Part shown: positions 1 to 64,000 of the stretch, piece by piece
How positions within the stretch are numbered: the stretch's first letter is position 1
Layout of the letters: the number at the start of each line of letters is the position of its first letter
NCBI GenBank assembly: GCA_950295325.1
Contig: OX485807.1
Location: 43,182,440 to 43,246,439 of the forward strand
Reading direction: 5' to 3'
Length of the DNA: 64,000 nucleotides
From: Polytrichum commune
Taxonomy: Eukaryota; Streptophyta; Polytrichopsida; Polytrichales; Polytrichaceae
Translations under genes and position numbers: made by a program
The notes under the pieces: model-generated
Told to the model about the DNA's origin: nothing
Seen by the model: only the letters and a program-made list of their open reading frames with translations
Database searches by the model: none

Positions 1-4
1 TTAC

Positions 5-3000
5 CTCACTAACTGCAGCTCCGTAGAGAAGATACTCTCTCGGGGGCGGTGCCCAAAGCTCATGAGATTGTAAGTCGATGTTCGTGCTTCTAGCCTGGAT
101 ACAAGATGAGAGCAAACAAGGTCAAAATTACTGTTCTCCTCAATCTTTCCATTATCTTCGACATGCATACATCAAAGATGAATTAGCACAAGAATCGACA
201 TCAAGGGTGACGGACTGGCGCCATGCCCTGAACTTTCTATCTTCATTTTGAATAGCCAGCACCCGAACTATTTGTTTTTAATTGGGGTAATGAAGCATCC
301 CTGTGAAACAAAGGGTTCCATGGAATTGTACCGTGAGACATAGGGTTTCCCATGGGACTCTGCCATCAGGCTGTGCCTGGACAAGCTTCTCTTTCACCGG
401 CAACAGCCGTTGGACCAAAACAGCACAACATTTCTGCACTGCCGCACATGTCCCCTCCGAGGTTGTGCTTCCTCCGTCAACAGTCGTGTTCGGTAGACTC
501 AGGGTGTCATTTTGAACGACCCGGATTTTTGATACCAACTCCAAGCTCTGCTCCTGCAATCACATCGCCTCAATTCAATGAGGAAACCCCATTCCAAGCT
601 CACTCACCGAAAAACGTCTCTCCACATCTGCATATAGATTTATGTTTGGAATAACTTGAGCTCCTTTCTCACGTGGTCACTCACTTGCATCGGCTCCTTG
701 ACAATGCAAATGGTTTGATATTGCATAGCATCACAGGCCTGAGGGGTAAAGCATGTTCTAAGATGTGTTATAAAACTATCTTTCCTAGGGCTACTTGAGG
801 ACTATCACACAAGAGATGTTGTGAAACCATCAAAGGATCACATCCATACGGTTAGATGTGGACCACGTTGAGAAAATTGATATGATTGGTTAAAATCACA
901 GATATTAGTGTGACGCTGTGAAAATAGCTTTTGGGATGTGAGCACTTCGTGAGGTATAGAGTATAACCTATCATGAAATTATACGATCAAGCTTTCGGAT
1001 GTGACAACAATTTCAATAGAGACCTCTGGGAGAAAACATTGCTAAACATACTTAGTTCCCAAACATTCGAGATGGAGAGTCTCATCTTGGGATGTTTGGG
1101 CAATTCAGGGTTAACTGAATACAAATATTTGCAATCTTGGTTATGAATTTTCTGCTTAGACTCACCTTTGTGCAAAGAGGACTCAGAGAGTATGCAATCA
1201 CTTGTCTCACTTTCGTGTGCAACCCTTGCCCCATTTCCACTCCCTCAACCTCCGCAACAATGGAACCATCTTCAAAAATGCTGACAGTGGCCCTCCTGCC
1301 AAGTTTCAAGCACCCATACACGGAGGTGACCATCGCCACTCCTCGCTTCAGCCACCTGCTTTGCAGATTGAACCTATCAACTTCCTTTTCGCGCTCAATC
1401 AGTTTCGTACGATCCTTGAGCTGGTTCCAAATCGAATCCAATGTGAAGGCGTTCGCATCGCCCACTGCCTGCTCTCCATACAGCAGGGTTATACTCTGGT
1501 GGCTGTGCAGATTTTCTTCCCGAACTTTGTTTCCACTCATTCCCAAGAATGCTGCCACATGGTCTTGCACGGTGTCAGCCATGGCGGAGCCTTGCAAGTC
1601 TCCGGGGGCTCGCACTGCTCCCTTCGGAACGTTGTTGGTCTTGAAAATTGTGAAGGTGGCATCAAAACTGCCCACATTGTATTTCTTGATGGGTGCCTCA
1701 ATTGCCCGTGGCAGCATTGCGCTGATATCTGGATGCCATCCACCCTCGATCTGAACGTCTACCTTCAAGGCTGTGATCTTCCCTGTCTTGTTGAATCCAA
1801 CTTTGTACTTCGTCCTGATTGGGCTTCGACCACCGACCATGTGCATGTCCGTGTTTCGGTCCAGAGATACTCGCACCGGCCTTCGCAACTTGTACGCAGC
1901 CAATGCGACTGCAATAGCAAACTGCAAGTATAACCATATCTACTGTTTAAGGACTACACATAATTTGAGGTTTCTTCAGAAGATTGAAGAATTCAAACCA
2001 GAACTGAGATTTGTAAACAATGATGAAGATGTGAAGGCATTCAAGATCTCACAATTCCGTTCCTTAGTGCTTTGCCACCGAATCCGCCACCAAGTCGCCG
2101 TGTGATGACACGCACATTGTGTATGGGCAAATTCAGGCACATTGCTACTGTTCGTTGTAAAAGTTCCGGGTTCTGAGTTGAGGCGTAGATTGTGATGCAC
2201 CCATCTTCATCAGGGATAGCCAGAAATGTCTGAGTCTCCATGTAGAAATGGTATTGCGTGGGTGTCAATACCTGAACATCAATTAGGTCGTGGATTATAC
2301 ATTGCTGTCAGTGCAGGGTTGAAAAAACCAGAGAATCTGGAAAATCACATGAGGAATCATAGTGATGACCACCGCTCAGTCTGCATCAATCTATCTCACT
2401 GAAGCCTTTACTTACCTCTCCTTCGAGCTGAAATTCGGCGTCGGCAAAACCTTTTTCGATGTCCCCAGCTAGACACACCCCAGGAGGTGATGGGTGTATT
2501 GAATTGCGCGCAATGGCGTCATCGAGATTCATTATAGGGGATCCAATGCTTTTGTCATAGTCCACCTTGACCTTCCCAACTGCAATTCTTGCGTTGTCAT
2601 ATGTATCTGCGACCTGTTACAAGTGCACGATCCATTATGTTGCAGAATTCAACAATTACAGGACCAGTCACCACAACGAATCTCAGTTGAAAAACTCAAC
2701 ATTCAGGCATTAAAGACTTCTTACAAACATGGTGGAGGGATGTTTTTAACTTACCACAACTCCAATTGGCTCGGTGACGTAGTTCACAGCGTCCTCAGCA
2801 AACAATGGTTCACTGTAATCAATCCAAGGGTTATAATATCCGACATTTTTTCCACCTTCGGGGATGTCACGAACGGAGACGTAATCAACAGCACCTTCGG
2901 ACTGCAAGGCTTCCTCGATGTCAACCCCATTCAGCTTTGCAAATGGCTCTGTGCTCATCACGAATGCGGCATGGAGGCAACTTGGAGGCGAAGGAATGTC

Positions 3001-6000
3001 GTCGACATACACAGCCTCTCCTGCAAAAGGACGTGTTCAATTTCTTAACACATGTCGACGGAGAAAGGTCTATTGCTTACTCATAAATTCTTGTTTGAGA
3101 AGTGTCATGGGTCTGCTCACCTTAATGAGCTCAACGGGAGTTTCTTGAACAGCATGAGGATGTAAGCTAACCGAGACTTCTTGAGATTATTTTGACAAAA
3201 TGCAAGAAGATCCACCTCATGCAGAGAAATTGAGCTGCAGTCCCTGATTAAACGTACCGGACGCTTGAAGCTGGGAGGCAACCTTCGACAGGGGTAGCGA
3301 CACAGGGTAATGCTCATCCGTGACCGTCATGATTTGTTTGCCGACATGTGGGCACTGCAAAATTCAGCAACCTCACAGTTAGGCCTGGCCACCACTCAAT
3401 GCTTTCCTACCTTGCACATACTAGACTATCATTGTGGAACTAAGGGCCCATATAAGATGGAACCTTTTGAAGAAAAAGTCAATCTCCTATCGGTTGTTGG
3501 TTTATTTAACAATGCGAACCTCTCGCAGGTGAACTTGATCCAATATGAGATGATTCCCTGTAGCGAGTAGGGAAAAAAACTCCCAAGTAGGTTGGTCATT
3601 ATAACACATAACCGATCGCCGATTCAAGCGCAGAAGAGTTATCAGAACTTGTCATAATTTGTCATTCATGGAGGCGCAACATCATCTGTAACTTCCAGAT
3701 TTTGTCCATGAGGCGATCAGTTATGATTGATGCCCAAATCTTTCCATCCACTCTCCTCTCGTTGGTTATTTAGTTTTTGAATGCTCGAGATTGGAAGAGC
3801 GTTGCCAAGTACATACAAGAGAGCACCGACCTTTTTCAAAAGGACTTCTCCTTTGCACTAGCGCAATCATCACAAGTTTGCAATTGAGCCCCAGTGGCCC
3901 TCCAATACATACACTTTTGTCACGCTGTGGATCCCTTGTTTTTGTTTCCTGTCTAAATCTTCTTGGTACGGGAGAGGAATCGTAGTGCCAATGAATCGAA
4001 ACAGGGGACCTAACCATAAACAAGACACCCATTAGAACACATGACAGTGAAATTACTCACCACAGATGCAGGAACCACATCGGGTTCACTCGACACAAGT
4101 GGATTGAGAAACTCAAACAAGAATGCCACAGCCAAGCTGACACGAAACTCTGCCTTGGTCGTCCCTGCGCGAGGGACAATCTCCTTCTTCAGCAGCTCAA
4201 CACATTCCAACACCAATTGAGGGGTTAACAGCTTGCCCGTGAGATGCTTCTCCACTCTCACTGCGCGGATCGCATGTTTGGTCCCGAACGCACCAAACGC
4301 AAGACGCACACTCCCAATCACACAGTTTTCTTGCTGCTTCGAATGAGCCCCGGACACAAGTTGGGCCAAGAAGGCTGCATTTGCGTACGAAACAGCGTTG
4401 CCGAAAGGCCTCGGTGCTCCTCGGAAAGTCTTGAATATAGTTCTGCCGGAATTCGACCCTCGAACCGACTGACCCAGTGGCACAAAGACAGATTGCAGCA
4501 GACTGAACTCATCCAGTGCACCTTTAGAGAGAAATTCCTCCAGGGTTAAGTTAGATACACTGTGAGTTCCAGAACCTTCATGACTTCCCACAGTGACAAC
4601 TTTCACAGAGGCACCTGCACCAAGAAGAATGGTGGCGAGGTCGGACTCGAATGCGAGTTGTTGGGCCATCACAAGGTTGCCTCCGATGCTTCCCCAGTTG
4701 CGGACATGTCCGGCCGCGAGCTTCTTCAAGTGGTCAGCTAGCGCTTGCGCCACCGGCTCATCCTTGCTCGGGCCAGATTCCTCCAGAAGGTCGATGAACT
4801 CTGCGATTTTGGTCGCTGCACCGACCTCCAGACCTCCGGAGCATCTTTGTACCGCCAGAAGCTCAGGAATCTGCGAAATCCATGTGACACAAGTATTGGT
4901 GAATAAAAAAAGCCATAACAATTGAACTGCACCGCCGAAAATCATCAATATTGAACCGTGTGTGATATGGGTATCAAAACTTCACGTTATGTAAACACAT
5001 TTTCTACGTTGAAATCTTAAACAAGGATTTCGAAGGTTGATGAGCAACTGGTGCATGATTGTTGCATGATTCGTGGAGAAAATTCCATTGCCAAAACCTT
5101 CCAAGCATCGTTGGTATTTGGCATTGTTACAAATGCGTGCAACAAATGTAAGAACGACACAGGCGCGTTTGTTGAGCGGATGTCCTTGCGATGGGTTTAC
5201 ATTATCTTCAATTGGTTCCAGGAAGACAACACCTTTGTTGCAAATGAGTATTCCTACTTTGAGATAACCAAAAAACCCTCATGTTGCAATTCAATTGTTG
5301 CAATGACCCAAAAGTGTAGTAGTGATGATATATGAGTATTCACCTGGCTGATGTCCACGAAAACCTGGGGGGGCATGTCTTTGTAAATGCCAGAGCCGGT
5401 GTTTCCCACGACCAACTTCGTTTTGTGAATGCCATATCTCTCTTTAGTCACCTTCAACGCCGCACCCACTTCCGCCAAACTGCTGGCACTCACCCACGCA
5501 CGCTCTTCCTTGGTACCCTCCCCATGCCGGATGAACCTCATGGCCAAACTTGAACCCTCTGACTCCACCTCAGATTCTCTGGAATTCTTGTGTTGCAGCC
5601 GAGATTCCAGCTCCTCGATCAGGAACTTGGGAAACTCGGGATCCGCACTGGGGTCGTAAGCCGGCAGCTTCGAAGGATGCGCCTCAGATTTGTTTCCCCA
5701 ACAAGTGTTGAGCCCCAAATCCTCCAGGTCCACATCGGATGCGAAGGATTTGCACACGTCGAGGATGGGTCGGTACCCTGTGCATCGACAGATGTTGCCT
5801 CCGATGGCTCGCTCCAGCTTCTCTGCGGTGGGACCTGTGCAGTGTGATTTGGTGGTTGATTCGTTGGTATGGCTGGATCCATCTGCTTTGGGTGAAGTTT
5901 GATTCTTCTGTTGCTCCTCCTGATCGTGTTTGAGGCATCCGTAGATGGCCATGGTCATGCCTGGAGTGCAGAAACCGCATTGCGTTGCGTGGAAGGCCGA

Positions 6001-7339
6001 GAATCGCTTGTGGATTGCGTGCAGGCCGTCCCTTTGGTTACCCAGACCTTCGGTGGTGGTGATGGCGCAGCCATCGATGGAGCATAGGAGCACCAAACAT
6101 GAGTTGACGGTGCTGACCTTCACTTCCTTCGTCTCTGGATTGTACTTCGTGAGCGCCACCACACATGCCCCACAACCACCTGCATCTCATGGGAATCATC
6201 ATTGCCACAAGAGTTCAGTTGCAAATTGCAATGCGTAGAATGTTGCATCGAATGGACTCAAGGTTACACGGTTTTGAATCTATAGCACTCGGGGTAAAAT
6301 TGCAACTCCTTCGAGGAAACAATGTGAAGGTGGCCCCCGAAAACTCGTGGAAGGGACTAAATATCACAAGATTTCGAATTTTCAGCACTCAGGCAAAATA
6401 TTAAGATTCTAAAACCTATAAAACTGTGCCCAGAAAACTCGTACAAGGATTCTTAGCAGAAGTAGCTGCGAATTTGAGGTCAAAAGTGACAGAAGCTAAG
6501 ATTGGCTGTTTCGGAAGTGGCGCCAGCTGAGTTCATGATTTCAAATCTGTAGCACGGAAGGAGACTGAAACTTCTTCCGGAAATTACACAAAGATGACAC
6601 TCAGGTTAAATGTGTTAAAACTAAGGTAGGATGCATCGAAAGCTGCGCGAGCTGGGTTGATGATTGCGAATCTCTAGCACTAAGGGACAAGACCATTTCT
6701 TTTATCAGGAAATGATGCGAAGATGACACAGAAAACACAAGCAAGAATTTTTAGCATAAGTGGCTGCAGATTTGAGGTAAAAAGTGACAAATCTAAGGCT
6801 GGCTGGCTCTGTTTCGGAAGCTGCGCGAACTGGGTTTGATGGTTTCGATCTATAGCACTAAAGCCAAATACAACTTCGTCAGGATGCAACATCTTTAAAG
6901 ATGACCCAAAAAATAAAATTAAAAGAAAAATCTTAGAAAAAAAAGACGGTGCAAGGATTCATAGCAGTATCAGCTGCAAAGTTGAGGTCAAAAGTGACAA
7001 AATCTAAAGTCAGCTATTTCGAATCAGAACGCAGCGTTGAGTGGCAGAGCATAGAGAACCAGGAAACGCTTGCAGGGATTCTTAGCAGAAGTCGCTGCAA
7101 ACTTCAAACTTCAAAGAAACCTGGGGTTGGCTGTTTCGAAGGGTTGATGATTTCTGTGAGTTTGTTTATCGATTACCTTCGCCGCACCCTCTCTTGGTGC
7201 CTTTGAAAGGCGTCTCCGCACGGATGAAGGAGAGAAGGGTAGTGGCTGGATCCACAAATGGCAGCTCCACTCGCCGACCGTTCAAAGCAAATACCAATGG
7301 CTTCACCGAAACGCTCGAATCTGTAGTAGGCCGCCCCAT
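5..7339 (-). CDS. Aldehyde oxidase (molybdenum hydroxylase), copy A, 3' end outside window
   Basis: Enzymes of this family oxidise aldehydes to acids in the cytosol; in plants the substrates include abscisic and indole-3-acetaldehyde. Splice-consistent minus-strand exons are 7339-7177, 6179-5344, 4870-4061, 3354-3258, 3020-2755, 2613-2416, 2271-2053, 1921-1166, 553-332 and 94-5. They give 1219 codons with phases that all match. The ATG at 7339 is preceded by an in-frame TAG. The first 2Fe-2S ligands are C52, C57, C60 and C82, and the second are C122, C125, C185 and C187. The FAD domain (exon 3) has GGNLVMAQ. The molybdopterin part shows QASGEAVYVDDIP, FYMETQ, RRLGGGFGGK and VEMGQGLHTKV. The final exons lie to the left of the window. 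It has no XDH-type NAD region that I can see, so I call it AO rather than xanthine dehydrogenase. It differs from copy B at 17 residues, all in exons 5-9. Confidence 0.93.
6225..7155. repeat. Imperfect repeats filling AO intron 1 (copy A)
   Basis: Intron 1 of the AO gene (6180-7176) contains about five diverged copies of a block. The block begins near 'ggattcttagcagaagt', continues with 'gctgcaaatttgaggtcaaaagtgaca', then a 'ggctgtttcggaag' part, and ends near 'tctatagcactaa'. The clearest copies start near 6450, 6750, 6955 and 7075, with a partial one at 6225-6290. Spacing is irregular. No open frame runs through them. Confidence 0.7.
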
Positions 7340-8202
7340 TTTCGATCCCTACCCTCACTTCGACTACAACCAAATTGTGCAGCTTGCCACCAGCAACGTT
7401 AACTACCGACTTGCAGCAACTCAGCAGCTTTGGGGGATCAGTTGTAGTTCACCAAAACCTAGCTCTGCTCGCACCACAGGTCAAACCTCCAATTTCTTTA
7501 GCAACAACCCCACTCCATGCTTTCAGTTCTTCAATCCTGCAAACCCAAAAGCGCGCTCAAACTCATCGTCTGCAACTCAGCATGGGCTAACTCCACAGTC
7601 CACGGTCAGCTTGAGAATCCCTCGATTCCAGCAGCTCCTACAGCAGAACTCCCTGCATGCGATCTGCAAGCACGTGGTTAAGCTAGCTGATCTTGAGCAC
7701 TCTGGAGTCTGCACTCACCTCAATCCTTGGGCTTCATAGACTAAAACTTATGCTCAAACTCTACAGGATCCATCCCCAAGAAATCCCCCGGACACCAGAA
7801 TTCACCCTGTCACCTATAAACTCACCAAATCCTGCTGAAAGCCCTTGAGATTGATGCAGGAACTGACACAAGTCATAGTATGTACTTCAAAGTCCTGATC
7901 CGAACTGCCACGATCTAGTAAACTTATATTCCACCAATTCCCCCCTCCACAATTCATTCCAGGAACTCTGTAGCAGCCATTTGTAGCCCTTCAGCTTAAC
8001 CCAGATACAGCACGGTGAAAATTCCGAATATTCATGTCAATCTATACTATTTACGGCAGAAACAGTGCAGGCAGTCGACAACGAAGCTACATGCATCACT
8101 GCACTGTATATTGTATTTTTAGTGTCACCAATTCATTTTGTCTTGTTCAATACTCATTGTAAACCGGCCCTGCAGTGATTTCAACACTTAATGCAAACCT
8201 AA
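7340..8202. other. AO 5' flank, copy A
   Basis: This is the upstream region of the copy A AO gene, up to the PIF/Harbinger insertion. An open frame of 181 codons on the plus strand (7194-7739) overlaps antisense to exon 1 and shows no recognisable domain. I see no clear TATA box at a good distance from the ATG. Identity with copy B is complete to about 7983 and then drops to roughly 12 differences in 215 bases. Confidence 0.5.
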
Positions 8203-8223
8203 GAGTGTCCCCACCAGCGGAGG

Positions 8224-8229
8224 TATAAA
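8224..8229 (+). promoter_or_regulatory. TATA-like box near the element's left end
   Basis: TATAAA lies about 20 bases inside the left inverted repeat and about 195 bases before the ATG at 8423. It is suitably placed to drive the ORF1-like gene, but this is inferred from position only. Confidence 0.35.
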
Positions 8230-8422
8230 GCGGTTGAACGGCACTCTTGGACGCCCGGGTGCCCGGGACGCCAAGTTGCAACGTCCACCAGTCGACGCTA
8301 ACGCCATAAAGGGTGCCGGGTCGGGCATTTGGGAGGAGTTCTTCGGGTATATTGGCCTCGGGTACCGTGCTCGCCCCGCCAACGCCATCCGGCAGTTTAC
8401 CTTTTCTTGGACTTATTCCACC

Positions 8423-9694
8423 ATGTCAGGACGGGGGGGGGGGGATGTACCTGCAACAGGTGGGAGGACCAGGAAGGGCAGGAACTTCTGCCCGGAGGAG
8501 GAAGAACAGTGCTGCCGAAGTTTTATGCATACTTCGACAGACTCCAGGAGAGGGATAGGGCAGAAGAATGCACATTTTTGGATCAATGTAGCAACTCACT
8601 ATGCTAGGCACAAACCAGAGGGAGGAGCTGATCGTCCTGCTAGGTCTCTAGAGACTAAATGGTCCGACATCAAGCAATCTGTCGCCAAGTTCTGTGGTTG
8701 CTATCAGTCAGTGAGAGATTTGAATGAGAGTGGGAAAAGTGAGGATGATTTCGTATTAGATGCTATGACCTTGTACAAGCAAAAATGTGGGAAGCCTTTT
8801 GTTCTAAAACATTGTTGGTTGTTGTTAAAGACATATCCTAGGTTTGCAGCAATATTTATGGGGAAGCGAAAGAGTCAAGGGTTAGATCCGCCCTCAAGAG
8901 AGGGGTTGCCTGTTGATCGTCGCGATCTGCTCTCCCCCGATGGCCAGGCCCCCTCCACCGAATCACCACCTGCACAGACAAGGCCACAGGGTGCTAAGTC
9001 TTCAAAAATGGAGCATGCACATGGTAAGGGTAAGGAGCAAGCTTTGCGTGCTAATGCAAAAGCTACAATCGACTTTGCTGCTGCTACATTGAAGAAAGCT
9101 GAGCAAATTGCTCAGCAAAATACATTTAGTTTGTTTATACTAGAAGATAAGAACATTACATGTGACCTTGCTAGACAGTGGCTCCATCTCCGCAGGACCC
9201 AAGAGCTTGCAAAGCTCAAGGCCCAAGTTGCTGCCGAGCAAGCTGCCGAGGTTGCTGCCTCCAACGTGCCTCTTCCTCCTCGCGTTGGAGTCTGCTCCTC
9301 CCCCAACAACACTTCTCCTGCACCTGCACCAACACAAACACAACACCAGGGGTTAGGGTTTAGGGATGCACCTGCACCAACACACACAATTCACCAAGGG
9401 TCAAGGTTTAGGGATTTGAATGAAGATGATGATGTTGATGATTGTGCCGAGCTGGATTGTGAGGATGATTCCTCTGACTTGTTTGGAGACAGGAGGAGGG
9501 TAGCTGATCTCAATGCATTTGGGAATGACTTCGGTCAATCAGCTTCAGATCGTGAGGAAGATTCGACCATCATCCTCAACTCTCAAACATACGACTTCGA
9601 AATTAACCCTCCCCCATCACAACGTCGACGCCTCTCTTGTGATCCTCATGATATGCATGCAAATCATGTCCAGTTTTGGACCTCTGGAATTTGA
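8423..9694 (+). CDS. Myb/SANT-like ORF1 protein of PIF/Harbinger element
   Basis: PIF/Harbinger elements usually carry a DNA-binding Myb-like ORF1 that works with the DDE transposase in the nucleus. I chose the ATG at 8423 (MSGRGGG), although the frame stays open from 8234, because the upstream part overlaps the terminal region and looks non-coding. The protein is about 423 residues. The N-terminal third has a trihelix/Myb-like pattern: a Trp- and Cys-rich stretch with 'FWINVATHYARHKP', 'RSLETKWSDIKQSVAKF' and 'CWLLLKTYPRF'. A basic linker follows, then an Ala/Lys helix-rich part ('AKATIDFAAATLKKAEQIAQQ') and an acidic tail with 'NEDDDVDDCAELD'. A run of 12 G (8433-8444) sits inside the frame. 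It has no introns and no partner transposase in the element. Confidence 0.72.
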   Translation: MSGRGGGDVPATGGRTRKGRNFCPEEEEQCCRSFMHTSTDSRRGIGQKNAHFWINVATHYARHKPEGGADRPARSLETKWSDIKQSVAKFCGCYQSVRDLNESGKSEDDFVLDAMTLYKQKCGKPFVLKHCWLLLKTYPRFAAIFMGKRKSQGLDPPSREGLPVDRRDLLSPDGQAPSTESPPAQTRPQGAKSSKMEHAHGKGKEQALRANAKATIDFAAATLKKAEQIAQQNTFSLFILEDKNITCDLARQWLHLRRTQELAKLKAQVAAEQAAEVAASNVPLPPRVGVCSSPNNTSPAPAPTQTQHQGLGFRDAPAPTHTIHQGSRFRDLNEDDDVDDCAELDCEDDSSDLFGDRRRVADLNAFGNDFGQSASDREEDSTIILNSQTYDFEINPPPSQRRRLSCDPHDMHANHVQFWTSGI

Positions 9695-9782
9695 GAAGAA
9701 TTCGCTAATAGGCATGTTTCCTCTCAACAAATTCACACACCCTCTGCTCACAATTCGTACTGTCGCGCACCTCTCCATGAGG

Positions 9783-10535
9783 AGTGCCCGAAACACCATG
9801 GGCACAAGGGGGACCCCGGAGTGACACCCGGGACTTGTGGCGCCGTTGGTGAGAGGGCCCAAGTGATCCTAGTGTGGGTGAGGGCCCCGGGCGTTGGGAA
9901 CGCCTCCCACCCACGGAGACTAGGAGGCACAAGGGTAAGGCCATGAGCTATGCGTAGCTCATGGCGTGGTGATTCTAGAATGCTCAAGAACACCTCAATC
10001 GGAGGTGTGAGCTAGGAGTTATGGCCATTTAAGTGGGGCGCTGTCCCGGGACAGCGCCCTGGTACTGCAGTGCCTGGGAGTGATTCCCGGGACTGCCAAG
10101 GTTCAAACAGGCATAACTTCGTCAATACTTGCCCAAATGGGGCAAGTGAGGAGTCCATCGGCATCTACGTGAAGCGTAGATGAAGATGGAGTGGTTGGTT
10201 GTTAAGATCAGACACCAAACAAGGAAGTTATGATGGTCTGAAGCTGCTAGGGGCTTCTAGGCCCAGCAGCTAAGGGAAAATGTCCACTTGGCCCCAACTC
10301 TTGGTAGAGAGACAAGAGGTCTCTTGACGGTGGGGTAGGGGTCCCGCGTAGAGTCCTAGAGGCTTATATGGGTGAGGTGGTGTGGCCTCACCCACCCGAG
10401 GCCGAACGGCAAGGCCTCCATGGGCTTTGGCCTATTGTGAGGCCATAGTTGCCTAGTATGGTTCGGGTTGTTGTAGTGTTGCTCCGGCAACGCGATGATC
10501 AACATAGGATTGGACTTCCATGGATGGAAGTCCAC
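9783..10535. repeat. GC-rich block packed with short perfect hairpins
   Basis: At least nine inverted repeats lie within about 750 bases. They are 9784-9805 (stem 6), 9890-9904 (stem 6, loop 3), 9941-9964 (stem 10, loop 4), 10036-10059 (24-bp perfect palindrome centred on CCCGGG), 10162-10182 (stem 8), 10308-10324 (stem 6), 10369-10394 (stem 9), 10398-10418 (stem 6) and 10512-10533 (stem 9, loop 4). There is no coding potential. The base composition is far more GC-rich than its surroundings, so it may be a fragment of another element captured inside the PIF/Harbinger element. Confidence 0.65.
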
Positions 10536-11319
10536 ATTGGGGAAATGGGTTACCGATTAAGGGGTGAGTCCCGAAAGCAAAGTAGGAGGGTTGGTTCCCT
10601 CCTATGAACTATTGGTCCGGGGTAAGAGGAGCTATCCATTAGCATGGCGGAATGCGAAGGGTTAGCGACTCGTAACCTTTGCTAGAATTGAAAATTGGCA
10701 AGATTATTAAGGGACCTAGCATGGGTTGCGACACGTACACACCTCAACCCTCATGGTTGCAGGGTTTAGGTAGTAGGATTTAGGAATGTCAGTAGCTTTT
10801 GCACTTAGGACTGTAACTCAATGATTTCAAACACATCATTTGAATTTGTCCACATTGGAGTGTATTCTGTGTTGCTCTACTCATGTGCATTACTCTCTGC
10901 CTAATTCAATACCCTCTCAATCCACAAAGCCTTCTCTGCCTAATTCAATCACACAAAGCCCTCTGCCTAAACACAACTAACTCTCAACCTGATGCATTGT
11001 AACCTCAACCTGTTACTAATAAACTCTCAACCTGCTTTCAATTTAAGCCTCAACCTGCAAGGAAATTAACCCCTCAGCCTAAAGTCAAACCCTCAACCTT
11101 CAATCACACAAAGCCTCAGACTTAAGCAAACTAACTCTCAACCTGCAATATAATTAAGCCCTCAGCCTAAACACAATCACTCTCAACCTGATGCAATGTA
11201 ATTAAGCCCTGATGCTATGTAGCTCTCAACCTACTTTCAATTTAAGCCTCAACATGCAAGCAAATTAGTACACATCCTAAAGCAAATGAACAACCTTCAA
11301 CCACACAAAGCCCTCAGCC
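10536..11319. other. Non-coding, degenerate 'CTCAACCTG' repeats
   Basis: No gene is seen. From about 10900 the sequence is dominated by degenerate short motifs such as 'ctcaacctg', 'aagccctcagcct' and 'atgcaatgtaattaagcc', which merge into the cleaner tandem array to the right. Confidence 0.6.
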
Positions 11320-11810
11320 TAAACTAAACCCACTCTCAACGTGATGCAATGTAATTAAGCCATGTTGCTATGTATCTCTCAACCTGCTTTTAACATAATT
11401 ACTTACACAATCACTCTAAACCTGATGCAATGTAATTAAGCCTTGATGCTATGTATCTCTCAACATGCTTTCATGTTAAGCCTCAACTTGCAAGCAAATT
11501 AATACACAGCCTAAAGCAAATGAACAACCTTCAACCACACAAAGCCCTCAGCCTAAACTAGGACCCACTCTCAACCTGATGCAATGTAATTAAGCCCTGA
11601 TGCTATGTATCTCTCAACCTGCTTTCAACATAATCACTCACACAATCACTCTCAACCTGATGCAATGTAATTAAGCCCTGATGCTATGTATCTCTCAACC
11701 TGCTTTTAACATAATCACTCACACAATCACTCTCAACCTGATACAATGTAATTAAGCTGATGCTATGTATCTCTCAATCTGCTATGTATATCTCAACCAT
11801 CCCCACAGAA
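11320..11810. repeat. Tandem repeat, unit about 81 bp
   Basis: Units beginning 'actctcaacctgatg' start at 11331, 11413, 11567, 11648 and 11729. Spacing is 81-82 bases between neighbouring units, and one diverged stretch lies between 11470 and 11566. The units contain 'atgcaatgtaattaagcc' and 'gctatgtatctctcaacctg'. Confidence 0.85.
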
Positions 11811-11842
11811 TAAATGAGCCAAGACAAAGAAAAAAAATAAAG

Positions 11843-12299
11843 ACATAAATAGCGGTCTTTACAAAAAACATAGGTAGAGGTAAAACGTTTTACATAAATA
11901 GCGGTCTTTGCAAAAAACATAGGTAGAGGTAAAACGTTTTACATAAATAGCGGTCTTTGCAAAAAACATAGGTAGAGGTAAAACGTTTTACATAAATAGC
12001 GGTCTTTGCAAAAAACATAGGTAGAGGTAAAACGTTTTACATAAATAGCGGTCTTTGCAAAAAACATAGGTAGAGGTAAAACGTTTTACATAAATAGCGG
12101 TCTTTGCAAAAAACATAGGTAGAGATAAAACGTTTTACATAAATAGCGGTTTTTGCAAAAAACATAGGTAGAGGTAAAACGTTTTACATAAATAGCGGTC
12201 TTTGCAAAAAAACATATTAGGTAGAGGTAAAACGTCTTTACATAAATAGCGGTCTTTGCAAAAAACATAGGTAGAGGTAAAACGTCTTTACATAAATAG
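11843..12299. repeat. Minisatellite, unit 49 bp, about ten copies
   Basis: Units starting 'acataaatagcggtc' begin at 11843, 11892, 11941, 11990, 12039, 12088, 12137, 12186, 12240 and 12290. Most copies are near-identical, and the last ones carry small insertions. Each unit contains the 14-bp palindrome GTAAAACGTTTTAC. Short open frames here are only repeats in translation. Confidence 0.95.
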
Positions 12300-13498
12300 T
12301 TACTTTTATAGTTACTTTTACTTCGCTTAGTAATATATAGTTACTTTTACTTAACAGTCCTCCTCGAAGGAATAAGTAACTAAAAATTTAATCTAGTGAT
12401 TGGTCTCTAGATTAGTGTGAAAAAGAACTCAAAAGATTAGTGTGAGGATGAGAACAAAACGTACGAAGATATTTGGAGAATCAATGAAACTTTGAGAGAA
12501 GTGTTATGTGAGAGCAAATTGATTGAAGGAAACAAAATTATCTCTCTCTCTCTCTTTCAAGCGGAAGCTATCTTTGATCTCCTCAAAAGGGAAATTATTA
12601 CTTACATATATTGAGTGATTGAGTGACAAAGACTTACTTGCATTATGAAAAAAACACTTTGTGCTCAACTCTTGAAATTAAGATAAAACTTATGATACAT
12701 GTGATGAAGATTATGTGACTTATGCATGAGTGTCATATTGATGTTATATTAAATACTTTCATTGGAATGATAATAAGAATGATATAGATAACATTGACAT
12801 TAATAAAACAAAGATTGATTGATTGATGACTTACAATTATCACATACATCACACTTATACTCCATAGCTAAAAATAAAAAAAATAAAAAAAACTGTATTG
12901 GAGTAGATACAAGATTAAAGGATGCGAAGGTGAATATCACAATAATGAGGTTGAAGAGGCATACCCTAGGGCTTATATACTACCTTCAGCTTTTGTGTGC
13001 AAAAGAAGTCAAAATATAGATAAAAATAAAAGTAAAAGATAAAAGATAAAGAATTGGTGGACGTTCGATATAGTCATGGACGATTCGAAGCTTTAAGATT
13101 ATAGTAATGATTTCTTTTCATTTAATAGTTATATAAATATAAATATATAAAAAATAGATTAAAAATAAAAATAACAAATAAAAGCCATCAAATTATAGAA
13201 ATAACTTTGTATAAAAATAAAAATATGAATAGAAGATAAAATATAAAGATAAAAGGTAAAGCATTGGTAGCCGTTCGACCCAAACATTACTCCGGATGAC
13301 CCTAATTTCCATTTAATTGATTCCGAAGTAGTGTAGACCATTTCATCAAAGATGATTTTAAACCCTTAACCTATAGGGGGTGGAGTTTTGTTTTAATGTT
13401 GGAGGTCTACAATCATGATATCTCTATCTTTAAGATAAGCGAAATTGATCTAAGATGATTAGTAAATTCAAATCTTACACACACCCATTTAATTATGA
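12300..13498. other. AT-rich non-coding DNA
   Basis: This is strongly AT-rich sequence with simple A/T runs (for example 12858-12896 and 13130-13260) and a short CT run near 12541. No gene or element ends are recognised. Confidence 0.5.
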
Positions 13499-13620
13499 AC
13501 CCGTATCCAGATGGTTTAGGTAGGACAACCCTAAACATTAGACCATGTTGCAGTGGTCCATATATTAATTAGATACAAGAAAAATGCCCAAATTAACGAA
13601 TGTAGTGATATTAGTGTTAC
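13499..13620. repeat. Direct repeat, left copy (about 105 bp, imperfect)
   Basis: It shares the core 'agaccatgttg..gtggtccatatat', flanked by 'atggttta.gtagga' and 'caaattaacga', with 16026-16135. I estimate roughly three quarters identity. The two copies bracket about 2.4 kb and could be remnants of the ends of a captured element. Confidence 0.6.
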
Positions 13621-16025
13621 TGTAGTAAGGATTTTAGGTGTGGGTTCAATCTCTCAAAAACCCCAGGGAAGACCAAATAAGTGTCAGGTGTAACTTTAGT
13701 GTGTCATTATAAGATTAATTGATAGATTGAAATGATTACAAACTGCTTTTAGTGGTCAATTAACTTAGAATTTACTTTCCCCTCTGCACTTAGGGTTCAC
13801 TTATGAGTAGTACTTAACTTATAAAGAGACTAAGTGTTCATAAAATAAATTAGCATTTTGTCATACTTAACAAAAGTCTAGTGACAAGTAACCGGGACCA
13901 AGTCTAAGCGTCTTAATCGGCCTAAGTGTCACGAGTCAAGTAACCAAGTGACGAGTATAGTTACCAGTAACAGTTCCAAGTGACGAGTCTGGGTGTGCCA
14001 AGGGAAGCGTCTGGACACATAAGCGACCAGTCAGGTTTAGGTTATATACCTGCCTTCCACGCTCATTCCAATCGATATGGGATAAGTTACGCCCAGCTCC
14101 CTCTTACAGCTTCTACTCCTACGCGCGTCTTCTTCTCGCGGCTGTTTCGCGGAACGAATTCCTTCACTCCTTCACAATCTGAGACACACTCCCAGCAGAC
14201 TCCATCCCTGCGAACGATTACTTCTACGAATTCTCATAGGCAAGTGGAAACTCATAATCAAACCCTCTTTATCTGTGAAAGCAAAGGTCTCCCAACAGAA
14301 ATGCTCACATTAACAACTCTCCCAGTTTTTGAGAAGAGGACTCTATTCGTTGTGCACAAATAAATTACACTGAGAAGATGAATTTTCCCCGTGGAGAGTG
14401 CACAGCTCTAATTCAAACACATTGACATTTATGAAAGATCTACATTCCTTTCCCAGGACTATACTTCACACGATTTCATCACAGTGCTCTCGTAACGAGT
14501 ACGAGGATAATTCTCTCCTGTCTCAGGAAGAATCCCTCACTTTCTGTTCGTTGTCTAAGTCAGATTCAAGATAATCTCTGAATCTTGATCCATGTATTAA
14601 TTTGAGACAAGAGAAGTTCTCAGTTCGCCAAAGCTGGTGACATATCCTCTTTCACAGAGATATGCACTACTCTTGCTCTCAATTTACATGATCCACATAG
14701 ACTCAGGTTAGGTAGTGGTAGCTCCTTTCTCAGGAGGTTCACAATCAGTTGAAACTTTGAAATTTCCTTCGCTTACTTAGTTGAATAAACCTCTCTCAGT
14801 CAAAGAGGATGATTTCCTGATCTACCCCCGGGTTGAATCGCTAATTTCCTTTCACAGGAAATTCCCGGAGTTTACATTCATACATAAATTCATTCACAAT
14901 GTGAGATTTAAGACGTCAAGTTCTCTCCTGATTATTCCCCAATAATATTTCAAGGTAGGGACACTTCTGTCTCTCCGTCCTCGATAAGATCACGGTAATT
15001 TCTCTCACCAATTTCACATACGGGGATGATACAGGTATTCACAGTGGAATTTCACATTCCATTTGTGGGACATTGACATGAATAATAATATTGAAGTTAG
15101 GATACTCCACTATGTCGCGCAGTTTCAGTTCTGTCTTACAACCACATAGGCTAAGACACACATGAGAGAGTAAAAATGCACTGGTCCATACAAAGTAAGA
15201 ATTCCTCAAATACTTTCCACTCAACCGAGATGTCACAATCAAATTCTATGACATGCTCGTTCTCATGAGTTTAAGATAACACTACCAAGCTTTTACTTCT
15301 TTTCACGGGAGTAGTGTAATTGAATTAATCACTGGATTCTTCCCAAACTAGGGATTTTCACTTGTTACACATCCACTTCATCTTGATGATTCAGAATCTT
15401 AAGAGACTATCCAAGAAATTATGGACTAACGTGTTCTCAGTACACACATAAGATTCTCACACAATTACATTCAAGAGTTTCACACCCTTAAATCCAATCC
15501 CACCCGAGTAACACAACATTCCACTTACACAGTCACCAACAACTTGTACAAATGATATATCCGAATGTACACTTTATATATTCAAAAGTATGATTTACAG
15601 TAAGTTCAAGGGTTTCACACCCTGGAGATAGGAGAGATGACAAAAACAGGTTCACTCTCTTCACGAGAGGAGGATCAAAAAAATTACACTGCCCTCCTTC
15701 GTGTCCTCTTCCTCCTTCCTCTTATCTCTTTCTGTCTCAAAAGGTGGTGTCCTACCCTAGCTAAGATACCAAGTGCTTTCCTATTTGTCACATGTTAATT
15801 ACATGTCCCCTGATATCTTCTAAACTATGGGCAACAAGGAAAATTTCTCTATTACTTGCATGTTTCCACTTCCGAGTGACTAATTGCCTAACATTTCACT
15901 ATTTTATTAGTCTCAAGTAATATTTGTCGTTCATTTACCTTCCGAGACTAAAATTTAGGCATTCTAGCCAAAAAATAGCACCACATTTACAATGTTGTTT
16001 TATTTCATTGCCTCGCGGGGAAACC
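13621..16025. other. Non-coding interior between direct repeats
   Basis: The longest open frame is 127 codons (13980-14363), with no recognisable domain and unremarkable codon use. No transposase or reverse-transcriptase motif is seen. It could be a decayed non-autonomous element. Confidence 0.4.
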
Positions 16026-16135
16026 CTAAACCCATATCAATATGGTTTATGTAGGAAGATCCAAACAATAGACCATGTTGTTGTGGTCCATATATCAAGT
16101 TGAGAGAAGGGGAAGTCTCAAATTAACGAGGTATT
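16026..16135. repeat. Direct repeat, right copy
   Basis: This is the partner of 13499-13620. It is followed by a GC-rich subterminal stretch (16140-16350, repeated 'gggcaaggcatcgggc') leading to the right end of the PIF/Harbinger element. Confidence 0.6.
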
Positions 16136-16365
16136 TTAGTATCCGGGCGGAGAACCGAAAGGGACCGGGCAAGGCATCGGGCACGGAATCGGTATCCGGG
16201 CAAGGCATCGGGCAAGGGGGTAATCCCGGGCGGGGGCCGGCCTCGAAGAAGGGCATGTACCCGAGCTAGTGGGCTCCAAAAATATGTCGGGTAAACCCAC
16301 ACTATGCCCGGGGTGCCACCGGTGCAATTATGCCCGGGGCGGTGCCCGGTCTAGTGGGGATGCTC

Positions 16366-18760
16366 TAACACTGTTTGTCATTCCTTGTGAAAAAATTTGG
16401 ACATTACAGATTTACAGTGATGCAATACTGTCACTTACTACGTGGTTTTTCATCAAAATTTCAATTATCCATGACAGTAATGCATTACGTAACTGTTGAA
16501 ATGCAAAATATACCAAAAATGGATGAACTATAAGTAAATTGGGTTGAGAGTATTCATAAACTTATTCATAAGAAGTGTCATTAGACATCACATTATTCAC
16601 ATCCATAACAGTGTTATGTGGGATTGACATTATTCCACATAATAGTCCCCATATTCAGATTGAATGTGAAAATATTTTGTGGCATACTGTCAGTCCCACA
16701 AAACACTGTTATGGATATGAATATTGTTATGGAAAAGTTACCACAATGACATAGAGTATCATAGGTAGTATGATTTCATTTTGGGTCATTGGGCCTTGGA
16801 TAGGCACTTTTAGCTCTACTCCCACTTTTCTTTATGATGTGTGTTCAAGGTCAAACGCATGACGCATGCAAGATGATTAAACTTTAACGTAGACGTGCCA
16901 AGTTCAACTTCTTATTTGAATCAGACACCTATACATGAGTGCTATGTGATGTGATGTGGTGTGATGTGGTGTGGCTTCAAAAACAGATACCAAAAAGACA
17001 TGTGATTACAAGAAATTGGACTACGTGCTCAAAATATGATAATTATTATAGGTTTGATAGGCAACATCATTGAGGGGGCTTATATGAACATTTAAAATCA
17101 TGAGAATCTCCACTTTCATAATGAATAAAATATTTAAATGAGCTCCAAAAACTTTGAGGAAAGCGGCTACAAACTCAATTAGGATTTGTTAACAATCTCG
17201 AACTACTTGCATGTTTCATATCCTAGGAAAATTGGGCTAGTAAGAGGAAGTAGCTATTTAAGACCCATCTACCTTAGCAAATAGATTTCAAGGCCATCGT
17301 AACCATTTTCCTCATCGTTGATTTTTGGAGCTCTGAATATGTTTCTCTTAGTTGTCATCACAATGAAGATTGTCTATGTTATTAATTGGTCATATAGCTC
17401 CCCTCAATTATGTTGACTTCTTAGCCTAGAATGGCTAACAAAATTTGAGCATTTAGTCCACTCTCTTTTTAACACATGTCTTTTTGATGCTTGTTCTTAG
17501 ATCCATACATAACCACACACCACTCAAATATAGGTGTCAAATTGAGATTATAAAATAAGGCCCGCTCATCTTAAGGTATGTGGTCGTATGTGATTGTTGT
17601 TCTTGATCAAAACCCAACTATATGGCAAGGCTCGTAAACGACATTATAACCCGTAAACGACTCGTTGACTCAAAAATAGCATCAAAATTTCCAAATGAGT
17701 GGATTGAAGTCTAGCTAGAATGAATCAACCCTCAATCATATTTTGTTTTGAATGGAGCCCCTTCATCCACAAAGAATGAGGTTATGCAAACACCACGAAT
17801 GCCTAGAGAACATGTGCCCAAATGCGACATGGCCCGTCAAATGGAACAATACTTGGGATCACACCTCATGTTTACGGTGACCAAGGCTGACGACGTCCTT
17901 AGGTCATGTCCGGGTGATCTTTTATTCCGAGTGGATGCCTGCCCTCGACTCAACATTGAAATCCCCTTGTTAGTCAAGTGTCTACTATATATCGCCAGCT
18001 TCCTCACTCGAGAAACTTCACCCATGAGAAAGTGCAGTGGTGCTTTCCACAAGGGTGTTGTTTCCATGCACTCTTCTTGGGGTACGTGAGAAAGGTGCGA
18101 GTGTGTGGAAATCTCGACCATGCACGGCCGCCAAAATATTTATTTGTAGGTAACTAGAAATTTTTTAAAGACCGGATTCAAGAACAACTATAGCTGACTA
18201 GACAATTTTGCAAGGAGGTGTTATACATTCGAAGAAGTTCCGCTTCGTGGGTCGCTTCGGTTCGAGGTCTCAAGTATGCTCATGTCACTGGGGGTCGTCG
18301 AGAAACGCCTTTATACGATCACTCACACTGTTGGGCTCCGGAAAAAAAAACCTCCGTGTAACACTACCAACACTAGAAAGGATATGTAGTGTTTGATAAC
18401 CGTATGAAAGTAGGTAACAATAAATGTGAACTCAAACACTAAATATCAACTATGGTAATATGTGGAAGTTACATGTTTGAATTTAGTGTTAGTAAAGATA
18501 TAAAATCCATGTTTCACATGAAGGAAGGTGGCAGTAGGGAACGTGGCGGCACATTTATGTCTAACACTAATTGTCAAGGAATTGAAAATTAGTGTTGAGC
18601 AGGGTAGGGTGGTAACAACATTAAAAAAAATCAAATATTATGTATCATTTTTAGTGTAGTGACACTACAACACTACAATAGGATTTTGTGAACGGGTTGT
18701 ACTCAGCTTTGGTGTTATATATATATATATATATAAACTATAGTTGACTAGATTTTTTGA
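16366..18760. other. Non-coding unit DNA, copy A
   Basis: No supported gene is seen. The longest frames (17748-18089 plus strand and 17837-18121 minus strand) match no family I know, and the copy B counterpart lacks the same start. A MITE-like stretch near 18350-18670 has CACTAC/GTAGTG-rich ends. It also shares a patch ('tgtgaactcaaacactaaat') with 49105-49250 inside the 16.9-kb element. Confidence 0.5.
18716..18735. repeat. (TA)10 microsatellite
   Basis: A perfect TA run of 20 bases. The copy B counterpart at 39837-39872 has 18 units. Confidence 0.95.
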
Positions 18761-18764
18761 CAAA
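18761..18764. other. Empty insertion site of the 16.9-kb element in copy A
   Basis: A single CAAA lies in 'tttttgacaaaccaaattt'. Copy B has CAAA at both 39898-39901 and 56789-56792, with the element between. Confidence 0.9.
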
Positions 18765-21462
18765 CCAAATTTAAAACAACTATAGTTAACTACATTTTTT
18801 GGTAGGTCAAATATTGAACAACTATAGTTACAAAAGGCAACTAGTTTACTAATAGTTGAAGTAGTTGGTTAGTTGTCCAACTTCTTAAATATTTGCATCT
18901 AATATCTCATTTTGTCATATAATTGGTAGTCAAAAAATTTCCATGTCCCATTGTGGTTACATAGTGGCATTCCTTTGTTCTATTCATCTTAGTCATGTTG
19001 TGACACCTTTTGCATAAGATTAAGTGTTTTCCAAAATAAAATTATTGTGATTATGTCTAAGGGCCACTTCCACACAAGCCAAGAGCCCTGACCATGAAAT
19101 TGTGAGAGCTCAAAAGAAGTGTCCAAAGGTTGTTCCAAGACACTCTCCAAAATAATGTAGTGTGGTCACGGGCTCTCGAGTGTAGTGTGAAGTCATATGT
19201 GACTAGGCATGTAGGGTCCTCACACATGATATATATAATAAATCAACGGTTGTGAGATTTCGGAGTGCCATGGTCTCCTGGTTTTGTGGTTAGGCCTACC
19301 TCCAAGAGGTGGTTTTTGAAGATAGTCCAAGTGACCATGAAACATGATCCATACGATGCCATGTAGGAATCCATGTAGACTTTTGTAGTCTAGTTTTTGG
19401 TTACAAATAAACTCAGGGAAATACTCAGGGAAGACTTAAAAGATGATTTATGTATCATCTAGGTATCACATATAAGTTTTATTAGGACAACAGAAGGTTA
19501 TTTCCCTTGAATTCTGATTCAAGATAACAATTTAAAGTATGACTGAGGGATGGTAACTTAGGAATCTCTCTATGTCAGTACATGCAATTGTGGCGGTCAC
19601 TCATCTCCCTCTTATTATCCGCGTAATAGTCTGGCAATGAATTCATTTTAATTGGACCAAGTGTGGTGCACAAGCATAGGCACAACCATCGGCAATTGTC
19701 TCGCAAGAAGATCTCCTTTAAGTCTTTCTTACCCAAGCCAAAGGCACTTTGGTATGGGCAATAGTCTTTTATTTTTATATATATATATATATGTGTTGCA
19801 TTTTCAAGGGCTTGAAAAAATACATGCAAAGCTTTTCACTAGAAGCAAGTTTTTTTTTCATATATATCCTTAAGGCGATAATACAATTAAGTTGTAAATT
19901 TTGTTCTTTATTAGTAAATCTCGAGAGGCATACGAACCAAGGGCCTGACCCTACTTATTCTTTGTGATGTGTCCCCTTCTCTTCCACATATCATAGCCTT
20001 GACCACGTAACCTTTCACTCCCATCAGGCTACTAACTTTTCAAGTTCATTTCATCCTAGCGTATCCACTTCACATGAAAGGTTGCACGCACAATTACAAA
20101 TGCATACTACAATGACATCAAATCACTATAATTCACCTAGTTGTAAATTCCCTAGGTTATGATCTCATACTTATTCTACAATCTGAAACACTCATCTCCC
20201 AACATGGCTTCGTATATAGACTGTAATCCTCACCTTACTATTTAGAGTTGTTTCCTCAAGTCAATAAGTTATAGCACGGCCGCCAATTCTTGCAAAGACC
20301 ACATATTCTTATTAGCATTCACCACGTTAATTCCTTTAGTTTGACATAAGTAAATTTGCACTGGAGTCTCATGAATTTGCCTCTCTTTATAGTCTTACTC
20401 TAATGATGTTAGGCAATAGCGTGTAGCGTTCTCATGATCCTAAATTTCTACATAGGGTGAGGCTATAGTCTAAATTAGAAGTTACCCACCAATACGAAGG
20501 AAGGAGATGATGATATATAACATGACATTCAATCTCCAGTACAATCACCCTGGATGTTTCTTCTCCAATTATTATAAGGCAACAATCTTATTTCGTAAAA
20601 CACTCGAAACACAATATTGCAGGATCCAGTACAATCACACTGGATAACCTTAATTAATCCATATTAGCAGACAATTGCCTTGCAATTTACACATGCCACA
20701 TGTAGTTAAGGTTTTAGCTAGGGCTCAAACCAACCCAAAAAAACACAACCCAAGGACTAGGTCTCTAGGAAGACTAAACTATTGTTTATAAGGATTAATG
20801 TCACATTGGATTAAGGTTCTCATAACAATCTAGGTCTTTTATTCCTTTAATTCCTCTTTATCAAGCTTAACTTCCACTCTTATGGTTCATTGGTGCTTTG
20901 AGTTGTGTGTGGGTTTGTCCTATCTCACGACTCCTATCACTCTAATTTCATGCTTTCTAATTATGTCGTGAAGCTCAACAACTTTGGCAATAATATTTTC
21001 GTATCTTGGCAATAGTCTTCCAATGGATTTTTATCCTATTGGGGTTAGTATCTTTTTTCTTTAATAACATAATAATGCAATGCCATCAAGAGTTGAATAG
21101 TTCAACACAATAGTTCAATTAGTTATCTTACTTATATTAATAATTCTTCATAAACTTATCTCATTCATGAACCATCACACATAACCTCTTGGTATGTAAT
21201 CTCTGCACAATTCAAGATAAAACAAACATACATGGCTATATTTTGTATTAGCATATTACTTAATTAGCCAAGTGTTAATCATGTTAACAAGATAGGCAAT
21301 ATTAATCACTAATTTCTCAATTCATCATTTCAATGTCAAGTGACAAATTCACATATTAACTAATGATGATTGCTACACTCTCAGCTCACACTTCTTTCAC
21401 TTTCACGGTTAGCATGTTCCTGATATCATCATCAAACTACACTTATCTCCACTCTGATAGCA

Positions 21463-21519
21463 CTCTCTCTCTCTCTCTGCCACTCACTCATGCAGAACCT
21501 CTCTCTCTCTCTCTCTCTC
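21463..21519. repeat. CT microsatellites
   Basis: Two CT runs (21463-21478 and 21499-21519) are separated by about 20 bases. Confidence 0.9.
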
Positions 21520-22814
21520 ATGGCGATAGTCTTTATCCCTAGCACCTAACATCCAAGTTGCATCGCAACCCTCTGGCATTCCCTCACATAATTGTACTCT
21601 TGGCTGTATGTTTTCTTCCTTACTGGCTCTCGACAACATAAATTGGGTTAGTTTTTTATACGGCCTTCTAGTATTCTCTCTCTATCTCTGAACTCTATTA
21701 AACGATAGTCTGGTTTCCTCCTCACCAACCTACCCCTCTCCCTTCTGAAATATATTCACTTGCACCTTCTCTATAAACTGATTATTCTCATACATTTGAT
21801 TCTTTGAACTCCCACTCATACTGTTGATTTGTTCCCTCTCTTCCAACTGCTTAAAATATGCATTTTTTCCATACAGGTTGTTACTCTCACACACCTACAT
21901 CTTTGATACATCAAAATAACTCAATTTCAATATGGCTACAACCTTATTACAATGTATAGCTTTACTCTATCACAAAGATGAAACAATGTTATTCAATCTA
22001 CGGCATTCGGTTGATCCTACACATTCCTCGTTGATTGCGACTACTCTAGCCTATGGCCCGAATAGATTCTTTGATTATGGCATGTCTCCTCCCTGTGGCA
22101 ATAGTCTCTTATCCTACAACTCTCTGAGACGGTTGTAACTCCTTCCTAACGTTATTCGGTTGCTAAAACCGCTACTAAGGTCTTTTCATCTAAATATAGT
22201 CCAACATTTTCATTTACTCTTCAAAAAACTCGGTTCAAAAAGTCTTGTTTTGGACTATAGCCCAAAAATTTGCTCTTCACCACAAGACAACACTCAAAGG
22301 CAATATGCTTTCAATCACTTTACTCTAGTGGCCTCCACATCCAAGTTGAATCTTCAAAGTATGAAAAGATAGAATAATAGCACCAACATTTTCTACATCC
22401 CAATCATATATATATTTGGAAAGGAAGTTCCTAATAGATACGAGCCATCATGTTCCTTCTTGCTAGACTATAGCCTTTCCTATTACCGCTTTTGATATCT
22501 CAAGACAATATCCTATTCATCACTTCCTAGACTAGAAATTTCCAATCCATCTCCGGTCCTTTTCACACTTACTTTTAAATTCTTCTACAAAAACAAAAAA
22601 TAACATTACAACTTTACATCCATCTTGCATTCACTTACTCCAATGGTCCCTATAAGCGTAGTTTGAAGGGAAACTTAAACCGGCTCCACCTTTTCCACCA
22701 AAGAGAGTGTTTGAAGTGCAGTGGTCACATGCCCTCAATGTCATGTATGAATGGCCCTCAATTTGTCAGAGAAATGTTAGCAACAATTTTTATGACCCAT
22801 TGTGGTTATTGTGC

Positions 22815-22990
22815 AGTCTGCATGAAGACTTGTTCATTGGACTAGAATGTTGAGGTTTCATCAATAACCAGGTAGTAGTTCTTAAACTTGAACTACACGA
22901 GCTCCGCCAGTCCCACCAAACATGCCATAACCATTTTTGGGATTCCAGCGCTGGAGGTGCTTGTGGAGATTTGTGCTAGATTACTAGAAT
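22815..22990. repeat. Dispersed internal repeat, member 1
   Basis: It contains 'actacacgagctccgccag', then 'ggtgcttgtggagatttg' and 'tgctagatt'. Related blocks lie at 23520-23735 and 24900-25030. A linked patch ('gggcaatcc' plus A-run plus 'ccgg') recurs at 23183-23225 and 25213-25255. Together these suggest an old duplication of about 2 kb inside the unit. Confidence 0.7.
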
Positions 22991-23519
22991 TCCGCCCATG
23001 TAGATTGTTATTGTTTGAATGAGATGTTCAACTCAAACCTCTGGAGGTTCATAGTGGAAAAGCAAGCTTATAAATTACTTTCCTAGAATTCTTCATAAGC
23101 GGCAACAAGCACATACCGTTACCAAGACTTTCGTCTCCAAAAATAAGTTCCCCACGGCACGCTCCTGCTTTGAAGGTTATTAGATGGGGCCCGTAAAGGG
23201 CAATCCAAAAAAAAGATACGCCGGAAGGTGTACACAGTGCACGGTATTCTTTAGTAAAAGGCGAAAGAATAGTTCGCTCTGTGTTGAGCACCCGGCTACG
23301 TTAATTGTGGGCTATCAAGCACATTAATATAGGCGGACACTTCGGAACAACCTCGTACCAACGGTATGGGGCAATGTGGTCTCCAGTTCGGAGACCTCTG
23401 CCACTTGGTGTCTTTTCATATCTTTAGGATCAAAGGTTTGGTGGAGAGGAAGTTAAAGCTGCTTTTGGAGATTGGCACTGCACATATACATTATTTGATG
23501 GTATGCTGAGTTCCTATGT

Positions 23520-23735
23520 ATTCTGCATTGACATAGATTCACTGGACTACAATGTCGAGGGTTTAGTCAAACGACAAGGTATTTCTTGAATGTGACGAAC
23601 GTGACGAGCCCCAATCCCACCAATTTAACGTGTGAGGGCCAATTTTGTGATTGTTGTATAAAGGCATGTCTGCTTTCGATGGGTGACTGTTAAGATTGAC
23701 GTTGTGTACATTCGTGCTAGATTGATTGGAACTCA
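23520..23735. repeat. Dispersed internal repeat, member 2
   Basis: This is the most diverged member. It shares 'ttctgcat', 'cactggactacaatgt', 'gacgagccccaatcccacc' and 'tcgtgctagattgat' with the blocks at 22815 and 24900. Confidence 0.55.
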
Positions 23736-24899
23736 ACACATGAAGGTCGTCGTTGTGTGGAGGGCATGGCTAATGGAGAGATCACTTAGGTCAGGAACAT
23801 AAAGAGAGACCTTGAAGACGATGAACAATTAAATCAGACACAATCTGAATATATTTGCTGACCCAAGTCGCTTGAAAGCAAGCTTATAATTTGAACTTAT
23901 ATGAGCCCATCCCCGATGAGGTCAACATCAGGAGCTCACCAAGGACATGTAGTCAAACACTTACATGCTACTGTGATTATAAAACTGTCGCTAGTCACAA
24001 TCCAAGGTTTCAAGTTTGTCATCGCGATTCATTGCAAAGTAACAATTTGGTCACGAGATGTCTCGTTTGTACAACCTCTGGCCTGCACAAGTTGCATAAA
24101 CCATGTTTCATAATGGGAGTCCGGTGAGGTTGAGCTTGCAGAAAAAGATCATGTATGAGGATTAGCAACACCAAGACACCTCATTCCTCCCCGTCTTCTG
24201 GGGACTTTTCACTTGCCAGCCCCCCGTTAGAGTCGCCTGATCTTCTTCCTCCTTACGAGGCTTTGTCTCCGCCTTCTTGGATGCTACCTCAATCTAAGGC
24301 TTCAGCTTGCCTTATGGTTCTGTTTTGGAAGTTTTGATGTAGGCCTTGCGTCCAGTTTGCTAGCGTGGACTGCTGGCCCTGCCCAAAAGCCCAGTTGATT
24401 GAAGAAACGAGAGATAGAAACTACAATTTAATGGCATCTAAATTCATATGGGCATAGTTTTGCAAGTCACAAAACTCCAATTTCTTAGTATTAGGAACTA
24501 TTTGGTGCGCAATCTTTGAAGTTGAAAAAAAACTCTTGAGGTCAAGAGAACCTACTCCGTAAGCCTCAAATCATGTGTTGGATGTGAAGCTTTTGCCATC
24601 AGGAGCCTTGCATTGTTGTCGAAAGGTCTGGCGCTCCAAAGTGTGTCAAGTCTGCACCAGTTTCTCCTCGATTGCCCCCACAATTTCCGTGCACATTCCC
24701 CGACTCGATGGTAAAAACCAAAGGAGTCTCAGATTCCCAGATCACCAAAACAGTCTGAGAATCCAACCCAATAGGGAACCTCAAGACGGCAAGAAAAGGC
24801 TGATGGTTTAATATTGTATGAACGACTGTAGTGTGGTACAAGACCTTTAAAAAGGAAAGATCTGTGGATGAACAGGTCTGCGAGTACCGTAACTATTTA

Positions 24900-25030
24900 T
24901 CCCACACATTTCTTAAGCATGATGAACTACACGAGCTCCGCCAGTCTCACCAAACCTGCCTTGACCATTTCCATGATTCGAGCGTGTGTGCCTGAGGTGC
25001 TTGTGGAGATTTGTGCTAGATTGATCAGTC
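24900..25030. repeat. Dispersed internal repeat, member 3
   Basis: It shares 'actacacgagctccgccag' and 'ggtgcttgtggagatttg' with member 1, with about 20 percent differences over roughly 110 bases. Confidence 0.7.
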
Positions 25031-25983
25031 TTCAGCGCGTTGTTTAATTGAGAAGTTCAGGGATGAGATGTTTATTGAGATGTTTCTGGATTCCAATGTG
25101 TAGAATGACTTTTAAACGACAGTACTCCGCCACTGCACAAAGTTCAAATTTTTTATGTCTGCAGTAGAGACTCGGCAACAGAAACTACACACTCCTGCTC
25201 TAGTTTTCATTGGGTGGGCTCCGAGAAGGGCAATCCCCAAAAAAGGGAAGGCCGGTGGCTATGATGTATTATAAACCTTGGTGTCGCTAATGATCCGATC
25301 ACTAAGACTATGGGACAATGAGAGCTCCAGGCAAATGAAGTGCGTACTTGAGGACGAGGCATCTCAATCCAAACTCAGGACCAGAAGTGTACATGTCACC
25401 GGTGTGTCCCTTATTTTAGTGACAGGGCAGTACTAAGTTCTCATGTTGTCTGCAACCACAGGGTGGTGAATTAAGGTAGAGGGTGCATTAACCAGCACTA
25501 TAAGCTATTTCAAGTACATATGGCTATGCGGTTGATAAAAAAAAATATACATTCATGTTAGCCTTTAGGCATATTAAAAGTATAAAGGATTTAAAAAAAT
25601 AGTCACAATATAGTATTTCCTGAATATTTAAAGTCAAGACCACTAGGCCCTATGTATGATGGCCTTGCAAATGTTGAGGATCCCTATCTTCATTGCCTAG
25701 CCTCAACCCAACATAGTTGAGTACCAGACCCAAGCTAGATAAAAGCTTGACTAGTAGCGATACGCAAAGCCACCTGGCCGCCTCCATGATCCCACTCGGT
25801 TCAGTTGCATAAACGGTCCCCTTGCATCTTGGGTATCGACCCACTTTATGCCCATAACTGACCCTCTTGGTGCCCATAACCAACCCCCTTGGCTTTATGG
25901 GCATACCTCCTTGGCTTTGTGGACACCAACAAGCCATCCTAAACCCACCTTGAACTAACCCGTGATTGAGTGGAGCCCGTGTC

Positions 25984-26603
25984 CTACCTTATATCACGCC
26001 TCCTAAATGTGGCATTTAATTTTTAGACGCCACATTTAGATAATATAAGGTTTCTTGGATGCCAAAAATAAGAATTGAATGTTTTCTCCGGAAATGCTGC
26101 GCAGACGTGTCATTGGAGGTGTTCTCTGTTATGACACTACCATCGATGACTAGGGGTCCGTAGAGTCATAGACCCAACCTCATTGTCGAGGACGCCTAGT
26201 CGGCAAGGACACCTAGCCGTCGTAGACGCCTCGTGGTGGATTGGCAAATGCTTTTGACAACACAACAAGAGTTGAGTCGGATTTTAGCATTTTGAAATGG
26301 GAAAAAGATGACTTTCGACAATCAATGATAAACCTGACGTTGGAGGGCATCTTTCAAGCCAAGCAACACCGTGTTGTGATGGGAATTCTTGTTCCAACCG
26401 GGTTCGATGATGGCGTTGGGGCCCAATAGAATGAGCAACTGACACTTTTACAACTTATGTCACAAAAATTGATTAAATTTGAGGCTATTTGCCACTTTTT
26501 ATATATTGCCGATTTTGAAGATTTTTGGATGCCAAATTTAAGCTAAAAGCGGGAAAATTGACATTTGCCATATCTTAGGAGGCCTGCCTTATATGAAGGT
26601 AGT
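25984..26603. mobile_element. Possible MITE with imperfect inverted ends
   Basis: The left end reads 'ctaccttatatcacgcctcc' and continues with 'taaatgtggc'. The right end, read inwards, is 'ctaccttcatataaggcagg' and continues with 'cctcctaagatatggc'. The match is clear but gapped. Inside the left end is a tight hairpin, 26004-26013 with 26029-26038 (stem 10). No target duplication is obvious and there is no coding sequence, so the class is unknown. Confidence 0.4.
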
Positions 26604-27837
26604 GGAAGCCCTTAATGAGGTGGTGCCACTAATGGCACCTAAACATGTCACTCCGTGGACCTGGGCAAGCTTTTTTTTCCATGGTATTAGAGTGGTGGTG
26701 GTTGAGAGGCGGGTGTAAGTGTGGGTGTAGGGTAGGGTGATGGGATTGGCAACCTCTACCTTAGTTGCAACATAGTGAATGAATACTCGGCTCTCTGCCA
26801 ACGCCCAGGTTGTCCATTAATGAGCACAAATATTAAATGACAAGTCATGAGTGCTTGCCATTCTATCACTCACAATACAACAAAGTTTGTAATGTGAGGG
26901 AAAGAAATACAAGGTATCTTGTCACCCAACATAAAAACTATTACTTAATTTGACACCCGATTTAGCTTCAAAGACCCCGAATTTAGTCTACTCGAACTGA
27001 TTTGAAATCAATGAGCCACAAAACTACAGGGAGTCAAGCTTTTGTGCAGGATGGATGTGAGGTACATAGGCTCGTAAGCAAGAAATTTCTCATGCCCCTC
27101 TCCCCACGGGCCCAGCATGCCTTGCCCATCACGCATAGGGAAGCGTGAGAGGATTCATTCCCTCAGGGGCTTGTAATGTGAGGGCTATTCTTTCCTTCTG
27201 GGTGTGAAGGAAAACGGAGAAAATATTGAAGTGTCTTCTTCAGAGTACATTGACGTATCATACAATTACATTAGACACAAAGGTGCATGTTGGAGCTGAT
27301 TGAAGAATAGATTGTAGTTTTAGAATAGCCTCTCCAATGGCATGCAAATACCTCTGAACAGGGTTTTACAAGTCACAAAACCCCAGATATTAGGATCACT
27401 TCATATTAGTATCGGGAAGCATATATTTATGCAGTCCTTCAACATGAAAGGAGAATTCTGAAGTCAAGAGCCTAAACCTTAAGCCTTGAACGCTGTGCTG
27501 GAGCTTCTCTACACATCCTTGCACATCCTTGACTGAATGTCAATTCATTCGGGTGCCAGACTCATGGATGCCAGACTGGCTTGACAATATAACCCAAAAG
27601 GGATTACAAATCAGAAATTTGATTGCTTACGAGCAATATCGCCTGTATACAAAAAGCAGAGTGTGGAATTCCACAAACTGCAATCATCATCCTGTTTTGA
27701 TTGGAAAGCTCTACAATATTGTGGTCTGCAATATGTCAAATGCCAGTAATGCTATGTGGTTGTAAAGGGCATCATCTGTCCCCTGCGGTGAATTCATGTT
27801 CTGTTTGGTCTCAAGATTGTCATCCAGTTTTGGACGT
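26604..27837. other. Intergenic region 3' of AO copy B
   Basis: No gene is seen. The segment 27300-27510 is a diverged relative of 24380-24600: both contain 'acaagtcacaaaac', 'atattaggat' or 'gtattaggaa', and 'gaagtcaagag' or 'gaggtcaagag' patches in the same order. The AO 3' flank has therefore been copied before. The junction between tandem copies must lie in or just left of this region. Confidence 0.5.
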
Positions 27838-30800
27838 TTAAATGATTTTTCCACGACATGCCTCAGACTTTTTGGATATGGAACACAGGTATCTCTCGAC
27901 ATTGTCGAGCCCACAAAGTTTCTTGACCTTGTCCATGGTTGCAGGTGGGTCAAGAATAAAAAAGTCAGCTACATCACCCCCTACATTGGCTCCACGATAG
28001 TCTTTGCGAGCAGCAATAACAGCATTGCGAATCGCAGAGTGTACTGATCCTGACAGCAACAGTGGAGGCTCACCAGATGCTGCCAAATTCAACAACACAT
28101 GATGTGAGCTGATATGGTTGCAACTGTCGACACATCCTATATAGCACTTCTATGGTTGACTCATGAATGCTATTGGTGTTTGAAAAGATTCATGTGCAGA
28201 TTTTTTATAGCACTAAGGATTCTAGACATCTGATTTAGTGTGGCCCACACTGTTCATCATCGTCCCACACTAATTGCCTTGCAATCGCTGGTGGCAACTA
28301 GTGCTACATGACAAGTTAGGACGATCGCTCCACTTAACATGGCACACCAATTTTAATGCAGATGTTTAGTGTAGTAGAAAACAGGTTGATCAACACGAGG
28401 TGACTTATCGATCGGACGTGTCAACCATCCACATGTTTTCTACTAGTGTATGTAGTGTCTGTGGAAGAAAATGTTGTGACTTGTGAACAAATTTGTAAAA
28501 AAGTAGCAACTAGGAGATGACAAAAATCCCCTTTCTGCGAGGTTTTACCTTTCGAAGAGAGGACACGATCGCTCACAGCAGGACTCTTGAAGAGCTCCAC
28601 ATTGAACTCTCTTGGAATCGTGTCAATGGTTGGTGGCTTGTATGTCCAAGTACCATCTGACAATAATTTCCCTTTTGCATCTCTCACGATTTCCTCTGTC
28701 AAGAAGAACCCAATCCCAAACACAAAGGCCCCTTCCACCTGCACAATTTATTGCAGTGCATCCAAAATGAAGAAGCCACCGACATCTTACAAACACTCCA
28801 ACAATGAGGCTTGGAACGGCAATACTCGTGTCCCGGTGGATTGGGTCGTAAGAAAGGTTGCAAACTCACCTGCCCGATGTCAACAGCAGGGTTTAAGCTT
28901 TTCCCGCTGTCGTAGAGGAGATCTGAAGACAAAATCCTTGTCTCGCCTGTTAAGGTGTTCACCTCCACCTGAATAATCCAGAGGTACAAAAATTGTTATC
29001 ACAAAAATGCAGAGAAGCTCACTAAACCCTAAACCCTAAACCCCTGTCGTTCATTGTACTTTGTGCTGAATTCAGGGACTTTTTCGAAAACTCGATGGGT
29101 GCACCGGTGAAAGCTGAGGATTGTGTTTCGAGTCAGGGCGCGGAGTTCCATTTTCTCTTCTCCCTTGTATCATGGAAGACAATGTGTTCACTAGGTATTT
29201 CATAACCTGCATATAGTTGCTACAAAAGTTGGAGTTTATAATACATATACCACTAATTGGTGAAGGACGCTTACCTCACTAACTGCAGCTCCGTAGAGAA
29301 GATACTCTCTCGGGGGCGGTGCCCAAAGCTCATGAGATTGTAAGTCGATGTTCGTGCTTCTAGCCTGGATACAAGATGAGAGCAAACAAGGTCAAAATTA
29401 CTGTTCTCCTCAATCTTTCCATTATCTTCGACATGCATACATCAAAGATGAATTAGCACAAGAATCGACATCAAGGGTGACGGACTGGCGCAATGCCCTG
29501 AACTTTCTATCTTCATTTTGAATAGCCAGCACCCGAACTATTTGTTTTTAATTGGGGTAATGAAGCATCCCTGTGAAACAAAGGGTTCCATGGAATTGTA
29601 CCGTGAGACATAGGGTTTCCCATGGGACTCTGCCATCAGGCTGTGCCTGGACAAGCTTCTCTTTCACCGGCAACAGCCGTTGGACCAAAACAGCACAACA
29701 TTTCTGCACTGCCGCACATGTCCCCTCCGAGGTTGTGCTTCCTCCGTCAGGTTGCGTGTTCGGTAGACTCAGGGTGTCATTTTGAACGACCCGGATTTTT
29801 GATACCAACTCCAAGCTCTGCTCCTGCAATCACATCGCCTCAATTCAATGAGGAAACCCCATTCCAAGCTCACTCACCGAAAAACGTCTCTCCACATCTG
29901 CATATAGATTTATGTTTGGAATAACTTGAGCTCCTTTCTCACGTGGTCACTCACTTGCATCGGCTCCTTGACAATGCAAATGGTTTGATATTGCATAGCA
30001 TCACAGGCCCGAGGGGTAAAGCATGTTCTAAGATGTGTTATAAAACTATCTTTCCAAGGGCTACTTGAGGACTATCACACAAGAGAAGTTGTGAGGAACC
30101 ATCAAAGGATCACATCTATACGGTTAGATGTGGACCACGTTGAGAAAATTGATATGATTGGTTAAAATCACAAATATTAGTGTGAAGCTGTGAAAATAGC
30201 TTTTGGGATGTGAGCACTTCGTGAGGTATAGAGTATAACCTATCATGAAATTATACGATCAAGCTTTCGGATGTGACAACAATTTCAATAGAGACCTCTG
30301 GGAGAAAACATTGCTAAACATACTTAGTTCCCAAACATTCGAGATGGAGAGTCTCATCTTGGGATGTTTGGGCAATTCAGGGTTAACTGAATACAAATAT
30401 TTGCAATCTTGGTTATGAATTTTCTGCTTAGACTCACCTTTGTGCAAAGAGGACTCAGAGAGTATGCAATCACTTGTCTCACTTTCGTGTGCAACCCTTG
30501 CCCCATTTCCACTCCCTCAACCTCCGCAACAATGGAACCATCTTCAAAAATGCTGACAGTGGCCCTCCTGCCATGTTTCAAGCACCCATACACGGAGGTG
30601 ACCATCGCCACTCCTCGCTTCAGCCACCTGCTTTGCAGATTGAACCTATCAACTTCCTTTTCGCGCTCAATCAGTTTCGTACGATCCTTGAGCTGGTTCC
30701 AAATCGAATCCAATGTGAAGGCGTTCGCATCGCCCACTGCCTGCTCTCCATACAGCAGGGTTATACTCTGGTGGCTGTGCAGATTTTCTTCCCGAACTTT

Positions 30801-33800
30801 GTTTCCACTCATTCCCAAGAATGCTGCCACATGGTCTTGCACGGTGTCAGCCATGGCGGAGCCTTGCACGTCTCCGGGGGCTCGCACTGCTCCCTTCGGA
30901 ACGTTGTTGGTCTTGAAAATTGTGAAGGTGGCATCAAAACTGCCCACATTGTATTTCTTGATGGATGCCTCAATTTCCGGTGCCAGCATTGCGCTGATAT
31001 CTGGATGCCATCCACCCTCGATCTGAACGTCTACCTTCAAGGCTGTGATCTTCCCTGTCTTGTTGAATCCAACTTTGTACTTCGTCCTGATTGGGCTTCG
31101 ACCACCGACCATGTGCATGTCCGTGTTTCGGTCCAGAGATACTCGCACCGGCCTTCGCAACTTGTACGCAGCCAATGCGACTGCAATAGCAAACTGCAAG
31201 TATAACCATATCTACTGTTTAAGGACTACACATAATTTGAGGTTACTTCAGAAGATTGAAGAATTCAAACCAGAACTGAGATTTGTAAACAATGATGAAG
31301 ATGTGAAGGCATTCAAGATCTCACAATTGCGTTCCTCAGTCCTTTGCCACCGAATCCGCCACCAAGTCGCCGTGTGATGACACGCACATTGTGTATGGGC
31401 AAATTCAGGCACATTGCTACTGTTCGTTGTAAAAGTTCCGGTCCCTGACTTGAGGCGTAGATTGTGATGCACCCATCTTCATCAGGGATAGCCAGAAATG
31501 TCTGAGTCTCCATGTAGAAATGGTATTGCGTGGGTGTCAATACCTGAACATCAATTAGGTCGTGGATTATACATTGCCGTCAATGCAGGGTTGAAAAAAC
31601 CAGAGAATCTGGAAAATCACATGAGGAATCATAGAGATGACCACCGCTCAGTCTGCATCAATCTATCTCACTGAAGCCTTTACTTACCTCTCCTTCGAGC
31701 TGAAATTCGGCGTCGGCAAAACCTTTTTCGATGTCCCCAGCTAGACACACCCGAGGAGGTGATGGGTGTATTGAATTGCGCGCAATGGCGTCATCGAGAT
31801 TCATTATAGGGGATCCAATGCTTTTGTCATAGTCCACCTTGACCTTCCCAACTGCAATTCTTGCGTTGTCATATGTATCTGCGACCTGTTACAAGTGCAC
31901 GATCCATTATGTTGCAGAATTCAACAATTACAGGACCAGTCACCACAACGAATCTCAATTGAAAAACTCAACATTCAGGCATTAAAGACTTCTTACAAAC
32001 ATGGTGGAGGGATGTTTTTAACTTACCACAACTCCAATTGGCTCGGTGACGTAGTTCACAGCGTCCTCAGCAAACAATTGTTCACTGTAATCAATCCAAG
32101 GGTTATAATTTCCGACATTTTTTCCACCTTCGGGGATGTCACGAACGGAGACGTAATCAACAGCACCTTCGGACTGCAAGGCTGCCTCGGTGTCAACCCC
32201 ATTCAGCTTTGCAAATGGCTCTGTGCTCATCACGAATGCGGCATGGAGGCAACTTGGAGGCGAAGGAATGTCGTCGACATACACAGCCTCTCCTGCAAAA
32301 GGACGTGTTCAATTTCTTAACACATGTCGACGGAGACCAAGCTCCGATGGAGCTGGAAAGGTTTATTGCTTACTCATAAATTCTTGTTTGAGAAGTATCA
32401 TGGATCTGCTCATCTTAATGAGCTCAACGGGAGTTTCTTGAACAGCATGAGGATGTAAGCTAACCGAGACTTCTTGAGATTATTTTGACAAAATGCAAGA
32501 AGATCCACCTCATGCAGAGAAATTGAGCTGCAGTCCCTGATTAAACGTACCGGACGCTTGAAGCTGGGAGGCAACCTTCGACAGGGGTAGCGACACAGGG
32601 TAATGCTCATCCGTGACCGTCATGATTTGTTTGCCGACATGTGGGCACTGCAAAATTCAGCAACCTCACAGTTAGGCCTGGCCACCACTCAATTCTTTCC
32701 TACCTTGCACATACTAGACTATCATTGTGGAACTAAGGGCCCATATAAGATGGAACCTTTTGAAGAAAAAGTCAATCTCCTATCGGTTGTTGGTTTATTT
32801 AACAATGCGAACCTCTCGCAGGTGAACTTGATCCAATATGAGATGATTCCCTGTAGCGAGTAGGGAAAAAAACTCCCAAGTAGGTTGGTCATTATAACAC
32901 ATAACCGATCGCCGATTCAAGCGCAGAAGAGTTATCAGAACTTGTCATAATTTGTCATTCATGGAGGCGCAACATCATCTGTAACTTCCAGATTTTGTCC
33001 ATGAGGCGATCAGTTATGATTGATGCCCAAATCTTTCCATCCACTCTCCTCTCGTTGGTTATTTAGTTTTTGAATGCTCGAGATTGGAAGAGCGTTGCCA
33101 AGTACATACAAGAGAGCACCGACCTTTTTCAAAAGGACTTCTCCTTTGCACTAGCGCAATCATCACAAGTTTGCAATTGAGCCCCAGTGGCCCTCCAATA
33201 CATACACTTTTGTCACGCTGTGGATCCCTTGTTTTTGTTTCCTGTCTAAATCTTCTTGGTACGGGAGAGGAATCGTAGTGCCAATGAATCGAAACAGGGG
33301 ACCTAACCATAAACAAGACACCCATTAGAACACATGACAGTGAAATTACTCACCACAGATGCAGGAACCACATCGGGTTCACTCGACACAAGTGGATTGA
33401 GAAACTCAAACAAGAATGCCACAGCCAAGCTGACACGAAACTCTGCCTTGGTCGTCCCTGCGCGAGGGACAATCTCCTTCTTCAGCAGCTCAACACATTC
33501 CAACACCAATTGAGGGGTTAACAGCTTGCCCGTGAGATGCTTCTCCACTCTCACTGCGCGGATCGCATGTTTGGTCCCGAACGCACCAAACGCAAGACGC
33601 ACACTCCCAATCACACAGTTTTCTTGCTGCTTCGAATGAGCCCCGGACACAAGTTGGGCCAAGAAGGCTGCATTTGCGTACGAAACAGCGTTGCCGAAAG
33701 GCCTCGGTGCTCCTCGGAAAGTCTTGAATATAGTTCTGCCGGAATTCGACCCTCGAACCGACTGACCCAGTGGCACAAAGACAGATTGCAGCAGACTGAA

Positions 33801-36632
33801 CTCATCCAGTGCACCTTTAGAGAGAAATTCCTCCAGGGTTAAGTTAGATACACTGTGAGTTCCAGAACCTTCATGACTTCCCACAGTGACAACTTTCACA
33901 GAGGCACCTGCACCAAGAAGAATGGTGGCGAGGTCGGACTCGAATGCGAGTTGTTGGGCCATCACAAGGTTGCCTCCGATGCTTCCCCAGTTGCGGACAT
34001 GTCCGGCCGCGAGCTTCTTCAAGTGGTCAGCTAGCGCTTGCGCCACCGGCTCATCCTTGCTCGGGCCAGATTCCTCCAGAAGGTCGATGAACTCTGCGAT
34101 TTTGGTCGCTGCACCGACCTCCAGACCTCCGGAGCATCTTTGTACCGCCAGAAGCTCAGGAATCTGCGAAATCCATGTGACACAAGTATTGGTGAATAAA
34201 AAAAGCCATAACAATTGAACTGCACCGCCGAAAATCATCAATATTGAACCGTGTGTGATATGGGTATCAAAACTTCACGTTATGTAAACACATTTTCTAC
34301 GTTGAAATCTTAAACAAGGATTTCGAAGGTTGATGAGCAACTGGTGCATGATTGTTGCATGATTCGTGGAGAAAATTCCATTGCCAAAACCTTCCAAGCA
34401 TCGTTGGTATTTGGCATTGTTACAAATGCGTGCAACAAATGTAAGAACGACACAGGCGCGTTTGTTGAGCGGATGTCCTTGCGATGGGTTTACATTATCT
34501 TCAATTGGTTCCAGGAAGACAACACCTTTGTTGCAAATGAGTATTCCTACTTTGAGATAACCAAAAAACCCTCATGTTGCAATTCAATTGTTGCAATGAC
34601 CCAAAAGTGTAGTAGTGATGATATATGAGTATTCACCTGGCTGATGTCCACGAAAACCTGGGGGGGCATGTCTTTGTAAATGCCAGAGCCGGTGTTTCCC
34701 ACGACCAACTTCGTTTTGTGAATGCCATATCTCTCTTTAGTCACCTTCAACGCCGCACCCACTTCCGCCAAACTGCTGGCACTCACCCACGCACGCTCTT
34801 CCTTGGTACCCTCCCCATGCCGGATGAACCTCATGGCCAAACTTGAACCCTCTGACTCCACCTCAGATTCTCTGGAATTCTTGTGTTGCAGCCGAGATTC
34901 CAGCTCCTCGATCAGGAACTTGGGAAACTCGGGATCCGCACTGGGGTCGTAAGCCGGCAGCTTCGAAGGATGCGCCTCAGATTTGTTTCCCCAACAAGTG
35001 TTGAGCCCCAAATCCTCCAGGTCCACATCGGATGCGAAGGATTTGCACACGTCGAGGATGGGTCGGTACCCTGTGCATCGACAGATGTTGCCTCCGATGG
35101 CTCGCTCCAGCTTCTCTGCGGTGGGACCTGTGCAGTGTGATTTGGTGGTTGATTCGTTGGTATGGCTGGATCCATCTGCTTTGGGTGAAGTTTGATTCTT
35201 CTGTTGCTCCTCCTGATCGTGTTTGAGGCATCCGTAGATGGCCATGGTCATGCCTGGAGTGCAGAAACCGCATTGCGTTGCGTGGAAGGCCGAGAATCGC
35301 TTGTGGATTGCGTGCAGGCCGTCCCTTTGGTTACCCAGACCTTCGGTGGTGGTGATGGCGCAGCCATCGATGGAGCATAGGAGCACCAAACATGAGTTGA
35401 CGGTGCTGACCTTCACTTCCTTCGTCTCTGGATTGTACTTCGTGAGCGCCACCACACATGCCCCACAACCACCTGCATCTCATGGGAATCATCATTGCCA
35501 CAAGAGTTCAGTTGCAAATTGCAATGCGTAGAATGTTGCATCGAATGGACTCAAGGTTACACGGTTTTGAATCTATAGCACTCGGGGTAAAATTGCAACT
35601 CCTTCGAGGAAACAATGTGAAGGTGGCCCCCGAAAACTCGTGGAAGGGACTAAATATCACAAGATTTCGAATTTTCAGCACTCAGGCAAAATATTAAGAT
35701 TCTAAAACCTATAAAACTGTGCCCAGAAAACTCGTACAAGGATTCTTAGCAGAAGTAGCTGCGAATTTGAGGTCAAAAGTGACAGAAGCTAAGATTGGCT
35801 GTTTCGGAAGTGGCGCCAGCTGAGTTCATGATTTCAAATCTGTAGCACGGAAGGAGACTGAAACTTCTTCCGGAAATTACACAAAGATGACACTCAGGTT
35901 AAATGTGTTAAAACTAAGGTAGGATGCATCGAAAGCTGCGCGAGCTGGGTTGATGATTGCGAATCTCTAGCACTAAGGGACAAGACCATTTCTTTTATCA
36001 GGAAATGATGCGAAGATGACACAGAAAACACAAGCAAGAATTTTTAGCATAAGTGGCTGCAGATTTGAGGTAAAAAGTGACAAATCTAAGGCTGGCTGGC
36101 TCTGTTTCGGAAGCTGCGCGAACTGGGTTTGATGGTTTCGATCTATAGCACTAAAGCCAAATACAACTTCGTCAGGATGCAACATCTTTAAAGATGACCC
36201 AAAAAATAAAATTAAAAGAAAAATCTTAGAAAAAAAAGACGGTGCAAGGATTCATAGCAGTATCAGCTGCAAAGTTGAGGTCAAAAGTGACAAAATCTAA
36301 AGTCAGCTATTTCGAATCAGAACGCAGCGTTGAGTGGCAGAGCATAGAGAACCAGGAAACGCTTGCAGGGATTCTTAGCAGAAGTCGCTGCAAACTTCAA
36401 ACTTCAAAGAAACCTGGGGTTGGCTGTTTCGAAGGGTTGATGATTTCTGTGAGTTTGTTTATCGATTACCTTCGCCGCACCCTCTCTTGGTGCCTTTGAA
36501 AGGCGTCTCCGCACGGATGAAGGAGAGAAGGGTAGTGGCTGGATCCACAAATGGCAGCTCCACTCGCCGACCGTTCAAAGCAAATACCAATGGCTTCACC
36601 GAAACGCTCGAATCTGTAGTAGGCCGCCCCAT
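27838..36632 (-). CDS. Aldehyde oxidase (molybdenum hydroxylase), copy B, complete
   Basis: This is the full-length paralogue of the gene at 5-7339. Exons on the minus strand are 36632-36470, 35472-34637, 34163-33354, 32647-32551, 32292-32027, 31885-31688, 31543-31325, 31193-30438, 29823-29602, 29364-29275, 28968-28870, 28738-28549 and 28079-27838. All junctions are GT-AG and in phase, giving 1395 residues and a TAA stop, close to the usual 1330-1400 of the family. The order is ferredoxin-like 2Fe-2S, second 2Fe-2S (CGFC...CRC), FAD domain, then the molybdopterin domains. The last exon carries ASGEPPLLL, whose Glu is the expected catalytic base, followed by ATMDKVKKLCGLDNVERYL. No frameshift or stop is visible, so it should be functional. 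Substrate preference (abscisic aldehyde, indole acetaldehyde or other) cannot be read from the sequence. Confidence 0.95.
29022..29044. repeat. Telomere-like CCCTAAA run in AO intron
   Basis: Three CTAAACC-type units lie in the intron between AO exons 10 and 11 of copy B. The same plant-type telomere motif appears at 51376-51395. Confidence 0.8.
35518..36448. repeat. Imperfect repeats filling AO intron 1 (copy B)
   Basis: This is the same intron-1 repeat block as at 6225-7155. It is identical as far as I can see. Confidence 0.7.
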
Positions 36633-37492
36633 TTTCGATCCCTACCCTCACTTCGACTACAACCAAATTGTGCAGCTTGCCACCAGCAACGTTAACTACC
36701 GACTTGCAGCAACTCAGCAGCTTTGGGGGATCAGTTGTAGTTCACCAAAACCTAGCTCTGCTCGCACCACAGGTCAAACCTCCAATTTCTTTAGCAACAA
36801 CCCCACTCCATGCTTTCAGTTCTTCAATCCTGCAAACCCAAAAGCGCGCTCAAACTCATCGTCTGCAACTCAGCATGGGCTAACTCCACAGTCCACGGTC
36901 AGCTTGAGAATCCCTCGATTCCAGCAGCTCCTACAGCAGAACTCCCTGCATGCGATCTGCAAGCACGTGGTTAAGCTAGCTGATCTTGAGCACTCTGGAG
37001 TCTGCACTCACCTCAATCCTTGGGCTTCATAGACTAAAACTTATGCTCAAACTCTACAGGATCCATCCCCAAGAAATCCCCCGGACACCAGAATTCACCC
37101 TGTCACCTATAAACTCACCAAATCCTGCTGAAAGCCCTTGAGATTGATGCAGGAACTGACACAAGTCATAGTATGTACTTCAAAGTCCTGATCCGAACTG
37201 CCACGATCTAGTAAACTTATATTCCACCAATTCCCCCCTCCACAATTCATTCCAGGAACTCTGTAGCAGCCATTTGCAGCCCTTCAGCTTAACCCAGATA
37301 CAGCCCCGTGAAATTTCTGAATATTCATGTCAATCTATACTATTTACGGCAGAAACAGTGCAGGCAGTCCACAACGAAGCTCCATGCATCACTGCACTGT
37401 ATGTTGTATTTTTAGTGTGACCAATTCATTTTGTCTTGTTCAATACTCATTGTAAACCGGCCCAGCAGTGATACCAACACTTGATGCAAACC
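36633..37492. other. AO 5' flank, copy B
   Basis: Counterpart of 7340-8199 without the PIF/Harbinger insertion. No gene is seen. Confidence 0.5.
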
Positions 37493-37495
37493 TAA
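37493..37495. other. Empty insertion site of the PIF/Harbinger element in copy B
   Basis: A single TAA lies in 'gcaaacctaacactgtttg'. Copy A has this TAA twice, at 8200-8202 and 16366-16368, with 8163 bp between. This pins the ends of the element to the base. Confidence 0.92.
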
Positions 37496-39835
37496 CACTG
37501 TTTGTCATTCCTTGTGAAAAAAATTGGACATTACAGATTTACAGTGATGCAATACTGTCACTTTCTACGTGGTTTTTCATCAAAATTTCAATTATCCAAG
37601 ACAATAATGCATTACGTAACTGTTGAAATGCAAAATATTCCAAAAATGGATGAACTAAAAGTAAATTGGGTTGAGAGGATTCATAAACTTATTCATAAGA
37701 AGTGTCAGTAGACATCACATTAGTCACGTCCATAATAGTGTTATGTGGGATTGACATTATTGCACAGAAGAGTCGCCATATTCAGATTGAATGTGAAAAT
37801 ATTTTGTGGCATACTGTCAGTCCCACAAAACACTGTTATGGATATGAATATTGTTATGGAAAAGTTACCACAATGAATAGAGTATCATAGGTAGTATGAA
37901 TTCATTTTGGGTCATTGGGCCTTGGATAGGCACTTTTAGCTCTACTCCTACTTTTCTTTATGATGTGCGTTCAAGGTCAAACGCATGCCGCTCGCAAGAT
38001 GATTAAACTTTAACGTAGACGTGCCAAGTTCAACTTCTTATTTGAATCAGACACCTATACGTGAGTGCTATGTGATGTGATGTGGTGTGGTGTGGCTTCA
38101 AAAACAGATACCAAAAAGACATGTGATTACAAGAAATTGGACTACGTGCTCAAAATATGATATTTATTATAGGTTTGATAGGCAACATCATTGAGGGGGC
38201 TTATATGAACATTTAAAATCATGAGAATCTCCTCTTTGATAATGAATAAAATATTTAAATGAGCTCCAAAAACTTTGAGGAAAGCGGCTACAAACTCAAT
38301 TAGGATTTGTTAACGATCTCGAACTACTTGCATGTTTCATATCCTAGGAAAATTGGGCTAGTCAGAGGAAGTAGCTATTTAAGACCCATCTACCTTAGCA
38401 AATAGATTTCAAGGCCATCGTGACCATTTTCCTCATCGTTGATTTTTGGAGCTCTGAATATGTTTCTCTTAGTCGTCATCACAATGAAGATTGTCTATGT
38501 TATTAATTGGTCATATAGCTCCCCTCAATTATGTTGACTTCTTAGCCTAGAATGGCTAACAAAATTTGAGCATTTAGTCCACTCTCTTTTTAACACATGT
38601 CTTTTTGGTGCTTGTTCTTAGATCCATACATAACCACACACCACTCAAATATAGGTGTCAAATTGAGATTATAAAATAAGGCCCGCTCATCTTAAGGTAT
38701 GTGGTCTTATGTGATTGTTGTTCTTGATCAAAACCCAACTATATGGCAAGGCTCGTAAACAACATTATAACCCGTAAACGACTCGTTGACTCAAAAATAG
38801 CATCAAAATTTCCAAATGAGTGGATTGAAGTCTAGCTAGAATGAATCAACCCTCAATCATATTTTGTTTTGAATGGAGCCCCTTCATCCACAAAGAATGA
38901 GGTTATGCAAACACCACGTATCGCTAGAGAACATGTGCCCAAATACGACATGGCCCGTCAAATGGAACAATAATTGGGATCGCACCTCGTGTTCACGGTG
39001 ACCAAGGCTGACGACGTCCTTAGGTCATGTCCGGGTGATCTTTTATTCCGAGTGGATGCGGGCCCTCGATTCAACATTGGAATCCCCTTGTTAGTCAAGT
39101 GTCTACTATATGTCGCCGGCTTCCTCACTCGAGAAACTTCACCCATGAGAAAGTGCAGTGGTGCTTTCCACAAGGGTGTTGTTTCCATGCACTCTTCTTG
39201 GGGTACGTGAGAAAGGTGCGAGTGTGTGGAAATCTCGACCATGCACGGCCGCCAAAATATTTATTTGTAGGTAACTAGAAATTTTTTAAAGACCGGATTC
39301 AAGAACAACTATAGCTGACTAGACAATTTTGCAAGGAGGTGTTATACATTCGAAGAAGTTCCGCTTCGTGGGTCGCTTCGGTTCGAGGTCTCAGGTATGC
39401 TCATGTCACTGAGGGTCATCGAGAAACGCCTTTATACGATCACTCACACTGTTGGGCTCCGGAAAAAAAAGCCTCCATGTAACACTACCAACACTAGAAA
39501 GGATATGTAGTGTTTGATAACCGTATGAAAGTAGGTAACAATAAATGTGAACTCAAACACTAAATATCAACTATGGTAATATGTGGAAGTTACATGTTTG
39601 AATTTAGTGTTAGTAAAGATATAAAATCCATGTTTCACATGAAGGAAGGTGGCAGTAGGGAACGTGGCGGCACATTTATGTCTAACACTAATTGTCAAGG
39701 AATTGAAAATTAGTGTTGAGCAGGGTAGGGTGGTAACAACATTAAAAAAAATCAAATATTATGTATCATTTTTAGTGTAGTGACACTACAACACTACAAT
39801 AGGATTTTGTGAACGGGTTGTACTCAGCTTTGGTG

Positions 39836-39878
<43 letters not shown>

Positions 39879-39901
39879 AGTTGACTAGATTTTTTGACAA
39901 A
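37496..39901. other. Non-coding unit DNA, copy B
   Basis: Counterpart of 16369-18764, with a few percent difference. It contains the (TA)18 run at 39837-39872 and ends in the left CAAA of the 16.9-kb insertion. No supported gene is seen. Confidence 0.5.
39837..39872. repeat. (TA)18 microsatellite
   Basis: Expanded counterpart of the (TA)10 run at 18716-18735. It lies 30 bases from the left end of the 16.9-kb element. Confidence 0.95.
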
Positions 39902-39929
39902 AACACTATATTCGTTATTTGGAGACTTT
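39902..39929 (+). repeat. Left terminal inverted repeat of the 16.9-kb element
   Basis: 28 of 28 bases are complementary to 56761-56788. The next bases diverge, though 'gagact' motifs recur just inside both ends. Confidence 0.97.
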
Positions 39930-40235
39930 TTGTTAATTTTGAGACTATTTAAGGACGTGGCTTTCACATTTATAGGAATGAAAACACTACAAATATGCTA
40001 TGTTCCCAATATGGAAACAAATATGAAACTCAAATGCATGTAATTACACATATAAAAATAGGGAAATGGGACAATTACAACATTTGCATATAGGAAATGG
40101 ATATCATATTCATTGAAGAGGGTCAAAATACAAAATGCAAGTGGAATATCCACTATTAGGCCAAAGCCCTAGAAACACAAATCCACATCTATATGTATTT
40201 TAATATAGCCTATACATTTGGACAATGAATAGGCG
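39930..40235. other. Left subterminal region of the 16.9-kb element
   Basis: AT-rich, non-coding stretch between the left end and the stop codon of the FCP1-like gene. It contains 'gagactattt' and 'gttcccaatatgg' motifs that resemble sequence near the right end. Confidence 0.5.
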
Positions 40236-41919
40236 TCACTCTTTTGTTTTTGAAATACTATTATTAGCCTTTGCGGCCGTTTCTTTTTCTTTTGCTTTCA
40301 TGGCGTCCATGGCTCTAAATATCTCGGCTCCGCAACTGTAACCTTGTTTATTCCCATTCCCAGCCCTCGAATATATGCCATTTTCCCATATTGGCCGACC
40401 CCCTACCGAATAAGTGGAATACGAACGTGTTTGGGAAACCGAACGTCTTGCACTCTTTCGTAGGGCCAAACAACGATCAGACTCGCAAGTCGCAGTCTTC
40501 AGTGTTCGCCTATCCAATGACGGAGTGGAGGATGCACGTCCCACATCCATGTATATTGGGGTCTGAAACAATGACCATAAATATATATAACGACGTGGGT
40601 TAGTATAAGTTACGGATGTAAGTCCGAAAAACCCAAGAATTTGAAATGCACTAAATTAATATGCGGACATCATGAACGAAAAACTTGAGAATGCCAATAG
40701 TGGGGCACCTTGGCCTTCGGGGCGGCGGTTTGATCTTCAGGGACATCGAGGGGAGTAGACACAAGCACAACCGGGACGTTCGTAAAGGCCAGGACATCAA
40801 TGTGGGGTTCATCCATGCAAAGACGCCTGGTCGACCGTGGGTTTCGAACGTGCTTCTCATTGCGGAGGGGAGATGGGGATGGGGGTAGAGCGTAATTGAG
40901 CTTTGCAACCTTTGGAGGAGGGCTATCAACAACTCCGTCTTCGAACCCCGAGTCTTTGGAGTAATCCACGGCAGAGGCGGCATCGACGGCCGAAAATTGA
41001 AATAGTGAAGGCATTGAAACGTCGGTCACACCAATGGAAGGGGAGCTGGGGCCCGGCTGAGATGTAGACATGCCATGTCCGAGACTTTGGGATGCTTGGT
41101 GAGGCAACTAGGCACAAAAATACATTTACAAAATAAGGAGAGAAATGTTAGATATAAACATGGAGAGTCCAAGTACGGAGCCAAAAAGTATCAAAGTTCT
41201 CATACCAATTTATTGAGTTCAGCAAAGCCGTACAACCTCCTAAATTCTGTATCTCTTGGGCCTAGAGGTCTATTGCCAATACGATTTGAGAGGACAAAAT
41301 CCGGGACACTTCCGGAGTGATGGGCAAGCCTTCTAATGTAGGGTCCTAATTCTAACTCTAGGAAGTTGTCGTTTCTATCGCCCTCCCAAGGGTTCGGGAA
41401 AATGCAGTTGCCCGGGGGGTTGAGAACGCTCTTCGCCGGGCTGTCGTCAATGAGGAGCGTGTTCTCCGGAGTGGGCCAATAACCTTGGGGGACCCCCTCC
41501 AACATTGGGACGCCCACCCAGAGGTTCTTCCTCAGCATCTTAAGGAATTGAGGTCCGCGGCCTCCTCCGACCTTGGGTACAATGTTGCCGCTACGGTCAT
41601 AAAGGTCATCGCAGTGTTCTTGACCGAGAAGCAAGCACGGCATTGCGAGTTCTCGGAAAAGGAAACTGACGACGGCCTTCGTGTTGTCCATCAGCATGGA
41701 GCTCCAGATGATGACATGGGCCAAGCCGAGGACCTCACGAAGGAAGCACCTCAAGCCGGGCCGGACGCGCACAACCTTCTTGTTAATTAGTGTATCGAAG
41801 CGCCCGCCGTAATCCATGTCTTGTGGAGTACGGTAGGGACCCTTGGACGCACTATTGGAGATATGTGTGGATTGACAAAGCACGCCATTGAGGTCAAATA
41901 TTATGAAGTTTTTCCTCAT
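40236..41919 (-). CDS. FCP1/NLI-interacting-factor-like HAD phosphatase carried by the transposon
   Basis: Members of this family are HAD-fold protein phosphatases, some of which act on the RNA polymerase II C-terminal domain. The exons are 41919-41206, 41107-40685 and 40562-40236. All junctions are GT-AG in phase 0 and give 487 residues. The ATG at 41919 (MRKNF) puts the nucleophile motif at residues 7-12 (IFDLNG); an in-frame extension to 41979 is possible. RVRPGL is at 51-56, IIWSS at 70-74 and LIDDS at 156-160, which is the order expected for the NIF/FCP1 HAD core. The second Asp of the DxD motif is Asn (D9-L-N11), so activity is uncertain. After residue 238 the chain is Pro/Ser-rich and not recognisable. 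It lies just inside the left end, on the same strand as the ParB-like gene. Its role in transposition is unknown. Confidence 0.78.
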
Positions 41920-42297
41920 AATATGGCTTGGTCTTTCGGCGGGGTGGCGACATATCTCCGACGGACCCTGTGATGGCACATACTACCTAGGTGAATGGCA
42001 CTACCCAGGAAAACCAAATGACAAGCATGCAAAAACGCAACAAAGAAATGCGAGGCAACAAGTATCCGAAGAACTATGCAGTTCAAAAAATTGTATTAAT
42101 GTGTTTGGTGATATACATTTCGCGAATAATTTACATTGTCACTAAAGGTCTCTCCTAAGATTAATTGAGCCTACACTAGCAAAATTGGATCCGCCGCCGC
42201 GGGCGAAGTCGAGATTCGAACTCGAAAATATGCACACGCCACGAAAGCTGGCTGACTGGGAACTTACGGACGCGCGTCCGTAAAGAGGGAGGCATGC
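41920..42297. other. Spacer between the two minus-strand genes
   Basis: It holds one perfect copy of the 20-bp palindrome (42264-42283) and a T-arm-like 17-mer (42209-42225). The rest is unremarkable and probably contains the promoter of the FCP1-like gene. Confidence 0.5.
42264..42283. repeat. 20-bp palindrome, isolated copy
   Basis: Perfect TTACGGACGCGCGTCCGTAA, about 35 bases from the stop codon of the ParB-like gene. Confidence 0.95.
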
Positions 42298-42375
42298 TCA
42301 AAGGTTGATTACCTCTTCAGCGGTGAGTTCCTCGCCGGCAGTGCCTCCCTCACCAGGCCCAGTTGCGGGGCCAGG

Positions 42376-42395
42376 TTCCGGACGCGCGTCCGTAA
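42376..42395. repeat. 20-bp palindrome copy inside coding exon
   Basis: One-base variant (TTCC at the left edge) inside the last exon of the ParB-like gene, where it is translated as FTDARP near the C terminus. Confidence 0.9.
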
Positions 42396-43760
42396 ATTCG
42401 CCCTGCGTGTCTTCCACCACCAACAAATCGGCTCCACCTGCTTGCGACGCTTGTGTGCCGACGAAAGGTTGATCCTCATGCGAGGAGTCTTGGCCCCCCC
42501 GCATATGTACATCTTCATCGGCGAGGGGGGCGTCGCCCATGTTGACATCTTCATCGTCTCCTATGGCGGGAGGGGAGGGCTCTGGAGCGGCAGCAACCTG
42601 GGGAGGGGGCGGGACAACCAACGCGGGGGCCGTATAGGTGTGCTCCGGTATGTACACCGTGTGGCTGCTAGAAGGAGTGCGCACCAGAACGGGGGGCACG
42701 GACATGGCGGGCTCGGGCGCTGCATACACCACCTGGGGTCTTGCCTGCAAGCTTGCCATCATGCTCATGAATTGTTGATTTTGAGCCATGAGGTCGGCGT
42801 GCCTCCGAGCAGACTCCAACCTAGCTTGCTCCATCTCAGCTTGGATGGCGGCCATCTTCCTGGCGTGCTCTTCGTTGGCCTCCCGGAGCCGCATGTCAAG
42901 CTCTTCCTTCATCCTCTTCTCCATCTTCTCGTCCAGCTCGGAGATGGACATGGGCTCTCTCTTCACCTTGCCTGGCTCAGAAGGCAAGGCGGAGATGGAA
43001 GCGTACAGCCTCACCTCATCCTCGTCTTCATCTGAGAGTTCCAAGACGGCGCCTTCGGGGTATTCGTTGTAAGGCGTCTTGTTCCTCTGCCGCCGGCTTG
43101 CACGGTAGGAGTCGATATCGGGCCTCGATATCAACTCTAGCATATCTCTACCTTCCATGGGCGGGAGCGCCGCCTGGTCACTGGGCTCTCCCCCACCAGA
43201 GGACGCCGTGCATCCGGTTTCTGCAGCAAGGTCCGCATCCCTCTCTGCCATAAGCCTTGCAGCACGAGATGGCCCCGCAGTGGAAGGAAGCCCAACTCGA
43301 GAAGTGGGAGTCCCAAAGGGTGATAGACTAGGCGTATTATGAGGCACCCGAATTGGAGTGACGTTGGGCTGCGCCTCCTCTGCATCCATGTCGTCTTCAC
43401 CCAGGAGATACGCCACGCGATACACTGGATGACGAGCAAGACCGCGCAAGTCTTCCTGCCTGGAGGGCTGTCCCCTTGGAGACATTGGATCATCGTCTCC
43501 ATCGCTGCCCCACCCGCCTGCATGAGAAGGCTCCTCTCTAGAGGCAAGAGGAACAACAGGATGTGGGGTAATGATATCCAAGAAGTCATTGAGATCCATT
43601 TTCTCTGCAAGCTTCCTGTGATCTTTGCACTCATCCATGTCGCCAACCCCCACAAACGAGTTAACCTGCAACCCAAGCATCTGCACCAAATAAAAAAAGT
43701 TAGTGGATTGTTGGTATCAAGATTGAATTGACGGGGAAGATGGACATACAAACATGATGC

Positions 43761-43838
43761 AGTGTGCATTTTACGGACGTGCGTCCGTAAAATGCACACT
43801 GGGTTAGGTTTGATAACTTTACGGCCGCACGGCCGTAA
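43761..43838. repeat. Extended palindrome plus variant copy in intron 2 of the ParB-like gene
   Basis: 43761-43800 is an almost perfect 40-bp inverted repeat built around a palindrome copy (43771-43790, ACGTGCGT centre). 43819-43838 is a variant with 'acggccgcacggccgt', and further decayed relatives lie near 43850 and 43895. All sit in the intron 43681-43952. Confidence 0.85.
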
Positions 43839-45337
43839 ATATGCACTGCAGCGCGGCCGCAAAGTTGAAATGAACTAGGTGGTTAAATTTTATGGTCGCG
43901 CAGCCATAAAGTTGCATCAGGTGGAGGCATGAAAGTTTTTTTAAGTACTTACCAATGCCGCATAAACAAATTTGGTCCCCCCGAAGACGTTGTACACTGT
44001 CTCACTCATCACAGTCACAGCCTTCAATACTCCTATGTAAAAGTCCATTCGGAGCTCGGTTGCCGGGCAGATTGCGAACATCGCCTCGTCCATTAGCTCC
44101 TTGGGGTGTGGAGGCGGCAACTGGTAAATTTTCTTGAACACGCTCTTCGCCTTTACAGGCAAACGCCCACTTGGCGAAGACTTCCGTGTCAAGAAATAGA
44201 GACATATAGCGCCGACCTGCTTTACCCCCCTTGCTTCTTCGATGACGGCGATGCCTTCCGTCTTCGCGGGGACGTATGTGCTGTGGAAGATATTGTATTC
44301 GAGATCCATCGTCGAGTTGTATAGGTCGACGACCGCTGCGGATCTCTCTTGGTCCACAATCCACAGCCACACGTTTGGCTCCAAAAGTGCAGGGGACCGA
44401 AAGCTCTTGAAAGATTTCAGGAAGTTGTCGTAGAAAGGGGTCCCCGGAGGAGGTTGTTTCCAAGAATTTGGAAATGCACGGAAATCAAAGATAGCAAAAG
44501 GACAACCCCGGGGGTCATCTCTCACAGTGGCCCACGAAGCATGGGTGTCCCACTTGCCGAACTTGAATTGTGATGTCACAGCGCAAAACCTCGCGACACC
44601 CTCGAATTTGGCATTCTTCTTTCTATCGAGGAAGTGTTTATATAAAGTTGTCTCCCTTTCGTCGATAGAACCTTTCTTCTCGTTCTTCCTTGAGCGCTGG
44701 GCCAAGAACGGAGATGCTGCTCTTATCAATGCCTTCATTGAGACGCCATTGATGTGGTATGCTATTTTCAATCCCCTCCAGTTGTCCTACACAATGTCAC
44801 CATCTGCATCTGTAAGGTTGTAGGCGGGTACCAATTTGCCTATCTCCCTCATAGCCAATGTCTTCTTCTTCCTGTATTCGCACCATTCCTTAATATGGTA
44901 CGTTGAAGGCTTCATAAACCTTGGTCGTTTGAGGAAGATTTTTGGATACGGCGCTGTCCTTCTCGGAGTCTCCTTAAGAAGGTGTTCTGCCGCCTTGTAA
45001 AGCTCGGCATCGAGCAACCCTTGGAGGGGACGGAAGAACTCTCTGAGGATTGGAGGCACCTTAATCTTCAGGTCCTCTTTGTACTTCTTCTCCGTCTCAA
45101 GGTTGATGAGTTCTCCGTTGCTGTGTGCATGGAAGACGCGCATCCAGATAGCCCAGGTCCTACCCGACGAAGTGATGAGCTTCAGTTCGCCCTTCAGATC
45201 TTGCACTGTCTTCATGCCGCTTTGCTTCATGTCAATGCTTGAGAACTTCGTCACAATCGCACTGCTGAATGCCTGCAAGTAGAGAAACAAATGAGTTGTT
45301 GAAATGAGATCAAAAAATGGAATGAGAACCGTCTAGT

Positions 45338-45431
45338 TTACGGACGCGCGTCCGTAAACTTGGAGCACACAAAGAATAAAGGGAAAGTTTACAGAAAGAG
45401 TGAAGGAGAATTTACGGACGCGCGTCCGTAA
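45338..45431. repeat. Two palindrome copies in intron 1 of the ParB-like gene
   Basis: Perfect copies at 45338-45357 and 45412-45431 within the 178-bp intron 45273-45450. Confidence 0.93.
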
Positions 45432-46786
45432 ATTCATTTGGGAATATTACCTGCCATTTGGGATTCTTGACGACTGCGTTGTCCCTCTCTTTTGGTGGAC
45501 AGCCGTGCTCCTCCCACAAGGTCCTACCAGCCACGATGTTGGCTGCCCATGACGCCTCAAACGCTTTGATTTTGTTTGTCTGGTTGAGGAAGGCAGATAT
45601 GGCGATGAGCTGATTGAAGTCCTCTGAATGCACGAGAAGTGCCTTCCAATATCGGATTGTGGGTTTCAGAGGGCTCTTCCAATTATCGTCTGCGAGGAGA
45701 GTTTTTGCCGCTTCCACGCTATGCTGGCCGTCCACGATGTAGAATTCCCCTTGCTTAATAATTGGCCAATGTTCTGGTGTGACCTCCACGATTGGATCCT
45801 TTGGGGTCACACATATGGTCTGCCGGTCAGCTTTCGGGTTGTTCATGATGTTGTTCATCTGCCACCAGACCCCGCTCTCTTCTTGCACCCGAGTATTCAT
45901 ACTCTCGGTGCCCTGGTGACATTTATAAACATCCACGTCAAATGTGAAATACCTGCCCATTGGCCAGCAGGCTTTCGTTTTTTCGTCGAACTCTTGTTGA
46001 ATTTTTGTTGATAGATCAGAGTTCGGGCGTTCTCCTTTCTTCAGAAGTGGTGCGACAGTAAGGGTGGAGCTGACATCTGGACCTTCGGTAAGTCCAGATG
46101 ACTCCATCTGTGAATGGGAGCGTTTACTGGATGGTCTGCTCCCTCTCGATGCTCCACTTTGGGACGGTCTTGGTCCTTCCGGGACTGTCTGTGGAACACG
46201 CGGTTGTCGTTCAGAAACGACTTTCTTCTTCCTTTTCCCCTTTCTGGACTCCAGGACTGCCCCATTCACTCTCGTGACATTGTTGAGGAGTCTTCCAAGC
46301 CGCTTACCCGTCCAAGGTGCATTGTATGCATAGTCTTGGAATTCAGTTGCAAGATTGAAGCAACCCGCATCCGGGCTGCCATTTTCGCATTCAGCCTTGT
46401 GGAATGGATGTCTGTGCTCATGAAGAAGAATTGTGACTCTGTCATCTTGTTTTTCAAGATCTATGACGACATAGTCACCTTGGGCCACTGCACACTCTAC
46501 TGACCAATTTTTAACTCTAACCCATTTATCTACGTCTATATTTTTGGTATTCATTTGATACCCAAATCTAAGTACGAATGTGTCATTCTCAAGTTTCTCT
46601 ACGTAAACTGTCCAGTTGTCTACTGTGTCTTCGACTGGCTTGTAGTGATCGTTGTGGCTTATATCTTTGATGGCGGGTGGAAGTGGAGGCGGAAGAAACT
46701 CAAATGTCTGGTCAATTGCAGGTCTTTTTGTAGATGCCATCTGCAAATGCAAAAAACAATGCTTAGCATCATGATCAATGTCAAGT

Positions 46787-47414
46787 TTACGGACGCACGT
46801 CCGTAAACTTTCCACAGGTTGTTTTGAATTATAATGTCAGAATGAACTATCCGAAAAGATTTTGCATATGTCAATACGAAATTTCACATGTAGTTTATGG
46901 ACGCGCATCCGTAAACTATCAACGGGTAGTTGGGGATGAGAATCTCAACTATGAACAAAGATAAGATTTAATAAGATAGTTCTAGTTTACGAACGCACGT
47001 CCTTAAACTAGTAGTTGGGTTTACGGGGTTAGCACTAATTTACGGACGTGTGTCCGGAAACTAGGAATGGGGTTTACTTGGATGTCACTAGTTTACGGAC
47101 GCGCGTCCGTAAACTAGGAATGGGGTTTACTCGGATGTCACTAGTTTACGGACGCGCGTCCGTAAACTACGAATTTGGTTTCCTCGGATGTCACTAGTTT
47201 ACGGACGCGCGTCCGTAAACTAGGAGTGGGGTTTACTTGGATGTCACTAGTTTACGGACGCGCGCCCGTAAATTAGGAAAATATACTGTCCATTAGTAAT
47301 AATATTGTTTTTTAAATATATCCAGAACTTACGGACGCGCGTCCGTAAGTTCTGGATATATGTTGCATGCTTCACCCACCTGGTGCGTCAAAGTTTACGG
47401 ACGCGCGTCCGTAA
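46787..47414. promoter_or_regulatory. Palindrome array upstream of the ParB-like gene
   Basis: Ten copies of the 20-bp palindrome or close variants start at 46787, 46895, 46987, 47040, 47093, 47146, 47199, 47252, 47329 and 47395. Those from 47040 to 47252 are spaced exactly 53 bases apart as a tandem repeat. The copy at 47329 sits in a perfect 46-bp palindrome (47316-47361). The array begins 47 bases 5' of the ATG, where a promoter or leader intron should be. A regulatory or transposase-binding role is inferred from position and number only. Confidence 0.72.
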
Positions 47415-48420
47415 ACTTCAAGCCCTACATTGGTTAATCTGGTCCTTGTTGAGAGGGTTCCGGATTTTCAGGAAGGTGGTTTTGTATATGATGCAAAATA
47501 CAAGCAAACCAGCAAAGAACAAAAAAAACCAAGCAATCAAACAATCAAACCAGCAAGTAAAAAAACAAGAAATAAACTAAAACACAATCAAACAAGCAAT
47601 CTATGTACTTATGCAAGAGGCCAGCAAGTAAACAAACAACCACGCCAGCAAGCAAAGCAAAGCCAAGCAGCAAGCACAAGCAAATCAAACAACTGTAAGC
47701 AAGCAAGCACACAAACAAAAGAGAGAAAAAACAATCACAAGCAAACACATAAACAAAAGATTAAAAAACAATCACAAATAAGCACAAGCAAGCACAACCA
47801 GCTAGCAAGCACAAACAATGACACAAGCAGCAGGCAATCAAACAATTAAACAAGCAAGTCAAAGCAAGAAATTAACTAAAACACAATCAAACAAGCAACC
47901 TATGTCATTATGCAAGAGGCCAGCAATCAAACAAGCAACCAAGCCAGCACAACAAAACACAAGCAAGCACAACCAGCAAGTACAAGCAATGCAAAGCAAA
48001 GCAAAGCAAATCAGCAAAGCAAAGCAAAGTAAAGCACAAGCCAAGAAAGCACAAGCAAAGCAAAGCAAAGCAAAAATAAAGCAAAGCACAAGCACAAAGC
48101 AAAGCAAAGCAAACCAGCAAGCACAAGAACAAACACAAACACAAACAACAAACAACCTTGTGAGGTGACCAGGAGCGCCAACAGCAAGAGGAGCAACGCC
48201 ACCAGCAAGAGGAGCGCGGAGAGGAGAGGAGCGCCAACAGCAAGAGGAGAGGAGCGCGGAGAGAAGCGCCAACAACAAGAGGAACGCGGGGAGGAGAGGG
48301 TTTAGGGTGACAACAACAAACCCTAGAGAAGCAAGAGAGGAGCGTGAGAAGAATGTGAGGAAGGAGAGCGAGAGAGGGGAGGCGGAGAAATGAGAGGGTG
48401 AAAATGGGCGAATGAAACCC
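47415..48420. repeat. Low-complexity AAGCA-type and purine-rich DNA
   Basis: From about 47490 to 48150 the plus strand is made of 'aagca', 'caaag' and 'acaa' motifs, including long AAGCAAAGC runs at 47985-48120. From 48170 to 48420 it shifts to 'gcaagaggagcgc' and 'gaggagagg' repeats. A duplicated patch ('aaactaaaacacaatcaaacaagcaa') occurs at 47574 and 47876. Open frames on either strand here are Lys/Gln- or Leu/Cys-rich and are artefacts. Confidence 0.85.
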
Positions 48421-48549
48421 TAAAACCCTTAAGTACTCAAGAGGAGCCCCCCAAACGCCCCGACTCCCAACGTCCCATCCACCCCGCACCCCATCGCCAC
48501 GTGGCTGAACCCTATAGGTTCATATTGGAGAGGTATGTGGCACACCTCT

Positions 48550-50225
48550 CCCTCTTTAGTAAGACACGTTTGGAAATCACAAAAAATGTCGTATTATCGA
48601 CATGTTGTCTTCTCGTTAATATGACAAACGCTGTAAAATTGTCGTACTATTGAGCGAATAAAAAAACAAAAGAAATATGAGCTTCAAAACACACACAACG
48701 GATGTAAGCAATTATTATATATATTGTATGAAATAATAACGTATAACTTCAAACAAATACAAGCGTTCTCAATAATTATTGAAATAAGAGTCCAGTGATC
48801 TGAGTCTAGTGTTGCCTACCTAAGTGAAACAAGTTGTCTAATAAAAAATTAGACAACAATGATGCATAATGTTGACGCTTTAATATTGTACGTGAAAAAA
48901 CATCATCCAAATGAACCAAATGCAAATTAACATTAAAATCAAAGCCTTCTACATTATTGATTCCCAAAACGGCATCCACCAACTCAACAACCATTATACA
49001 CACTTCTTGCTCAATATCATATGCATATAAGTATTAGTTGACATGTCACCATCATCCAGTCGCAACATCCAATTACACTAAATATCACTAACCCTATGAA
49101 AGTAAGGTACTTTTAACTGTGAACTCAAACACTAAATTTCAACTATTAATGGTAATAAGTGGAAGTGACATATAATGTGTACCATTAATTATATGATTAA
49201 AATTTAACAATGACAAAAGGAGAAGGGACATGGTAGTAACATAGCATGTAAGATACAAATTGTAAAAACATAGCACCAGTGACAATTGGGTTCTGCACCT
49301 TGTACTCGAATATAGTCTTTGTTTAAAATAATCTCTTGAAACCCTTATTTTCATTAAATAGTGGCAGGCTCTTGGTCTGAAACCTAAATATCACCCTTAT
49401 TTCATTTTTTCCATGTCGACATAAATATTTATATATTTCACATTTTCATTCGTAGGTTTATTTGGGAATTGTTGTTCTGCCAACCGACTATGGTGCTAAC
49501 CCAACTCACACCATATTACTTCATAACTCCACATGATAGATTGTTTGATATTAGTCCTTCAATGTAGCATCATATTTATGACAAAGCCCAACTAACATAA
49601 GGTGAAGATGCATGACCTGGAGTCATATTAGTCACCTTTCATTTATTAATACCCTAACCAAACCCATTCTACAATACAAATCCTAATGTTTATTAAGTTC
49701 ACAATGATAAGCCTAGGGAAGTTTTCGGTATTGAAACTATAGGACAATATGAGGTTGAGTAACTCAAGTGTAACATTTTTTTGTGGAGTTGTTGCAATAT
49801 GAAGGTAAGTGGACTTTAAATGACTAGTACACTAACTATCGCTTATTATTACGAATTACGATATGCTACAACTATTTATTGTATGATAATATATCATTGT
49901 CCACAATTAAATTACATCAATAAAAAAAATTTAAAGATTAAGCATTTTGTAAATACAAACATCGACATATGCCACTCTTTGGACTCCTCTATCAAGAGTC
50001 TTTGAAAATATTTGTATTTGTTTGGAGTTATTAGCTCTTATTTCATATCATCTATATTGCCTATTAAACTTGTTGTATATATATCTTTGCGCTCATTTTT
50101 ATTATGATAATTTCGTATTCCCTCAATAATATGACAACTTTACGCCACTTGTCATATGAATGAGAAGACGACACCTAGATAACATGACCTTTTTGTGTTT
50201 CTCACACTTGTCATACTAAAGAGGG
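48550..50225. mobile_element. Nested element with about 105-bp inverted ends
   Basis: The left end (48550-48655) and the right end (50120-50225, read inwards) both start CCCTCTTTAGTA. They stay alignable for roughly 105 bases, sharing 'cacaaaaa', 'tgtcttctc' and 'atatgacaa'. Identity looks near 70 percent. The 1.45-kb interior is AT-rich with no gene. No target duplication is visible. Long inverted ends suggest a non-autonomous Mutator-like element, but the class is not proven. Confidence 0.62.
49981..50060. repeat. Direct repeat of about 75 bp, first copy
   Basis: It shares 'tttgtatttgtttggagtta' and 'agctcttatttcata' with 50580-50656. It lies inside the nested element, while its partner lies outside. 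Confidence 0.75.
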
Positions 50226-52261
50226 TGAACAATAATGACATTCATGTTCGGTTTGGATGAATTTGCATGTTAATCTCTTTAATTCTTGGAGGACATAACT
50301 CTCGTCCGTCACTTGAGGTCATCCTAAGCTGGTATCAATAACATAACCTCGAAGTGCGAGGCTTGGAAGAAATTTCACCATATTTTGAGAAGAACGACAT
50401 AATACTATGGGTTGAGGGTTTAGGGTTTAAGGGGTTTAGCATGAATGCAAGTCTAGAACCTAGGGTGAGCATTCAACTACCCTACTTCTTGTAATCATGA
50501 GGCCAAATTGCTTGCCTCTCATTTGAGAGTTTTAATGATAAAATGAGGTAGTGGGGGATGTCAATCCAACTACACTATTTAGAATCTTGTGTCAAGAGTT
50601 CTTGAAAATGTTTGTATTTGTTTGGAGTTATAAGCTCTTATTTCATACCATCTAATAGGGTTGAAGGCATATGCCTATGATATTATCTTGCACAACATTA
50701 CGAATTAATTCAATCCCTTTGAACATAGGTCTAGTAAGCTTCTATTAAAAGTGCACGCAAGGGTATGTATTGAATTTACATCCCTCTTGTACATTAAACA
50801 ACCATCGGGATTCATTGAATCCTTCCACGAGCTTGTATATCACCTACATCAAGTAGTAGCAAACTGTTTTTTATTCTAGAGTTTTGTTTCCATGGTGACA
50901 TGGATTGATGTGTTAAGTACTCCATTAAAGAATACCAATTAATATATAAGATCTTCAAAACCTTTCATCAAAAGTATATGTTAAGAGCAAATGGCTAAAG
51001 CCGGCTTGGAACATAAATATTATAATGATCTTCAATGTTTTGAAGCCTTAATTGTTTCCATATTTGTATCCCTTCATTTCATTTTAAACTTGGGGTCACA
51101 TCAAAGTATAACAAGTCCCGGCTAAATCTTCTACTTGTATGTAAGGGGTACATTTCACCCAAAAAAAGTAAGATTCAAAAAAATGAAAGTTAGGGTTACA
51201 TAACCCAAGTTTTATGGCTCTCATTAAAGGATACCAAATGAAGATTTTGTACATGGCAATTAGAATTGTTATTGACAGTTTCATGAATATTTGTTCAATG
51301 TCATATACTTTTTCACCACTTACTCCATCTTGCAAAATAATTGGTGTTGTTCAATAACTAAGAATGCTTGCAACCAAACCCTAAACCCTAAACCCACCAA
51401 ACCCTAAATCCTACCTAGGTCCATAGATGTTATACTTTCATGGCCTCACGGAAATCAAAGTTTCTGTATGTATTAATAATTTTTTGTGTAGGTGGGGAAA
51501 TTAAAAGGGTTGGATGGTAGGGTGGTGGCCGATTGTATTACAATATTAAATGCAAGATGAGAGGAGAGAACATGATATTCTAATATCATAAGATTGTATG
51601 CAAAACAATTAAATAGTTGCTAGATTATTTCCGAAGCACATATATTTTTATAGTCCATGGACTACAAATGTTGTTGTGGTGGTTGATTTTTTATACGATT
51701 CTATAATTTTTTGTCCACAAATTCTACAATGAACTCTTAATATTGGGTACTCCATTAATATAAACCCCCCCTCAAGAATGTTTATTGCTCATATAATATT
51801 AACCAACTTGCTTTGTTGTACACCATAAATATATAGATGCCTTTTGCTTTGTCATTATGTGGAGTCATGGTCAAATGCATGTTGGCCGCCATGAATACAC
51901 ATTCCATTGCAAGGCTGGCATTCTCCATGTTGGAATATTAGGTTTTTGTTTTTATGAAAGAGTTGGCGGCTAGTATCCTATGCTGAAGAAAGGATCCAAG
52001 GGAAGACGACGAGTACTTAAGGGAAATACCCCCACTAAGGGACTCTTTTTGCATCTCAGATGTGGGTTGCGCTCTTGAGACCCTTGTAGTGTGGTGGATA
52101 CTTGTTTCGCGCAGGTATAGATCCTATTGCAATGAACCTATTATACCCTAAACTCATATTCGATTTGCACTATCTGGATCTCTGAATGCGATGGATTCTA
52201 TTTCTGACAGGTATTGTTCACGCTTCAAGTGTCCTATTATGACGCCGCAAACTACGGAACT
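50226..52261. other. Non-coding centre of the 16.9-kb element, right part
   Basis: AT-rich DNA without a supported gene. It holds the second copy of the direct repeat (50580-50656), a telomere-like CCCTAAA run (51376-51395), a reverse-strand 'gggtttagggttta' at about 50426-50440, and otherwise nothing recognisable. Confidence 0.5.
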
Positions 52262-52997
52262 TTACGGACGCGCGTCCGTAAACATTACATCTCTTGACTT
52301 ATTTGCTTATTGAATATCTCATATCTTATTGAATCTCTCAGTGGCTCGTTGCATCATTGAGTATCTCAATCTATTTTCATTGGCTCATTGAGCATTTACA
52401 AGTAGGTTTACGGACGCGCGTCCGTAAACATTCATCTTTTTGGTGTCACATGGTGGTATGTCATCTACAATGTGGGCTGTGAATTATTATCTGTTTTGAT
52501 AGTATGCATATTTGTTCTGATGAATATTTACGGACGCGCGTCCGTAAATCTTGAACCTTTTGCATCTGTTCTAGTAATGAGGTAAAGGTAGGTTTTCGGA
52601 CGCGCGTCCGTAAACATACAAACCTCTTGCATCTGTTCTAGTAATGAGGTAAAGGTAGGTTTACGGACGCACGTCCGTAAACATACAAACCTCTTGCATC
52701 TGTTTAGTAATGAGGTAAAGGTATGTTTACGGACGCGCGTCCGTAAACAGACAAACCGTTGGTACACATTCAAATACATTACTGGTAAGGCCAGGAGGTA
52801 AAATTTAGTGTAAATGTAAATGGGGCTGGGACTTCTTGGTTCCTTGCAACCCTATTTGTTTTGGACACAATTATCATTTGACATAGGGATGTTTACGGAC
52901 GGGCGTCCGTAAACATACATTGTTTAATTTGCCAAGACGTTTGCGCCTAACCTTGACATCTCTTATCAGATAATGATTTGCGGACGGGCGTCCGTAA
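52262..52997. promoter_or_regulatory. Palindrome array upstream of the transposase-like gene
   Basis: Eight copies or variants of the 20-bp palindrome start at 52262, 52408, 52528, 52594, 52661, 52727, 52893 and 52978. The copies at 52528, 52594, 52661 and 52727 are 66-67 bases apart as a tandem repeat. The last ends 54 bases before the ATG at 53052. The same palindrome fronts the divergent ParB-like gene, so a shared binding factor is a reasonable guess. Confidence 0.72.
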
Positions 52998-53051
52998 ACA
53001 TACACTGCTTATATTTTATCTCATTCTTCATTTGGCTCTCTTGTAGTGGCC

Positions 53052-56000
53052 ATGGATTCCGACGTCGGTGAAAGTGCGTCCGATTTCTCCTCGGAACCGT
53101 CAAGCTATGCTAGCGAGTTTGAAGATGTCGTGGAACAGGAAGCTACAAATGGTGTGGCCGATGCAGATGATGAAATCATACCACCATGTGAGGGTTATTC
53201 GCGGGAGCAGTGGGTTGATCTTGATGTTGTACTACTCAATGCATGTGTCGTTCCCGTGGCCAACGGTGTTTGTGGGAACTCGAATCCAACGGATTGTATT
53301 GATGCAAAACCCCTCGGGGAGGACGATGTTGGGGTGTGCATATTGAATTCCTTACTTCCATCGGAAGTGCCTCTTGGTTGGAGGTTCTCTCTCCGTCGAT
53401 GGCCTTTGCGAAGTGTTCATCACGATGGTGTGAGCTTGTGGGATCAATCCCGCCGATTTGAGCAACTGCAACAGTCTTTGTTCGCCACAATGCGTCCCAG
53501 ACAAGGTCGTCGTAAATATGATTCCGTTCGTGTGCCTCGTGAACCCACGCAGCGTCGTCGAGATCATACATTGGGAGACACATCTATTAGGTCCGTAGCC
53601 ACAAAGGATTGTTGTGCGAAGAAGTGCTGCCAACTATTTCCCCGTGGCAAAATCAAATCTTTGAGGCAAGAGATGTGGCTTGCCGACTTTCATATGCGGT
53701 TTGCCAAGAAACTTGAAGTACATCGCAACATGCACTTGGATGCCGGAGGTTGTAAGGTTGTGACCTTGGAAAATATAGAAGTTTGTTGCCGGGCATGGTA
53801 CATTATTCATGCCGTTTCAAAGGCAGATTTTTATAGGTTCCGGAACTACTCGCTGCAAGGAAGGCGTTCTCGGTTTCATGGCAACTCAGGTACAAAGAAG
53901 CCCAGGGAGGCAACACTCCAAGCGGCTGCAACTCTGTCAACCATCATTATGCCATTAGCGGATGCGATGCCACACAAGACACGCACTTTGCCGTCGGGGG
54001 AAAAGGTTGTTCAGATGGTTTTACCCACAGGGACAAAATGGAAGAACATACTCGTGGATGTTAATGAAGTTGGTGAAAATGTTGGATGTGGGCCGATTTC
54101 GTTGTCAAAATTGAGTGTGATCAAGAATCAACAGTTCGCTGAATACATTACGAAGAGACCCGGGGATAAGTTTGCTAGGTGTTCTACTTGTGAAAAATAT
54201 AAAGGTCTTCGAGACGCACATCCAATAGGGACCGAGTCGCACACCAGACATCAACAAAAATACATTGAGCATGTCAACAACCAGGAGGCACACCGTCAAG
54301 ACTACTACAAGAATCGCGCCTTATCGATAATGAGGCCGAACGAGGTGTTGACAATCATTCATGACAAAATGGACCATGCGAAGACCGCTTGCCCTTGTTA
54401 TGCGCGGAAAATAAAGGCCACAGATGGATATTTCAAGTTGCCAATATCTGTCACAGGTTCGTTGGTTTTCATTTTTTTGGCGTGCCCACATACTCATTTT
54501 TAAGAGTTACGGATGCGCATCCGTAACTCGTCTGTGCATGGTTGTTCCTTACTTGCGGCAATATCATATTTCCTTCATATATATGATATTGGAATGTACT
54601 TCTCATTTGTATGTCTTAATTCAGGTATGATTGCACATGGCCATGTGGACGTCAAGTATGCACATTATGGCTTGGATTTCTATCCAGGCGACGCCAATCA
54701 TACCGTAGGGTCTTTTGCAAAACTTCTACGAGATCTTGAGATCATCCTCGCGTGCTCTTTTTGTTGGATGTGGAACAACTCCGATTTATGAGGCTGTGCT
54801 AGAGGGGAAGGAAGTTTGTCTATCTTCACTTCAAGAACCGCCTGAACAACCCGTTCTTGCTAAACCTTTGCCTCGAACTCTACACGTGCAACTTGACAAT
54901 TGTGCCAAAGATAACAAATGTCGATACGTGTTTTGTTTCTGGTCATTGCTGGTAGCCAAGGGCATTTTCACAGAAGTGTTTGTGTCTTTTTTGATGGTTG
55001 GCCACACGCACGATGACATCGACGCTTCATTTGGACGTTGGAGTATGAAGTTGCACGAGGAGGATTTTCCGACAATTCCTCTTCTCATGAAATCATATAT
55101 GGATTTGGACAATGTGCCAGTCATTCCACATTTGATTGAAGAAGTGCCCGATTTCAAACGGTTTATAAAACCATTCATTCTTAAGGGGTCTGACCGACTA
55201 GTGGGCCACACCAAGGCTCAACAATTCCGATTTTATATGCGTGACGATGGTCTGCCCGCCATGCAATTCAAAGTTTTGTGCACTTCCCCGAATTGGGGTC
55301 CGGAGGAAGGGATACTCATTTGGCGCAAAAACGAAGATGGCAAATGTGTGCTACCTGATGGTGAGCCGAAGCCTTGCACACCCAACCCCATGAGGAATGG
55401 GCCAGAAATCATCAAAGGTATATATGGATTCATTGAGTATTAGAAAGAATTGTGCGAGGAAGACATCACAAGACGTGTTAGGGATACCCACGAACCATTG
55501 ATTGCGTATTGGGATCGCATTCGCACGGCATTGATAGCACCCGATGTTGATACACATTCATGTTTGACACAAGGGTTTTGGCCACAAAGTCGAGTGACAG
55601 TCGTGGAATCTGAGGCCATGTTGTTCAACAATGGGGACGTTCGTGAAGAGTTCGCTGCGGACGATCATTATGTTGGCCCTGCTCGCAATCGACCGGAGCC
55701 GTCGTTTCGTGTTGGGGTTGATTGCCACGAAGGTTATTTGCTGCTCGTACGTGCTGGGGATGAGGAGCATCCCAAGCCAATTTGGTTGGTGAAAGCATTG
55801 TCATCACCAAACTTTGTTTCAACTAGTCCAAATTTTCGCCAAATTGAGGTGGAATATTGCCGTCCAAGCACCAAAGATCAAAATGTGCTCCGGACATATT
55901 TAGGGTGGGACACCAAAAAAGGTTTCAAATGGACAATGGACTCATCATACGAACCGGTTTGGATAAACACAGATACCATACTTTGTGCTTGGAAACCACG

Positions 56001-56142
56001 CAAAGGTTCGAAATCAGAGACAATGACCATCCCGCAAAAACATATAGATTTTGCCAAAGACAACTTGGCACGTATCGCAGCTGCGGAAAACGATCTTGAA
56101 AATGGAAATGAAGTTGAAGATGAAGATGAAGAGAGGGAATGA
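53052..56142 (+). pseudogene. DUF7869-like transposase gene, frameshifted and with an internal TAG
   Basis: Exon 1 is 53052-54456. Exon 2 starts at 54625 (phase 1, acag|gttc to ttcag|gt) and would end at 56142. Exon 1 has an acidic N terminus, a Cys-rich part ('CCAKKCC', 'CSTCEKYK') and 'IIHDKMDHAKTACP' near residue 440. Exon 2 has 'LHVQLDNCAKDNKCR' and 'FLMVGHTHDDIDASFGRW', the signature I associate with DUF7869 proteins. The three Asp-bearing motifs could be a DDE/D-type triad. Around 54741 the frame shifts by one base, and TAG at 55441-55443 interrupts a frame that otherwise stays open to an acidic C terminus. A palindrome copy lies in the intron. This copy is unlikely to make active protein, and mobilisation would need a source elsewhere. 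Confidence 0.82.
54507..54526. repeat. Palindrome variant in the transposase intron
   Basis: TTACGGATGCGCATCCGTAA is a perfect palindrome with two compensating changes from the consensus. It is extended by 'gag' and 'ctc' on its flanks. Confidence 0.92.
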
Positions 56143-56760
56143 TATTGACGTACGTCGGGACCAAAGTTAGTTGAAATGTGTATTTGTTTGTCATTAATAT
56201 ATGACATTGGGGTTGAATATTATATTAGACACATTTTATAGATTACAACTAGTATAATATCATTGCATGACTGTATTGATTTACGGATGTGGAATCACCC
56301 TTCCCATGCGCTATCAAATGTTTTCTAGTATATGTTTATATTTACGGATGTGGAATCCAAACTATTTAATATTGCATATTATGTTAATTTGTAAATTCCA
56401 ATTAACATTGTCAATTTATTTTAAGTATTGTTGCAGTTGGGATGTGCCATTCAATTCAACCACAATAGGCCAAGAGCTTTATGTTTCGGATGCGATTCCA
56501 AGAGTCAATACATATAAAATTAGATGGCTATTTATGGATTCATTACTTTTGTTCAACACAATCCCAAAAAAACAAATAATCGTGTAATTGTGTGATTTGA
56601 TTCTCATCCCCATACTTACTATATTTAGTAATATATATAGTTCCATCGCATATGCATTTCTAAAACATTATGATGTAATTGTTCCCGATGTTCCCGATGT
56701 TCCCTACGTTCACAATATTCACATCCGAAACTATGGGTCCAATTTATTTTGAGACTTTCC
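56143..56760. other. Right subterminal region of the 16.9-kb element
   Basis: Non-coding. It has half-palindrome motifs 'ttacggatgtggaatc' at about 56281 and 56342, tandem 'gttcccgat' near 56683-56705, and 'gagacttt' just inside the inverted repeat. Confidence 0.55.
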
Positions 56761-56788
56761 AAAGTCTCCAAATAACGAATATAGTGTT
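56761..56788 (-). repeat. Right terminal inverted repeat of the 16.9-kb element
   Basis: Exact partner of 39902-39929, followed by the CAAA duplication at 56789-56792. Confidence 0.97.
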
Positions 56789-56792
56789 CAAA

Positions 56793-59700
56793 CCAAATTT
56801 AAAACAACTATAGTTAACTACATTTTTTGGTAGGTCAAATATTGAACAACTATAGTTAAAAAGGCAACTAGTTTACTAATAGTTGAAGTAGTTGGTTAGT
56901 TGTCCAACTTCTTAAATATTTGCATCTAATATCTCATTTTGTCATATAATTGGTAGTCAAAAAATTTCCATGTCCCATTGTGGTTACATAGTGGCATTCC
57001 TTTGTTCTATTCATCTTAGTCATGTTGTGACACCTTTTGCATAAGATTAAGTGTTTTCCAAAATAAAATTATTGTGATTATGTCTAAGGGCCACTTCCAC
57101 ACAAGCCAAGAGCCCTGACCATGAAATTGTGAGAGCTCAAAAGAAGTGTCCAAAGGTTGTTCCAAGACACTCTCCAAAATAATGTAGTGTGGTCATGGGC
57201 TCTCGAGTGTAGTGTGAAGTCATATGTGACTAGGCATGTAGGGTCCTCACACATGATATATATAATAAATCAACGGTTGTGAGATTTCGGAGTGCCATGG
57301 TCTCCTGGTTTTGTGGTTAGGCCTACCTCCAAGAGGTGGTTTTTGAAGATAGTCCAAGTGACCATGAAACATGATCCATACGATGCCATGTAGGAATCCA
57401 TGTAGACTTTTGTAGTCTAGTTTTTGGTTACAAATAAACTCAGGGAAATACTCAGGGAAGACTTAAAAGATGATTTATGTATCATCTAGGTATCACATAT
57501 AAGTTTTATTAGGACAACAGAAGGTTATTTCCCTTGAATTCTGATTCAAGATAACAATTTAAAGTATGACTGAGGGATGGTAACTTAGGAATCTCTCTAT
57601 GTCAGTACATGCAATTGTGGCGGTCACTCATCTCCCTCTTATTATCCGCGTAATAGTCTGGCAATGAATTCATTTTAATTGGACCAAGTGTGGTGCACAA
57701 GCATAGGCACAACCATCGGCAATTGTCTCGCAAGAAGATCTCCTTTAAGTCTTTCTTACCCAAGCCAAAGGCACTTTGGTATGGGCAATAGTCTTTTATT
57801 TTTATATATATATACATATATATATGTGTTGCATTTTCAAGGGCTTGAAAAAATACATGCAAAGCTTTTCACTAGAAGCAAGTTTTTTTTTCATATATAT
57901 CCTTAAGGCGATAATACAATTAAGTTGTAAATTTTGTTCTTTATTAGTAAATCTCGAGAGGCATACGAACCAAGGGCCTGACCCTACTTATTCTTTGTGA
58001 TGTGTCCCCTTCTCTTCCACATATCATAGCCTTGACCACGTAACCTTTCACTCCCATCAGGCTACTAACTTTTCAAGTTCATTTCATCCTAGCGTATCCA
58101 CTTCACATGAAAGGTTGCACGCACAATTACAAATGCATACTGCAATGACATCAAATCACTATAATTCACCTAGTTGTAAATTCCCTAGGTTATGATCTCA
58201 TACTTATTCTACAATCTGAAACACTCATCTCCCAACATGGCTTCGTATATAGACTGTAATCCTCACCTTACTATTTAGAGTTGTTTCCTCAAGTCAATAA
58301 GTTATAGCACGGCCGCCAATTCTTGCAAAGACCACATATTCTTATTAGCATTCACCACGTTAATTCCTTTAGTTTGACATAAGTAAATTTGCACTGGAGT
58401 CTCATGAATTTGCCTCTCTTTATAGTCTTACTCTAATGATGTTAGGCAATAGCGTGTAGCGTTCTCATGATCCTAAATTTCTACATAGGGTGAGGCTATA
58501 GTCTAAATTAGAAGTTACCCACCAATACGAAGGAAGGAGATGATGATATATAACATGACATTCAATCTCCAGTACAATCACCCTGGATGTTTCTTCTCCA
58601 ATTATTATAAGGCAACAATCTTATTTCGTAAAACACTCGAAACACAATATTGCAGGATCCAGTACAATCACACTGGATAACCTTAATTAATCCATATTAG
58701 CAGACAATTGCCTTGCAATTTACACATGCCACATGTAGTTAAGGTTTTAGCTAGGGCTCAAACCAACCCAAAAAAACACAACCCAAGGACTAGGTCTCTA
58801 GGAAGACTAAACTATTGTTTATAAGGATTAATGTCACATTGGATTAAGGTTCTCATAACAATCTAGGTCTTTTATTCCTTTAATTCCTCTTTATCAAGCT
58901 TAACTTCCACTCTTATGGTTCATTGGTGCTTTGAGTTGTGTGTGGGTTTGTCCTATCTCACGACTCCTATCACTCTAATTTCATGCTTTCTAATTATGTC
59001 GTGAAGCTCAACAACTTTGGCAATAATATTTTCGTATCTTGGCAATAGTCTTCCAATGGATTTTTATCCTATTGGGGTTAGTATCTTTTTTCTTTAATAA
59101 CATAATAATGCAATGCCATCAAGAGTTGAATAGTTCAACACAATAGTTCAATTAGTTATCTTACTTATATTAATAATTCTTCATAAACTTATCTCATTCA
59201 TGAACCATCACACATAACCTCTTGGTATGTAATCTCTGCACAATTCAAGATAAAACAAACATACATGGCTATATTTTGTATTAGCATATTACTTAATTAG
59301 CCAAGTGTTAATCATGTTAACAAGATAGGCAATATTAATCACTAATTTCTCAATTCATCATTTCAATGTCAAGTGACAAATTCACATATTAACTAATGAT
59401 GATTGCTACACTCTCAGCTCACACTTCTTTCACTTTCACGGTTAGCATGTTCCTGATATCATCATCAAACTACACTTATCTCCACTCTGATAGCACTCTC
59501 TCTCTCTCTCTGCCACTCACTCATGCAGAACCTCTCTCTCTCTCTCTCTCTCATGGCGATAGTCTTTATCCCTAGCACCTAACATCCAAGTTGCATCGCA
59601 ACCCTCTGGCATTCCCTCACATAATTGTACTCTTGGCTGTATGTTTTCTTCCTTACTGGCTCTCGACAACATAAATTGGGTTAGTTTTTTATACGGCCTT

Positions 59701-62700
59701 CTAGTATTCTCTCTCTATCTCTGAACTCTATTAAACGATAGTCTGGTTTCCTCCTCACCAACCTACCCCTCTCCCTTCTGAAATATATTCACTTGCACCT
59801 TCTCTATAAACTGATTATTCTCATACATTTGATTCTTTGAACTCCCACTCATACTGTTGATTTGTTCCCTCTCTTCCAACTGCTTAAAATATGCATTTTT
59901 TCCATACAGGTTGTTACTCTCACACACCTACATCTTTGATACATCAAAATAACTCAATTTCAATATGGCTACAACCTTATTACAATGTATAGCTTTACTC
60001 TATCACAAAGATGAAACAATGTTATTCAATCTACGGCATTCGGTTGATCCTACACATTCCTCGTTGATTGCGACTACTCTAGCCTATGGCCCGAATAGAT
60101 TCTTTGATTATGGCATGTCTCCTCCCTGTGGCAATAGTCTCTTATCCTACAACTCTCTGAGACGGTTGTAACTCCTTCCTAACGTTATTCGGTTGCTAAA
60201 ACCGCTACTAAGGTCTTTTCATCTAAATATAGTCCAACATTTTCATTTACTCTTCAAAAAACTCGGTTCAAAAAGTCTTGTTTTGGACTATAGCCCAAAA
60301 ATTTGCTCTTCACCACAAGACAACACTCAAAGGCAATATGCTTTCAATCACTTTACTCTAGTGGCCTCCACATCCAAGTTGAATCTTCAAAGTATGAAAA
60401 GATAGAATAATAGCACCAACATTTTCTACATCCCAATCATATATATATTTGGAAAGGAAGTTCCTAATAGATACGAGCCATCATGTTCCTTCTTGCTAGA
60501 CTATAGCCTTTCCTATTACCGCTTTTGATATCTCAAGACAATATCCTATTCATCACTTCCTAGACTAGAAATTTCCAATCCATCTCCGGTCCTTTTCACA
60601 CTTACTTTTAAATTCTTCTACAAAAACAAAAAATAACATTACAACTTTACATCCATCTTGCATTCACTTACTCCAATGGTCCCTATAAGCGTAGTTTGAA
60701 GGGAAACTTAAACCGGCTCCACCTTTTCCACCAAAGAGAGTGTTTGAAGTGCAGTGGTCACATGCCCTCAATGTCATGTATGAATGGCCCTCAATTTGTC
60801 AGAGAAATGTTAGCAACAATTTTTATGACCCATTGTGGTTATTGTGCAGTCTGCATGAAGACTTGTTCATTGGACTAGAATGTTGAGGTTTCATCAATAA
60901 CCAGGTAGTAGTTCTTAAACTTGAACTACACGAGCTCCGCCAGTCCCACCAAACATGCCATAACCATTTTTGGGATTCCAGCGCTGGAGGTGCTTGTGGA
61001 GATTTGTGCTAGATTACTAGAATTCCGCCCATGTAGATTGTTATTGTTTGAATGAGATGTTCAACTCAAACCTCTGGAGGTTCATAGTGGAAAAGCAAGC
61101 TTATAAATTACTTTCCTAGAATTCTTCATAAGCGGCAACAAGCACATACCGTTACCAAGACTTTCGTCTCCAAAAATAAGTTCCCCACGGCACGCTCCTG
61201 CTTTGAAGGTTATTAGATGGGGCCCGTAAAGGGCAATCCAAAAAAAAGATACGCCGGAAGGTGTACACAGTGCACGGTATTCTTTAGTAAAAGGCGAAAG
61301 AATAGTTCGCTCTGTGTTGAGCACCCGGCTACGTTAATTGTGGGCTATCAAGCACATTAATATAGGCGGACACTTCGGAACAACCTCGTACCAACGGTAT
61401 GGGGCAATGTGGTCTCCAGTTCGGAGACCTCTGCCACTTGGTGTCTTTTCATATCTTTAGGATCAAAGGTTTGGTGGAGAGGAAGTTAAAGCTGCTTTTG
61501 GAGATTGGCACTGCACATATACATTATTTGATGGTATGCTGAGTTCCTATGTATTCTGCATTGACATAGATTCACTGGACTACAATGTCGAGGGTTTAGT
61601 CAAACGACAAGGTATTTCTTGAATGTGACGAACGTGACGAGCCCCAATCCCACCAATTTAACGTGTGAGGGCCAATTTTGTGATTGTTGTATAAAGGCAT
61701 GTCTGCTTTCGATGGGTGACTGTTAAGATTGACGTTGTGTACATTCGTGCTAGATTGATTGGAACTCAACACATGAAGGTCGTCGTTGTGTGGAGGGCAT
61801 GGCTAATGGAGAGATCACTTAGGTCAGGAACATAAAGAGAGACCTTGAAGACGATGAACAATTAAATCAGACACAATCTGAATATATTTGCTGACCCAAG
61901 TCGCTTGAAAGCAAGCTTATAATTTGAACTTATATGAGCCCATCCCCGATGAGGTCAACATCAGGAGCTCACCAAGGACATGTAGTCAAACACTTACATG
62001 CTACTGTGATTATAAAACTGTCGCTAGTCACAATCCAAGGTTTCAAGTTTGTCATCGCGATTCATTGCAAAGTAACAATTTGGTCACGAGATGTCTCGTT
62101 TGTACAACCTCTGGCCTGCACAAGTTGCATAAACCATGTTTCATAATGGGAGTCCGGTGAGGTTGAGCTTGCAGAAAAAGATCATGTATGAGGATTAGCA
62201 ACACCAAGACACCTCATTCCTCCCCGTCTTCTGGGGACTTTTCACTTGCCAGCCCCCCGTTAGAGTCGCCTGATCTTCTTCCTCCTTACGAGGCTTTGTC
62301 TCCGCCTTCTTGGATGCTACCTCAATCTAAGGCTTCAGCTTGCCTTATGGTTCTGTTTTGGAAGTTTTGATGTAGGCCTTGCGTCCAGTTTGCTAGCGTG
62401 GACTGCTGGCCCTGCCCAAAAGCCCAGTTGATTGAAGAAACGAGAGATAGAAACTACAATTTAATGGCATCTAAATTCATATGGGCATAGTTTTGCAAGT
62501 CACAAAACTCCAATTTCTTAGTATTAGGAACTATTTGGTGCGCAATCTTTGAAGTTGAAAAAAAACTCTTGAGGTCAAGAGAACCTACTCCGTAAGCCTC
62601 AAATCATGTGTTGGATGTGAAGCTTTTGCCATCAGGAGCCTTGCATTGTTGTCGAAAGGTCTGGCGCTCCAAAGTGTGTCAAGTCTGCACCAGTTTCTCC

Positions 62701-64000
62701 TCGATTGCCCCCACAATTTCCGTGCACATTCCCCGACTCGATGGTAAAAACCAAAGGAGTCTCAGATTCCCAGATCACCAAAACAGTCTGAGAATCCAAC
62801 CCAATAGGGAACCTCAAGACGGCAAGAAAAGGCTGATGGTTTAATATTGTATGAACGACTGTAGTGTGGTACAAGACCTTTAAAAAGGAAAGATCTGTGG
62901 ATGAACAGGTCTGCGAGTACCGTAACTATTTATCCCACACATTTCTTAAGCATGATGAACTACACGAGCTCCGCCAGTCTCACCAAACCTGCCTTGACCA
63001 TTTCCATGATTCGAGCGTGTGTGCCTGAGGTGCTTGTGGAGATTTGTGCTAGATTGATCAGTCTTCAGCGCGTTGTTTAATTGAGAAGTTCAGGGATGAG
63101 ATGTTTATTGAGATGTTTCTGGATTCCAATGTGTAGAATGACTTTTAAACGACAGTACTCCGCCACTGCACAAAGTTCAAATTTTTTATGTCTGCAGTAG
63201 AGACTCGGCAACAGAAACTACACACTCCTGCTCTAGTTTTCATTGGGTGGGCTCCGAGAAGGGCAATCCCCAAAAAAGGGAAGGCCGGTGGCTATGATGT
63301 ATTATAAACCTTGGTGTCGCTAATGATCCGATCACTAAGACTATGGGACAATGAGAGCTCCAGGCAAATGAAGTGCGTACTTGAGGACGAGGCATCTCAA
63401 TCCAAACTCAGGACCAGAAGTGTACATGTCACCGGTGTGTCCCTTATTTTAGTGACAGGGCAGTACTAAGTTCTCATGTTGTCTGCAACCACAGGGTGGT
63501 GAATTAAGGTAGAGGGTGCATTAACCAGCACTATAAGCTATTTCAAGTACATATGGCTATGCGGTTGATAAAAAAAAATATACATTCATGTTAGCCTTTA
63601 GGCATATTAAAAGTATAAAGGATTTAAAAAAATAGTCACAATATAGTATTTCCTGAATATTTAAAGTCAAGACCACTAGGCCCTATGTATGATGGCCTTG
63701 CAAATGTTGAGGATCCCTATCTTCATTGCCTAGCCTCAACCCAACATAGTTGAGTACCAGACCCAAGCTAGATAAAAGCTTGACTAGTAGCGATACGCAA
63801 AGCCACCTGGCCGCCTCCATGATCCCACTCGGTTCAGTTGCATAAACGGTCCCCTTGCATCTTGGGTATCGACCCACTTTATGCCCATAACTGACCCTCT
63901 TGGTGCCCATAACCAACCCCCTTGGCTTTATGGGCATACCTCCTTGGCTTTGTGGACACCAACAAGCCATCCTAAACCCACCTTGAACTAACCCGTGATT
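56793..64000. other. Non-coding unit DNA, copy B right part
   Basis: Near-identical counterpart of 18765-25967, including the dispersed internal repeats (at about 60848-61023, 61553-61768 and 62933-63063). No supported gene is seen. Confidence 0.5.
59496..59552. repeat. CT microsatellites, copy B
   Basis: Counterpart of 21463-21519, with the same run lengths as far as visible. Confidence 0.88.

Follow-up and report, generated by a model that had tools for sequence, protein, structure and literature searches.

Is the multigene insertion at this moss locus a transposon to which its unusual cargo belongs, and what might that cargo do? Within the window, the whole 64,000-nucleotide stretch of DNA analysed here, the element is 16,887 bp long and is one degraded copy of a giant DNA-transposon family. 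Its main features are given below, with exon limits read by eye from reading frames and splice sites.

18738..18780, no strand: empty site in the sister duplicate, with one CAAA only (18761-18764)
39898..39901, no strand: left target-site duplication, CAAA
39902..39929, plus strand: left terminal inverted repeat, AACACTATATTCGTTATTTGGAGACTTT
40670..41919, minus strand: FCP1/SCP-like HAD gene (exon 1 about 41206-41919, exon 2 about 40670-41107)
42298..46740, minus strand: ParB-like (DGQH) gene (exons 45451-46740, 43953-45272 and 42298-43680)
near 44785, minus strand: in-frame TAG in ParB-like exon 2 of the window copy
53052..56142, plus strand: DUF7869 transposase gene (exons 53052-54456 and about 54625-56142; PF25273, 3.5e-37)
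near 54.7-54.8 kb and at 55441-55443, plus strand: transposase lesions of the window copy, a frameshift and a TAG, respectively
56761..56788, minus strand: right terminal inverted repeat
56789..56792, no strand: right target-site duplication, CAAA

The exact ends, CAAA duplication and empty sister site claimed in the sequence-only reading all hold: the two terminal repeats match at 28/28 positions, CAAA flanks both, and the sister duplicate (99.1% identity across aligned blocks of 9,625 and 8,226 bases) carries CAAA once. Its picture of three spliced genes in two divergent modules stands as a layout, but two of the genes are broken in the window copy: an in-frame TAG interrupts the ParB-like gene, and the transposase has both a frameshift in exon 2 and a TAG in frame. 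The FCP1-like gene is open. Six elements of the family are complete, namely the window copy (A0) and A1, B, C, D and E. Where A1, B and C were examined, they have TGG at both TAG places and a single open frame across the frameshift region; because of these TGG codons, a changed genetic code was rejected as the source of the in-frame TAGs.

The family is large, high-copy and recently active in the plant genome. Searching with the 28-bp end, as the earlier reading had proposed, returned 348 matches (164 + 184) with at most one mismatch in the 408-Mb genome and none for the same pattern read backwards, and many near-identical copies are present. Gene order and orientation are preserved in A1, B, C, D and E. 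Between A1 and B, dN/dS was 0.147 for the FCP1-like gene, 0.092 and 0.103 for the ParB-like gene, and 0.153 and 0.114 for the transposase gene (codons with gaps or stops were dropped pairwise, and ratios lacking a usable dS were left unused). An incomplete element, F, was omitted from dN/dS and from the analysis of palindrome positions described below.

The three genes also travel together, the point on which the sequence-only reading had staked its interpretation. Among the best 94-150 scored matches, drawn from more than 1,000 candidates, both partners lay in the expected orientation beside 76 of the 94 listed ParB-like matches (shifted controls, 0-1), with one or both listed partners missing for the other 18; a misplaced FCP1-like match within 40 kb was also present for 4 of the 94, and a misplaced transposase match within 50 kb for 11. 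The D class comprised 76 of the 150 listed transposase matches, assigned by matched range: 50 had an FCP1 partner, 26 had no listed one, and 10 had FCP1 misplaced. This linkage extends to lineages in which identity between the ParB-like proteins falls to 24-58%. Neither refuting condition set by the sequence-only reading was borne out among the matches listed, where the accessory genes are linked to the transposase, and the five other complete copies keep all three genes; a status as ordinary host genes, or as passengers carried along by chance, was rejected for the accessory genes. The three-gene set is demonstrably inherited together and constrained.

Two of the three gene labels are well founded. 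The transposase matches PF25273 at 128.3 bits against a curated cut-off of 26, which bears out the DUF7869-like label; an E-class fragment scores 58.7 bits, and at least 150 PF25273 matches were scored in the genome. HDKMD is present in the A, D and E transposases, and QLDNC and GHTHDDID in those of A-D; in our reading, HDKMD, QLDNC and GHTHxDID may form a candidate DDD triad. Since the name DUF7869 was not found in the literature searched, we attach it to no described superfamily. The phosphatase label was likewise confirmed, with a PF03031 match of 1.6e-13 (51.1 bits against a cut-off of 21.8) in the window and 43.2 bits in E, and protein identities of 89%, 62% and 41% in B, C and D. The FCP1/SCP catalytic motif is DxDx(T/V). 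At this position the family has DLNGVL (A-D) or DVNGIL (E) rather than DLDxxL; PDB 2hhl, used for comparison, has DLDETL.

The ParB/DGQHR-like label fared less clearly. A DGQH-type motif is diagnostic of ParB/DGQHR proteins (ParB-Srx fold), and the moss protein has invariant DRQT and DGQHS motifs, the latter checked in the A-D alignment, with HGQH in E and DGQH in F. Profile matches were weak (phrog_1033, 0.09; PF20188, 0.18), hhalign placed the DGQH part on one phage ParB-type domain with a score of 13.5 that at least 8 of 40 shuffles exceeded, and two single-sequence AlphaFold models (mean pLDDT 32) were unusable for fold comparison. The second exon ends in FGGTK..AA, which resembles methyltransferase motif I, and both FGG[TS]K and DFRxxP are invariant there across A-D. 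Neither the ParB-like nor the methyltransferase-like part had a notable match in Pfam, NCBIfam, PHROGs or PDB sequences, and we hold both labels weakly, as putative assignments resting on motifs. Searches of viral contigs gave no relatives of the ParB-like, methyltransferase-like or transposase alignments, those of genome contigs none of the ParB-like alignment, and phage searches none, one of them giving only matches at E about 1; these searches lend no support to a viral origin. Phage Javan108 QBX22982.1 offers a likeness in being an annotated adenine methyltransferase with an N-terminal part that may be read as ParB-type, but it has GHGR where the moss protein has DGQH, and the moss gene is eukaryotic and spliced. 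Phage searches and hhalign found no similarity between phage ParB-methyltransferase proteins and the moss ParB-like protein beyond motifs.

What the ParB-like protein might do is suggested by a set of perfect palindromes of about 20 bp. In the window they occur as follows.

42264..42283, no strand: palindrome between the ParB-like and FCP1-like genes
43771..43790, no strand: palindrome in ParB-like intron 2, with a variant palindrome at 43818
45338..45431, no strand: two palindromes in ParB-like intron 1
46787..47414, no strand: cluster upstream of the ParB-like gene, TTACGGACGnnCGTCCGTAA (sites 46787, 47093, 47146, 47199, 47329 and 47395), some of them in a 53-bp tandem repeat
52262..52912, no strand: cluster upstream of the transposase gene (sites 52262, 52408, 52528, 52661, 52727 and 52893)

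One version is common to A and B, and other versions occur in C, D, E and F: a comparison of five motifs with seven sequences was diagonal except for one C-type site in B. Exact sites of four motifs number 15,597 genome-wide (1310 + 3737 + 9731 + 819), and backward-pattern controls for these motifs gave 0. Positions were analysed in A0, B, C, D and E (A1 and F omitted; gene bounds in B-E approximate and hand-set). In A0, B, C and D, every exact site fell in one of four zones, namely the 1.5 kb preceding the ParB-like gene, the 2 kb preceding the transposase gene, the ParB-like gene itself, or the gap between the ParB-like and FCP1-like genes; no exact site lay in the 2.0-3.3-kb stretch separating the two upstream zones. 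Three of the 14 sites in E fall outside these zones. The examined flanks of A0, B, C, D and E contained no palindromes. The largest set of arrays, in D, has 37 sites, and 62 of 100 listed D-type sites are over 16 kb away from any listed D gene match. A and B, with a dS of about 1.5-1.6 between their ParB-like genes, have one and the same palindrome.

Palindromes that differ by lineage suggest that the element encodes a protein recognising its own DNA. On balance, we think it somewhat probable that the palindromes of a lineage are bound by that lineage's ParB-like protein, which would thereby control element expression, most likely as an anti-silencing factor. The protein would bind as a dimer and, once bound, would govern transcription of the element's genes, most likely as an activator that counters silencing, as VANC does for VANDAL elements; the FCP1-like protein may assist in this by acting on the transcription machinery. 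A fuller version, to which we would give not quite an even chance, is that the ParB-like protein and parS-like palindrome arrays in promoters and introns change in step, and that the thousands of copies therefore fall into mutually blind self-recognition groups controlling silencing, with an FCP1-type phosphatase as partner. Bacterial ParB sits beside repeated palindromes (parS) of its own replicon, and the moss ParB-like gene likewise lies beside repeated palindromes of its own element. VANDAL elements are MULEs, whose proteins are not known to be related to those of the moss element. The moss elements share with the VANDAL/VANC system lineage-specific motif arrays, often tandem, in noncoding parts, introns and upstream regions, which change with a self-encoded accessory protein. 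According to the accessible part of the source, the arrays change with the transposon's own regulator (VANC21 or VANC6), but the motifs (YAGTATTAY; AGTTGTCC or AGTTGTAC) are short, of one orientation and not palindromic (PMC5735166), in contrast to the perfect palindromes of the moss elements.

A 4-bp target-site duplication characterises the Sola superfamily (Sola1), and all six complete elements have one: CAAA, TAAG, AAAT, CTTT, TCAT and TACC, the last read after setting the element end at ATGGGG. None is the TTAA to which the 4-bp duplication of Kolobok is specific in the accessible part of PMC9587614. We regard the family as Sola1-like in layout, a likeness of layout rather than of compared transposases. 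Ectocarpus Sola1-1_Ec32, a 21.5-kb Sola-1 element, carries a ParB-like and DNA-methyltransferase gene (1104 aa) on the strand opposite its transposase, and the accessible part of the same source cites green and red algal transposons with ParB-methyltransferase accessory genes (PMC12477816). The moss family is similarly a giant DNA transposon with a large, putatively ParB-like accessory protein encoded opposite the transposase, but it also has palindromes and a phosphatase gene, neither mentioned in that part of the source, and its methyltransferase-like part has no DPPY by eye and a weak methyltransferase match. The sequence-only reading did not recognise the cargo set from any described plant superfamily. 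ParB-methyltransferase accessory genes are already known from giant Sola1 and other algal transposons; neither lineage-specific palindromes nor an FCP1-like gene turned up in the literature searched. The palindromes and the broken state of the window copy did not figure in the sequence-only reading.

The FCP1-like gene is an addition to known DNA-transposon cargo. It has been suggested that accessory proteins of the ParB type bind the transposons that encode them and modify their DNA, with no binding site named in the accessible part of the source (PMC12477816). In the moss family, likely binding sites are visible at recurring positions in front of the genes, as four well-defined palindrome versions with a fifth from a more remote relative. 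They make the self-binding proposal simply testable, with specificity controls built in, and, if true, it would be a second plant example of VANC-type self-recognition, independent of the first.

Other readings of the palindromes are also conceivable. The ParB-like protein may instead be an autorepressor controlling copy number, forming an operator-repressor pair with the palindromes of both promoters and shutting off the transposase. Dyad symmetry about a free centre of 2 bp, as in these palindromes, is typical of dimeric repressors, and in A-E both divergent genes have palindromes upstream, but the size of the D arrays and the intronic sites go beyond the needs of a simple operator, and the many near-identical copies do not point to tight repression; we consider this unlikely. 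Self-marking, in which the methyltransferase-like part would modify DNA at or near the palindromes, was proposed by the authors for the Ectocarpus Sola1 gene in the accessible part of their paper (PMC12477816). It gains from the hhalign placement of FGG[TS]K..AA on motif I (DPFxGSGT-like) of N6/N4 methyltransferases, but that score of 21.97 was exceeded by one of 30 column shuffles, and no catalytic [DNS]PP[YFW]/DPPY-type motif was seen by eye in the A-D second-exon alignments, DFRxxP being kept instead; we find this reading rather improbable.

A host protein could also be the palindrome binder, as could the transposase. Binding sites for the latter, or for the transposition complex, might well be element-specific and repeated, as the palindromes are, but none lies within 500 bp of any end in five elements (nearest to each end, 615-4556 bp), the 28-bp terminal repeats lack them, and they already differ between A/B and C, whose transposases are 77-79% identical in exon 1; a role as subterminal transposase sites was rejected as unlikely, and binding by the transposase or transposition complex is altogether very improbable. 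That the palindromes are functionless tandem repeats or small palindromic insertions is scarcely credible: many do lie within tandem units, but the palindrome stays constant while the units are spaced at 53 and 66-67 bp in A and at 135 and 95 bp in B, the sites take up the same positions in A-D and for the most part in E, and the backward patterns were absent. As a side observation, A and B differ at synonymous sites by 1.5-1.6 for the ParB-like gene versus 0.28-0.42 for the other two genes, an excess that the proposed model does not explain.

The element is mobile and multi-copy, with a conserved three-gene set. The sequence-only reading had placed it at 39902-56788 of the window (contig C5, 43182440-43246439), and these boundaries were borne out: the terminal inverted repeat matches at 28/28 positions, CAAA is present on both flanks, and the proposed empty site is found in the sister duplicate (the other copy of a tandem segmental duplication in the window), which has a single CAAA at the corresponding position, 18761-18764. 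In the 407.8-Mb genome searched (64 contigs), the 28-bp end occurs with at most one mismatch 164 times in forward and 184 times in reverse orientation, and the control pattern, read backwards, gave no matches. Besides the window copy (A0), five other complete copies were compared, with lengths of 17,886 bp (A1), 17,343 bp (B), 16,552 bp (C), 16,599 bp (D) and 24,986 bp (E). All six complete elements have 4-bp target duplications (CAAA, TAAG, AAAT, CTTT, TCAT and TACC), the TACC of E being obtained only after the element end was set at ATGGGG. In a distant, incomplete relative (F), the transposase frame is of DUF7869 type (35% over 150 aa) and a DGQH frame is also present; a search of this stretch for A-type ends found none.

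Linkage of the three genes, which encode a transposase, a ParB-like protein and an FCP1-like phosphatase, indicates that they travel together, a point the earlier reading had set out for checking. Protein searches of the genome returned at least 94 ParB-like, at least 150 FCP1-like and at least 150 transposase exon matches. Both partners accompany 76 of the 94 listed ParB-like matches, the FCP1-like gene downstream on the same strand and the transposase gene upstream on the opposite strand, and this share is 18/23 among listed matches at ≥95% identity and 58/71 in the remainder. Wrongly placed partners were also present among the 94 (FCP1-like in 4, transposase in 11), and moving positions by 0.5-2 Mb left 0-1 ParB-like matches with either partner. 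Similarly, 50 of the 76 listed D-class transposase matches have a D-type FCP1 partner (median distance 13.3 kb; shift controls 0-1; partner wrongly placed in 10/76 listed matches). By these counts, neither outcome that would have spoken against joint travel (other copies with the transposase alone, or accessory genes mainly as ordinary host genes) was borne out among the matches listed. Gene order and orientation are identical in A-E.

Matched pieces of the A1 proteins are 94-100% identical to those of the window, compared with 68-91% in B, 34-89% in C (ParB-like exons 34-58%, FCP1-like 60-68%, transposase 78-89%) and, in D, 32-41% for ParB-like, 41-44% for FCP1-like and 56-72% for transposase. 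The E values are 32-63% for transposase and 31-38% for FCP1-like, varying by query, and the E ParB-like protein was detected with C queries only (24-35% identity). Low dN/dS between A1 and B (FCP1-like, 0.147; ParB-like exons, 0.092 and 0.103; transposase exons, 0.153 and 0.114) indicates that all three genes are maintained as proteins. Synonymous distance between the same copies is 1.5-1.6 for the ParB-like gene, about 4-6 times that of its neighbors (FCP1-like, 0.42; transposase, 0.28-0.33), which suggests either that lineages have swapped segments, giving mosaic elements, or that the ParB-like gene evolves faster. In the window copy, the transposase gene is disrupted by a second-exon frameshift and by a TAG stop (55441-55443), while another TAG, near 44785, interrupts the ParB-like gene; both stop positions are TGG in A1, B and C, and the FCP1-like frame is open. 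This copy was probably either mobilised in trans or broken after landing.

Perfect palindromes of about 20 bp differ between lineages and lie in recurrent places.

Palindrome types and their counts in each element
A/B type: TTACGGACGnnCGTCCGTAA; 16 in the window element, 14 in A1, 12 in B
C type: TTACGAACGnnCGTTCGTAA; 13 in C
D type: TTTGGGTCGnnCGACCCAAA; 37 in D
E type: CCACGGGTGnnCACCCGTGG; 14 in E
F type: GGTGnGGCATATGCCnCACC; 21 in the F stretch

TTACGAACGnnCGTTCGTAA differs from TTACGGACGnnCGTCCGTAA by one symmetrical change in each arm, and when the five motifs are counted in all seven sequences, each keeps to its own lineage except for a single C-type site in B. Outside the element, the remaining 47,113 bases of the window hold no TTACGGACGnnCGTCCGTAA, and none of these palindromes occurs in the examined flanks (A0, B, C, D, E). 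Exact sites genome-wide number 1310 for TTACGGACGnnCGTCCGTAA, 3737 for TTACGAACGnnCGTTCGTAA, 9731 for TTTGGGTCGnnCGACCCAAA and 819 for CCACGGGTGnnCACCCGTGG, with each control at 0. Among listed sites, 47/50 of the A/B type have a listed element gene no more than 12 kb away, and only 38/100 of the D type have a D gene among the matches listed no more than 16 kb away. Dense D-type arrays on contig C1 (438280-478008, 1180628-1190811 and 2115506-2159675) have no tie to a gene among the matches listed, and a dense C-type array lies at 640865-646098 of the same contig; further subfamilies or gene-less derivatives are candidate readings of these arrays. Another palindrome family, around GGATGGCCGTTAACGGCCATCC, occurs outside the E element (16257-16847 of the joined pieces holding E) and possibly represents a further lineage.

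With gene bounds in B-E approximate, exact sites in A0, B, C and D fall in four zones only: the 1.5 kb upstream of the ParB-like gene, the 2 kb upstream of the transposase gene, the ParB-like gene itself, and the ParB-like/FCP1-like interval. None falls in the 2.0-3.3 kb separating the two upstream zones or within 500 bp of the ends of these four copies. In E, 11/14 sites are in those zones, with one each in the FCP1-like gene, the transposase gene and the middle stretch. Tandem-unit spacing varies: units in A are 53 and 66-67 bp apart, those in B 135 and 95 bp, and some of those in C 158-159 bp. The two center bases also vary, with wide variation in D and some in C; they are CG in 12/16 sites of A0. 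A near-perfect palindrome at ~42375-42394 is read as FTDARP in the coding part of the last ParB-like exon, and D likewise has palindrome-like coding stretches (FGSSDPN and FGSADPN); sites can therefore occur in coding sequence.

The transposase matches DUF7869, a name for which no use was found in the literature searched. The FCP1-like protein has PF03031 matches in A and E, but its phosphatase activity is only putative because the DxD motif has asparagine in place of its second aspartate (DLNGVL in A-D, DVNGIL in E). In the ParB-like protein, DRQT and DGQHS stretches are invariant, as are DFRxxP, VWLWIV and FGG[TS]K..AA in its second part. One class of N6/N4 methyltransferases has motif I last, and the motif order of this second part resembles that class. 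Aligned by hhalign with E. coli YhdJ and six methyltransferases of phages (seven proteins in all), FGGTK was placed on motif I with a score of 21.97, exceeded by 1/30 column shuffles; the ParB comparison scored lower than at least 8/40 shuffles. Since these scores are weak, no DPPY-type motif was seen in the methyltransferase-like part and two AlphaFold models have a mean pLDDT of 32 each, the ParB and methyltransferase labels are best treated as leads from sequence.

The ParB-like protein may be the reader of the palindromes since, among the three genes, it bears the DNA-partition-type motif and is the most diverged in B, C, D and E. It would bind them as a dimer, and binding would control transcription of the element's own genes, more likely as anti-silencing given that copies are many and near-identical and arrays are large, introns included. 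The FCP1 family comprises Pol II CTD phosphatases; by analogy, any role of the FCP1-like protein in the element is a guess.

VANC (PMC5735166) is the nearest functional precedent for the proposed self-recognition. PMC12477816 describes a 21.5-kb Ectocarpus Sola1 element whose opposite-strand accessory gene encodes a protein with ParB-like and N4C/N6A-methyltransferase parts; it also cites cases from green and red algae (Iyer et al. 2011; Petroll et al. 2025). Superfamily names and the Kolobok duplication follow PMC4455052 and PMC9587614. The literature searched, which takes in few subscription papers or preprints, yielded no account of such elements with lineage-specific palindromes or with a phosphatase gene. 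Giant DNA transposons that encode a ParB-type accessory protein are already known, and this element is of that kind, with a new feature that is strong and directly testable.

The tandem segmental duplication comprises window positions 1-25967 and 29271-64000 (aligned parts 99.1% identical), and its first duplicate holds an aldehyde oxidase/xanthine dehydrogenase-like host gene (Fer2_2, FAD_binding_5 and MoCoBD domains). An additional 8.2 kb, present in the first duplicate only (8203-16364), is perhaps a Harbinger-type insertion; the frame at 8192-9694 encodes a NAM-associated domain (PF14303, 6.7e-8), and 49-bp tandem repeats lie at 11794-12260, within the additional sequence. The host is a green plant: elsewhere in the assembly, contig C8 has an open rbcL frame of 482 aa, and the Rubisco large chains that match it best in the PDB (highest score 1082 bits) are proteins of plants and green algae.
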